64,000 nucleotides of DNA, from positions 4,325,476-4,389,475 of the forward strand of contig NW_021167079.1 in assembly GCF_003711515.1 (NCBI RefSeq). The letters are read 5' to 3'. The position numbers and the translations under genes are program-made. The notes below the pieces were generated by a model. It ran no database searches and was not told where the DNA came from. It saw only the letters and a list, made by a program, of their open reading frames with translations. The stretch is from Sodiomyces alkalinus F11 (lineage: Eukaryota > Ascomycota > Sordariomycetes > Glomerellales > Plectosphaerellaceae). Positions 1 to 64,000 of the stretch are shown here, one piece after another (within the stretch, counting starts at the first letter, position 1; each line of letters starts with the position of its first letter).

Positions 1-2900
1 GCTATCCTATCTAATCTATAACAGCTTATTTAGACTATACGGTCCTTCTCGGGTGGCTATAGAGGGGAAAAACCCGGGGCTTTAGGGGAAAAACCTCTAT
101 ACTTATCCTTAGTTAGAGTGGTGCCTCTGCGGTGCCGATATAGCCCCGGTTTACCCCGTCTGCGTATCTGGATTATACCTCTAGGCTAGTAGCTAACGGG
201 AAGGGTAGTAGACTATGGTTCGGGTTAGCCTAGGTTGGTTATTAGTAAGGGGGCGGGGGCCGAAAGGGTGCCGCGGGGTCTCCGCTATATAGCGGCCGTG
301 GTATACTAATATCGGCCTCCCTATATCCCCGGGGCCGCGCCTATTATTCCTTCTATTTAATTAATAAAGAAAAGGCGAGGTAGGCATTCCTGCCTCCCTT
401 AGGGGGGGGGGGGTGCCTTCTATATCCGGTAATAGGTAGGAAGGGTAGGGCTCCGTCTATACCCGAAAAAATAGTAGATAGATAATAGAATTCGAGGTCC
501 TTTTCTTTTTCCTCTTTTCCTTCTTATAACGCTATAGAGTATATTATAGGTATCCCCTATTATATTCCCGCTTACGGCCTTAAAGGCTTACTGTCGCGGT
601 GTTATACTAACTAATAATATCTTCTAGTTTTCCTGTTCTTAATTTATAATTTCCTTAGTCAGAACTAGTACGTGGTGGTTCGTGGGTAGCGTGGCGGTGG
701 CGTGGGGTTAACTAGGTAGTATAATAGTAGTAGTAATAATAATCTTAATATTAACTATAAATAAAAGCATAATATAAGTATCTCTGTATTATAGCGGTAC
801 CGTGGTAGTAGTATACTAATATCCGTAGATACCTCCTTTTAGTAATAATAATAACCGGTATAAGTAAGGTACTATTCGAGTTATACCGTATATATACCCT
901 AATAGTGCCGAAGTGGTGTCGTGGTGGTTAACCTATAGTAATTACCTTTATTATAGTAAGCGTCTAGGTAATTACCTAGACGATATTTCCGCCTATGCTA
1001 ATACTACTAGCACCGGTACCGTATACTTCTAATATACTAATAGCCAGCGCCCCTATATGGATATAAGCCGTTACTATACCGTGGTAGTGCTATCGGTATA
1101 TCGAGGTAATCTAATTAGTTAATAGGTCCCCCCCGCTACGAAGAAGCAGTAATAGCGTCTTATTAATATTTATAGTCCGTATATATCGGTAAAGGCTACT
1201 AATAGCGATAGTATCGCTACGGTAAATAGTCTCTTTATGATATCACGGTAGCGCCTTACTAATAACCTATTAGGCTAAGGAGCGCTTAAAGACGGCGGCT
1301 TTATCCTTTAGATAGGCCGTCTCTCGGGCGCTGTCTTCCGGTTATAGCCGTAGCGGCACCTTATCGGTGGAGGCGACCTTATAGGATATCCTCCGCCGCG
1401 TCCGCCGTATAAAAACGATAGTAGGTATCCTAATAGATAACTATATACGTGGTCCCCTTTCGGTTCCGCTACAGCGCCCCCGTGGTAGCAGAATAGCTAA
1501 CCGGTTCTAGGACCTTAAGTATATCGAGAGCGGTATTAGTGCCTCCGAGGGAGGTAAGGATAAGGCTAACGAGGAGTAAAGAGGAGGGGGAGGGCTATAG
1601 CCCGATAACGCTTCTGTACTGCCGGGGTCCTTGCTAGTAGGGCCCCTATTTAATACTAACTGGATTATTATATTACTCCTTCCCCGCTACGGTGCCGCCA
1701 TGTTCTCGTAGGCTTTTATAACTTTAAGGGTAAGGCGAAAGTCGTTAAGCCTCTTCCGTTATAGGAACTATTTAGCTATCGCCCCGGCTTCGGTGTTATA
1801 GTCTAGTACGTCGTATAAATCCCCTTTAGTCGTGAGTGGCCTCCCTATAGTACCGAAGAGCTCCCTACGCTTTTCCTCGGTTATATCCTAGTACTAAAGC
1901 ACTATATACTCCGCTATTTCTACCCCTCCGTCGCTATAGGGGCACCGCGTTATTAGAAATCCCGGCACCCTCGCTTTTACTAAGAAGGCTTATAGGCCTA
2001 GCTTTTCTGATCTGATTTTGGTGAGTACGATGCTTTATAGCTTTAGTAGCCCTCTATATTTTCGGAGGGAGTATTATATCGGGGGGCGGCTTAGTGCCGC
2101 TACGGCGTAGGTATAGGGCCTACGTGCCTCCGCCCAGGTTCGACCCTAGTCCCTTATAAGGGCTTTCCTCGGGGCCGCATTTCCGGTCCAGGTTATTAGG
2201 GCGTTAAGCTAGGCTATCCACGCGAGGGCCGCGTAGGTCCTGTAGTATCGATTCGGTGCTGCTAAGGCTCTCGCTACGGCGTATACTCCGGCTAGTATCT
2301 TATCTTCGGTTCCCTCCTCTTATATCCGGCGGACCTTCCGGGCACTAAGGCTTAAGAGGTATAGGTTAAGGGGGAGATAAAGGTCTCCTTTTCGAGGACC
2401 CTGACCGGCGTGGCTTTATAGACTCCGGCTAGCTTTAATATATTAATAGCGAAGAAGAGCCGTTTATATTTATAGACTTCTTTTAGATTAATACGGCGAG
2501 GTCGAATATAACGTGAATACCCGAGATCTTTTATCGTAGACTAAATAGCTATATCGCCGTATAAGGTAAAACCAGGTATAAGCTAGCGTAAATTGCCCTA
2601 TTTATATATATAGCGTTCTAGGTCTTCCTAAAGCCACTTATAAAGCCGTTATTTAATAGGCGTTTAGATCTTTTTCCTATAAGGGCGTAGCTTAAACCTC
2701 CGAGGCGTAAGCTCTTAAGCGTTATAGGCGTACTGTACTTAACGTATCGTAATCCGCTAACTAGTAGTCTTCGAGGCTAACTCTATAATCCGACCATAGC
2801 TCTAGCACGCGATACGCTAAAGACCCCGAAGCTCTAGCCTTAAATCTCGAGATAGTTCTTAAGAATAAGGCTATAGGGTTTAATCCTATAAAATTAGTAG
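1..2900. repeat. Unclassified RIP-degraded repeat
   Basis: The sequence has the same CA/TG-depleted composition as the rest of the island and no usable open frame. On the minus strand around 2,050-2,350 there is a stretch readable as a protein-like frame with RIP-type stops, but I do not recognise the family. A 22-bp perfect palindrome lies at 961-982 and GTA/ATA-rich short repeats at about 720-745. It may belong to the flank into which the LINE inserted or to a further element cut by the window edge. Confidence 0.5.
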
Positions 2901-5285
2901 TAGGGCGTCCTGATAAGCAGTTCTAATCGATTAGCTATTAAGCCGGTTCTATCGCGAGGCTAAAGGAGAGGTAAGAGGTCTAAAACACCTCCCGCCTCTA
3001 GGTAGGGTAATTCTACTAAGAGATTCGTCGATTATAGGCAGGCGATAAAGCCACAAAGTCTTAGGTATAGATAGGCGTTAAATCTCGATATCCTTAATAT
3101 TAGGTAAGTAAGATAGAGCGTTAATAGCGGTTATATTAAAAAGAGCAGTTATTCCGCGATATTATATTTATTTAACTCGCCCGAAACAAGTATCGTTAAG
3201 CCGAAAGTGCCCCTAAGGTGCCGTATTATCGATAAAATTAACTCTGATATCGGATTCGGACTCTACGCCCTTAAAAGCACCGGAGACCGATATCGCAGCG
3301 AGACCGTAAAGGGCGCGGTGAGTTATATACTATAGGGCGGCCTATAGGGCTAACCGAACACGATACCGGTATACTACTATAGAGCGCCTAGAATACGACG
3401 ACTAGAACTAACCCGGGGCGCGTAGCCCCGGGAGAGCCCTAAAAATCCTAGGCACCGAGCGGGCGTACCGAAGGCGTACTATATAAACTACGTACCTAAT
3501 TTTCCAGACTACTAGCTAATAGGGTAAACGCCGATAAAACGCTAAAGCTAGTATAGAAGATTATTTAAACGTAATACTATAAGACTATTATAGGGAAGCC
3601 GCTACGCTAATAACCCGGTAGTGATATACCCCCCCTATAACTAAAAGGCTTACCGACACGATCTAATAAGCGATTAAGGGTATACTAACGGAATTACTCG
3701 GAGTAGCAGGACTTAAGACCTATACCTAGGTAGTAGGGAGTACGCCTGTATAGCGTTAACGTATTAAGATAGCACCGGTAAAGGTTATACCTACCCGATA
3801 CGCCTAAGAGCTAATAGTCTAATACGGAGACGCTAAGACCGACCTTAAAAGCCGAACCCTATAAGAAATTATTAAGGCGGTTAATTAAGTTACCCGCCGT
3901 GTAGACATAATAGCCGCGCGATAACTCCTAAGCGGCGATATAATTCTTACGTTTAAGTATAGGAATAAATAGTAGATAGCGAACGCGAATAACTAGGTTA
4001 AAGGCGTATTCGGTATAGGAGCTATAATATATAAGAAAACGTATTAAGTCATAGTAAAAGGAATACTAACGGCGTAGCTACTAATTTACGACCCCGATAC
4101 GGCGTTATAAGAACTTCGGCTATAGAATAATATAGCGATTACCCGGATTAAGGCTAGGAAACCTAGGAATAACGTAGCGCGGATAGCGCTATTAACTATT
4201 AAGGTCGCCCGCCCCGAGGACGCGGAGCGATTAGTAAAGGAGGGAGTCTTCTTTAATTACGGATACTATAATAGCGAACCCTATAACCCCGAGATCTCCC
4301 TATAACGGTACTTTAAGTACCTTAATTTCGGATATAAAGCAGGTTAATACTAAGCGATAGAAACGCTATACGGGTATTACGGCGGTATAGAGTCGACGTA
4401 CTAAGGGGGCTTTACGGCGTATAAAGCTAAGATAGACCAGAAGAGAAGGCGCTACACCGCTTATAAGGGGCCGTACACGGTATTCGACGATAAATACCTA
4501 AGTAAAGTAAAGTAAAGAAAAGGGCGCGGATTAGGGAGGTATATACTAATAGGGTAAGGGAATTCGACCTTAGCTAACTCGAGAAATATAGGGCGGAGAG
4601 GGAGTATAGCGTTTTCACGGTATCGCTAAATATAATAGTAGTCCCTAAACCGCTTAAGAAAAAGAGAAAATAGAAAGGATACCTTTTAGGGTCGCGGAAT
4701 ATCCTCTTTAGATCGTGTACTGCCCTCTTTACGCCTATATGGGATAATAATATTATAAGGTTCCTCGCCTTTAATACTACCTTCTAGCCCCTATAAAGCC
4801 TTACCCCTTACCCTTAGGCTATACCTAAAGCGTAATTATAGAGCGAAGCGAGCGCGGCGTAGCCGTTTAAGATAAATAATTAGAATCGCTTAGTAGAATA
4901 TAGGGAGATAGCGGGATAGAGTATAGTAGGCGCTTTATAACCGTAGCGGGTATAGTATAATAGCGGTAACGGAGCCCGGGTTAGATAAAAGGAAGAACCC
5001 GATTTACCTAAGGGGATATAATTATAGGATAGTATAGGGGAGTAGGCGCGCCTTACTCTCTATATATAAGCGGTATAAGGCCGCTACGTTTACGTAGTAT
5101 ATGGGTAAGGATTAGGCCTAGGCTATAATTAGAGTTAGGATATAATAGCAGGAGACGAATATATAGGTAGTATACTTATTATACTATAAGGGAGGAGAGT
5201 AGGAGACCCTAATATATAATCTCGCGGCGGAACCGGAGCGGTAGCGTACTATCCTAATAGGAGACTTTAACCTAAAGAACCCCTT
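2900..5285 (+). pseudogene. Tad-like LINE, 5' segment (ORF1 zinc knuckles and start of endonuclease)
   Basis: This is the first of four pieces of a single non-LTR retrotransposon on the plus strand. Around 4,240-4,470 lies a cluster of CCHC-type zinc knuckles in which several Cys and His codons now read Tyr (TGC/TGT/CAT to TAC/TAT); such a cluster is typical of the ORF1 nucleic-acid-binding protein of fungal Tad/MGL-type LINEs. ORF2 follows with an endonuclease/exonuclease/phosphatase domain: the motif Gly-Asp-Phe-Asn is still readable at 5,260-5,271. The frame stops at 5,285 where the chromovirus is inserted and resumes at 20,245. The 5' limit is a guess from usual ORF1 length. All frames carry RIP stops, so the element is dead. 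Confidence 0.72.
5281..5285. repeat. Target-site duplication CCCTT (left copy)
   Basis: CCCTT directly precedes the 5' LTR of the outer chromovirus and is repeated at 20,245-20,249 directly after its 3' LTR. This 5-bp duplication fixes both ends of the insertion. Confidence 0.9.
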
Positions 5286-5801
5286 TATTACGGCCAGCCG
5301 CCTAACATAGACCAAACGGGTACACTAGTATATATCCTACAGGGACAGCCCATAGAATAACTCAGAAAATCACGTGCCAGAACACGTGACTTAGGATACA
5401 AAGGTTCCCCCACCTACCCACCACGAACGGACCAGGGTTAGTCACTTCGACGAAGTGACCAACAGGTAATCGGTCACGGTAGAATTACCTAGGCATAGCG
5501 ACCATAGAAGGAACGGTCACTATAACTAGGCAGGTATCACCACTATATATACTGGAGTATCCTAGGTCTTGCTTCTTCTAGAGAATAAGACATAGATTAA
5601 TCTAAGTCTTTACCTGGACTATTATTCTACGCTTAAACTATACCTTATAAAGAAGACACTAAGTCTTTATGACGCACTACTATATAAGACTCCCGAGTCT
5701 AACCCTTACTGCTTATTAGTATTATCCGCCTCTTATTTAAACTAAAACCCTTTCGACCTCTATTTATTCGGAATACCTAAGGACTAGAAGCCGTCGTAAC
5801 A
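5286..5801 (+). repeat. 5' LTR of outer chromovirus
   Basis: This 516-bp repeat is matched at 19,729-20,244 with the same length and differs mainly by C/T and G/A changes. It keeps more CA dinucleotides than the 3' copy. The sequence right after it (TTTTAATCGATCC) is presumably the primer-binding region; the nested relative has the same leader. Confidence 0.93.
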
Positions 5802-5869
5802 TTTTAATCGATCCTATTCGGTAAGTTACCCTTAATACTAATAAGCAGTACCCTTTAATCCGCTATATC

Positions 5870-8100
5870 GACTAATAATAGTAATACGGGACGTGCTACG
5901 CCTGCTACGAGCACCACGCCTAGCATCACTAATAAGCTACGCGAGCAGAATAAGCAGCTTCAGTAACAGATTCAGTAACTATAAACCCAACTTAACGTTA
6001 CCGAGGATCTTAGAGCTATCCGTGCTTAGATCGCTTAGTTAAAGACGGAGAACGAATAGCTCTATACCTAGCTTATAGCCCCTAAGGTTAAACCAGGACC
6101 TAAGTATAAGTACCCCGATCCACCTAAGTTCGATAGGACTCGTAAATACCTTCAGAGCTTTATTACTTAGCTTCGAGGCTATCTCCTGTTTTATCAGTCC
6201 ACGCTTAGCAGCGAGGAATCAAAGGTACTCTATAGAGCGGCCCTTCTAATAGAAAACGCCCACGAGTAGTTTAAGCTAATCTATCGCGATTACCTAGAAA
6301 ATATCGATAAACCTAAGCGCCGAAGTAATAAGACTATCACGATTTTCAAAAGTTTCGAGATATTCGTCGAAAAACTCGAGGCAGTCTTCGGACAGCCTAA
6401 CAAAAAGCGAGTTACAGCCTAACGCCTCGCGAAGCTTTAGCAGACTAAATCAGCTACCGAGTATACTACTAGGTTTTAGCAGATCACTTCTAAACTCGAG
6501 TATAACGACAAACCTCTTATAGACTTATACTATAAGAGACTAAAGGATAAAGTGAAAGACGAATTATATAAGGCGGATCGGCCAGACGAGTTTAGCGAGT
6601 TTACTACTATAGTAATCCGTATAGATAACCGATAATTTAAGCGACGAATTGAAAAACGATAGTAAAAATCCGTTCCCACCTATATCGCGAACACGAAGAA
6701 AAAGCAGCCCTATCTACGACAGTTCGGCAATACCTCTTATAGTTATCACTCAGGACCTATAGAGATCGACTATATTAACCGAAGGGGAAGCAAAGCAAAC
6801 AAAAAGTCGAAGAGAGACAGCAAGTGTTATAACTATAGAAAAGCAGGACACTTTACACGAGATTACCGACAACCAAGAAAGGAATACCCTTAACAACAGG
6901 TTCATACAATCACTAAGGAAAAACCCTAAAAGGAAGTCAACGTTATTAGATATCTAGAAGTTCGTAGGGACGAAACACCGCACGTAAATTCTTATTAGAC
7001 GACGTGTTATAATAATAAATATTATGCACACTAATCAGACAAAGACGGAGCCGGATACTACCCTAAAAGACCCCAGAGAATACTCGCTATAGTATCTAGT
7101 AATAAGTACGAGTGCGAAAACGATATTAACGACTACTAGAACTAAGAAGATAAAGAGATTCTTTATTTAGAAGAAGGAAAAGAGTCTAATAATAAGCGAG
7201 ACGGGGACGACGGTCTATTATAGGCTCGATATATAGAATAAGTATTAGACGAAAAACTAGTAGGGTAGACCTATTTAGTACACTTCTAGACGACTAATAA
7301 TAAGAAAGACCCTAATAATAAGTATCTACGACAGCTTTACTAGCTACTAAACCATAACGAAGACGACTATTAGTGTTATTACTATCCCACGATAGCAGAT
7401 AAGGACCCCGAGTAATAGGATAACGAATATACTTAGACATCTATATATAAGTATTACCCTAAGGTAATAATCGAAGGCAAAACTCGAGATAAGGTGGAAC
7501 CGCTAGATTAGGACGATCGGTACGAGTGTACGAGTTACGGGAAGAGTAACTAGTTAGAATACACGAATCACACCTACGAACCTCACTATAAAGAGAAGTA
7601 CTATTATAACTTCTTCCCGGAAAAATAGTTAGATACCGAGGTTAAAGGTTATTAGCGAAGACTAAACTACCGACGATAGTTAATTATAGCTACGCGGCAT
7701 AACGGACGATAAGTTATGCTATAACCACCTCGAGCATAGAACGATTTCTGTGGTAACCTAATAGGTCTAGTTAGAAGGTATACCAGGGAGCGCTACACGG
7801 CACACCTCAGGGAAAGGCTCGCTATAGCACGCCGCTACGCATATCGTAACGCTAATTACGCGATAGTCTAGCGGAGGAGATCCTAGGCTCTTAATCTATA
7901 CCTGCGAATAATTAAATATTTATTAGTTCAACATAAGGTGTTAGGAGCCACTAAACAACCATAAATACCTTAACCTGCAGAATAGGTAACCACATAGAAT
8001 AATAAGAAGTATAAGACTCTCGTAGGATAGCTCGTAAACGCTACTACTACGATAAAAAACTAGGAGCACGCTACTATTAGGAGCGTACGGGAGGCACTCG
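5870..8100 (+). pseudogene. Outer chromovirus gag region
   Basis: The plus strand reads as a Gln- and Lys-rich capsid protein with a C-terminal CCHC zinc knuckle at 6,825-6,866. The first Cys is intact; the second and the last Cys read Tyr and the His is kept, consistent with RIP (TGT/TGC to TAT/TAC). Numerous TAG/TAA stops interrupt the frame. The stretch from about 6,900 to 8,100 has readable charged, Tyr-rich segments that I cannot assign to a named domain and may be the gag-pol linker. Confidence 0.75.
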
Positions 8101-8149
8101 ACGAATATACTCTATATCCCGAAGCAGAACCGGACACCGCTGTATAAAG

Positions 8150-10990
8150 ATACGACTCGAATAGAATAAGACCGACGCACTACTCGATATAGGCGTAGCA
8201 GGAAACTTTATCTTACCAGCAGCTATAAGAAAGTTTTCTATACCTTAGGTTAGGAAGCACCTGGAGGACGAGTACGAAGTCATACCGTATAGCGGGAAGA
8301 ACTAGTCCTAAGAAGAAGTTATTGTTAATCAGGAGACTATACACCTCCAGGTTAAAATCCAGAATAAGACTAGAATAATCAAGTTCGATATATACGACTT
8401 AGGGGGTAAGGATATAATCCTTAGCGAAACTTAGTTTAACGAATAGAATCCCGATATTGATTAGAAGACTGGCTATCTTTAGTAGAGAAAAGTGAGTAAG
8501 CAGAAGACCACAAAGGAAACCTCACCCGCTCTAAGGATAACAGTGAATCGTTAACAGGAAGAATCAAGAAAAGATCTTTACGAACCACCAGTGTTAGGGA
8601 CCTAGACGAACGAAAAACGAAAGAATCCTAGCAGATAGGAATAATGATAAAACAAACAATAAGCAACAAACATCATTAAAGGAATTTACGAAGTCGTGCG
8701 AGCAGAATAAAACACTTAAGAACGATAAAAACGATAGACTTACGAAAGTACTACAGGAGTACTATAAGTACTAGAAATTGTTTACGGAAAATCTAGAGAC
8801 AGGATTACCGAAACATCGACACTACGACCATAAGATACCCTTAAAGAAAGGAACTCACCCGAAATTCTTTTCTATCTACGGATTAAATCAAAAGGAGTCA
8901 GAAGCACTTAACGAATACCTATAGGAGATATTAGTAAAAGGCTATATTCGAGTATCCTAGTCACTAGCAGGTTACCCTATTCTCTTTATACTAAAAAAGA
9001 ACGGTAAGTTACGACTATATATCGACTACCGATAACTTAACAACATAACCATCAAGAACCGCTACCCATTACCATTAATCTCAGAGATACGAGACAAATT
9101 AGTTAGAGCATAATAGTTTACCGCGCTTAACTTAAAAGGAGCCTATAACCTAATCAGAATCAAAGAAGGAGAAGAGTAGAAGATAGCATTCCGGACGAAG
9201 CAAGGACACTTCGAGTACCTTATAATGCCGTTTAGATTAACGAATACACCGGCATCTTTCTAAACACTTATTAACAACGTTTTAAGGAAATATTTAGATC
9301 ACTTTATTATAGTTTATTTAGACGATATCCTCATCTTCTCGAAAACTTTCGAAGAACACTAGCAGTATATCCACGCGATTCTGTAACTCCTATAAAACGC
9401 CGATTTACTAGTTAAACCAGAAAAGGCATAGTTCTATACGTAAGAAGTCAGTTTTCTTAGTTATACGATACGACCTAACGAAATCTACATAGACAAGGCG
9501 AAGGTCTAATACGTATCTAAGTAGCCTTAACCCTAGAACGTTCGTGATATTTAATCTTTCCTCGGATTAGTTAACTACTATCGACGATTTATTAAAGACT
9601 ATAGCAGTATTACTATTCCTTTAACCAATACCACTAAGAAGGACCTTGACTTCGATTAGAATAAAAGAATAGAAGAAGCGTTCTAAGAACTTAAGAATAG
9701 AGTTACGAGCGAACTAATTTTAGCAATGCCAAACCCCGATAAACTATACGAACTGGAAACCGACGTATCCGACTAGGCTCTAGGAGTATAGTTAGGATAA
9801 TACAACGAGTAAGGAAGACTATACCTAGTAGCCTTTATATCTAAGAAACTTAGTGGACCCGAACTTAACTACCCTATATATAATAAGAAACTTATAGCGA
9901 TTATCGAAGCGTTTAAGGAATAGAGACCGTATCTTTTAGGAACTAACTACCCAGTTTAAGTATTCACAGACTATAAGAACCTCGTATAATTCACGACCAC
10001 GAAGGTTCTTAACAAAAGACAAATCCGATAGGCAGAATTCCTAACAGAATACAACTTCTAAATACAGTATCGAAAAGAAAACAAGAATAGCCGTGCCGAT
10101 ACACTTAGCCGGCTAGGAGAATCAGATAAGACCCCGGAATCGCAAGCTATACTCTAATAGGAAGGAGACACACTCACGATAAAACATCGATAAGTTAACG
10201 CTATCGACAGAACTACGGATATAACTTTCGAAGAAGCCCACGCGTTACTAGTATATAGACACTAAGGAGTTAATAAGATATATACACGACTTAGATAATA
10301 ATATAGTTATAAAGGAACTAAGGAACGAGTCAGGGACTATATTCGAAACTACGATATATACCGAAAAGCGAAGTATAGAAGATCTAAGCCTTACAGACTC
10401 TTAAAACCACTACTAGTAGCAGAAGCACTATAGAAGTTAATTATAATAGACTTTATCACAGGACTACCAATATCTAAAGACCTAGTAACAGGAATTACCT
10501 ATAATAATATATTCGTGATCGTCGATCGATTCACGAAGTACACTCTTTATATTCCCTATATTAAGATAATAACAGCCGAAGAACTAGCGATAATTTTTAT
10601 TAACCGCCTAATCTGGGATCACGGTATACTAGACGAAATCGTCATAGACAGAGATAAATTATTCACTAGTAACTTTTAGAGATTAGTTATAAGTCAGCTT
10701 ATGGTGAAGTATAAGTACTCTACAGCATTTCACCTAACGACCGACGGATAAACCGAAATCATAAACCAAATACTAGAATAATATCTACGATACTATATCA
10801 GTCACGAATAAGATAATTAGGTGCAGTATTTACCACTTATATAGTTTGTATATAATAGCTCGGTTAACGAGTTAACTAAGAAGACACTATTCGAAGCCAA
10901 TCTAGGCTACACACCGATAGCATTCGGAAGACCGCTAGAAGGACCCGATACACTAAAAGTAACAAAACATATTAAAAATCTGAAAAGACT
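8150..10990 (+). pseudogene. Outer chromovirus pol: protease, RT, RNase H, integrase (N part)
   Basis: The aspartic protease active site Asp-Thr-Gly reads Asp-Ile-Gly at 8,186-8,194 (ACA to ATA). The reverse transcriptase follows, with its catalytic Tyr-Leu-Asp-Asp box intact at 9,315-9,326 followed by Ile-Leu-Ile-Phe-Ser, as in Ty3/gypsy elements. RNase H begins near 9,750 with a Thr-Asp-Val-Ser-Asp motif. The integrase core shows Asp (10,449-10,451), Asp (10,647-10,649) and Glu (10,755-10,757); the last two are 35 residues apart, the standard DD35E spacing. Trp and Gln codons have become stops. The reading frame is cut at 10,990 by the nested element. Confidence 0.92.
10986..10990. repeat. 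Target-site duplication AGACT (left copy)
   Basis: AGACT precedes the left LTR of the inner element and recurs at 18,500-18,504 directly after its right LTR, proving insertion into the integrase of the outer element. Confidence 0.93.
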
Positions 10991-11525
10991 TATTACGACG
11001 GCTTCCGGTCCTCTATAGTTATAGCGGACTATAGGGGACTGGCGTTGAGGTTTTAGTTCAAAATAAGAAGAGGATGTTAACTAATGAGCAGTAACTATCG
11101 TTCGTAGTGGTCTGGTCGTAGTTGCGTCGTAAAGACTAGGCGTCTTCTTTACAAGGTAGGTTTAAGCATAGAACAGTAGTCCAGGTGAAGACTTAGATTG
11201 ATCGATACCTTATTCTCTAACAGAAGCAAGGCCTAGAATACTCTAGTATATATATCCACGAGATCACGAACGCCCCGGTGATCCTTTAGCCTAGGATCAC
11301 ACTGGATTACTTCCTTAGCTAAGTGATCGTTAGTAATCCCAGTAATCCGTCTATACTAGTATATTCCCTATACCGGCGCCGGGCGTGCCAGTCTATCTTC
11401 CTTAGTTATCTATCACGTGACTTACTACGTGATATTATCCTGAGTTATCCTCTAGTTACGTCCTGGTACGTTATATACTAGTATATCCCTTATACTAGTG
11501 TATATTAGGCCTATTAGCCGTAATA
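10991..11525 (-). repeat. 3' LTR of inner chromovirus (left copy)
   Basis: The repeat starts TATTACGACGG and ends GCCGTAATA. It matches 17,965-18,499 over its whole length with differences mostly of RIP type, though at least one transversion is present (T/G in the early part). Confidence 0.93.
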
Positions 11526-12289
11526 TTACCTCCCCTCTTCTAAGCGCTATCTTAGCGGTCGTATAAATAGGTCGCCTATCCTAGGTTCGTCGCCCCTAAG
11601 GTTCTCTTTTCTTTTCCCATGGCTAACTATTATATCCGGCCGTATCCAGAAATCGTAGCCCTCCCGTAAGACGCAGTATCGAATTAAACTATCGCGCACC
11701 ATCAAACTCTCTAGAGTGGAAGTTATACCTTATTTCTTTTACGAGTTAAAAGGCTTTCGGTGCCTTATAATCGAAAACATTTCTCGTTATAAGGAATACG
11801 TCCGTCGTGGTTAATCGTGCGATAGTTCGGGGGTTCCTCTATCTTCTCGTGGGTGCCTTCCTATTCTTCCGAGTTACTCTCCTCGCTAATTACTCTTCCA
11901 GTAACGCGTATCAATAAGGAAATAGAGCGTCTTAAAACGGAGGAGGAGGTGATTAAGACCTCCCTCCTATCTACTTATCGCGCATTAGAGAAGGCCTAGA
12001 AAGAAGCTTCTAAGTCTCTAGCCCGCTTAGCCCGAATCCGTCGCTAAAAGGAGTCCCTTCGTTCTAAGGGTATAACTATAGTAGCCCGTGGCCTTAAGTC
12101 CCTTAACGCTTTGGAGGCGGCGGATCGCGAGGAGTCTAAAGCGGTGGTTAATGCATAAGCGGCAGGTGCTATAGATTTAATTAATTAGAATTAGGTTATA
12201 GCGCAGGATATAGGTGAATTTTAGGATATTAATTTTACGTAGACCGCGGTATCTAGTTCTAGGTCCTAATAGTATTTTATCAGTATTAC

Positions 12290-15200
12290 TTTAGGAGTTA
12301 CTTATAATAGATTAGGTTTTCTTTGGGTTCCTATATATTATCGCCGTAGTCGTAGTTTTTCCACTTAATAAAATATTCGGTACCGTTTAGCGTCTCTCGG
12401 TGGTCAAGGATTCGTTCCGCTTTATACACGTTACTAGTATCGACTATAATCGTGTCTTATATTATTTTTATATTCTTTAGTACTAGTTCGAGTAGTGAAA
12501 TATAGAAATTATTATATATTCTTATTATCGGAGACAGTGATAGGATATAGTTCGTATCTGATTTTTTCTCTAGGATTTTAAATAGTCCTAGTTTTTTAAA
12601 ATCTAATTTATCGCTTAGTCGTTATATTTTAATGTTTTTGCGAATAAGGTAGACGCGGTCCCCCCTTAAAAGAGTTAGTCCCTTAATCCTTAATTAATTT
12701 GCGTATCTACTTATTCGTGTTCTGACTATCTCTAGGTCGGTTCGTAGTTCTTCGTGTAGTTTTTTTATGCTTTTAACTATTTTTATCGCTTTTGGTGCGT
12801 CTAGTCCTTCTAAAGATTTTCTAAATACTATCAGGGTGTATCCGTAGTTTACTTTAAACGGTATTTTCTTTATTAACTCGTTTAACGAACTATTATATAT
12901 AAACTATATAAGTGGTAGGTACTATATCTAATTATCTTATTTATACCCTATATAGTATTATAGATACTGTTCTAGGACTTGGTTTATGATTTCGGTTTAT
13001 CCGTCCGTTATAGGGTAAAACGCTATCGAATACTTATATTTCGTTCCTAGCTGGCTTATAACTGCTTTCTAGAAGTTACTAGTAAAGAGTTTATCTCTAT
13101 CCGTGATAATTTCGTTCGGGGCGCTATAATCCCGGATCAGGCGGTTAATAAAGATACTTACTAGTTCTTCTGCTATAGTATTTCTAATATATAGAATATA
13201 AAGAGTATATTTCGTGAATCGGTTAACGATCACGAATACGCTATCGTAGGCGGTTCCTATTACTAGGTCTTAAGATACTAGGAATCCTATTACGAAGTCT
13301 ATTATAATTAATTTCTATAGTCAGTCTACTACTAGTAATGGCTTTAGTAGTCCGTAAGGTTTATATCGGCTACTTTTTGCTTTCTAGTAAATATCGTAGT
13401 TACGAACGAAGTCCCTGACTTATTCTTTAGTTACTGTATAGCCGTATTATTATCGTAATCGGCGGTATATTTTATAAACTCCTTAATATCTATATATTAG
13501 TAAGGCGTGTGCTTTTTTAAACGTAGTGTCGATTACCTAATTAATACTGTTTATTTCTTTGTTTTTAAGGGTAAGAGCTTCTCCTTCCTATTAGAGTATA
13601 GCTTATAGCTTAGGTGATTTATCAGGTGTCCCTAGTCGGCTAAGTGCGTCTACGCGACTATTTTCGCTTCCTTTTATATAGTAAATATAGAAGTTGAATT
13701 CGGATAGGAATTCTGCCTATCGGATCTATCGTTTATTAAGAACCTTAGTAGTGGTGAACTATACGAGGTTTTTATAATCCGTATAGACCTATACCGGGTA
13801 TTTTATTCCTAATAGATACGGTCTTTATTCTTTAAAGGCTTCGATAATAGCTATTAGCTCTTTATCGTAGATCTAATAGTTAAGTTCTGGTCTACTGAGT
13901 TTTTTGGATATAAAGGCTATAGGATATAGCCTTCCTTCTACGTCGCGTTATCCGAGTTATACTCCTAGAGCCTAGTCGGATATATCTGTTTCGAGTTCGT
14001 ATTCTTTATCGGGGTCTGGTATTACTAAGATAGGTTCGCTAGTGACCTTTCCTTTAAGGGCTTAGAATACTTCTTCTATTCTTTCGTTCTATTCGAAGTT
14101 AAGTCCTTTTTTAGTTACTTTAGTTAAGGGGATAGTAATCTTACTATAGTCCTTAATAAATCGTCGATAATAGTCAATAAGTCCGAGGAAAGACTAAATA
14201 TCGCGAACATTCTACGGCTATAGCTACTTAGAGATATATTAGATTTTCGTCTTATCTATATAGATTTCGTTAGGTTGTATTATATACTCTAAAAAGTTAA
14301 CTTCTTATATACAGAATTATACTTTTTCTAGTTTAATTAGTAGGTCGGCGTTTTATAGGAGTTATAGGATCGTGTAAACGTGTTATCGGTATTCTTCGAG
14401 TATTTTAGAGAAGATTAGGATATTATCTAGGTATACTATAATAAAATAGTCTAGATACTTCCTTAGAATATCGTTAATAAGCGTTTAGAATAATACCGGC
14501 GTATTTATTAATCTAAAAGGCATAATAAGGTACTCGAAATATCCTCGCTTTATTCGGAACGCTATTTTCTATTCTTCTCCTTCCTTAATCCTAATTAAGT
14601 TATAGGCTCCTTTTAAGTCGAGTACTATAAACTATTATACTCTAACTAGCTAATCTCGTATCTCCGAGATAAAAGGTAATAGGTAACGGTTCTTAATAGT
14701 TATATCGTTAAGTTATCGATAATCGATATATAGTCGTAGTTTACTATTTTTCTTTAGTATAAATAGAATCGGGTATCCTGCCGGTAATTATAATACTCTG
14801 ATATAGCTTTTTACTAGTATTTCTTCGAGATATTCTTCTAAGATATTTAATTTCTTTTAATTCAGCCCGTAAATTAGAAAGAATTTTAGGTATATCCCTT
14901 CCTTAAGGGGTATCTCGTGATCGTAATATCGATATTTCGGTAATCTAGTCTCTAAATTTTCGGTAAATAGCTTTCCGTATTTACGGTATTCTAGTAATAC
15001 CTTAGCGAGTCTATTATAATCGCTAGCTATTAGTCCTTATTCTGCTTAGATAATCTAGTAGATTCCTTTAATAATATTTATTACGCGTCGGTTATTATAC
15101 TATTACTACTATCTTAAAGTTTTTCGGACTTCCTTCGCCTTAGTCCCTAACTTCTAGCGGCTATCTAAGTCTCCTTAAGGCTCCTTTATCGGTAAGTCTT

Positions 15201-17760
15201 TCTGCTGTTTTTAACGGATATCGGGATCGGGTAAGGTTTCCTTCGTGGTCTTCTACTTACTCTCTAATCTCTACTAAAGCTAGCTAAGCTTCTAGTTAAT
15301 ATCGGGATTTTATTCGTTAAATTATAGTTTACTAAGGATAACGTCCTTATAACCTATATCGTATATATCGAACTTTATTATTCTAGTCTTATTCTGGATT
15401 TTAACCTAAAGGTATATAGTCTTCTACTTAATAATAACTCCTTCGTGGGACTAGTTCTTTCCCGTATATAGAGTAATCTCGTACTCGTCTTCTAGGTATT
15501 TTCTAACCTAGGGGATTGAGAACTTTCTCACGGCTACTAGTAAGATAAAGTTTCCTGCTACGCCTATATCTAATAATACGTTTATCTTATATTTATCGAG
15601 TCGTATTCTAACATAACGGTGCCCTATACTACTACGTATTATAGAGTATATCTATTAAGTGCCTCTCGCGTGCTCCTTATAATAGTATACTCCTAGTTTT
15701 TTACCCGTTTAGCTCGGTATTTAAGGGATATCTCTCTATCCAAGAACCCGTACTAGATTAAGAGCCGTTCTATCTATAATAGGCGCTTATTAAGGGCCTA
15801 GAAGCGTGATTCCTAAGCTTCCTAGTCTTATTCTAGCTATCGGATTTTCTTAGTAGCGTATACTATATAGCTAGTAGTATTATATTCGTCTAACCGGTAT
15901 TCGCGGTAATTATACCTAGGTAGTTAAAGGCGAATCTCGTGTTTAGCCTATTTACGTTCTATCTATCCTTTCTTACACGTTTAGTACTCGGGTAGTTAAT
16001 CGTCCGACTCTTATAGGCTTATTATTAGGCCGGTAAGAGTATCTTAGTTTTCCTAAGTATAGTAAGGTCGCTAATATATAGTTTATTACTATTCTTCGCT
16101 AGTATTCGTAGGTGCTTTACGGTAAGCGTTATTAAAGCTAAGTTTAGTGAAACGGACTTAGTGAGTTTATCTAAAAGGTTCTTTCGCGAGCTAATCGAAT
16201 ATCCGTAGCTAGATAGTTTTTTCCTTAATTAGGTCGGCTACTTCTATAAGTTAGTACTAGAAGTTCGTGTTATTATCCGGAACTTTATCTAACTCCGTTT
16301 CCTAATCTTATTCTTCGAGTTTAGCGATTTCCTCTTATATATAACGTGCGTAATCTTCTTTCTTAAGTTAGTGTTTCTCTTCGGGAGTGAGTCCTACTTC
16401 CTGGAGGGCGCTAAAACCTCTACTGCTAGTATTCGTGTAGACTTCCTATTTCTTCTGCATCTCTAAGATCTGCTTCTATCTTTTAGCTTCTTCTTTTATC
16501 TATCCGTATTTTTAAAGGATTTCTGCGATAGTTTATAAAGCTAGTCTATCCTTATCCTAGTCGGGGATTTTAAGGCTATAGTCGTTATCGTACTCGTTAC
16601 TAGATACTATAACGAGTATCTTCTAGGGTCTTTTAGGGTAGTATCTAGCTCTATCCTTCTTTAATTAGTATACTAGATAATAGTTATCGTAGTAGGTTAT
16701 CTAATAGAGGTTAATATATAGTGTTTTATCCCTATAACTTTCTAGGTATTTAATAGCGTTAATTTCCTTCTAGGGTTTTTCTTTTCTAATTATATTAGCC
16801 TATTATTACGATTATTCCTTCTTAGGCTTATAATAGTCGTATACGTAATAACCCGGCTTATTATAGTTATAATACTTAACTTTCTTTATATCCCTTTTAC
16901 CCTGCTTATCGCCGTATCAGTTAATATTATCGAGCTTTATAGGTCTATTATAGTACCTATATAAGGTATTTCCGAACTAGCGTGGGTATAGTTATTTCTT
17001 TTTCGAATTAGCCGTGTAGAATAGGATACTTATTTAATACTTCTTCTAACGGCGTTATTTATAGGTCCGGTTATTAATACGAATTATTATTACGGTATAT
17101 TCGCTAAACGTCTTAGGTTAGTCTAATTAGTATAGTTTATCCTTTACTTCTTCCTTAAGTCCTTAGTAGTACTAATCTATAAGGGGTTTATCCGAGTAGC
17201 TAAGCTTTAACGAGATTTACTAGAATCTCGTAGTATAGTCCGTAGCTAACTTAATCTAATATAGCTAGCTTAGTCATTCGGCCGCGACTCGTTCCTTATC
17301 GGGCTAGCCGAAGATAGCGTTAAGTCTTTCGATAAATATATCGAAGTCCTTAAAGATTTCCGTAGTCCCGGGCTTCCTTAGGATTTCTATCCCTATATTC
17401 TCTAGGTAGTCTTTATAGATAGATTCGAACTATTCGTGCATATCTCCTATAAGGAGTGCCGCGGTATAGAGTACTTTAGTTTCTTCCGTACGGGTATTAT
17501 CCTAGTAGAATAGGAGATAGCCTCTAAGCTAGGTAATAAAGCTCTAAAGCTATCCTTAAGTTCTGTTATACTTAGGGGGTATAGGGTACTTATACTTAGC
17601 CCTAATCCTAGGATAATTTAACTAAGATTTTAGGGTTACGTTTTCCCCCTAAAGCTAGGTAATTATATTACGAATCTGCTAAAGGTCGTTATTCCCTTTA
17701 GCGGCGGTGGTAGGCGTTATGGCGCTCGTAGCGCTCGCGGTACGGTTATTATTATTCGAT
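12290..17760 (-). pseudogene. Inner chromovirus gag-pol with chromodomain
   Basis: Reading the minus strand from right to left gives gag, protease, reverse transcriptase, RNase H, integrase and a chromodomain. The RT active box reads Tyr-Leu-Asp-Asn at 14,422-14,433: the second catalytic Asp has been lost by a TG to TA change. The chromodomain is at about 12,360-12,450 with a Glu-Tyr-Phe-Ile-Lys-Trp-Lys motif, the same as in the outer element. Practically every Trp and many Gln codons are stops. Confidence 0.88.
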
Positions 17761-17964
17761 ATGTTGGAAGAGTGATTGCTGGCTTTTTCGTCGTCTTATT
17801 AAGGTTATTCTGGTTCTTTCTCTTCGTCGGAGGAACTGGATTCTTCAGACGATAATTCTTCTTCAGATAAAGTGACTTCTTCTTCCTTAGACGAAGTAGC
17901 TTCTGCTTCGGGCGTACTGCTTATTAGCTATTAAGGTTAGCTTACCGAACAGGATCGATTAAAA

Positions 17965-18499
17965 TATTACGACGGCTTCCGGTCCTCTATAGTTATAGCG
18001 GACGATAGGGGACTAGCGTCGAGGTTTTAGTTTAAAATAAGAAGAGGATATTAACTAATAAGCAGTAACTATCGTTCGTAGTGGTCTAGTCGTAGTTACG
18101 TCGTAAAGACTAGGTGTCTTCTTTATAAGGTAGGTTTAAGCGTAGAATAGTAGTCCAGGTAAAGACTTAGATTAATCGATACCTTATTCTCTAATAGAAG
18201 CAAGGCCTAGAATACTCTAGTATATATATCCACGAGATCACGAACGCCCCGGTAATCCCTTAGCCTGGGATCACACTGGATTACTTCCTTAGCCAAGGGA
18301 TTATTAGTGATCCCAGTGATCCGTCTATACTAGTGTATTCCCTATACCGGCGCCGGGCGTGCCAGTCTATCTTCCTTAGTTATCTATCACGTGACTTACC
18401 ACGTGATATTATCCTGAGTTATCCTCTGGTTACGTCCTGGTACGTTGCATACTAGTGTATCCCTCGTGCTGGTGCATGTTGGGCCTGTTAGCCGTAACA
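17965..18499 (-). repeat. 5' LTR of inner chromovirus (right copy)
   Basis: This copy is 535 bp, like the left one. Its outermost 86 bases (18,414-18,499) are nearly untouched by RIP: I count 11 TG there against 3 in the matching 86 bases of the left copy (11,440-11,525). Confidence 0.93.
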
Positions 18500-18504
18500 A
18501 GACT
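18500..18504. repeat. Target-site duplication AGACT (right copy)
   Basis: This is identical to 10,986-10,990 and sits directly after the GTAACA end of the right LTR. The outer integrase resumes here. Confidence 0.93.
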
Positions 18505-19010
18505 ACACGAAGAACTATAAAGCGACCTTAAAATAGTACGAAAAAGAATATAAAAATATATTAACGAAAAAAGGATTAAGGGACTAACCTTCTCGAGGGG
18601 AGACCGGGTCTACCTTATTCGCAAAAATATGAAAACACAGCAACCAAGCGATAAATTAGATTTTAAAAAAATTAGACTATTCGAGATCCTAGAGAACAAA
18701 TCAGATACGAATTATATTCCATTACTACCTCCGATAATAAGAATATATAATTTTCATATTTCACTACTCGAACCAGCATCGAAAAACGCGAAAACCATAA
18801 AAGACACGATTATAGTGGACACCAGCGACGTGTACGAAGCAGAATAAATCCTCGATCACCGACAGACGCTAGATAGCACTAAATATTTTATTAAGTGGAA
18901 AGGCTATGACTACGGCAATAATATATAGAAACCGATAAAGAACCTAATAAATTATAAGTGACTCTTAAAGCAATATCGATAAAACGCTATTAGGACCCAG
19001 AACCGGACGC
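18505..19010 (+). pseudogene. Outer chromovirus integrase C-terminus and chromodomain
   Basis: The reading frame of the outer pol resumes after the inner insertion. The stretch 18,629-18,847 is still open and covers the basic integrase tail; after one RIP stop the frame continues into a chromodomain at about 18,827-18,960 with Lys-Tyr-Phe-Ile-Lys-Trp-Lys-Gly-Tyr. Chromodomains of such elements bind modified histone H3 and steer integration to heterochromatin. CA is preserved and TG is rare, the same one-strand RIP pattern as 5.3-11 kb. Confidence 0.88.
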
Positions 19011-19728
19011 CGCGGTCTACGTAAGATTAATATCCGAAAAATCACCTATACCCTATACTATCACCTGATTCCAATCAATTATATCCACCACACTAGCGGC
19101 CTGCGCAGCTAACACCGCTTCTAACTCGGCCCGATAAGCCTCCTGTTCCTTCTTCTCCATCTTTTTAAGCTCCTCTATATCAGCAAGGTCCTTACGGACT
19201 ATCTCTACCCCCTTCTTTCGCAGTAAGCGACGAGTTCGGCAGAGGCGGGATAAGCGAGCGAGTACTTTATAGAGTATCTCCTCGGTCCACTCCTCTTCTT
19301 ACTCTAGACGCTTTAGCTCCTTATTTATACGACCCGCTAGAGGGTAGAAGTATAAGTGGCGAGGCTAATAGGAGAATAAAAACAAAAACAGGAGCCTACC
19401 AGAAAATATTAGAATTCTAACGCTATCGCAAGAATAACCTAAGCGGAAGCACGCGTGATAGCGGGCGATATCGTTAAGAACAAAGCACGGCACGTTCTTA
19501 GAAGCATAACGGGCGTAAGGAACAACCTTATAACCCTAATCGGCGATAAGGGCGGAAACGGTTAAACGGTTTTTAGTGGAACGGGACTTAGGACAGGACG
19601 ACTTCTGGACACGGTCGGATATAATAGTTAGCTATAAGAAAAGAAAGGAAACCTAGGGAAGCGATAAACCTAGGATAGGCGACCTATTTATACGACCGCT
19701 AGGACAGCGTTTAGAAGAGGGGAGATAA
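19010..19728 (+). other. 3' untranslated stretch and polypurine tract of outer chromovirus
   Basis: No recognisable frame is present. The end (TTAGAAGAGGGGAGATAA) is a purine-rich tract abutting the 3' LTR and is the expected plus-strand priming site. The preceding 60 bp recur almost unchanged, inverted, next to the left LTR of the inner element (about 11,526-11,590). Confidence 0.7.
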
Positions 19729-20244
19729 TATTACGGCCAGCCGCCTAATATAGACTAAACGGGTATACTAGTATATATCCTATAAGGATAGCCTATAGGA
19801 TAACTCAGGAAGTTATATACCAGAATACGTGACTTAGGATATAAAGGTTCCCCTACTTACCCACCATGGACGGACTAGGGTTAGTCACTTCGACGAAGTA
19901 ACTAACAGGTAATCGGTCACGGTAGAATCACCTAGGCATAGCGACTATAGAAGGAATAGTCACTATAACTAAGCAGGTATCACCACTATATATACTAGAG
20001 TATCCTAGGTCTTACTTCTTTTAGAGAATGAGATATCGATTAATCTAAGTCTTTACCTAGACTATTATTCTACGCTTAAACTATACCTTATAAAGAAGAC
20101 GCCGAGTCTTTACGACGTACCACTACACGAGACTCCCGAGTCTAACCCTTACTGCTTATTAGTATTATCCGCCTCTTATTTAAACTAAAACCCTTTTAAC
20201 CTCTATTTATTCGGAATACCTAAGGACTAGAAGCCGTCGAAACA
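19729..20244 (+). repeat. 3' LTR of outer chromovirus
   Basis: The repeat is 516 bp and matches the 5' LTR, but has lost more CA dinucleotides. It ends GAAACA and is followed by the CCCTT duplication at 20,245-20,249. Confidence 0.93.
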
Positions 20245-21138
20245 CCCTTTTAGGACGGGTATAATAGATATAAAAGATAATCAGAAGACCTTATTATACT
20301 CGCGCACCGATAGTAACTCGACCTTATAACCCCGAAAGGATATATTATTAGGACCTTGGCTTATACTAATCGATAGTATAGTATACTAGACCTTACCTGG
20401 GTTTTGGCGGACCTTATATACGTATACTAGGGGGATAATCTAGACCTAATAGGCTTAGACTATATAGCCTAGGTAATTAATATCGATATGGTATAACCGC
20501 GCTAGCACACCGCTAATAAAGGATAGAGGTAAAGGAAGTTAGACTAGAAAGTAGCTTAGAGAGAGGCCTAGAGGCTAGACTATAGAGAAATACTCTTTAC
20601 CCCAGAAGTAATTAACTAGGTAGTAAATTAGATACTATAGGACTTTATTAGTATCGCGGACGCTACGGCGCCGCGCTGCGAGCTAGCCGCCTTCCGTGAT
20701 AGACCGTTATAATAGATATAGGAGATAGTAGAGGCGAATAAGGAGGTAATAAGGCTAACGCGGCGCTATTACGGGCGGAGGTCGCGCGGTAGGTAGAATA
20801 AACTTAAGGAGGCAGAAAAATATCGTGATATTCTAGTTAGAATAGAGAAGCGGAAGAGCTAGCGTGGCGTTATCGATACGATAGTAGTAGACTAGAAAAG
20901 CCTCTAAGTATTATAACGCTAGGCCCGGACGGTAAGCTACCTGCCCCTAGACCTCCTATCTATCCTGCCTCTATAGCATAGCGCGGGCGGACCAGTCACG
21001 ATAATATATAATAGAAAAGCGATAATCCTTATAGAGAAGTTTTTCCCCTTACTATACCCTATAGAAAGCGGGCGTATTAGCGGCGCGCCGAGGACGGCGG
21101 TAATACTACTTATATAAGAGGTCACGGAAAAGGAGGGC
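20245..21138 (+). pseudogene. Tad-like LINE, second segment (rest of endonuclease, linker)
   Basis: The ORF2 frame broken at 5,285 continues here. A motif of the type Leu-Ile-Thr-Pro-Lys-Gly at about 20,310-20,340 matches the late endonuclease domain of fungal LINEs. A basic, charged linker towards the reverse transcriptase follows. The segment ends at the copia LTR. Confidence 0.72.
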
Positions 21139-21342
21139 TATTAGATAAAGCGTAGTCAAAATCGTCACAAAATAGGTCAAAATTTGATTAAGGCAATTAT
21201 ATACAATTATAACTGTCTTAGACCGTTAGGGAAACGCTACCACCGTATTTTATATAGTATAGATTCTGTAAGCGTCTACCCGAATTATACTTTTAGTAAT
21301 CCGGCCTATTATATAACCGAAAAGACTATAGTCTATTTGATA
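21139..21342 (-). repeat. Copia LTR, left copy (3' LTR)
   Basis: This 204-bp repeat is matched base for base in length at 26,557-26,760, with RIP-type differences (for example CA versus TA in the middle). Confidence 0.9.
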
Positions 21343-21399
21343 TACCCCCTAATCGCCCTAAACGTTAGTTAGGCGATTAAAGCTATTCGTAATCGGCAG

Positions 21400-24300
21400 A
21401 TAATCTAGCTATATAATCTATTCGCTATAACCGCCCTTAAATTCATCCTCTAGGTCCTCTAAATATTCTATCCGGACTTCCTCTAGCTATTTCTGCTATA
21501 ACCGTTCCCGTATATCCATCACGCCCACCTAGGACCTAAATATCTAAAATTTCTCGCCGCATAGCGCCTTCGTTAATCCGTCTACTACTATTTCCGCGCT
21601 CGTAACGTATATTACGAGTATTTACCCTTATTTCTTTACTTAACGTAACTAGTAGCCGTGGATATTAATATAGCGGAGGCGCGTTATTAACATACTAATC
21701 TCTTAATTAACTAATCGAATCGTTTAGTTATTATCGCATAAGATCCTTAATTCCGGATCATTAAATTCCACTCCTATACTAAGTAATAGGCGTTATATAA
21801 AGATACCCTCTTTTACACCTTATACTAATGCTAATAGCTCTGCCTCCATTATTAATATTATGACCGTAGCCTATTTATTAGCGCGCCACGCTATTATACC
21901 GCTAAATAAGCGTATTATATACGCTTAACTACTCTTTTAATTCAGAGTATTATCGGTAAACGAGGCGTTAGTGTAGATTTCGATAGTATCGCCACCCCCT
22001 AGTTCTAATGTAAACGATTAGCCATTAATTAGATAGAGGATTAGATAATCGGCGGCCTTATAGTAAATAGGCTCTGGCTTAACGTTAAACCGGTATAGCC
22101 TAGATACTATAAACGCGATATTAGGCCGCGATATTACTACTACGTATAGTATAGATCCTATCTTCCGTTAATAGCTTTTAATATTAGTCGAGGTTCTTAA
22201 ATAGGGTAGTAGCTTTATAACCTTAATTAGGTGCGTTAAGCGATAGTTACTGCTATACTCACTATTCGGCTTTAATAGGCGTTCTAACTTAGTAATATAG
22301 TCGCGTTATAATAGCTAGATTTTATGGGCGACGCGGTCGCGAATAACCTTAATACTAAGGAACTACTATAGAGNNNNNNNNNNNNNNNNNNNNNNNNNNN
22401 NNNNNNNNNNNNNNNNNNNNNNNNNNNNNNNNNNNNNNNNNNNNNNNNNNNNNNNNNNNNNNNNNNNNNNNNNNNNNNNNNNNNNNNNNNNNNNNNNNNN
22501 NNNNNNNNNNNNNNNNNNNNNNNNNNNNNNNNNNNNNNNNNNNNNNNNNNNNNNNNNNNNNNNNNNNNNNNNNNNNNNNNNNNNNNNNNNNNNNNNNNNN
22601 NNNNNNNNNNNNNNNNNNNNNNNNNNNNNNNNNNNNNNNNNNNNNNNNNNNNNNNNNNNNNNNNNNNNNNNNNNNNNNNNNNNNNNNNNNNNNGATAGCT
22701 ATTAACGCGCGGAATAACCGTCCGGCTAGTATTACTATATACGTCTCCTTAAGCGAGGATTAATACCGCTAATCTCCTTACACTATAAGCCTTACCTTAT
22801 ATTTATATAGAAATCTATACTTATCGAACTTATATATTATCACCTACATCGAATTAAGAACCTAATATTTATCTACTACGGACGCCGGCACCCGTATCCA
22901 CGACCCTATCTCCTTATAGCTCCGTAGGTAGTCTTCTTATACCTATCGGAATAGGTGGCCGTAAGGGTGTAAGGGTATATCACGAGGGTTCTTCGGAGGA
23001 GGAGGGAGGTCTTTACGGTAGATCTTTACGGCCGCCGGGGTAACCGCCGGAGCACCCGCTAAAATAACCGCCGGGGTTATATTTCCCGAGATAGCCTCCC
23101 GGGATATACTTTTAGTGGCTACCGCCGGGGCCGTGGATTCGTAGGGTATTATTAAACGTCGCTATAACGCTATAGGCGTAGATCTTTTTAACCGTAATTT
23201 AGTTAGCGGAGTCCTATTTAATATATATATATTAGGGACGTAGCGGCTAGCGTTAAACGTAGTAACCTAATAGTCTTTTTTCTAGCTATCTCCTTACCGA
23301 ATTAGTTACGCTCCTTTATTTAATAGGAGCCCTATAGCCGTAGCTATAGGGGTATCGTAGCACTGTATTCCGTTATCTAGAACCCTACGGCCGTAGGGGT
23401 ATCACGGTTTCCTAATATAACGACTACTATTAGCGCTATAACCGATGGCGGGGTTACTAATAGAGTAGAAAGTAATAGTTCGGGCGGATATAGACGGTGA
23501 TTAGGCGCTACACCGGCTAAATCATACTATTTATAACCTAAATCTTATCCTAATTAACTCGAGATAGCCTCCTCCACCCCCTTACGGCCGGGTATTACGG
23601 ACTATAACCTTAACGGTAAAGCTATCGAGGAAAGGGATCCGGGGGCGTTTATCTCCGGATCTAATAATTTAAAATAAGCAGTTATATAAAAGGGGGGGTC
23701 CTTAGCTTATACGTCCGTAAATGGCCGTGAATCTTTAGCCCTCTCCTACTCGATCTAACTAATTAGGTCTTCTAATTACTCCTCGGTTAATTAACGGAGG
23801 TTATCCTTAAAGGTAGCGATATCGCCGTTAAAGAAAGCGCGTTCGTTAAAATCCATATCGCGCGTTCGAATAACACGGTTATAGCGGCGTAGGCCAGGCA
23901 CCTAGATACGGAAAATATGAGTGGAATCGTAGCCGATAAGGTAGCCGATATAGGCGCGAGGAGCGATACGATTTAATAGCTTATTAGCAGCCTTCTAGAC
24001 GTCCTTTATTATCGCGTATGCCTTATAGCTATAAGCTCGAAGGTATAATAAAATTGGCTTCCTTTTAAAGAGGACCTTATAGAGCGTTTTCTAGTCCTTT
24101 TACTGCCTTCGTGGCGTCCGGTTATAGACGTATACGGCCGTCGAAATAGCCTTAGACTATATAAACGGCGGTAGTTTTACGTGGATATTCATCGCACGAC
24201 CTTTTAAGATAACCACGGCAGTAGCGCGTTCGGCACCCCCGTTCTGCGTTTAAGTATCGGTAGTAGATACCTCTAAAAGGATACCCTCGTTACGCAGGAA

Positions 24301-25500
24301 TTAGGTGATATCGTGGGATTAAGTTAGTTCCTTATTAGATTCGAAAACGCGTACCTTATAGCCTGCGGTCTACCTAGGTAAGGAATTCCTGAATTATTAC
24401 GAGGATATCCACTACCAGCTTACTCTTTATAACATAGGTGGCCGTAAAACCACTATAACGGTCGGTGAAAAATATAAACCTCGAGTCCCTATCGGATATT
24501 CGTTTAAAGTCCGTGAAATTAATCGCCTACCGCTCCTCTATATAGGCAGGTGCGGTATAAGGGCGCCTACTAATATACCGTTTAATCTTTATAAGTTCGT
24601 AGGCCTTATAGTCGATAGTTATTAGTCCCTTTATTTTAACCCCCTACGTCTACTCTTCTAGGTGCCTAAGTGGTTTAGGGCCTACGTGCCTTAGCCGTAG
24701 ATACTATAGGATACCCTTTACTATGCTTAGATACCGTATCGTCGATTTATAGACGGCTTTTCGGGTAGTAGAAGAAGAAGAGCCTAGAAAAGCAGCCGTA
24801 GATTAGTTAGAGGACACGTATTTAATAATAGTTTAATCGAAGTAGTAACTTAGCTGGTATAGTATAGATCTATCGGAACGCCGAATATAGTTATTTAGTG
24901 GCTTTTAATCCTACTAGTATCCTCGAAGACGTAGGCGTTAGTTGGAGATTAAATTACAGGTAAAATCCTCGTAGTATACGATATTTAATAGCCTAAAATC
25001 AAGGCCTCCTATTAGTCCGTTTAATCTTATAGTCACGTTACCGTAACCTTTAATAGGCAGGGACGAACTGCCGGCTACTACGTAGTCCCCCTACGTGGCG
25101 GGTATAAAATTAGAAAAACGGGAAAAATTATTAAATATATAAATAGTAGCGCCGGAATTAAAAATAGTAGAGGTTCGAAGAGGGTACCTAGTAGTAGCGG
25201 TTCCTGCTATAAAGCTAGCGGCGTGGGAGACGCCGCTACGGATACTACGGACGCTACTATAGTCGAGTCACGCCTTTTTAGGTTATACTAAGTCCCGGCT
25301 TATATCCTTCTTCACCTTCTTTACGGCGCGTAGTTCTTCTACTTCCGCGCGTAGCGAGGGGTTGTATTTAAGAATCCGTTGGACGGTTATTTTAGTGCTC
25401 TCGAAGGGTATCTAATCATTATATACCGTATCCGGGAATAGATAGAAGTAGGCGTTAATATCGTGGCTAGGTATAGCGTACACGCGGTAGATCAACCCTC
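21400..25500 (-). pseudogene. Copia pol (integrase, RT, RNase H), RIP-broken
   Basis: RNase H lies at about 21,560-22,060 on the minus strand, with Thr-Asn-Ala-Ser-Phe (originally an Asp) and the copia-typical segment ending Glu-Ala-Glu-Leu-Leu-Ala followed later by Asp-Gly-Leu-Thr-Lys-Ala. The end of the reverse transcriptase precedes it at about 22,060-22,370 before the gap. An integrase-like segment with Phe-Phe-Thr-Asp-Arg-Tyr-Ser-Gly-Phe is readable near 24,450. Numerous RIP stops show it is dead. Confidence 0.82.
22374..22693. other. Assembly gap (320 N)
   Basis: These are 320 unknown bases inside the copia element. They fall where the YVDD box of the reverse transcriptase would be expected. 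Confidence 1.
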
Positions 25501-26556
25501 TTCATAGAGTAGATTAGGCGTTTAGAAGAGGAACGGTTAGCCAAAGTAGCTAAAGGTATAGCTATAGATACCGCGGCAGTAGGATTCTTAGCTTTATTCT
25601 TCCTACGGCCGCCCTTTTTACGGGGCTTAGCCGTGGTCTCTAAGGTATTTTTACCCTTTTCGCTTCCGGTGTATAGTGTAGAGAATACTATAGCGCGGTG
25701 ACTACTGCGTTTTCCTTAGTCTTTAAGTCTAGTATTAATATACTTCTAACTAAGGGTGTAAAGGTCTTCGGGTATAACTACCTAGTTATCTATAAAGCGA
25801 CTCTCGGCCTTAGTTTAATCGCGGCCAGTATAGGGGCGTATACCTCTAAAGAAGTCTATAACCTATATATACGTGGCTAGCTTCGAACCGGTATCTTTAT
25901 AGCCTTATAGTAGTAGCTACTACTTATCTAACTACTCCCCGAGCTTTTTAAGGCTATTCGTAGGATGACGAGTATACTCGATATACTCTTCGTGGGTATC
26001 AGTTTAGCAGATAGCCAGGTATTAATCCGTATCGCGTTTAACGGCTTTATACACCTCGCGAGGTATACCTCCTCGTAGTAGTTATCTACGGCTTTAGTCG
26101 ATAGTATTAACCTACTAGGTTAGTATAGCGTTGATCCCCTTTAGGTAGCTGTCGTATTACGCTTATAGGATCTTCTAGCGCGCAATTTCGACGTCGTACG
26201 CCTTCTGGCCGGCGTCCGTAAGGTCAAGATATTACGTAGGGGTACGCCTAGGCGTTATAGAGGGGAAAGAGTCGTAATTCGGTATTATAGGCTCTTCGGG
26301 GGACTAAGTCGGATCGACTAGGCGGAGACACCTCCACACGTTATTATAGGTAGTAACCGATTTGTACAGGCGTCGCCAGAGCTCCTAATCCTTATAGGTT
26401 TTATATGTAATAGGGCTAAGATACGATATCTTAATAGTTATTTTATAGATTAACACGCTATATTAGCGCGGCTAGATAGCTTCTTAAATCGGTAGTAGTA
26501 AAGGTAAAAAGTAGGTAAAAAGGGTATATCTTCACTTAGCAAGTGAGACTTTTAAT

Positions 26557-26760
26557 TATTAGATAAAGCGTAGTCAAAATCGTTACAAAATAGGTCAAAT
26601 TTTAATTAAGGCAATTGTATATAATTATAACTGTCTTAGACCGTTAGGGAAACACTGCCACCGTATTTTATATAGTACAGATTCTGCAAGCGTCTACCCG
26701 GATTATACTTTTGGCAATCCGGTCTATTACGTAACCGAAAAGACTATAGTCTGTTCGATA
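26557..26760 (-). repeat. Copia LTR, right copy (5' LTR)
   Basis: The second 204-bp LTR starts TATTAGATAAAG and ends GTTCGATA. The LINE resumes at 26,761. Confidence 0.9.
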
Positions 26761-28314
26761 AGGTCTAGTAGGCTATATAATAAAAAGTAAAGTAAAAGGC
26801 ACCCGGGGAGGATAGCCTACTAAACGGATTCCTACTCGCCTATAGCTAACTACTCTATAGACGACTAGTATAACTCTTCTCCGCGAGCCTTAAGGCCGTA
26901 TATTTCCCGTAATAATACCGTACCGTAAAAGTAGTAATGCTTAAGAAACTAGGTAAACCGAAGGAAGCTTATATAATAGCCTCGGGGTAATAACCTATAT
27001 TACTCCTTAGCGTAACGGGGAAGGTCCTTAAGAATATAATAGTAAGGAGAATCGCGATTATAGTAAAGGAGTACTAACTCCTCCCCACCGGATAAATAGA
27101 TAATCGTAGATACTATAATACGATAATAGCGGTTAGGGCTATTATAGAGGGAGTATATACCGTATAGGAGCGCGGCGGGGCTATAGCGTAATTAAAGCTT
27201 AATATCTAGGGCGCCTTTAATATAGTACTATACTAAAAACTCCTTAAAGTCCTCGCCTACTACGGCTTCCCGGACAAGGTTATAAAATAGACCTAGTTAT
27301 ACCTTATAGCGTGCACGGTGCGTCTACGCTTCAACGGCGATACGGCGTACTAGGTAGAAATCTAGGCGGGAGTCCTCTAAGGATCCCCCCTCTCCCTGAT
27401 TCTCTTTATACTATTTATTAGGACGCTTTACTAGGAATTAATCCAGATACTACGGGTCACGGTAATCGGCTTTACCGATAACACGAATATTATAGTCTTT
27501 AGACATAATAAGGCCGTACTACGGGCGTACCTTAAACGGGTATAGTAAGTCTACTAAAGCTAGTTACGGAGGAGCGGACTATGATTTAAGCCACGGAAGT
27601 ATAAGCTCCTCTACTTTATAGGAAAATAAGAACCGCTACCGCTCCTACTACGCCTTAAGGGCGTACCGGCGCCGTAAGTTAGAGAGATAGAGGTCCTAAG
27701 GGTTATCCTCGACTAGAAGCCTATATTCCGTCCTTATATTAGGAAACTTAAAGCTAAACTCTTTACTTAGAAAGACGCCTTTACGCGCCTCATAGCGTTA
27801 GTATAGGGCTACTATATCGGGGATACGCGTAAACTATACTAAATAATAGTCCAGAGCGCTATACTATACGCGGCCCCGGCTTTTTACACGATAACGAGAA
27901 AAGGGGAGAAGCCGAGCGGAGTTCTTAAAGGACTAGCTAGTAAGTAAGTATAATACTTATATATCGTTACTAGTGTGTATTAGGCTACTACTATAAAATT
28001 AGTTAAGATAAAGGCGGGGGTCCCCCCCCTTAACTTATACTATAACGCCCTAACCGTATAAGCGGTGCTACGGGTAAAGGATACCTAGATAGAGTAAGCG
28101 ATACTTTAGGTATAATAAGTAGCCGAAACGGCTATATAGCGTAGAAGACGCGGGGGAGGGGTTAGGCCTTACCTAAGGTCCTAAGGGGTATAAAAGTAAG
28201 AGGTCGAGTCCTAGCTCCTTGGGAGGGAACTAGCCTAACGCCTTTAAGAGGAATAGGCATACCGGTAAAAGCGTACCTTACTACGCTAATATAATAGCGT
28301 GGCCATAGTATAGA
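26761..28314 (+). pseudogene. Tad-like LINE, third segment (reverse transcriptase)
   Basis: The plus strand reads as a non-LTR reverse transcriptase: Pro-Ile-Leu-Leu-Leu-Ser near 27,000, Gly-Ser-Pro-Leu-Ser near 27,385, and the catalytic box Phe-Thr-Asp-Asn at 27,471-27,482. The fourth residue should be Asp; GAC became AAC by a TG to TA change. The downstream part (27,800-28,314) should hold the RNase H region. The segment is interrupted at 28,315 by the large gypsy element and continues at 42,057. Confidence 0.85.
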
Positions 28315-28679
28315 TACTATAACTGGATAAAGACGTAGTGGCACCAGATCGTCAAGACAAAGATCAGACAAAGAGGTCAGTCCAGCGAAACCACGATATA
28401 TAACCAAAACATAACCAATACCGCTATAACCTTTAGCGAAGAAGTAGATCGGTAGTCACTATTCTGATCAGGGTAACGTAAGTTAAACTGGAAAGATACC
28501 TTAAACGTAGAATAAGTAATTATAAAAGAGGATAATTATTAAATAATAATCCCTTAATAGGGACGTCCGGCGCCTATCCTTAATATATATATATAGAAGG
28601 TAGACCCCGTAGCCTTAAAAGGGGGGTTATATAACCACCTACTAAACCACTCTAAAGCCGTATCTACGCGGTTATAATA
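28315..28679 (-). repeat. LTR of large gypsy, left copy (3' LTR)
   Basis: About 365 bp, repeated at 41,694-42,056 with mainly C/T and G/A differences. The left copy retains CA at some sites (for example around 28,340-28,400) where the right copy has TA, and the right copy is better preserved near its end. Confidence 0.92.
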
Positions 28680-29100
28680 GGGCCCTAGTTATCTCGATTA
28701 CGCCCTTATAGCGTAGATAACTCCTAAAAATAAGTAGATATAAGTAAATAAACTAAGTAAAGAGCTATTATATACCCTTATTCCTTTAACTACCCCGTCC
28801 TCCACATATACCTGATTAAGGATCCTCTTAGTTTTAGTTCCTCTGTATATACTATTCCCTCACTATCTTCACCGACTATTTCCTCGAGATATCTCTTATC
28901 TAATCCTCTATATATACCCCTATTTACGCTTTCGTAAGGTTTTTCCTCCGACTATATAGTTAGGCTTATTAGCTTTCCTGGCCTTTTAATTAGCGGTAGC
29001 CTTATCTGCCTTCTATTTAATCCCCGCGTTATAACGAAGCTATCCTTCCTAAGGTATAGCCCGAGGCGGCGGTAGATATAGCGCGCTATTAGCTACTACG

Positions 29101-30774
29101 TCACGGAGGCCTACTCGGTATAGGTTATTAAAGGACTTAATCTATTCTTCCTTAGTGTATAGGCTTAGCCTACTAGAACTAATGCACTTAGCTAAAGGCC
29201 GTATATCTACGAGTCTATAGTAAAGCAGGTAATAAGATATCTCCGTGCCCTTAGCCTAGTACTTCGCCTCCTTTTCCTATTTATCTTAGATATCGTAACT
29301 CCTCTTCTTCGAAAGCAGTAGAGGGTTTAGATGCCTTTAGAGTCTTAGGCGTCTTAGATATCTTCGGTATCTTTAGGGGGGGCGTTTTCTTAATAGCCGG
29401 CGGCGTTTACTTCACGGCTTTCTTACTCTTAGGTGTCTAGAGCTTAAGACTACTAAGACCTGCATCGTCGATATTACTACTATTATCGGATAATACTAGG
29501 GGGTCCTAGAAACTCTGACCGGACGTGTTAGTAAGGTCTATAATCTCGGGATTAGGGGAACCAGTAAAGTTAATAGACTCTTCCTTGATTTTAGGCGTCT
29601 TAGGAGTCTTAGAACCCTTAGGCGGGTTAACCGGTATCTATTTCTTAGTCTTATTAATAGGCTAGAATCTAGTCGTTTTAGGGGCCTTAGGAGGCGGCGT
29701 CGCGGGCTTTATAGCTAGTTCTATATAGTGACCAAAGCCAAAGAGTTTACTAATATAAATCACCTAGCCTTTTTTAATATACCGAGTATATTCCCCTATA
29801 TTATTCCCGTAACAGCGACCTTAAGTAAACCTATAAATCTTAGTACTTTAAGGGAATAGGTATCCCTCTTAGACTAAAGCTCTAATCTATTCTATAATAA
29901 AAGGACTATATAAGTAACCGTTTAGCTATATAGGGCTAGAGATAATATAGAAATTTTTAGCTATACTATTAACGGCTTTTTTAGGAGCTCTAATAGAAAT
30001 TATCCACTATATCGTAAGATAGGCGACTTCGAGGAGGTATTATTCACCTTTACCGTTAGACTATATACTATTATACCTATATATAACTTAAGTCTCCTAG
30101 TCGATAATTAGACTAACGAAATAGTTACCGTCGATATAGCAGATTATAGGGATAAAGCGGCTGGTTTTAGTATATTACCGCGCCTTATCGGAGAGAGTTA
30201 TAAACTCCGCCTTACCCTTAGTATCTATTCCCTAGCACGGAATCTTATTAAAAAATACCGTAGGCCTTAAATCCCCTTACCTACGGCTAATTACCGCACT
30301 TATTACTTTTTCTACAGTGCTTTTCTCTTACCACTTATCGGCTTTAATATCTTTACGTAGCCGGTAGGCTAATATTAAGATAGAACGGACCTTAAGATAT
30401 CCTTCGCTATATAAGATTATTAGAGGCGATTATAATACGGCGAGCCCTACGGCCTCTACGTTTAACCCGTCGTTCTTATTCTTATCCAGGAGTCCCTAAA
30501 CTATCTACTAGCTATCCTTCGAGATAGCTTTAAACCTAATATAAGGGGTATCGTTATCTACGGCCTTAAAGAGGCGGTGCGGTAAACCACTTACTAGGAA
30601 CGCCTACCTACTCTTCTTAGGGTTATACTCCTTACGGGGCCTAGTACTCGACTCGATAGCGGTCTATCCCTTAGGCTAAATGCCCTTATTTAGGTCTAAG
30701 CCTTCAGGGACGGTAGCCTAGTAGTCTATAGAGTTATTAGCGGCTATAGCATTAATATTCGTAGGATTTAGTAT
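29101..30774 (-). pseudogene. Ulp1/SENP-like (C48) cysteine protease ORF inside the gypsy element
   Basis: One minus-strand frame of about 557 codons runs without frameshift; internal stops are TAG/TAA of RIP type and the first TGA is at 29,101. The middle part fits the Ulp1/SENP fold by motif. The His position (30,121-30,123, now Tyr) is followed by Phe-Val-Ser-Leu-Ile-Ile-Asp. An Asp position (30,070-30,072, now Asn) lies 17 residues on, a Gln (29,926-29,928, now TAG) 48 residues further, and a Cys (29,908-29,910, now Tyr) 6 residues after that. Yeast Ulp1 and human SENP1 have nearly the same spacing. Each change is a RIP-type transition. The C-terminal part is Lys-Thr-Pro-rich and contains Ile-Ile-Asp-Leu-Thr at about 29,535-29,550, like a SUMO-interacting motif. 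The start is uncertain (an ATA in place of ATG at 30,774). These enzymes normally cleave SUMO or its precursor; a role here is inference. Confidence 0.68.
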
Positions 30775-31162
30775 CTACAGTTACTTACGTTACCCTGATT
30801 AGGGTTTTTAGTAATAATTCCTTATAAAAAAAAGAGAAAAAGAGAAGAAGGGATATTTGGGGGGGAAACGGGGAGATCGAAATAACGGAAAAGGGGTAAA
30901 ATATAATAGGGAAGAATAGGTAAGCCTAAGTCTATAAGGAAATATCGAAGGGGGGAGATTAGGATTAAGGCCGAGGAGGGTTCTATTTATCCTCCGAGGA
31001 CCTCTTCTAAAGGCTCTTCCCTTTAAGTAGGAGTCCTTAGCTTATAACTATAGCTCAAACGGTCTTTTAGTCGTTAAAGGAGGTTATTTCCTAAGTCGTG
31101 ATAAAGATAGCCTTTATAAAATCGGAAAGAAGGTGCTAAATTAGGAAATCAACGTTAGAAAC

Positions 31163-31210
31163 GCTTACTATAATTAGCTAACTAGCTTCGGCGCTTACTA
31201 TAATTAGCTA
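31163..31210. repeat. 18-bp direct repeat, two copies
   Basis: GCTTACTATAATTAGCTA occurs at 31,163-31,180 and again at 31,193-31,210, 30 bp apart. It lies in the 750-bp spacer between the minus-strand Ulp1-like frame and the plus-strand frame that starts at 31,538. Confidence 0.8.
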
Positions 31211-31537
31211 GTAAATATCTAATAAGACTCTTCGTTTATTATTAGGTAGTAGGCGGAGTCGCGATTCTATAATAAAGGAAAATAAAAGGAGGTAGCTATA
31301 AATAGCTATAAAGATAGGTCGAATAGTCGTAATTACTTCGTTAGAGACGCCTCCCTTAACTTATAAAAGCTATAAGCCGCTTAGTTAATATCTCTGCTTA
31401 TCTATCTCTTAAATATAAAAGATATAGGATCCCCGGCTCTTCGTTCCTCTTCTTCTAAGCAATATCACCACTTCTATAGTTATCTTTACCGATAGCACTA
31501 TTACTATAATAACTTCCTAACTTCTCGAATACACACT

Positions 31538-32246
31538 ATGGCTTCTAAGTATATAATCAGGGTATTAAACGAAGCGGAACCGTATAAACGTAAGAAGGCC
31601 GTTAGCAGACAGGAGTCCGTTAAGCCTAATAATAGATCGGGTTAATAATAAGATCACGTATCTATTCTATAAGTACGTCTCCCTGCCGTAGAATCCACGC
31701 TTCCCCGACTACGCTAACTATCTATTCTATAAGTCTGCTTATATATTCCGAGATAAGGGCCTCCGTAAGGAGTTTTAGTAGGCTAAGTATAAGATTAGCT
31801 GGCCCGATAGTGATTACCCCGGCTTTAAATACTATAATCCCCTCCCTAAGGATAACTTAGTACTACCGTAGTTTTTCTATAATAATAAACGATACCCGAT
31901 TTAATCCCCTCGGACTAGCGTTTTCCTAGTTAATATAACCGCTATAGACTATAAGATTACTCGTTAGATACGCTAGGCCTATAGTAGGAAGACCTCTAAG
32001 GCTCACGATAGCTTACTTAGTCTTATCCTAGTGCTCTTAGCTCGGTATAGGAAGGAGGTAGATAGGTATTATAATATTATCTGTAAGGCTAAGGAGGTAC
32101 TTAACCGGGAGGAAATAGTTATCTACTAGACTATTCTGCTTCCTAAAGGGGCTTAGGTCTAGCGCCGGGTCTCTAAAAAGTACGGGCCTGAGGAAGGTAA
32201 CTATAAAAGCGACCCTAACCCAGAAACTAAGTTATTTACTTAATAG
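31538..32246 (+). pseudogene. Unidentified plus-strand ORF inside the gypsy element
   Basis: An ATG at 31,538 opens a frame of about 35 codons. A coherent protein then continues in another frame from about 31,640 to 32,243, with TAG/TAA stops of RIP type. It is rich in Lys, Tyr and Pro, for example Arg-Phe-Pro-Asp-Tyr-Ala-Asn-Tyr and Ile-Ser-Trp-Pro-Asp-Ser-Asp-Tyr. The frame change near 31,640 may be a small deletion or an intron. The 100 bp upstream are pyrimidine-rich with TATAAAA-like sequence, resembling a promoter and leader. It runs against the element's gag-pol. I do not recognise the family; it could be an antisense accessory gene, a captured host gene or another buried element. Confidence 0.45.
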
Positions 32247-33687
32247 GGTGCTTTATAATCAGGGGAATAGGTAGTAATGATAGGTACGCGGTTTATAGGG
32301 TGGCTTATAGGGAAGGGAATTAGATAGTTAATTATCTAAATAATATAACTCTAATAAATAAACGGGATTTCTATAAAGTAACGATCCCTAGTGCTTAGGG
32401 TATTACTCTTTTCGCGAGAACTTTATAATAGGTCTAATTAGGGGAATAGGTAGTAAGGTTAGGGGGAAAAAAAGGTATAAAAGGAGGTCTTCTTCGTGGC
32501 TTATCTTCTTCTCTTTTTCCTTCTCTTTATAATAATCCGTTTTCTACTCCACACGAGTAGACTCCACGGGCCTATTTACCGACAAAGCCCTTATAAGAAG
32601 AATAAGATTTATAGGTAGCGGCCGGTAGTCGCTTAATCAGGCTAATAAAACTAGGGAATCCCCGGGTTTTCCGGTTTTTATTATTATTACTGCCGTCGTC
32701 GTTATAATATTATATTTTTCTTTATTAGGGGTTTTTCTGGCGGGGCTCTTAACGCCGTTAACTTAGTGTCTTGAACTTACTCTTCTAATGATAGGTATAG
32801 TGTTAGTCTTTTCTTTCCGGACGAGGAACTTACGTATAGTAGGCTTAAGGGTAGTATATATAGGTGTGGTTAGGGGAATAGGGGTATAATATTAGTTATA
32901 GGGAGAGCGATTAGTAATAGAGATCAGGAAAAGGAGCTTTAAGTAGTGGGAAGGGGGTGGCTCTTATACTTCTGAAATCGGCCTTTAAGATTAACGTAAT
33001 AACCTAATAAGTTATTAGTACTAGGGTTAGTAAAGGAGGGATTTACGGTTTATAGCTTATAGCCTTTAACGGTATTTCTCTCGATTATATTATACCCTTA
33101 GTAACCGTCCCTATACTAGTTATTCCCGACTATAACTCCCTTCCGCAGAATAGGTAGCTTATATTAAACCAGGTGTAATTTAGCTTAGATCCGATAAATT
33201 ATACGGTGATTAGGGGAATAAAAGTAAAGAATTCAAGATTATAATAAAAGAAACCTATACTTATTATAGAAAAGAGAGTATATAGTGGTATATCTCTATA
33301 ACGTCCACGTAGTTAGGTTTACTTATAAATATAATAAATAATAAATATAGGGAAAAGTCTTCTAATCAGGGGAAATAAGTCTAAACAGGTTTATAGTATC
33401 TTTAATTAGGGTAATAAAGGTAAAAGTTTAAAAAAGAAATGGACTAGGGTAGTAGTTAAGAAGATTATTTATAGGTTTACGCCTTTTATACTAGCGTATA
33501 TCACGACTCCAGGTGGATAAAAGACTTAGCTTTATTTACCCTCGGCCTTAAGACTGCACGCTAGCCTCTTAGCGAGTGCAGGCTTTAAAAATAAAGGAAA
33601 TCAGGGAAAATAATAATAAGGAATAAAATATAGCTCGCTAGTATAATCCTTATACTTACTTAGGTTAAAATCTAGGCACTATAGAAT

Positions 33688-36600
33688 CTATACTTCGACG
33701 GTACTAGACTCCCTTACCTTTTTTAACTCTTCTTCCAGCTTCTTATTATACTCCCCTAATAACTCTCTTAGTCTCTCGGAGCGGCGTAAAATATCGTTAA
33801 TAGTGTGATTAGGGGAACTAATGTTATCCTCGGCCCTAGTATCTTCCTTAGGGTCCTCGCCAGGTAAAAAGGGTGCTTCGGTGACTTTCTCGGTAATAAG
33901 CGCTCCTCGGGCAGGGTACGTAATCTTAAGCTCTTCGCTATAGTCCCGTTTAAGCATAGTCTAGTCCTTAGACTCCTAATACCTATTATCGTTTTAGATA
34001 AACTCCTTTAGGCGGTTAGCGGTAAAAGTAATCCCTTTTAGTTCTTCCCTAGTAAGAGTCTTAAGGATAAAGGACTTATTATCGTGATTAGCCTTCCGGA
34101 TATAATATAGGCCGTTTTAGCGGTAGTCGAGCTTAGCCTTACGGCTTATATCTATAGCTTTCTTAGTATCGTGAACCAGTATAAAATCCTTAACTTATAG
34201 CCTTTACTTACGGAGTACCCGAGTATAGCTAGCGTTAATATAGGCTATCCGTCGCCCTCGTTATTGAGTAATTATAGTAACGGTAGCACATTAGTTAGTA
34301 TTAAGCTAGGTAAAAGCCCTTAACCGAAGTATTATCTTATCCTTAGGGGTTTTAACACGGCCCTAGTCTAGTACTCTCTAAGTTAGGCAGGTCGTTTTAA
34401 TCGGGGTAATAGCCTTATAGCTATATAGAAGGAAGAAAGGGGTACGGGTAGTAGAAGCTCTTACCGTTATACGGTTAGCGAAGAGGATTATGGGGAGGAT
34501 CTTATAAAGGGCTTTAGGGTAAAGCTTCGACTAGATAGATAGACCGTGGGTAATAGCCTTATACCTAACCTTATTAAGGCTATTAGCGCGGGGGTAGTAG
34601 GCCGAGGCGAGCTTTCGAGTAGTCCTATAGCGGCGGTTTAGCTCGATTATATAACCCTTATTCTCTAGACCTCTATCTATAAGGAGGATTATATAAAGCC
34701 TATACCTATAGATTATATCATCCTATAGAAATAAGGTAATAGCCTTAGACGTATTCTTCTTTAGTAGTTAGGCCTTAACCTAACCTGTAAATATATAGCG
34801 GGCCTTTATAAGATACCACCCTTAAAGATATTAAACGTCTAGGCTAACCCAGGTAAAAGAGAGGGCGGTTTCGGGCAGGCTTATTACGATTAGGGGGTCC
34901 TCTTAGGAACGGCTATAGCGGGCCTAGTATTTAGAATAGGACTCGATAAACTTCTAAACGTTCTTATAGATACTATCCTAGAAGTAGTTAGCGGCGAGGC
35001 GATAGTAAATACCCTGCCTTCCTCGGTATCCGGATTCGTTATAGGTTCTCCTAATCAGGTTAACCTGGGTATTCTTATCGTTAATCTAACGCTTAGGGGT
35101 CAAATCGGCCTTAGTTACTCCGGTCTATAGCAGTCTATCCTTAAGGAATACACGGGTAGCTCTATCTTTAACTCTACGGGCTTCCCTAGGATCTATTCCT
35201 TTAGGCACGCGAAAGGTCGTTAAAAAGATAGCTATTTATCGGGAAAACTAACTCTAAATAAGGTCCTTATCGAGGATATCGTCGGCTAGGGCAGGGTTAT
35301 CGAATTACTTCTCGGCTTCTATAAGAAAGATTCTATTATCCACGAAGTCGTTTAGGTCTTCTTCGGTATCGTTATTAGTCTAATTAGAGGGTATTCCGGG
35401 TATCCGGGAGAGTCTATCGGCTATAGTGTTCTTAGATCCTTTAATATACTTAATATCGAAGTCGAAGAGCCGGATCCAGGCGAGCTATCGGATGATTAGG
35501 GTATTAGAGAGGTTAGTAGTAGATCCTTTTAACTAGGATAGGAGGGCTTAGGCATCGGTTTTAAGGATAAAGTAAATCCTATAAAGGTAGTTATATAGGC
35601 GCTAAAGGGTCTTTAGAACTCCCCTTAGCTCTAGCTTATTAGTATTATAGATCCTCTTTATAGGAGACTAACGGCCGTTTTCGTATCGTGCTATAGCTCT
35701 TTTATCCTTAACGTACTATCCGAGGATTCTACTCTATTTATCCGTGCTAGCGTCGATGATAACGTAGATAACTCCTACGCCTTCGCTATACTAGATAGTA
35801 ATTAGGATAGGGGCTATAGTAAGGGCTTTCTGGAGGGCGTTTATAGCGTGTTATTAAGGCTCCTCCTACCTAAAGGCAGTATTCTTCCGTAGCAGGTCGG
35901 TTAGGGGTCTAGCGATAATAGCGAATTTATAAATCCAGACTCGGTAAAAGGTAGTAAGACCGAGGAATAAACGAATATTAGAGACCGTATTACACCTTTC
36001 CTACTCCCGGACCTTCGCGATCTTAGCCTACTTAGGGGAACGACCGTTAATACCGTAGACGTAGCCTATAATAGTGGCTGCTTTCTAATACTACTAGCTT
36101 TTAATACCTACCATAATACCTCTAGCTAGCTCTATATTAAAAAGCACTTTATCAATATTAGCGATATACTCGGCTATAAAACGGTAAATTCCTAGTCTAA
36201 TTAGGGTATCCTTATAGGTAGTTATCGGCCCTTTTACTATAATATCGTTAATAAAGGGTCTATAGTATTAGGGGATAAGGTTGTAAAGGATACGGGTTAT
36301 AATACGTATAAACTAGGCTACTAAATTAGTGGCCCCCTAAGGAAGGGTATATATTCTAAAGAGTCTAACGATAGTCGTAAACGTAGTTAGATCTTAAGAC
36401 TCCTTATTAAGGGTAACCTAATTATAGCCGGAAAAGAGGTCTAAGAGGGATATAAGCTTATATATAGCGAAATCCTCGGAGAACTCGTCGGCCCTAGGCA
36501 GTATAAAGGTATCTAAAAGGGTTATTACGTTAATCTTAGTAGCCGAGTTAATAAGCCGTATATTACCGTCCTTCTTCTTAACTAGGAACTAGGGGTTATA

Positions 36601-37250
36601 ATAGGCTACGTGGCTCTCCTCGATTATACCTTTTTTAAGGCGGTCCTTTATTATCTGCACGACTATAGACTCTAGAGCTTTAGGGATAAGGATCCCTTTC
36701 GCCTACCACGCCTTATAAGAAACCGCTCGAATCTTCTATAGAGGGGCTACCCGTTCGTTAAGGCGGCCGTACTTAGTCTAGTCCTACGTAATAGCTATCT
36801 CGCGGTTTAGGAGGACCTTTATTAGGAGCTCCTTTTTCTTACGGGTTAAGTGGTTAACGGTCTTTAGGATAGCATTAAGTCTTTCGGGTATAAGGCGCGA
36901 ACGGGGTGTGATTTTAGAAAACTTCGGTATAATTAGGCTAACGAACCGCTTATCTTCTAGCTCCTAGTCTTCCTCCTTAATTTCTGCGAGGATATTCTTC
37001 TTCTAGTAAGAGTCTTTATCGGGGACACTTTTATTAGACGGAACGTCGTTAAGAGGGTAAACCTTAAGAGCCTTAGGCTTTTATATAGTAAAAACGCCTT
37101 CGGGATTAAGGGGATAGTATACTTTTTTAATAAGATCCTAGGACTTCCTTCTTTTCGGTTATTATAGCCTCCTCGTCGTAACCACAGCTATACTAATAAT
37201 ACTATCCTCCTCTTTCTTTAAAGCCTCGAGCGTTTTTATCTAGGAATTAT
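33688..37250 (-). pseudogene. Large gypsy pol: RT, RNase H, integrase and coiled-coil tail
   Basis: On the minus strand the reverse transcriptase is readable at about 35,900-36,700. Its catalytic Phe-Ile-Asp-Asp box now reads Phe-Ile-Asn-Asp at 36,244-36,255 by a TG to TA change. RNase H follows at about 35,400-35,800, and an integrase at about 34,200-35,100. The protein ends in a charged, probably coiled-coil tail; the last 89 codons (33,688-33,957) are still open. RIP stops occur throughout. The sequence is clearly diverged from the two chromoviruses and has no chromodomain that I can see. Confidence 0.82.
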
Positions 37251-40200
37251 CCCACGTTATCCGGTTCTTTCGAAAATATAAGACTAAAAGGCTATTAGGG
37301 TAATTAGGCTAATAGTAGTATAGAAAAGTCGAAAAAGATAAGTAGTTAGTGTGAATTAGTTATTATTATATAGTCGTAGTTATTAAGTAAGGAGCCTCCG
37401 CGATACACCTTTTATATCCTCGGCCCTAATTTCGTGGTATCGCCCTTAAGGCTATATAAATTCTCTCCGTTAGGGGCTTTACCTCCTCCGTAAACAGGAA
37501 GGCTACTAAAGTAGTAGCGTCCTCGTTATCTAAATAAAAGAAAATATCGTTATCGCTCTTCTTCTTCTTCTCCTTCTCCTCCCTCGCCTCCTCCTTCTTT
37601 TTCGCCCCCTAATCGGGCGAACTATTAGTCTTATCGTTACTCGATATTAAGGTAGCGGCCCCGGACTAACTATAAGGGACGCTATCCTCCCCCTACTATC
37701 CGATACTTAGATCGATTAAATCCTTTTCCTCTTAACGCTTCTCCTCCTCTTTAAACTTAGGCTAGCTTTATCTATAAGGGCGGTCGTTAACCTATTCTTT
37801 ACTAGCGATAAAGACGATAATACGGGCGTCCTTATAGGCGAAGTCTATATCGATCTATCTATCCGTATAAGTAAAAAAAAGCGTGACTATTAAGTAAGAA
37901 TAGCAGGCTAAAAAGTATCCTAGGCCTTATTCCCTTAATTACTATAAAATAGACTTTCCCGTGCTAGTCCCCGACCTAGAGGTACTCTTTTAGATATCCT
38001 ACGTAGTTTACCCTATCCACGTCGTTAATCCCCTTAATCGCGATATTACTCTTACCGATACAGCCCCGTAGTCCTAGCTTCTCTATAAGGTCTAGCCGGA
38101 TAGTATTAAAGACGGCTCCTATATTAATAACTACGTAAAAACAGTCCTTTATAGGGTAATCCTTAGCTATTTACTTAGTTAGGCTAACCCGTATCGTTAT
38201 ATACTTAGTGTAAATAGTAAGAGGCTTTAGTTTATTAATCGTCGGGGCGGGCGTGATAGATAGGGCACCGTTAAGCGTAGGGGTAGCGGTCGCGGTGTTT
38301 ATAAACTATATAGGATATTCGGGTCCTAGAGGTAAGGAGTCTATAAAAAAGGCCTTTTTAGGGGTTAAGCGGATAACCTTATAAGGCTTTACCTGGCTGC
38401 TAATTAACCTTAGCGTCTCCTTATAGTCCGCGAGGATAGCTTAATTAGTAGAGAGGAGGTAAACTATAAGAACCTTAACCTCTATCTCTAAAAGGTGCTT
38501 TAGACTCTTCTCGCGGACCTTCTATATAACGGCCTCCTAGTTAAATAAGTTAAGGGTATCCTTTTAAGCCGAGGCTCGCGATATAGGCCGAGTAGTAGTT
38601 AAGGTAGTGGTAGATCTAGATATAGGGGTTATTAAATCAGGGGTTAGACCGTTATCTATATCGGTATTGTTAACTATCTCTATAACCCTTTAGGAGCTTC
38701 CTAGAGTCAATAGGGTTTATTAAACGGCCTAATTAGGGGAACTAGCTACTTTTAGCGTGGGTTTACTAATTCTACCGCTCCTAGTAGTGCGAAAAGGGTC
38801 CTAGGGTTTAGTCGAGGTATATTAAGATATAGACGTAGTATATACTCTAGTAGTAATAAAGTTAATAGATCCCGTGACCTTAGTAACCCTTAAGGCTTAA
38901 GTGGCTTAGGTGGCCTAACTACTCTAACCGGTCTACTGCTTCTATACCTGCTTAACTATATACTTAATTATAAGCCTATTAGTCTTATTAGTCTTATAAG
39001 GGAGGGTAGCGAGCTAGAAGGTCTTAATATAAAGGTCTATAAGCTCCTTAAATCGGCTATAAAGCTTAGTAGCTAGCTAATATAGTATAAGGCGTCGGTA
39101 TAGCTAGTACTTATTAACTTATAGCTCGTTCTTTAGACAGGCTGCCTAGGTACCGGTCTAATCTATAACTAAATACGCGGGGAACTCCTACTTAACTAGG
39201 TTATAGGCGCTATCGTGGATTAGGATAGGGAAGTTATCTCTCCGATACCCTTCTTAGCCGTAGTAGTAGTAGCGTGCTAGCGGGGGCTAGCTATTATTCT
39301 AAGCACCTCTCTACTATCCTAGGCGGTTATTATATTACTAGGTCGGGCGGCTATCGATACGCCGGTTAGTATATCTAGGGCGGGGTTCTCCGTAATAGAT
39401 CTCCTTAGTATACTAGGCGTTATTAGGCTAGGAAGCGGCACTATTAGCCTAATTAGGGGTAGCGAAGTGCACTAAAGCAGTTATCGTAGGCTAAGGGGCG
39501 TGCTTAAGGACGGTATAACAGGCGTTCTTTAGATTAGAGTTCGTGGCGAGGAGGGCTTAGACCTTCTCCGTGCCTATCCTCTTAGATAGGGCGAGTACTT
39601 AGGCGGTAATACCCCTAACGCCTTTAGCTCTATTATAGATAAGAGAAATAGTATACTCCTTAAGGAGGTCGGCGAGCTTATCTATATCCGATTAAGAGGC
39701 TATAGACTCCTAGACTATAATAGGCCGCCTTAAGATCGTGGGCTAAAAAGCGGTACTATTAGGCTGATTAGACTTAGCTATACCTAGTATAGCGTCCCTA
39801 TCTATAGGCTTACCCTTTACTTCCTAGATATCCGTAGACTACTCGTGTAGTAGGTCTAAAAGCAGCTTATAGCTCTTAACTATCTTTCTTAAATCGGTGC
39901 CTTAAATCTTAAGCTTATTAGCGATAAATATATAGATATCCTTATATAGAATAGTAAGGACGATACCGTAGAGCTCGGAGTCCTCGATAAAAGTGCCTTA
40001 GACCCGCTTTACCTTAGCCTTCTAGAGAGTGATTTACTATAATAAGTCCCTAACCTAATAAACGCTATTAATCTTATACGTCTTATATTTTACCCGAAGC
40101 TAATAAACCTCGTAAGAGAAGTTAAGTTAGTAGTTAGGATCTAGATAAGAGTACTCTTTAACGAGCTTCTCGATTAGATTAGACTAATTACCTTTAGCGG

Positions 40201-41200
40201 CTTAAACCTCTTTAACTAAGTATTCGATAACGGGACGAATAGCCGTATCCGTGTCTAGGTTAACGTAGGTGATCTTATTGGCTTTACTAAGGTGGTTAAG
40301 CTTAGTGTAGTTATCGTACTACTAAAGGAATATAGAGAGGGACTTACCACTAAAACGGGGAGTTTTAGTAGCGAGGGGATTTAGGGGTGCTTTTAACGTG
40401 GTAGTGGTAGGGGGTAGGGCTTTAACGACCTCGGTAATAGTGCTCTCTCGGCACGGCTTATCAGGGCTTATAGTAGCTTAATTAGGTCTTTAGCGGTAGT
40501 AGGGGAAGCGTTCGAAGCGGGCTAAGCAGGGGCAGTAATAGAGGTAGTATTAGGGGTAGTTATCGAAATAGTAGCCGGAGCCGCGGTAGACGTAGTAGTC
40601 GGCCTAGAAGCGGGCAGAGGTAAGGCCGTAGCCCCGATATCGCAGTTCCCCTAATTAGGGGTAGTAGAAGTAGTAGGCGTAAGAATAGGGGGAATAGCCG
40701 GCGAGGAAGCCTTATCGTCGGAGCCGCTACTAACGATAATAGGGGTAGGCTCGCGATACTAAGTCTAAGTGTCTATAGTGTTTTAGGTGTAAGTGCGAGG
40801 GGGTAGGCGAATAATAATAATAGGGTTAGGGCGTTTAGGGTATTTAGGGAAAGGTTCTTCGAACTAATCGTCTAGCGAGAAGATCCTATAGGTGTTTTAG
40901 ATACTAGCTAGGTTATTATATATATTATCTTATCTTAATAAGAGTGATAAGGTCTTTAACGAGAGGGCGGTCCTAGGTTTTACTCCTTAATACTTATCTT
41001 TAGGGTCTAGCTTTTCTAACTTACCTTAAAGGAAGAGGCCCTCTATAATTAGGATATTACCTATTAGTAAAAGGACTATACTCACGGATATTAATATTAA
41101 AAGTATTACCCGCTAAGCCTTATAAAGAAGTATTATAACCTGCTTACGGGGTTTATAAAGGTCCTTACTAGACTATCGGGTCCTCTTATAAGGTATCGTT
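37250..41200 (-). pseudogene. Large gypsy gag and aspartic protease region
   Basis: The retropepsin active site Asp-Thr-Gly reads Asn-Ile-Gly at 38,117-38,125 on the minus strand, with two RIP-type changes. To its right (5' in the element) lies a long gag-like frame with low-complexity acidic and Pro/Thr-rich stretches up to about 41,200. Gag and protease together are much longer than in usual gypsy elements. Domain limits are approximate because of stops. Confidence 0.65.
40648..40661. repeat. 14-bp perfect palindrome in gag
   Basis: CCCCTAATTAGGGG reads the same on both strands. It contains two facing copies of the TTAGGGG core that recurs across this element. Confidence 0.85.
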
Positions 41201-41693
41201 ATTTCGCTCCTATACTCGGTATTAGCTTTTTATTAGGTCTGCTAGGGGTTAGTTACCCTAATCCGGGAAAGCTGCTCTTAGCGGTCTTATCTTTTCTTCG
41301 CCGTTATACGAGAATCTGTTTTAATTAATAGTAGGGATTACGAGCCCCTTGTCGAGTCTATTCTATATCCGGAATCTAACTCTATCGCGATCTAATCGGT
41401 TTCTTCTATTTCTATAATTACCACCTCTATAGCGGCGGGTCTTATAATTAAAAGTGTTAATAGTTCTTTAACTCTTACCTAAGTAGTTATTTCTTTTCCT
41501 GATCTTATTAGGGTAAATCTCCCCTTAGTCTTAAAGCATTAAATCCTTCCTCAGTCGTTATCTTTATATTCTTCCTGGGGTTATTAACTAATAGTCCGTT
41601 TAGGAGGGCCGGAACCTCCTTTAAGTGCCTCTATTACTCTAATCAGGGTTAGAACACTTTAGAGATACCGAGTAAATCCGCCTCCGAGCACTA

Positions 41694-42056
41694 TATTATA
41701 ACTGGATAAAGACGTAGTGGCACTAGATCGTTAAGATAAAGATTAGATAAAGAGGTTAGTCTAGCAAAACCACGATATATAATCAAAATATAACTAATAC
41801 CGCTATAACCTTTAGCGAAGAAGTAGATCGGTAGTCACTATTCTAATCAGGGCAATATAAGTTAAACCGGAAAGATACCTTAAACGTAGAATAAGTAATT
41901 ATAAAAGAGGATGATTATTAAATAATAATCCCTCGATAGGGACGTCCGGCGCCTATCCTTAATATATATATAGGGGGTGGACCCCGTAGCCTTAAAAAGG
42001 GGGTCACGTGACCACCTGCCAAACCACTCCAAAGCCGCATCTGCGCGGTTATAATA
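41694..42056 (-). repeat. LTR of large gypsy, right copy (5' LTR)
   Basis: About 363 bp, the partner of 28,315-28,679. Its last 60 bp keep CA, TG and GTG and are hardly RIP-mutated, unlike the left copy. Confidence 0.92.
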
Positions 42057-42450
42057 CCCTAGTTTAATTACGCGGTGCTTAGGAAGTATAAGGGCCTTAT
42101 AAAACTATAGAGTTCTATCCTTACCTAGATTCGAATAGAGAAAATAGGCCTTCGCCACTTCTTTTTTATAAGAGGCGTGCCGGAAGCGGCGATACCGTAT
42201 TACCGGTACGCCGATAAAGGGCCGGAGATAGCGGAATATATCGCGTTATAGTGCTAAGATATATTAGGGGAGATATAAGTGCGCCTCACGGCCGATATAG
42301 GCGCGCGCCTACTAATAAAATAGGACTAGCTCTTAGCGCTCTAGAGTAAGGAGACCGCGGGGAAGGTTGCGAAGTGGTTCCTATAAACCGGGCGCCTCCC
42401 AGACTTCCGATTAGTATAATAATTAAAAGCGGAGGCGTAGTAAAGCCCTT
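42057..42450 (+). pseudogene. Tad-like LINE, fourth segment (ORF2 C-terminus)
   Basis: The ORF2 frame resumes after the gypsy insertion. It reads Ser-Ser-Ile-Leu-Thr-Gln-Ile-Arg (one RIP stop in place of Gln) and then a Cys/His cluster at about 42,195-42,265 of the kind that ends many fungal LINE ORF2 proteins (C-x-CG...ET..H-x4-C, here partly Tyr). This places the large gypsy element inside ORF2 and closes the reconstruction of the LINE. Confidence 0.72.
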
Positions 42451-44640
42451 ATAGTGCTAGAACCTTAGGTATAAATACGGAGAGGCGAAGACGATTACGA
42501 AAAGAGGTAAAGACGACTATAAAAGGAATAAGTAAAGGGAGAATAAGATATTTATTAATAGCCGCTATACGACTGCGCTACAGGCGCGCTATATTCACTC
42601 CTTATCTATATACTTATCGGACTCGTTATTATTATCGTCGGAGCTAATCGCTCTATTATCTACTAGGATAACCTTATCCTTACCTTTACCCTTATTCTTA
42701 GTGGCTAAGGCTATAGGATCTCCTAATAAAAGGACGGGGATACCCTATAATACGCGTTAGTAACGGGGTCGGCACGGGGTCGGCGCGGGGTTAGCGCGGG
42801 GTAACTTATAAGGTAGGCGAGGATAAGCTCTAATATCTCGCCGTTATAAGCGTAGCTACTACTATAACTCTATAAGGGCGCGGCGGCGGGGGCGGCGACT
42901 ATACTAATACTATTAACCCGGCGGAGGGCGGCGTGGTACGCCCGAAAGGCGTGAGTCTAGTAGGTAGCCGCCTACTAATACTTCCGGATATTCTATAATA
43001 GGATTAGTAATAAGGATATAGCATATACGGTACGACGGAGAAGGGGAAAAACCTATAAAAGGAGTTAGGGCGGCGCGGGTAGCGGCGGCGGCGGCGATAA
43101 GAGCAGTAGCGGTATCGTTATAGAGGGGGGGGGACTTAATAGGAGGATTAAAGGAGTAAGGGTATAATAAGGGCGTAGTAGGGATAAACCGGGGCGTAGT
43201 GGCTACTACTATAATTACTATTAATCTATTTAATGTAACGGGCGCTAGCTCCTAAATCGGGTTAGTAAATACGGCTCGGAGCAGGGGCGCCGCGGGGGCG
43301 TAGCGGGAACACGACAGGACTATATACTAAAAGGGTTTTAGTAGGGTATAGCCTAATAGTCTTATACTAGGGATATAACGTATAAGGTATAGGGCGATAA
43401 GCGGACGGTAGGGGTAACGGCGGATTATACCGGGTTAGAATACGAAATAGGGGCGTAAAGCGGGCGCGATAATAATAGAGCGGGGAACTTATAGTAGAAG
43501 GCTAAGGGGTAGCCGGCCCTTTACCCTTATAGGCGCCGGTACCGGCTCCCCCTTTAGTGATAGAGGTCTTATTACTAGGTATCTAGAGGGGTAGGAGAGT
43601 TAGACCGAGGCGGGCGCTACAGAAGCGGAGCGGGGGCGGCGTGAGGATAGTATAACCCGGAACCCCGTTAAATCCCCTACTATATAGCCGAATAGCACCG
43701 GGGATTCTATACAGGAATTCTAGGGCTATACCTATATCGCACCGACTACGTAAAACTTACCTTAAGAATAATAGCTTAAAGGAGGAAAAGAGGAAAGGAG
43801 GAAAAAAGAGGAAAAGAGGGAGGGTTATAAGAAAAGGGAGCGGCAGATTAGCCCTATAAATTACCATGCTTTTTAGAGAATAATAGCTATACCCGGCCTA
43901 TACTATAACGCTTACCCCGGAGAGCCTACGTAGCGCGAGTAGAGGTATATAACTAAATAAGGGCCACTATAAATAGCAGGTATATAAAGGAGGTTTTAGA
44001 ATAAACAATAAATAAAGAAAGGAGTAAGGGGGGGGGTAGGCGTGCCCCCCCCCTATAGAAGGGAGGGAGGGTATAAAAGGTGCCGCGGCGAGGGAAGAAT
44101 AACCTCGCCGGATCCGGAATAAAGGAAAGGACGGCGGCGAGGGACCGTGGCGATAGCGCACCGAGGGCGCGTACAACCGATATAGTACCTACTAAACTAA
44201 CTAGCCGACCCTTATTAGCTATTAGCCCGGAGGTAAGATCCGGTTTTCGAATAGCGATAAAAACAGGGCCACGGAGCGATATCGTAGCGGCCACGCACGA
44301 TAGACCTACCTATATAATAAGAGCGTAGGGGTTTTTATCTATTAACGGTTTCCCCTCGAGAATTAGAGAAAGACTATTACCCAGGTAGCTAGCCTAGCTT
44401 AGCTAAGCGAGAGCAGAGTAATAAATAATAATAATAATATTAAAAAGAGCTGCTTTTGATAATTCTGACGATAGCTTTAAAATAGGGATTATAAAAAAAA
44501 CTAATAAAGTTATAAGTACTTAAAGTTATAGTGTTTAGGTGGAAATAACGTCTTTAATATCGTGATAGCTTTAATTATACTAACGTTAGCCCGGTAGCGA
44601 TATTTACGTTTATACCCTTATATATAAAATAGGTAAGAAA
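42450..44640. repeat. Unclassified RIP-degraded flank of the island
   Basis: Beyond the LINE ORF2 end the sequence stays CA/TG-poor. A minus-strand frame ending near 42,590 reads as a Lys- and Asp-rich protein tail but cannot be assigned. An 11-bp GC-rich unit is repeated about four times at 42,764-42,804. An AT-rich simple tract (TAATAAATAATAATAATAAT) lies near 44,421 and might be a LINE tail. Open stretches at 43,953-44,330 have no coding character. Confidence 0.5.
42764..42804. repeat. 11-bp tandem repeat
   Basis: The unit CGGGGTCGGCA/G is present in almost four copies; the last two carry T and TA substitutions of RIP type. Confidence 0.8.
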
Positions 44641-45095
44641 GTACGGATCGGCAACCTAATCCAATGAATAACCGGGACGTGGGGTAAAGTCTCGAGCTAA
44701 CGTTTCTGACCCCGGCAGAGGTGTAAAGTAGTCAACTGCAGGTACCTATTGCTATCGTCCGTCCATTACCCTGCCCTCGCGGACATCTAAATAATTAAGT
44801 TTCACGCTCCGATTAGGATTAGGTACCTATGCAATTGTGTTTATCTAGGTACCTTAGTAGTCATCCTGTCTGGAAGGGGATGCAAAAGGTATTGTGGTGT
44901 AGATACGTGACTCTATACACCCGACCCAGTCTTCCCGCCAGGAGTTAGTGTAACACGAGTCGCCGTTCCACCCAGCTCCCTATCCGTTACCAGCATTCAG
45001 CTTACAAGCAAGGTAGCTTGGCCTCCAACCAGCCAAGCCCCTAATCGAAACAGCAAACAGCCCCAAATACACCAAATTGTAGGACAATGACCCAT
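44641..45095. other. Border of the RIP island and 3' flank of PIF1
   Basis: CA and TG return to normal frequency here. Three copies of the palindrome AGGTACCT lie at 44,740-44,747, 44,821-44,828 and 44,847-44,854. No gene is visible; the last part is the 3' flank of the PIF1 gene. Confidence 0.8.
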
Positions 45096-47990
45096 TCAGT
45101 ACCCGTATGCCTCTGCCATGGCCGCCTCCTCCTCATAATCTATCTCAATGACCTCCCTTGTCTGTTTTGATGCTGCAGAGTTGGACCGACCGATGGGCTT
45201 CCGTTGGTCCTTGGGCTTGGCATAGACAAAGCTCGAAAGGGAGCCGGACGCCTTCTTCGACTCGGCCTCCTCGACGCTGTACAGCTTGTTATAAAAATGC
45301 ACAACCCTGGGGTGCGCCATGACCTTATGCTTCTCGAACCGCAGCACCTGGAGGCCTTCCTGGCTCGTCGCCCGACTCAGCGCCACGTACGCCTGGCCCT
45401 TCTCGAACACCTTGCCGAGGTCCACCTTCACCCTCTCGAGCGTCTGGCCCTGCGCCTTGTGGATCGAGAGCGCCCACGCCAGGATCAGCGGCACCTGGCT
45501 GCGACTGGCCTGGACTTCCCCGGTAGGGAGCTCGACCTTCCAGTCCTCAGGCACGCAGAGGATCGTCCTGTGCGACCCGTCCGTCGCCGCGAACTCCACC
45601 ACGGGATACTCGGCAGCGCCCCGCTTCGACTCCTCGTACTCCTTGGTCAGGCTCTGCATCCTGCTCCTGACCTTGGGGTCGAGTCCCCCGACGTCGTCCG
45701 AGCCGAAGTCGCCGTAATTCTGCATTTCGAAGACGGCCTCGCTACGGAACGCCTTCACCTTCCCCAGCGACCCGTTGACGAGCGTGTCGTCCATGTTCTT
45801 GACTAACATGACCTGGGCGCCCACTTTTAGCTCGAGGCTTTTGGGCGCCATCATGTTCTGCAGCAGCTTGTCTCGGACCGCTAGGTCGCCCGTGTCGTGG
45901 GAGTCATAGCGATACGACTTGCCGGGAAGGTTTCGCAGTCGACTTTGGTTCGACGCCTCCACCTCGGTCCTCGTCGGGAAGAGCTCCGTGGTGTCCAAGT
46001 CGAGGTCGGACTTGGGTATGGGTCGTGATAGCTTCTTAAAAGCCGCCACCGTCTCGTCACTGATACGCCCAAGACGCATTTCGTTAAGCATGTTGGCGAA
46101 CACTGGCATCCCGTGGTTAGCCGTCTGTCTTTCTCCAATCGCCGCCCTTCTTCTCTTCCTCGAGAGGGCAAGAGGAAATAAGAAGAAGTAAAAAAAGAAG
46201 GGGGCCGCGGGGGGGGGGGGGGGGGGGAAGAAAAAAACCTTACCAGGATCTTTTTGACGGAAGATTTGGGTCAGGCCAATTGTATGATCTATAGAAGTGT
46301 TCCACGTAGCCGCATCAAACGCAAACTTAGCCTCTCTCTTCCCCTCGGACGTGTCGGGAACAGGCGGTAATTGGAAAAAGTCGCCGGTGATGACGAGCTG
46401 TATCCCGCCCCATGGTCTCCCATTGTTCCTAATGGTCCTGCCAATCTGCGACAGCTTGTCAAACAGGTCACCGTCCACCATGGAGACCTCGTCAATGATC
46501 AAAACCTTGGTCTTGAGCCAGCGACCTTTCGCCTTGGCATTCCGACGAATCTTCTTCACCAGCGTCTGCACGTCCTCCTTGCCGAGGCCGATCCCGGAGA
46601 AGCTGTGAAGCGTGATGCCCCCAATGTTGCAGGCGGCCAATCCGGTCGAGGCCGTGACCGCCAACCTCTCCGGGTCCCTCGTGAATTTCTTCTTCAGCTC
46701 GGCGACGATGGACCTCATGAGAACCGACTTGCCCGTGCCGGCCGGGCCCGTGAAGAAGACGCTCTGGCCGTGCTTGACGACTAGGTCTTGGACGCGCTGC
46801 TGCTCCTCGCTCAGCTTGATGCCCTGCGTCGTTTTATGTTTCGTTGTGAACTCATTTGCCGAGATTTGCTGGATTTCCTCTACCGAGTACAAGTCATCCG
46901 CTGCCGACGGCTTTTTGGACTGGCTCTTGAGCTGCTTCTTCTGAGCCTTGACGGCGCTGGCTGTGGCGTTCCATGGAAGCCGGTCCTTCTTCTTGGGTGC
47001 TGGCGTCACTCCACCAGTCGCCCACATGAAGCCCTGAGCCTCATCCCACCGCTCTTCAGGGAGTTCTTCTGTGTTCCAGGGTAAAGTGCGTGTCTTCTTC
47101 GTCGGATGGGGACGGGGAGGTTTTAGTTCCTCCTCAGACGGACGCTTTTTCACACCGGTATCGGACAATGTTCGGGCTGTCGTGGAGCGGGATGTCGGGG
47201 GGAGCATGTGAGAAGCGGGTGATGATGTCCAGGGAATAGGTTGTGTTGATGGCAGGCCAGGAGGGTTCTTTGTCTCCTGGAGAGGAGCCGGATTGGCGGC
47301 AGCAGGGGGTTTGGGAAGCGGGGGTAGGGAGGTTGGCTGTTCCAAGTCGAGATCTAAATTATCGTCATCGCTAAAATCGTCTTCGTTGAAATAGACGGGG
47401 GCAGCCGAAGGGTCGGTATTTGAGGCCCTGGCCAGCAGATCGTCGGGTTCATCCTTGAAAGAGTCGAACTTGTTGTACAGTGAGGCGATGGATGCTGCAC
47501 CTTGGGACGTTCCCGAGGAGGCAGACCAATTGGCCGTCTTTCCTGGCTGTTGTCGGCCGGCGAAGCCGGTGATGCTTGAGGTCCTGGCATTGGTCATGAT
47601 TGTCGGGTTAGAGGTCCTTGCTGATGCAGACGCAGCGGCAGCAACAACGGAAGCAGAACCGGCCTTGGTTTGGCTCGATTTCTTGAACGAGTCGACAATG
47701 TTCCCGTTCTGCACGTTGCTGCCGGGGCTGCTGGAGGGGAAGAGGTGTTTCGCCAAGTCATTCCTAGGAGGCGGATTGGCCTCGTAGGCCTTGTTGGCCC
47801 TGCTCAGCATTGTGTCGGGTACGAAGGTCGACTGCGTTCGGATCGGGACATGGAGGTTGGGGCGGCAGTTGCGGGCACGGGCACGGGCAAGTGCAAGTGC
47901 AAGTGCAAGAAGACGAGGGCGGGAGGGTAGTAGTAGTACGCGCCGTACTGGTGAGGATAGGAGGGATAGGCTGGACGTGCCAGCCTTCAT
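45096..47990 (-). CDS. pif1: PIF1-family ATP-dependent DNA helicase
   Basis: A 5'-to-3' DNA helicase of the Pif1/Rrm3 family, which maintains mitochondrial DNA, telomeres and G-quadruplex sites. There are two exons, 47,990-46,244 and 46,102-45,096, with a 141-nt intron (donor GTAAGG, branch CTAAC, acceptor CCAG) that has no stop and keeps frame, so it can be mistaken for coding. The spliced protein has 917 residues. Walker A is Gly-Pro-Ala-Gly-Thr-Gly-Lys-Ser with Lys421; Walker B is Asp500-Glu-Val-Ser-Met; Gly-Asp-Phe-Phe-Gln-Leu-Pro-Pro follows; the late motif Ala-Tyr-Val-Ala-Leu-Ser-Arg-Ala is near 819-826. Residues 1-60 are Arg/Leu/Ala-rich without acids until the end, like a mitochondrial presequence, and Met61 offers a second start. 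Residues 62-390 look disordered. Confidence 0.95.
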   Translation of the reverse strand: MKAGTSSLSLLSSPVRRVLLLPSRPRLLALALALARARARNCRPNLHVPIRTQSTFVPDTMLSRANKAYEANPPPRNDLAKHLFPSSSPGSNVQNGNIVDSFKKSSQTKAGSASVVAAAASASARTSNPTIMTNARTSSITGFAGRQQPGKTANWSASSGTSQGAASIASLYNKFDSFKDEPDDLLARASNTDPSAAPVYFNEDDFSDDDNLDLDLEQPTSLPPLPKPPAAANPAPLQETKNPPGLPSTQPIPWTSSPASHMLPPTSRSTTARTLSDTGVKKRPSEEELKPPRPHPTKKTRTLPWNTEELPEERWDEAQGFMWATGGVTPAPKKKDRLPWNATASAVKAQKKQLKSQSKKPSAADDLYSVEEIQQISANEFTTKHKTTQGIKLSEEQQRVQDLVVKHGQSVFFTGPAGTGKSVLMRSIVAELKKKFTRDPERLAVTASTGLAACNIGGITLHSFSGIGLGKEDVQTLVKKIRRNAKAKGRWLKTKVLIIDEVSMVDGDLFDKLSQIGRTIRNNGRPWGGIQLVITGDFFQLPPVPDTSEGKREAKFAFDAATWNTSIDHTIGLTQIFRQKDPGKVFFFPPPPPPAAPFFFYFFLFPLALSRKRRRAAIGERQTANHGMPVFANMLNEMRLGRISDETVAAFKKLSRPIPKSDLDLDTTELFPTRTEVEASNQSRLRNLPGKSYRYDSHDTGDLAVRDKLLQNMMAPKSLELKVGAQVMLVKNMDDTLVNGSLGKVKAFRSEAVFEMQNYGDFGSDDVGGLDPKVRSRMQSLTKEYEESKRGAAEYPVVEFAATDGSHRTILCVPEDWKVELPTGEVQASRSQVPLILAWALSIHKAQGQTLERVKVDLGKVFEKGQAYVALSRATSQEGLQVLRFEKHKVMAHPRVVHFYNKLYSVEEAESKKASGSLSSFVYAKPKDQRKPIGRSNSAASKQTREVIEIDYEEEAAMAEAYGY
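46103..46243 (-). other. Intron of PIF1 gene with 19-nt homopolymer
   Basis: The spliced junction restores Lys-Asp-Pro-Val-Phe-Ala-Asn, as in other Pif1 proteins, whereas read-through gives a poly-Phe/Pro stretch. On the transcript the intron carries a run of 19 C (G at 46,209-46,227 on the plus strand) and a near-consensus branch point GGCTAAC close to the acceptor. Confidence 0.88.
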
Positions 47991-48646
47991 CCACGGCTGA
48001 CTGAAGGAGAAACGGTTATCGTGTCGGCGATTGTCGCAGGGTCGTCAAAAACTGGCATCAACATCAGAGAGAAGAAGTAGTAGGGGATACGAAGTACGGA
48101 TACGTACACTGTGGAAAATTGACGACGGTGAGAGGGGTGATGTCGCCCTACAGGCGTGTCAGAACGCGTCTTTCCCACACTCGAAATTGGCGTTGTCGTG
48201 TATCCGTAATATGGAGTCTGAGATACTTTATTCATTGTACTCCGTGCCAATTACCTAGGTACCTTGTGACTAGGAGTCCCCTGCTTAGTCACTAGTGTAT
48301 ACTGGAAAGTGACCTTAGTAATCGTTCATCTACATCGTACTCCGTGAGACTTTGATCTCTCGATCTTTCATCCTCTCCGCTCACATTGGGAAGAGTCTCT
48401 GTGGTTCGTCGTCCTTATTCTTCAACTGCTTTTGAAATACCTTTGGTTTTTTTTTTTTTTTTGAATCACTTTAACATGGGACAAATTGCCTCCATCGCCT
48501 TCAGTGGCTCATTCAACGACACTTGAAGACTCGGTCTATTTCATCAAAGCTCATACGCCAATGGCTGCGTGGAGAAAAGAGAAAGCCTGCTAACCTGCAA
48601 TGTGAATCAAGACAAACATGTAAGACTTGAATGAAACGAAAGACTC
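47991..48646. other. Intergenic: PIF1 upstream region and 3' flank of next gene
   Basis: No gene is seen. It holds a T run of about 17 near 48,450, an AGGTACCT palindrome at 48,257-48,264 and TACTCCGT near 48,237 and 48,335. Confidence 0.75.
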
Positions 48647-50542
48647 CTAGTACCGATACCCCGCTGGGATGCGATTGTTACTTCTTCTTCTCCGGCCGTA
48701 AGAACCCTCATACGTTACGCCCGGTGACCGCTCCCGAGGCCTCATGTACGCTCTCGCTGCCACGCGCCCCTCTTCCTCCATGGCGAGGATATCTTCCCCG
48801 TCCATCTGCCACCGCAAACGTTTCTGGTGCTCCGCCACCCGACGCCGCCGCAGCAACTCTCCTTCCCTCTCCCGCATCTCAACAGCCGCCATCTCCTCTG
48901 CGAGCCGTCGCCTCTCCGTCTCTTCGAACCTCAGCTCATCCTCCAGCCGCTGACGCTCCAGCATGTCCAGCTCTTGAGCGACCCGCCAACACCGCTCCGC
49001 TTCGCGCTCCATGTCGTCTCCCAACCGTAACCTCCCCAAGTGGTTATCGAGCTCGTCCTCCACGCGTCGGCGTTCCAGGCTCTCGGAGGTCACCAGGCGT
49101 GCTCCACCTGGCGGCGGCGATCTTTGGATGATCTTCGGGGGAAGTGCCGAGCGTGGCCGGTAGCCCGCTTCGTCGTGGACGATGCGAAGCCCGTTGAGCA
49201 TGCGTTTCGAGGCGGCCCTTGCGTCCGCCACGCCTGCCTGGTATGCTTGCTCGCGGATGCGTTCGATGAGGAGGGGTGTCGGACCTGACGCCGGTGAACC
49301 ATAGCGCGGAGCGGTGGTACTTTGCGGTGATGACACGCGTGACATGGTGTCTAGGGGGTGACGAGGCTCGCGTTTGACGTGGTGACGCGGTACTTCAATC
49401 TCGTACCGCTCCGGGCTGTTTCTGGGACGGATACGGCTCTGGCTGCGACTACGCGTTCGGACTCGGCTCTTGCGCCGACCGCGGGAAGGAGAAGTGCGAG
49501 GCGAGCTTCCAGTTTCGCTTGTTACGGAAGTCGCCGCTGTCCTCTCGGTGTCGTTCGTGGAGCTAGAGTCATCCGAGCATACCGAATCGGATTCATTGGA
49601 GCTTTTTGGCGAGCCTGGGGACTTGTCGTTGCGTCCCCTTTTGTCGACGATCTTCACTTCTCTTCGTGGGGGCTTCCCGGGACTCCTAGAGGTCTTGGAG
49701 TACGGTGGCTGGGGCGCTGGAATAGGTACATTCTGGATGGGAGTGTACGGTGAGGTTGGCGACATTCCTCCAGCGGAGACAGGTGGCGCCGGCCTGTGAA
49801 CAATAGGCTGGGGGACTACGATGTGCTGGGTTGGAGGCGGGGGTGGGGGCGGAGGCAGAGGCACCAAAGCTGCTTCGAACTCCAGTTGTCTCTGCCAGAA
49901 CATGGCAATGGCGTTCTCTTCGGGTCGGGGGACTCGGTTGAAGTACGCAATTAGGGAGGTTCTCTCGTACTTGTTCCGAGGTTTCTCGTGCTTTGCAATG
50001 ATGGCTCCTCGATGAGTGAAGATGATTTTATGCACGGTGCTGATGCTGTGGCTTCTCTTCTTGCTCTGGCTCTTGCTTTTGCTCTTGCTTCTGCTCTTGC
50101 TCTTGGAGCTGGATGTGTGGTCTGCCGAAGAGCCCTTGTCGAGCTTCTTGAGCTGCTGGTCGAACTGCGCCAGAATGTGATGGTACCGGGGATCGCGTTC
50201 CTGCGCGTTCAGCTGTTCCAGGGCTCTCTCAAGCTGGCGCTGCTGTGCCGGAATGAGGGCGGTCTTCTTGTCCCAGCTCGACTGGCTGTCTCTGTCAAGC
50301 TGGCGTACTTGGCGGGTCGCCTCCTGCTTGGATATGTCGCAAATCCTCGTTTTCACTACCTTCTCCCACGTCGGCTTGACGGGGTACCCCTCATCGTCAA
50401 CGGCGTTCTCGTCGTTGAGCTTCTCGAAGCGGTATATCACGTAGCCGGACAGGGCCTCGCGAGCATCAGCCTCGGTAAGGCGTTCTCCTCGGAGGTCGGA
50501 GATTTCGACGGCGGGCCTTGGAGGGAATTGGGTCGACGACAT
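48647..50542 (-). CDS. Conserved ascomycete coiled-coil protein of unknown function
   Basis: A single open frame of 631 residues from the ATG at 50,542. The frame stays open to 50,977 upstream, but Met at 50,542 begins the first globular-looking sequence and follows a low-complexity stretch, so I take it as the start. Residues 15-130 form a charged, probably helical region with Tyr-Val-Ile-Tyr-Arg-Phe-Glu and Trp-Glu-Lys-Val. Then come a Lys/Ser-alternating basic tract resembling RS-like sequence, a short segment with Ala-Tyr-Phe-Asn-Arg, a poly-Pro run of about eight, a long Ser/Arg-rich disordered part, and finally a Glu/Arg-rich coiled coil. The family is unknown to me; basic Ser-rich tracts hint at nuclear or RNA-associated work, which is only inference. 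Confidence 0.82.
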   Translation of the reverse strand: MSSTQFPPRPAVEISDLRGERLTEADAREALSGYVIYRFEKLNDENAVDDEGYPVKPTWEKVVKTRICDISKQEATRQVRQLDRDSQSSWDKKTALIPAQQRQLERALEQLNAQERDPRYHHILAQFDQQLKKLDKGSSADHTSSSKSKSRSKSKSKSQSKKRSHSISTVHKIIFTHRGAIIAKHEKPRNKYERTSLIAYFNRVPRPEENAIAMFWQRQLEFEAALVPLPPPPPPPPTQHIVVPQPIVHRPAPPVSAGGMSPTSPYTPIQNVPIPAPQPPYSKTSRSPGKPPRREVKIVDKRGRNDKSPGSPKSSNESDSVCSDDSSSTNDTERTAATSVTSETGSSPRTSPSRGRRKSRVRTRSRSQSRIRPRNSPERYEIEVPRHHVKREPRHPLDTMSRVSSPQSTTAPRYGSPASGPTPLLIERIREQAYQAGVADARAASKRMLNGLRIVHDEAGYRPRSALPPKIIQRSPPPGGARLVTSESLERRRVEDELDNHLGRLRLGDDMEREAERCWRVAQELDMLERQRLEDELRFEETERRRLAEEMAAVEMREREGELLRRRRVAEHQKRLRWQMDGEDILAMEEEGRVAARAYMRPRERSPGVTYEGSYGRRRRSNNRIPAGYRY

Positions 50543-52971
50543 TTTGCGTGATGGAGCGAAGCTCTCTGGAAGTGGGTGTGTGATTGGTACGTCTACAGAA
50601 TGTATGGCCATCTGCGGCAGCCCTAAGGCGAAATCCAGCAGAGCCCGTGATGGAGATGTGCTGAGACCGAACGTTGTGGTGTTATCAATACTCATGGAAC
50701 AAAGAGACGATGGAGGTGGGATGAAGGGGATGAAGACGCAGACAGGCAGCAGGAATATCAGGTTGTCTCGATGGATCGTCGAGATGAATGATTCCCCAAG
50801 CAGCCAGCTCAGAGCAGGGCGGGGGTGGGGGGATTTATGGGCTATATTTGACCAGGCCGGGCTGAACTTGGTGAGAGCCTCGTCGGCCGTTGCTTGTCGG
50901 GAAGCGATGGGGCACAGTCTTTCGCCCGGAGTGCTTGGTGTCACAGGTGAGTGTGCGAAGAGGTCGGGGGGTGACACTGCGATTCATGCGGCGCAAGGCA
51001 AACGCTCTAGAGCTGGATCGGAGAGTCCGACTTGGTCCTGGTATCCGGTCGATCAACCCTTGGCTAAGGGAATACTGAGTTTGTTTGGGGAAAGAGAGGG
51101 TAGGAGGCCCAGGCTAGCTATGTCAGGGGCGAGGGCGAGGAGTAGGTGAGGTGCTACGCGTAGGTAGGATGGGTAGCAGCAGCGTGTCTAAGGGGAGACG
51201 TCCTCGTGTGATAGATTCTAAATTTGGCAACACAAACCCGAGCATCACGGATCCGGCCCTGGTCCGTCTCGGGTCAGAGACTTCCACTTCACCGATCCCC
51301 CGGTACCAATTCTCCGCCCCATTTGCGTATCCTCCAGGAATCTGGGAGCTCGTCTTCGGCGTACAGGATGCACGTGTGGAGATGGATATAGGAGACAGCA
51401 GCACGGATCAGTGCCACAGCCAAGATATCTTTCAACTCCATGTTGGACTTGTCTCGTTTGCATGGAAGAATCATGAACAGGCGGGGATGTAAATATCACC
51501 GGCCTGCAAACCCTGATTCAACGCCATTGCGAGAGAGTTTGCTATGCGTTTCGCCCGGGGGACGACACGGATGGCGAGATTCTATTCTTGTTCTTCGCCG
51601 AGGACTCAGGGTGAGCAATGACTATGATCCAGGGCATAACAGAGTGATACTAGATGGTACTAGATGGTGGTGGTGGTGGTGGTGGGTGATGGATCGCCCT
51701 GCGCCGGTAGCACACGGAGGTGCGAGATGAGCTGACCGGCCGTTTCTCCGTCCGTGATTTTAAGTCGGTCGGATTGGCCGAAAAGTCCTATCATCTCGAG
51801 GATAGAAGTGGGTTTTCTTTCTTCTTTTTACCTTGGCCTCTAAAAAAAACAAGAATATAATAACACCATGAATAAACCAACTACCTGTTCCATAGCTATG
51901 AATAGATGCCAACCCATGAAAGCCTCAAGATCAAGATTCCTATCCAGTTTACCAACATACAGGAGACGCTCTCTCTGCCCATACACTCCCTGGTAGCCAT
52001 TCTCCACAACGTTGCTGTCTCCTGTTACTATTTCCTCTCAGTTCCCCGGAGGGATGGATGTCTGGTCCTAGTCGACTCGGACGACACAATGCACGACCAT
52101 ATTAACAAACAAGCTCTCCATTTTCCCACTCTCGTCAGAGATGATGGGCTTTGCCGAGATCCTCGGAAATTACACATCCCAGTAGATAACGTGGGCAACT
52201 TTGTCCGTTGTCTAACCGATCAAGGCCCAGGGTTTCCCGTGCTTCGTCCAGGAGAGAAAACAAGAATACAGTTGGTCAATCGATATGCCGGCTTACATGT
52301 CACTCTCTCCGACTACTACATCAATGTTTGTAGTGTGAAGCGTGAAAGATGTGTCGGATCCGAGCAAACATAAGAGGAGAGAGCTCGAACAACCCCCCCA
52401 AACCCTTCCTCATCGTCTATTCTGCTCCGCCTAGAACGATCTCTTGTGCTTCCCACGAAGCCCAGGTGGGACCTCGGTTCGCCGTCAGGAGAAACCAGCC
52501 CATTTCAACTCGATTTGGGAATACAGACACCTCGTCTGACTGAGCTGGGCAAAGCCAGGCAAACCGTTCAGTGATGACCGAGTTGCCCGGATCCGCACAA
52601 CAGAAGCATTTTGGAAAGTCGGTGAAACTTCTCGGATGAGCATGGAAATACCGCGACAATGGGGGAAGAACCCCCTCAGCTGTAACCAAAGTCGGTGGCC
52701 ATTCCTGCGTCCAAGAGCATCAGGCATAGATCATCTCAGGTAGTTGGTGTTGGGAGTAAAGGTTCACCCCGTTCCGGTGCGGCGACCCTAGGCACTACCA
52801 CCATACGCCAGAGCCCTCTCGTCGGTTGTGTCAAGCGTCAGGCCTTTGCTTCAAAGGAAGACGTTGGCTGATCACCTTGGAACAAAATAAAACGTTGGAA
52901 CATCGGCTCCATTGGCTCAGGCGGGTATAAGTAAACATGATTTTCGTCTTCTGGCATAACAACGTCCCCCG
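50543..52971. other. Long intergenic region (2.4 kb)
   Basis: It contains the upstream leader of the preceding gene (in-frame to 50,977) and the 3' flank of the calponin-type gene. A (TGG)n microsatellite sits at about 51,664-51,687, after a tandem TACTAGATGG. Open stretches such as 51,906-52,373 show no domain and no coding bias, so I do not call a gene. A non-coding RNA cannot be excluded. Confidence 0.6.
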
Positions 52972-55096
52972 TCACCTAGGTCCAGGCAATGGCCGGGGTC
53001 CCACAATCTGCCGCCTCCCGGCCCCGATCCCCTGATTCCCCTTATTCTGGCCATCCCCCCCAGTGTATCCGGACCACTGACCGACGTCCCACCTGCCGCC
53101 GATACCGCCGCCAATGCCATCCACGCCATCATTGGAGCGTGCCGCCTTGGCCGTCTCCTTCTGGGCCTCTTCCCATTCCCGCTGCCGTTGCCGCTCCATC
53201 TCCATCTCGCGCTCTAGGAGCGACTTGGATGCCCAACTCCCAGCCTCGGTCTTCTCCTGGCTCTGGACGCGGCGGCGATCTTCCGCGTCCCGCTCGGCTG
53301 TGGCGTCCAGCTCCCGGGAATACGACTGCCTGGCCGCCTTCTCCCGCTGCGGAGCGGGATTGTCCGCAAGATACCTTTCTGTGCGGCTCTGGGGAGCGGC
53401 AGCTGCAGCTGCAGTTGTTGAGGCCATATAGGCGGTCGGGTCCGGAAGCGGCCTTGCGCCACCCGTGTTATGGCTTGTGACCTTCTGCGGCGGCGATGGG
53501 ACGGCTGCTGCCGCCGGGTCGGGGAGAGGCCGAGGCGATGTGACAGGCTGAGGAGGGGATGGAACGGCCTCAGCCGCTGTCTCCCCTCGGTGCTGATTCC
53601 ATTTCGTGCGAAGGATCTCCCGCTCGTCGCGCGACCAAGAGTCATGCCGGCTTGGCGGACGAGCAGCCGCCGCCGGCCGACTCCTGGATCGAGGTCGGAC
53701 CATCACCACCCTGCTATCATCGCCGCCCTCCTCTTGGCTGGTGCCCCCTCCTTGCCTCCTAGCGCGCTCCTGGCGTTCTCGTTCGTACTGCCTCTCGCGC
53801 TCTCGTGCTAGTTCGAGTTCCCTCTCCAACTCGGCGATGCGGTCAGCTCCCGTTTTCTGTGCCTTCAGCCCTTGCTCCGCCTGGTATTGGCTGAGGAACT
53901 GCCCTCGCAGACGGGCATCGCTATGGGTCCGTGCGCGGCTTCTCTCCTCTGCCAGACGTGCCAGACGTGCCTCGACCTCTTCTTCCTCTTTGCGACGTTT
54001 CTCTTCCGTTAACCTCCATTGTCGTTCCTCCTCTTCCCACCTCTTCTTCTCCTCCTCAGCTCTCCGCCGCTCTTCCTCTCGGACCCGGCGAGTCTCTTCT
54101 TCCCATCTCCGCTCCTCTTCGAGCCGAGCTCGTTCTTCTTCGGCTTCCACCTCGGCTTTCCGCCGCCGCTCCGCCTCTAGCGCCTGCTGTCGCTGTCGCT
54201 CCTCCTCGGCCTCGCGTTCCCGCCTCTTGCGTTCTTTCTCGGCCGCGCTCGGGACAGACGGCCCGACGCCGGTGATTTGCCTCCGTCCACCAAACGAGAT
54301 GCCGAGGTTGCCTTGGCTGGCGCCGCCCATGTAGCCGTACTGGGCGATGTTCCATGCAGGCGCCGTGACCCCTTCTTGCGCCTTCTTGCTCCAGCTGCTA
54401 ACTGGGGACGCACTTTTCGTGGGGCTCCACTTCCCGGAGGGCGAGTCTCCTGTTTGATGACCGGCCAGCACGGAACGCTGGGAGCCGAGCACAGACGACG
54501 TATTGCTGGCTGTGGATAAACCGCGGTCGCGACCGGGCGTCGGTGTATGTACGCTTCCGGGACCCGTACTCTGGGGGCTCAGAACGTTGCTGCGCCTCGG
54601 CCCAATAGGGGAGGGGAACCTCGCGGGATTGACGGCATGAGCGGCACGGCTAAACGCCCCTATGCATTGCAAGACCTGCGTTGGGTCCTTTTGTTCGTAC
54701 AAGTCGACGGTTAGGAAAACATCGTGTTCTTGGAGGTTCAGCGGTGGTAGTTTGCAGGCCCGTAGGAAGTGGGAGATATTCTCCATTTGGACAAACGGCA
54801 TGGCCGACTGTTTGAACTTGACGCCGGGAGGGGGGACGGCCAGGTTAACGAGCCTGCGAAGAGATGTTAGCCAGATCATTCCCGTAAGAAGGGGAGAGAG
54901 AGGGGGGGGAATCCGTTCGTACGACATACTTGCAAAGAGCCACGCCGTCCTTGAGCCCCCCCAGAAGATCCCCCGATGGAAGGCTCTCTCCCAACACACC
55001 TTCGATCCATGACTTGACTTCGTTCGCTGCCGCAGGGGTGTACCTGTCCAAGCGCAATTTACGCAAGTCCTTGTCCAAGGACGATACTGACGCCAT
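52972..55096 (-). CDS. Calponin-homology (transgelin/Scp1-type) protein with long coiled coil
   Basis: An actin-binding protein. Exons are 55,096-54,930 and 54,853-52,972 around a 76-nt intron (donor GTATGT, branch CTAAC, acceptor CAG); the junction gives Ala-Leu-Cys-Lys-Leu-Val-Asn-Leu. The product has 682 residues. Residues about 8-135 are a single type-3 CH domain very like yeast Scp1 (Leu-Asp-Lys-Asp-Leu-Arg; Gly-Asp-Leu-Leu; Met-Pro-Phe-Val-Gln-Met-Glu; Asp-Leu-Tyr-Glu-Gln-Lys-Asp-Pro). A calponin-like repeat (Tyr-Met-Gly-Gly-Ala-Ser-Gln-Gly-Asn...Arg-Arg-Gln-Ile) is near residue 225-245 and a second one (Gly-Arg-Arg-Gln-Ile-Val-Gly) lies at the very C-terminus. Between them is a Glu/Arg-rich coiled coil of over 150 residues and a disordered Pro/Ser part. 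Yeast Scp1 is only about 200 residues, so the insertion is large. Divergent from the NDUFAF2 gene. Confidence 0.93.
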
Positions 55097-55826
55097 GACC
55101 TGCGGGGACCCCACTGTGTATCGCGGTGATACGTCGCACAGATATGCGCGGTATATCGAATGAGGGCACGTTGAAGGGCCGAAGACTAGAGGATGCACGT
55201 AGCAAGAGTCCGGAGACGGTTCGCGATCAGAAGGATCAAAACAGGTCGCCGAGCGAGAGTCGGTCGTCAGCAAATGAAGCGGGGAAAATTCCAGCTATCG
55301 GAGCGCACGGGTGAACGAGAGTCGAGAATGTTGCGGAATATTCGATTTTGTCGCGACGTATTCGGGAGATGACCAAGAGCATTGAAGCCTCCCGTCACTT
55401 GTTTCCGTCAAGCTAAAAGCTGCAATGTGGGATGCGACGGAGAGAGAACAGTCAGGCATGCTGCTGGTCCTAAGCCCCCAAATTAAAGATGTTCGCGGGA
55501 AATGCGGATACAGGTTCTACAAGGGACCAGTGACGTGGGCGGGGTGGCTGGTGGGGTACGTTATTTGCATTTGCTGACTTAAACGTGGCTGGTGTAATAA
55601 AGTATGTAATATACGTCAGTGTACGGAATTGTACTCCGTACACTGTACTGCAGGTATCTGTGGCGGTGCCACCCTTTTTCACGGGTCTGATTTCATCACC
55701 AACGCCCTCAAGAGCTCGGTGGTTTCCCTGGTTTCACTGCTTTCACTGGGTTCACACCGGATTGAGATGGGTCCTAACCTGACAACTTTCTGCCGTCGTA
55801 ATATCGAAATCGAAAACCCGGCGTAA
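55097..55826. other. Divergent promoter region, calponin-type gene / NDUFAF2
   Basis: 730 bp between two start codons pointing apart. It includes TACTCCGT near 55,633 in a TGTACTCCGTACA palindrome-like context. No gene is seen. Confidence 0.7.
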
Positions 55827-56485
55827 ATGTCTACCATACTTGAGGCATGGTATAAGTGGAAAGCGCTGCGTCTTCCCTGGCGCAAGCGCTTCCTTGTCGG
55901 TATGTTCCCCCCTGAGCCCATGATCATGACGTTATGCGCTAAACATCCCGTCACTACCTTACCTAACCTCTAGGCCGCGATCTAAATGGAAACACGTTTT
56001 GGGAGTTCCGCGAGTCTCGTGGCGCAGGTCCCGGCCGCTTCCGCCGAATTGTCAAGTACCCACGATCAACACACTATTCCGAGGTCAAGGTCTCTCCCAT
56101 TTGGCATCAATGGCTGCGACATGTACGCGAGCAGCCTCCTTCGCTGCAAGAACAAGCCCAGGACATTAAGCGCCAGGAGAAGATGAAGATACTTGCTGCG
56201 CAGGCAAACGCGCGCTGGGAGGCGAAACCAAGGGTCATGGATGCCCCAGGTCAAGAATACGGCCAGCCAGTCCCGGCGCTGGATACCATGAAGACACAAC
56301 CCATTGCCCCGGAGGCGCATACCGTCAACAAGAACAAGTCAGATTCAGCGACGCAAGAACAACTCAATTCGGACCCCGAATTACGCAAGAAGAAGTATGG
56401 ATATGATCCGTGGGACAAGGCAAAAGGACCCGGCGAAGGATGGCAGCCCCAGGCCTGGACACCTCCAGCAAGCAAGAGGAAATAA
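55827..56485 (+). CDS. NADH dehydrogenase assembly factor NDUFAF2-like (N7BML/mimitin)
   Basis: Mitochondrial complex I assembly factor related to subunit NDUFA12. Exons are 55,827-55,899 and 55,974-56,485; the 74-nt intron has donor GTATGT, branch CTAAC and acceptor CTAG. The product has 194 residues. The N-terminus, with Ala-Trp-Tyr-Lys-Trp-Lys and Phe-Leu-Val-Gly-Arg-Asp-Leu-Asn-Gly-Asn-Thr-Phe-Trp-Glu, is the family signature, followed by Arg-Arg-Ile-Val-Lys-Tyr-Pro and Trp-His-Gln-Trp-Leu-Arg. The C-terminal half is charged and disordered, with Tyr-Gly-Tyr-Asp-Pro-Trp-Asp near the end. It converges with CWC21, 228 bp apart. Confidence 0.92.
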
Positions 56486-56713
56486 CTATGGAAAAAACTA
56501 GACCCGACAAAGTAATCTAGTCCCAATTGTAAAAATACCTTGTACAGTACAACAGAACCCGGTTCCTCCTGAACTGATAGCATCCCGTACGCCGAGTCCA
56601 GGGGGCCAAAAGAAGCTCCAGTAATGTCTGACTTTATATCCCATGCGCCGAACGCCTTTTTTTTCGTTTTTTTTTTCGTGTATCCTGTCAATGTCTTGCC
56701 CATCCTCTATCTC

Positions 56714-57281
56714 TTATGCTTTCTTGTCTTCCTGATCCACGGCACTCCGCAGCCTCTCTTCTTGTCTCTTCCAGTGATCACCCTCTTCATAGTCCTTGCT
56801 GATCTTGAGCGCATTGCGCAGCCTCTCGCTCTCCTTGATCTTAGCATCTGCCATCTCGTGCACCTGGTGGCTCTTGAAACCTTTCCTCGGGGGCGGTGAG
56901 CCCCCGCGCCTGTTCTTTTTGCTTTCCATCTCAGCTACGAGCTTCTTTCGGAGCTCATCGCAGCGTTTTTCGATTTCGTCGTCGTCGAGACTATCGAGAG
57001 CAATCGTGTGTGAGCCTGAGTGGCGTTCAAACGAAAGCAATGAAAACATACCCTTCATCCTCGAGCTCATCGCGGAGATCAAGAACCCTAACCTCAACCT
57101 CTCGTTTGCGGTCATGCTCGAGGATTTCCTTGTCCGGCTGGCGCTGTCTGTGGCGCAGAGAGTCGAGATCCTTGGGGTAAGGAGCGGCGTAGTCACGCGG
57201 CTTCATGTGCGCAAGATTGCGCTGAACATAGCCGGAAGTGCCACTGCCGCGCGGCGTCGAGAGACCAACGTTGTCGGACAT
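56714..57281 (-). CDS. cwc21: Pre-mRNA-splicing factor CWC21 (SRRM2-type cwf21 domain)
   Basis: A small spliceosome component that binds Prp8 and Snu114 at the catalytic centre. Exons are 57,281-57,052 and 56,990-56,714 around a 61-nt intron (donor GTATGT, acceptor ATAG); the product has 168 residues. The start Met-Ser-Asp-Asn-Val-Gly-Leu-Ser-Thr-Pro-Arg-Gly-Ser-Gly-Thr-Ser-Gly-Tyr-Val-Gln matches the invariant N-terminus of yeast Cwc21 and human SRRM2. The cwf21 helix region (about residues 55-100) has Asp-Glu-Ile-Glu-Lys-Arg-Cys and Leu-Arg-Lys-Lys-Leu; a basic, helical tail follows. The head-to-head neighbour is CDC123. Confidence 0.94.
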
Positions 57282-57766
57282 GATGTAGTTGTTCTCGAGG
57301 TAGACGTTAGGGGAATCAAGGAGTTTCCCGCACGGTTTGAGCTTGGGTTGAGATGCCGGAGATTGAGAGCCACATGACGATAAGATAGAGTGGTACATCG
57401 TACCTTAAATAGAAGGCGGCGAGAAACCTAAGAGACACATCACATACGAAGTAGTGGGGTAGGTGGCGCGGCAGAAACAGCGGGGTACGTACCTCATCCC
57501 ATGAGGTATCAAACAAAGCTCGTCACACTGTGATCACCAATGCACTAGGGTCTGGCTACTTCGTACAAGGGGACAATCTGCTTGATGGTGACTCAGTGAG
57601 GACTCACCCAAGAAATATCAAGAGAAAACAACTACTCTGGCCTTTCATTCTTGACTATTTATTTCTCTCTGACCTGTATACTTTTTGGATTTCTATCTCA
57701 TCTCGCGCCACAGCTACTCATCTAAATTTGCTAGAGACAGGTTTCTCGGGTCTTGGCAAGGTCACG
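57282..57766. other. Divergent promoter region, CWC21 / CDC123
   Basis: 485 bp between opposite start codons. The CDC123 frame stays open upstream to 57,530 without family similarity, so this part is taken as leader. Confidence 0.7.
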
Positions 57767-59035
57767 ATGCCTTCACTCGAAGGAGCGACGGCCATTGCTG
57801 GCCAGTCCAACACTGGCACGGCCTCATCCGAACCAGAGATCGTATTCCCGCCTATCACAAAAGATCACATCCTCAACTGTTCCTACGATAGCTGGTTTCC
57901 GAAGTACAGACAGCACGCCCTCAAGTCCCGCATCATCAAGCTACCCCCCGAGTTCATAGATTATCTCGGGGAGGACGGTATCATCCTCGCAGACGACGAC
58001 CAAGCGCAAGATGAGCGTCCAGAGGAAGAAGAGTGGACCGCTTCGGCCGCAACAAGCCAGAGACGCCGTCTGCCCGAGTCGGAGTCGGACTCAGATTCGG
58101 AACCCGAATCCGACTCCCGCCCCCCCAACGAACGATTCCCCGAGCTACACCAGCAGATCAAAGACACCATTCGCGAACTGGGTGGCGCGGTTGCGCCCAA
58201 ACTGAACTGGTCTTCGCCGAAGGATGCCGTGTGGATCTCGCCTCACCAGAACACGCTCAAGTGCACCACCCCCAACGACATCTACCTCCTGTTGAAGTCT
58301 TCCAGTTTCGTGAGCCACGATCTCGAGCACGTCTTTGACGATACTACGGATATGGGGTCATCGTCGGCAAAGTCGCCGTCTTTCCAGCCGGTTCTGGTCT
58401 TGCGTCCCTTCTTCTGTCCTCACCCGGCCCTCGAATTTCGTTGCTTCGTGAAGCATCGCTCCCTCATCGGCCTTTGCTCGCGGGATTTAAATCACTACTC
58501 TTTCCTCGAGGCACTGCGTCCAGCCATTGTCAGAAAGATAAGCGACTTATTCGAGCACCGACTTCGGTTCACGTTTCCGGACGGTTCGTTTGTGTTCGAT
58601 GTCTACCTGCCGGAGGACGGGAATGCCGTAGACGGGCTGGGGCGGGTGCGGCTCATCGACATCAACCCCTGGGCACCTAGGACCGACAGCCTCTTATTCG
58701 ACTGGGGCGAGCTCTTGAAGTTCAAAGTCCCGCGGCCGATCCTAGGCTCTGTTGTGAACCAGGAAGAGTTCGACGAAGTGAGCGGCACGGACGAGATGAC
58801 CGACGACGATGAAGCCGACTACTTGGTGCCAGAACTCAGACTTATGGAGAGGGATAACCCTGCTTCGTCCAACTTCAGCTCCTCCCAGTATTCCGCCCAC
58901 AAGTTGCCCAAGGAGGTGGTCGATGCTAGCACTGCAGGCGAAGGTGGCCTCAGGGAGTTCATGCAGCGGTGGAGGGAGATGACAGAGGCAGAAGGCGGTC
59001 GAGACGTGTGGGAGACAGGCCAACGGCAAGGATGA
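57767..59035 (+). CDS. cdc123: CDC123, eIF2 assembly factor (D123 family, ATP-grasp)
   Basis: A chaperone that joins eIF2-gamma to eIF2-alpha in an ATP-dependent step, needed for translation initiation. A single exon of 422 residues starts at the ATG at 57,767, just before Pro-Ser-Leu-Glu; an upstream in-frame Met at 57,530 is thought to lie in the leader. After a family-typical Cys-Ser-Tyr-Asp-Ser-Trp-Phe-Pro-Lys-Tyr segment come an acidic loop, Trp-Ile-Ser-Pro, Leu-Arg-Pro-Phe, Glu-Phe-Arg-Cys-Phe-Val, and Ile-Asp-Ile-Asn-Pro-Trp around residue 298-302, which contains the metal/ATP ligands of the ATP-grasp fold. The length is usual for filamentous fungi. Confidence 0.95.
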   Translation: MPSLEGATAIAGQSNTGTASSEPEIVFPPITKDHILNCSYDSWFPKYRQHALKSRIIKLPPEFIDYLGEDGIILADDDQAQDERPEEEEWTASAATSQRRRLPESESDSDSEPESDSRPPNERFPELHQQIKDTIRELGGAVAPKLNWSSPKDAVWISPHQNTLKCTTPNDIYLLLKSSSFVSHDLEHVFDDTTDMGSSSAKSPSFQPVLVLRPFFCPHPALEFRCFVKHRSLIGLCSRDLNHYSFLEALRPAIVRKISDLFEHRLRFTFPDGSFVFDVYLPEDGNAVDGLGRVRLIDINPWAPRTDSLLFDWGELLKFKVPRPILGSVVNQEEFDEVSGTDEMTDDDEADYLVPELRLMERDNPASSNFSSSQYSAHKLPKEVVDASTAGEGGLREFMQRWREMTEAEGGRDVWETGQRQG

Positions 59036-59708
59036 TGGAAGCACTATCCTCCATGTACAACATGTGGCATCGGGATTGGCGGTGAAAAGAATAGCGAACG
59101 GTAGAGGTTTCAGTCCGATTAGAATTCACACGATGCGAGCACCATTCTGGCGATGCCAGGGGCTGGCTATTCTCTCCGTCTCTCCGGCGCTGTACCGGAC
59201 AACCCCAACCGCGGTTTGCTGAGACTTGCCAGTGACATTCTCGCCTTATTTGTCTGCGATGTGTCAGGTGACATGGTGCTGAGTCAATAGACTTTGTTGA
59301 AAATGAGCCGTGATGTTATGCTACTCACCTACTCCTCCAGATACTTCGTACGAGTCGACCTCTATCCATTCGGAGTACGATACGCAACTAAGGTACCGAA
59401 CCAAGTACCCATCGTGACATCGAGGACACCGAGTCGAAGCTTAGTCATCGAACCACAACCCAAGTCGAGTCTTCCCCGTTCCCAGCGGGACGAGTAAGAT
59501 TACGGTACTTTGTCCCACAAATTCGGTGGACGGTGAATCCAGAGTGTTTCCTTCATGATCATCAACAACATCAAAGCGTCGGTCCGTCACCACCTGTTGA
59601 CGATTTCCAGCTGATGGCAGCTGCCTCCCTCCATCACTTCGAAGCTCGAGGTTTCAAGAATTATTGCTTCTCTTAGCTTTCATTTCAGTCTATTCCCCCC
59701 TTCTCTCG
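59036..59708. other. Intergenic, promoter of the DUF3716 gene
   Basis: No gene is seen. The last 60 bp before the next start are CT-rich, typical of a fungal core promoter. ACGGAGTA-like sequence lies near 59,371. Confidence 0.65.
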
Positions 59709-61107
59709 ATGTCTGGCCGAGGCACCGCTATCTCTCGTCCACGCGGTCGGCCTGCCAAAGTCACAAAGCCTCCCATTGGCGCCGGTCGAGGACGCGGAAA
59801 TCGCCCATCGGTCGGGGCAGACCAACTCCAGGTCCAGCTAGCTCGAGCCGACGATGAACACCACGCCGGCAGCCAGCCGCCCGTGGTAAAGCACGACCAT
59901 TTGGCGGACGAAGAGGAGGACGATGGGCAAGAGGACGCGTCGCACGCGCACCCTCATCAGCCACAGCACCAGCAATTTGATATTGGCGCGTCGGCCTCCC
60001 CCCACGCCATGCTCCCCAACGGTCAAGGGCAACAACCGGGCGGGCACCAAACTGCCGACGCCGACATTCATCCCGACCTCCAGAACCTAGTCCCTGGTGC
60101 CCATACAGGTGCCAGCCAGCAGCCCCAACAACCTCAGCAGCCGCAGCAGGGATTCGCCATGGAAGCTCCCATGGAAGCTCCCATGGACACCCCCACCACA
60201 CGAACCGCCATGGAAATGGCCCAAGAGAGCGGTTACCCAGAACTCCTTATCGATAGCGCTCTCGCGAAACGTCTAACTGACGTTCCCGGCGAGCGCCTAG
60301 CCGTCCAGCGTCGCCAGGACCAAGTCCTCAACCTCAAGCGCCGCAGCAACGTGGAGGCGCTACTTGCCCAAGTATCGGGCCAAGAGGCGCACAGTCCCTG
60401 CAAGAGTTGCCATAAAGGATACGGTCCTTGGAGCGGCTGCATTGTGGTGAGCGGCCAGATGTGCGGGAGTTGCGCAAATTGCTGGTTCAACGCCAGTGGT
60501 TCGCGGTGTTCGTTCCACGGTAAGCTCGCACACCCCCCCTGTACTACCTAAACCAATGCGCCAACCGGCCTGGTGGCTTCGCAGGAAGGGGAAAAGGTGG
60601 TTCGCTGACGCTTCGCCCTTTTTCTTTTTCCGTCTTTGTCAAATAGAAACGAACCTCCCCCAGGCACAACAGCACATTCCTGCCATCCAGCTGCAGCAGG
60701 CCGCAGGCGCGGCCGGCGCCTTCGCCATCCCAGCTGCAGCCTTAGCCGTCCAGACGCAGCTCCAGCAACAGCTCGCGCCGCAGACCCATCCCGGTTTCGC
60801 CCCCGGCGGCCTCGACCAGTACGTGCGCGTCATTCTCGGCCGCGCCATGGTCGAAGCACGCGCCGACGACCCGCACATGCGCTTCCAGTTTCGCATCGAG
60901 ACGGCCGCGCGCCAGCTCGCCCTGGCGACGGCCGAGTACAACGACTTCTTGGCCCAGGAGCAGCAGGACCATGAACAACAACAACAACAACAACAACAGG
61001 CACAGGCACAGGCAGACGGTGGCGGGCCCGGCGCGGGTCAGCAGGGCGCTCCCCGGAGTAATAACGGACCTGATGCGACGACGCGGGATGGCGAGGGAGG
61101 CGACTAA
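59709..61107 (+). CDS. AT-hook protein with DUF3716-type Cys cluster and Gln-rich C-terminus
   Basis: Exons are 59,709-60,519 and 60,647-61,107 with a 127-nt intron (donor GTAAGC, branch CTGAC, acceptor ATAG); the product has 423 residues. The start chosen is the second Met of the frame because an AT-hook-like Arg-Pro-Arg-Gly-Arg-Pro-Ala-Lys sits at residues 10-17. A disordered His/Gln-rich stretch follows, containing Met-Glu-Ala-Pro repeated. Residues 231-270 hold a Cys-x2-Cys...Cys...Cys-x2-Cys-x2-Cys...Cys-x2-His cluster with Lys-Gly-Tyr-Gly-Pro, as in DUF3716 proteins of filamentous fungi. The second exon encodes a helical region and a poly-Gln run from CAA repeats. The function is unknown; the AT-hook and metal-binding cluster suggest chromatin or DNA binding. 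Confidence 0.82.
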
Positions 61108-62324
61108 GAATGGCTCACGGCATCTAGTTCCGAGTGAGGATTGGGATCGGTACCGCCCGGGGTATTAATTTTTTATGTCAACTATTTCGGTATACCTGGC
61201 AGCACAGGACGGAGAAATGGAAGGAAGCGGGACTCGTTTCTTCTTGTCCGTCGACAAGGGAGCGAGGCGTGTATGAAATTAAACTACTTGCACCATCTTG
61301 GTTTACCTTCCATGGACTGTCTGGAATTCGTCGTTTCATTGGGTACTAAGGGGGAGTTTGGCAGGACTCAGAGGGTTCTCACAAGCTGGTCTTCAATCCT
61401 TCCGTATCTGGCTGGGTCATTGTCGTCCCTCTTTCAGGCCGCCTCGATCGAACAGAATGACGAGATAAATGAATAGGCAGAAGATAAATATTATATGGGC
61501 TAGCCGATAGGCAACGGCGCGTACTGTCTTAAGAAAAGAGTACAACGACGTGCCAGCACCATCAGTGAATGCATGTCAGGAGAGGATATCGTGCCCATTC
61601 TTATCGTCCGGAATTCGGCTTGTGATACATCTCAGAAGAATATTAAACAGATAAAATTCCCTTATATTGGAGGGTGACAACATAGGATTCTTACAAGTAT
61701 GATACGCGTAGAGACATGAGATAGGAAAAGAGACTTTGTCGTAATTAAACAGGATATAAACCCCCATCCGCCCATCCTCGCGTCCCTCCACACTCTCTGA
61801 AATGCAATTTCGGGCATCATACATGTCCGCAACGCGTCGGCTGCATCGCGGCCCATCTCCCTGACGACCAATGGTCCACGTTGCATCTGTCGTGCTCTAG
61901 CGCGCTTTCGCCGTAGCACTACTCGAACACACTTCGGATTTCCAACGGCGACCAATGCCGTTTTGCTTTGTAGAAAACATCGCACAAAATACCATCCTTA
62001 TCCCTCGACAAGGGTCGACCAAAAAAAGAGACAGGAAAAAAAAAGCCGAGAACCCAAAAACCTGCCGCCTGCTCCAGAAGGACAAAATGGCGAAGGGGAT
62101 AAGCTGGTGATGGGCGGGGACGCCTGTGTGATACCGAAGAAAGATCCAAGTGTCGTAGAGAAAGGAGTCTTGGGGAATCCGTCGGGGTGCGCCTTTTTGG
62201 CCGTCATCGGGAGCAAGGCGGAATCATGAGCCGACCCCGGGGACCATCTATAGCCAAAGCCGTGCATGCCATTACGAATGAAGTAAAGGGTATTTATGGA
62301 GAGGAAAAATGAGAGGCATCGCGA
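61108..62324. other. Intergenic between two converging genes
   Basis: 1.2 kb containing both 3' flanks. Short open stretches show no coding character, and I see no tRNA or other RNA gene. Confidence 0.65.
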
Positions 62325-63665
62325 TCAAATCAGGCCGCAGTTACGAAGGTTTTCTTGGATGATGATGTCTGTGAGGCGAGCGAGCGTGTCAGCAAAAAAT
62401 ACCACTAGACAATGCCTTGAGGAAGAAAAAAAAAACTGAACAGCAAACGAGACTCACCGTTGACAGCCGCCATGACGAAGCGGATCTGAGTGGTATCCGT
62501 TGCGCAGGTGAAGTGGGTGTAGATCTGCTTTTGCTCATGCTGGTTCAAGCTGATGAAGCGATCGAGAATGTAGCTGCATGCCGCAGTATAGTCATCGCCG
62601 CCCTCGTAGTCGGGGAAGTAGTTCTTCATGGGGCTGATGGGTAGCTTCTCCTTGAACCTGTCGATCTTATTCAAGAAAAGGATGATGGATGTCTTGATGA
62701 ACCACCTTGAGTTGCAGATGGAGTCGAAGAGGGTCAGAGCCTCCTGCATCCGGTTCACGGTCTCGTCTTCGAACAGAAGCTGGTCGTACTCGGAAATGGC
62801 CACGAGGAAAAGGATGGTTGTGACGTTCTCGAAGCAGTGAATCCACTTCTTTCGCTCGGATCGCTGACCACCGACGTCGAACATGCGATAGGTAAGATCG
62901 CCAATGATGAAGGTCGTTTCCGTAATACCAGTCGTCTTGACACGCGACCTGAGCACATCTTGGTCGTTCGGCATGTAGTCGGGGGTGGCAATTCGGACAA
63001 TGTTATCGAAGTAACTGCGAGAGGTGGTTAGCGGACAAGCCAACCGAGGGAGCAAGAGCGTGTGGTTGGTGGTGAGCGACTTACTATCTTGCCGAGTCGT
63101 TCAGCTGGTATTCCCTAGACCGCTTGAAGCACTCCTGAACGCCACGATCCTTCCAGAGGGCTTCGATGGCACTGCCAACCTCGGGGGGAAGGACGTCGCC
63201 TTCGATCTGGGCCGGCTGCATGAAGATGGTCTGGACGTGGTACTCCATGCGCTGGTCCTCAAGGGGCAGCTCCAGAGACTCCATGGCCTCGAGAATAACA
63301 CGCATCGACTGGACGGTATTGCTGAAAATGATCTCCTTGAAAGATTCGCGCTCGTCGCGGGAGTAGCCGCCCTCGTGGATCAGCTTCATTTGCTTCAGGA
63401 TGGTCGACTTTCCGGATTCACCAGCACCTGCGAAACGCGTCAACAGGCTGCGCCAAGATCCCAAACCATCTCTCTCCCAGGCATGCGTTGGTCTTCGCGC
63501 CCGCGGGATGCACAGCGGAGCATATATAGGGCTCAGGAGCTACTTACCCAGAAGAAGCATCTTAATCTCATTACGCTGCATCATCTTGTCCCTCTTGAGC
63601 TGGTTCTCAATCTCCTCATTCCGGGCCTTGCCCTCCTTGTCCTCCGTGCTCATTCCGCAACCCAT
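62325..63665 (-). CDS. gna-1: Heterotrimeric G-protein alpha subunit, group I (GNA-1 type)
   Basis: A membrane-bound GTPase relaying pheromone, nutrient and surface signals. Four exons are read on the minus strand: 63,665-63,548, 63,427-63,085, 63,014-62,458 and 62,368-62,325. The introns are 120, 70 and 89 nt, and all junctions keep frame, giving exactly 353 residues as in other fungal group I subunits. The N-terminus Met-Gly-Cys carries Gly2 (myristoylation) and Cys3 (palmitoylation). The P-loop Gly-Ala-Gly-Glu-Ser-Gly-Lys-Ser is at 40-47, switch I Arg178 in Arg-Val-Lys-Thr-Thr-Gly, switch II Asp-Val-Gly-Gly-Gln at 200-204, Asn-Lys-Ile-Asp at 269-272 and Thr-Cys-Ala-Thr at 324-327. The C-terminus Cys-Gly-Leu-Ile has the Cys at position -4 typical of Gi-like subunits. 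All catalytic residues are intact. Confidence 0.98.
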
Positions 63666-64000
63666 TGTGGCGGGTTTTTGTCGCGAAATAGAATAAAACC
63701 CGGGCGATTATGACAGAAAGGAGCGGCAGCCGAGATGTAAAATGGATCGTCGAATAATTCGGAAGTACGACGCGCAACCAGTCCTATAGGTACGTTAGAT
63801 TCGTGGACGTGTCAGCAAACGTTTTGCCCGGGCAGTAGCGCACAAGTAGAATGATGACTGAATTGCCGCCGGTACGGAAAGATGGAGACTGCTGGGGAGA
63901 CACGAGGTATGTGGAAAAGGGGGGGGCCGGGAAACTGCTGGGAAGAAACGGCTGTCGGTAAAGTGGGAGAGGAGAGTGTGCGGTGACTTACCAATTTATC
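63666..64000 (-). other. 5' leader and upstream region of G-alpha gene
   Basis: It is CT-rich on the minus strand. A consensus splice donor (G|GTAAGT) lies at 63,986-63,992 on that strand with several CAG acceptors downstream (for example about 63,895-63,955), so an intron in the 5' untranslated region is possible. The window ends here. Confidence 0.4.

What the first reader, a model, noticed from the sequence alone, without database searches (positions are those of the whole stretch)
29101..30774. A Ulp1/SENP-like SUMO-protease ORF carried by a giant fungal Ty3/gypsy element
Seen: one uninterrupted minus-strand frame beyond the integrase shows His-(17)-Asp-(48)-Gln-(6)-Cys spacing with matching context (Phe-Val-Ser-Leu-Ile-Ile-Asp after the His; Asn-Gly-Tyr-Leu before the Cys; Pro-Phe two residues after it). 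In human SENP1 the spacing is 17, 47 and 6. The His, Asp and Cys codons each read as the residue RIP would produce (CAT to TAT, GAT to AAT, TGT to TAT). Known: Ulp1-like ORFs are familiar in plant DNA transposons such as Kaonashi-type Mutator-like elements. I know of none in the 3' position of a fungal LTR retrotransposon. Inference: the element may have used deSUMOylation to counter host silencing or guide integration.
Basis: partly seen in the sequence, partly recalled or inferred. Interest (0 to 1): 0.88.

Follow-up and report, generated by a model that had tools for sequence, protein, structure and literature searches.

The report
Ulp1-like protease gene inside fungal retrotransposon
A large, now heavily mutated LTR retrotransposon, probably of a fungus, carried besides its usual genes an extra gene for a protease related to the enzymes that strip SUMO tags from proteins, and it carried that gene in two very different versions.

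Summary
Residues and spacing are as stated, but the frame has 40 stops in 558 codons, and a RIP-tolerant form of the spacing motif occurs about once per 1,612 residues in such DNA. The rest of the genome decides. The 13.75-kb Ty3/gypsy-like element (28314-42064, minus strand) has many copies; 41 of 53 pol matches have this third ORF (ORF3) downstream, and 35 of 40 LTR matches lie within 1.8 kb 3' of one. About half are a second type, some 43% identical in protein; one copy of it keeps His-17-Asp-48-stop-6-Cys. For 2 of 5 type-2 pieces Pfam's only match is Peptidase_C48, below cut-off. A model of seven cellular C48 enzymes ranks that copy first after the host's own C48 loci (E 2.3e-4 among 4,758 segments; 0 of 3,000 shuffles reach it). 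The types share LTRs and the stretch after pol at about 90% DNA identity and part sharply at 32449: an exchangeable cassette. Most likely a deSUMOylase easing host repression; that function is inferred. All copies examined are RIP-damaged.

The parts
28314..28690 (-). 3' LTR
   Evidence: 377-bp direct repeat of 41693-42064, 89.9% identical; 33 transitions, 0 transversions in 372 aligned bases
41693..42064 (-). 5' LTR
   Evidence: LTR ends approximate; no target-site duplication recognised for this copy
28797..30774 (-). ORF3 (RIP-damaged), about 656 codons in other copies, same strand as pol; frameshift between 29393 and 29260; the match ends about 107 bp before the 3' LTR; true start codon not determined
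   Evidence: tblastn of another copy's frame; 13-copy protein alignment A1
29908..30123 (-). C48 core: places of His (codon from 30123), Asp (30072), Gln (29928), Cys (29910), read as Tyr, Asn, stop, Tyr
   Evidence: the second ORF3 type keeps His, Asp and Cys at the same spacing in L045
29476..29550 (-). two SUMO-interaction-like strings, EIIDLT and PLVLSD, in the linker after the protease core
   Evidence: coordinates; IIDLT in 8 of 13 type-1 copies; not seen in the two type-2 linkers held (L045, L008); motif recalled, weak
33688..36582 (-). pol: RT, RNase H, integrase zinc finger, GPY/F-like stretch; frame followed to about 33,690 (end inferred)
   Evidence: Pfam RVT_1 36582-36238 (E 0.14), RT_RNaseH_2 from 35868 (7.1e-7), RT_RNaseH to 35473 (1.8e-6), Integrase_H2C2 35076-34938 (0.0017); GPY/F-like stretch 34131-34000 by eye, motif recalled
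38099..38134 (-). aspartic protease motif VVI[D/N][T/I]GA
   Evidence: 17 copies read: Asp in 4 of 17, Thr in 1 of 17; assigned by eye, no Pfam match
28691..32449 (-). exchangeable 3' cassette; left edge at 32449, right edge only roughly known
   Evidence: 13 of 67 DNA matches stop at query 1551-1553 while type-1 copies read on; right side from one type-2 piece
31628..31629 (.). place where this copy lacks about 514 bp present in the type-1 copies compared
   Evidence: match break at element position 10736/10737 and query 2372/2373

Best explanation
ORF3 is an accessory gene of a Ty3/gypsy-like LTR retrotransposon. It encoded a cysteine protease of the Ulp1 (C48) kind, with an N-terminal region of about 200 residues, the protease core, a Lys/Pro-rich linker and a conserved C-terminal region of about 170 residues. 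Most likely it removed SUMO from host proteins that hold down the element's transcription or integration, in trans, while the element's own aspartic protease matured Gag and Pol. The gene travelled as a 3' cassette that swapped between two old versions on one backbone, probably by template switching in reverse transcription. RIP later disabled the copies examined. Shown: gene membership, C48 descent, two versions, the sharp edge, RIP-like damage. Inferred: activity, SUMO specificity, location, target, template switching.
For: Membership: (41 of 53 pol matches; 35 of 40 LTR matches); the 3' flanks of the 16 copies printed differ, so the insertions look independent (by eye). C48 descent: type-2 copy L045 His-17-Asp-48-stop-6-Cys; Pfam lists Peptidase_C48 alone for two type-2 copies read with stops as Q/W (E 0.014 and 0.052 against 24,736 models); a model of seven cellular sequences finds L045 at E 2.3e-4 (3.8e-4 with X at stops) among 4,758 segments, all four catalytic places in register; 0 of 3,000 shuffles reach its score (best 4.3 against 18.1 bits). 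Constraint: in 5 of 5 comparisons between types transversions run third > first > second codon position, e.g. 69/53/87, though a protein-guided alignment leans that way. Own aspartic protease. Precedent: in yeast, mislocalised Ulp1 raises Ty1 RNA and retrotransposition, which the authors ascribe to lower SUMOylation of unidentified factors (PMC8585004, passages); Ulp1-bearing VANDAL elements of plants induce hypomethylation of their relatives (PMC13317346, passages).
Against: No open copy was seen: all 85 rows contain stops, and 113 of 114 rows (the other is a 33-residue fragment). His and Cys are never seen in type 1 (0 of 13). C48 matches stay under Pfam's cut-off (15.7 and 13.8 against 20.7) and appear only in the Q/W reading; the X reading of L045 gave none. 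Of the other type-2 pieces, L047 matched only Cue1_U7BR (E 0.14) and L046 and L008 nothing. Profile-profile comparison with two host enzymes is in register but has probability 0.3% and E 0.21. No solved structure matches the profiles (one search gave one unrelated hit at E 1.1), and the single-sequence fold is useless (pLDDT 33.5). SIM-like strings are in type 1 only. The yeast analogy is indirect: a ulp1 mutant with impaired catalysis raises Ty1 too. The review says the function of the Ulp1 domain in the plant elements is unknown. Nothing shows SUMO rather than NEDD8 or ubiquitin.
Confidence: 0.5

Rival explanations
1. ORF3 protease matured the element's own particle proteins, like the clan CE proteases of adenovirus and African swine fever virus (recalled), rather than acting on SUMO.
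For: It lies in the element on the strand of gag-pol; clan CE holds such enzymes (recalled).
Against: The element carries an aspartic protease motif of its own (D in 4 of 17, T in 1 of 17 copies, by eye). The cellular model that finds it is Ulp/SENP.
Confidence: 0.15
2. It protected the element's own integrase or Gag from SUMO-directed loss, or steered integration through SUMOylated chromatin proteins.
For: Fits a trans-acting deSUMOylase; SIM-like strings in type 1.
Against: Insertion sites were not examined for bias here; SIM-like strings not seen in the two type-2 linkers held.
Confidence: 0.15
3. It is a C48 protease for NEDD8 or ubiquitin, not SUMO.
For: C48 includes such enzymes (recalled); the printed profile alignment paired it with the host Den1-like sequence.
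Against: Nothing decisive either way.
Confidence: 0.12
4. The resemblance is chance: a mutated frame with a lucky motif.
For: The RIP-tolerant spacing motif is common (one per 1,612 residues); type-1 copies have no C48 match; the strict motif has 5 hits, 4 of them in the window outside ORF3; one search is weak.
Against: Type-2 copy L045 keeps the triad and matches C48 alone in Pfam, as does a second type-2 copy; 0 of 3,000 shuffles; about 43% protein identity is kept between types whose DNA hardly matches beyond the edge (at most 66-67% over 245-310 bases in two copies).
Confidence: 0.05

Closest known systems
Kaonashi/KIU (VANDAL, non-TIR MULE DNA transposons of plants; PMC13317346, passages)
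   Same: Transposon-carried Ulp1 domain; KIU-carrying VANDALs induce hypomethylation of related elements
   Different: DNA transposon in plants, not an LTR retrotransposon
Ginger1 DNA transposons (PMC2836005, passages)
   Same: Gypsy-type integrase plus a C-terminal Ulp1 or OTU domain
   Different: DNA transposon with TIRs; the domain is part of the transposase
NeSL/Utopia non-LTR retrotransposons of nematodes (PMC4640811, passages)
   Same: Retrotransposon carrying a Ulp1-like cysteine protease
   Different: Non-LTR; the domain is N-terminal in the element's protein
CryptonF/CryptonS of oomycetes (PMC3212892, passages)
   Same: C48 peptidase carried by a mobile element, in some CryptonS as an additional protein
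   Different: Tyrosine-recombinase elements
Botrytis BcGypsy1 with brtn (PMC8365987, passages)
   Same: Fungal Gypsy element with an additional ORF
   Different: brtn is antisense by the title of a cited paper; no Ulp1 resemblance in the passages seen

Membership tests
Peptidase C48 (Ulp1/SENP, PF02902): window copy and type 1 | Catalytic His, Asp, Cys present | tested here: not met
   13 copies: His 0 of 13, Asp 3 of 13, Cys 0 of 13; window Tyr, Asn, Tyr; so this copy is filed as a damaged relative, not as a working member
Peptidase C48: second type of the same ORF | Catalytic His, Asp, Cys present | tested here: met
   All three together in L045; across the type-2 pieces read His 2 of 4, Asp 3 of 4, Cys 3 of 3
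Peptidase C48 | Spacing His-17-Asp and Gln-6-Cys | tested here: met
   17/48/6 in the window and L045; 17 and 6 in 6 of 6 cellular sequences; the Gln codon itself is a stop
Peptidase C48 | Profile match over the curated cut-off | tested here: not met
   15.7 and 13.8 bits against 20.7 for two type-2 copies; none for type 1; all RIP-damaged
Peptidase C48 | Fold of clan CE | tested here: inconclusive
   Single-sequence model, pLDDT 33.5; no fold search made
Peptidase C48 | SUMO (or NEDD8/ubiquitin) protease activity | not testable with these tools
   needs protein
Ty3/gypsy LTR retrotransposon | Two LTRs round gag-pol | tested here: met
   gag by eye only
Ty3/gypsy LTR retrotransposon | Order RT - RNase H - integrase | tested here: met
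   (RVT_1 itself weak, E 0.14)
Ty3/gypsy LTR retrotransposon | Target-site duplication | tested here: inconclusive
   not recognised in this copy

The most novel reading that the evidence does not exclude
An LTR retrotransposon lineage used a self-encoded deSUMOylase as a counter-defence gene and kept it as a swappable 3' cassette in two deeply diverged versions (about 43% protein identity, on a backbone whose LTRs are about 90% identical in DNA), as expected if this gene, unlike pol, was in an arms race with host silencing.
Probability: 0.25. Interest if true: 0.85.

Novelty: new variant of a known kind. Interest (0 to 1): 0.63.

Why it matters
Ulp1-type proteases are on record in plant and animal DNA transposons, oomycete Cryptons and nematode non-LTR elements. 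Eight searches of the open-access library, whose listings are capped, showed me none as a third ORF of an LTR retrotransposon. If the reading holds, the SUMO pathway is a recurring point where unrelated mobile elements meet host control, and the yeast work on Ulp1 and Ty1 gives a ready assay. The two-version cassette offers a natural comparison of a fast-diverging accessory gene with a constant backbone.

Tried and rejected
Rejected: the window motif as proof by itself. The host's own C48 genes as the source of the signal: L001-L003 are separate open genes and L004 a further C48 match with 4 stops. ORF3 as a nested insertion with its own terminal repeats: its match ends about 107 bp before the element's own LTR, and such LTRs follow both types. 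A codon-position test within type 1 was uninformative: 3 fixed transversions in all. Target-site duplications: not resolved. A piece beside one copy (L030) that I hoped was type-2 upstream DNA gave no match to the type-1 copy compared. PF02902 over the genome at E up to 10 listed 4 places, none in the element copies. In the model search (I saw the 25 best rows per reading) hits at E 0.24-1.9 in the Q/W reading (L019, L023, L020) lie, by their segment positions, upstream of ORF3 and are noise; no type-1 ORF3 core is among those rows. Alignment A1 holds 13 of the 15 single-frame copies among 21 loci searched. No alignment-based structure prediction was made, because the tool's list of allowed sources does not name loci from the genome search or the fetch from genomes. 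Presence in other species could not be tested, and the organism was not identified.

Full report
What is there. The window lies in a 43.4-Mb genome of 22 contigs. That it is a fungus is inferred from the RIP signature; no call names it. CpA+TpG is 22.5 per kb in 28314-42064 against 124.1 in 45001-64000. Two direct repeats, 28314-28690 and 41693-42064, 89.9% identical, differ by 33 transitions and no transversion. Between them, on the minus strand, Pfam finds weak RT, RNase H and an integrase zinc finger in that order; the frame can be followed to about 33,690. A stretch in another frame carries VVI[D/N][T/I]GA at 38134-38099; Asp is seen in 4 of 17 copies read and Thr in 1 of 17, so I read it as the element's own aspartic protease (by eye, Pfam gave nothing).

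Residues and spacing are as described. The frame is not uninterrupted: it has 40 stops in 558 codons and a shift between 29393 and 29260; the matching frame ends near 28797. Taken alone the motif proves nothing: a RIP-tolerant version occurs 434 times in 699,434 six-frame residues, and the strict one 5 times, one of them in the type-2 ORF3 L045. Pfam gives no C48 match for the window copy or for any of the 13 copies of alignment A1.

The family. A DNA search gave 42 places (40 of 74 candidates scored). Of 20 upstream stretches fetched, 14 are co-linear with the window's element over at least 8.4 kb; the others are cut by a contig end, deletions or insertions. The 656-codon frame is in one piece in 15 of 21 loci searched; 13 of these were aligned. 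A protein search finds a second type at about 40-45% identity, and a search from that type (L045) recovers both. Parsing positions, 41 of 53 pol matches (50 of 529 candidates scored) have ORF3 3.2-5.2 kb downstream on the same strand, 20 of type 1 and 21 of type 2; 12 have none within 9 kb. Of the 40 LTR matches (40 of 226 candidates scored) 35 lie within 1.8 kb 3' of an ORF3, 14 type 1 and 21 type 2.

C48 descent. Type-2 copy L045 reads His-17-Asp-48-stop-6-Cys with FVSLILD, VYDSI and ENVYSCG around them. A second type-2 copy keeps His and Asp (its piece ends before the Cys); two more distant ones keep Cys, one of them Asp. In six cellular sequences the spacing is 17, 37-47, 6. Pfam lists one family only, Peptidase_C48, for two type-2 copies, at E 0.014 and 0.052 against 24,736 models, under the curated cut-off and with stops read as Q/W; the X reading of L045 gave none, L047 matched only Cue1_U7BR (E 0.14), and L046 and L008 matched nothing. 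A model from seven cellular C48 sequences, searched without filters against 4,758 segments of all DNA held, puts L045 first after the host C48 loci L001-L004 (E 2.3e-4; 3.8e-4 with X), aligned through His, Asp, the Gln place and Cys. None of 3,000 shuffles reaches its score (1,228 were scored, best 4.3 against 18.1 bits). Weaker or against: profile-profile probability 0.3%, E 0.21, though in register; no PDB chain for the profiles; no usable fold.

Two versions on one backbone. A DNA query across 34000-30775 matches type-1 copies throughout, but 13 of its 67 matches stop at query 1551-1553, that is at window 32449; 10 of these 13 have a type-2 ORF3 match 2.5 kb further on, 3 have none within 9 kb. 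Beyond the edge the only type-2 DNA matches listed are two stretches of 245-310 bases at 66-67%. Before the edge both types match the window at about 87-93%, the LTRs at 89-92%, and pol protein at 72-86% in the 21 type-2 rows and 76-84% in the 19 other type-1 rows. ORF3 protein identity between types is 35-48% in five comparisons, about 43% for L045, with transversions third > first > second in 5 of 5; the C-terminal region is at 51-64%. The simplest cause is recombination of a 3' cassette between old lineages, for which template switching in reverse transcription is the ordinary route (inference). Fast change of the gene itself is possible too, but does not explain the sharp edge.

What it did. 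In yeast, mislocalised Ulp1 raises Ty1 RNA and retrotransposition, and the authors ascribe this to lower SUMOylation of unidentified factors; a catalytically impaired ulp1 mutant does so too, so the analogy is indirect (PMC8585004, passages). Plant elements with a Ulp1-bearing anti-silencing gene induce hypomethylation of their relatives, the part played by the Ulp1 domain being unknown (PMC13317346, passages). By analogy I commit to a trans-acting deSUMOylase that eased host repression, at about even odds. Self-maturation is less likely because the element seems to have its own aspartic protease. Substrate and target are untested.

Novelty. Ulp1-type domains are on record in Ginger1, Utopia/NeSL, Cryptons and plant MULEs. 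Eight library searches showed me no LTR retrotransposon with one. Their listings are capped at 10 to 20 papers, most subscription papers are not held, and I saw listings and passages only. I rate it a new variant of a known kind.

Noticed in passing
window 5286-20244: Nested LTR-like pairs: 5286-5801/19729-20244 (91%) enclose 10991-11523/17965-18497 (93%), with inverted homology of 8781-10977 to 14967-12771 (77%): probably related RIP-damaged elements in opposite orientation.
   Followed up: no
window 21139-26760: A 204-bp direct repeat pair (92%) surrounds a run of N at 22374-22693.
   Followed up: no
window 29476-29550: IIDLT, a SUMO-interaction-like string (motif recalled), in 8 of 13 type-1 copies, and LVLSD/LILSD in 13 of 13, in the linker after the protease core; not in the two type-2 linkers held.
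   Followed up: partly
L001, L002, L003: The host's own C48 genes are open in frame; the Ulp1-like gene L002 has Asn where the five others measured have the catalytic Asp.
   Followed up: no
L008 2-754 and alignment A1 columns 490-663: The C-terminal region of ORF3 is better conserved between types (51-64%) than the rest and matches nothing in Pfam beyond a weak GKAP hit of one copy.
   Followed up: partly
PMC8146201 (passages): Ulp1 protease genes are reported on an accessory chromosome of Parastagonospora nodorum; whether they belong to mobile elements was not examined.
   Followed up: no
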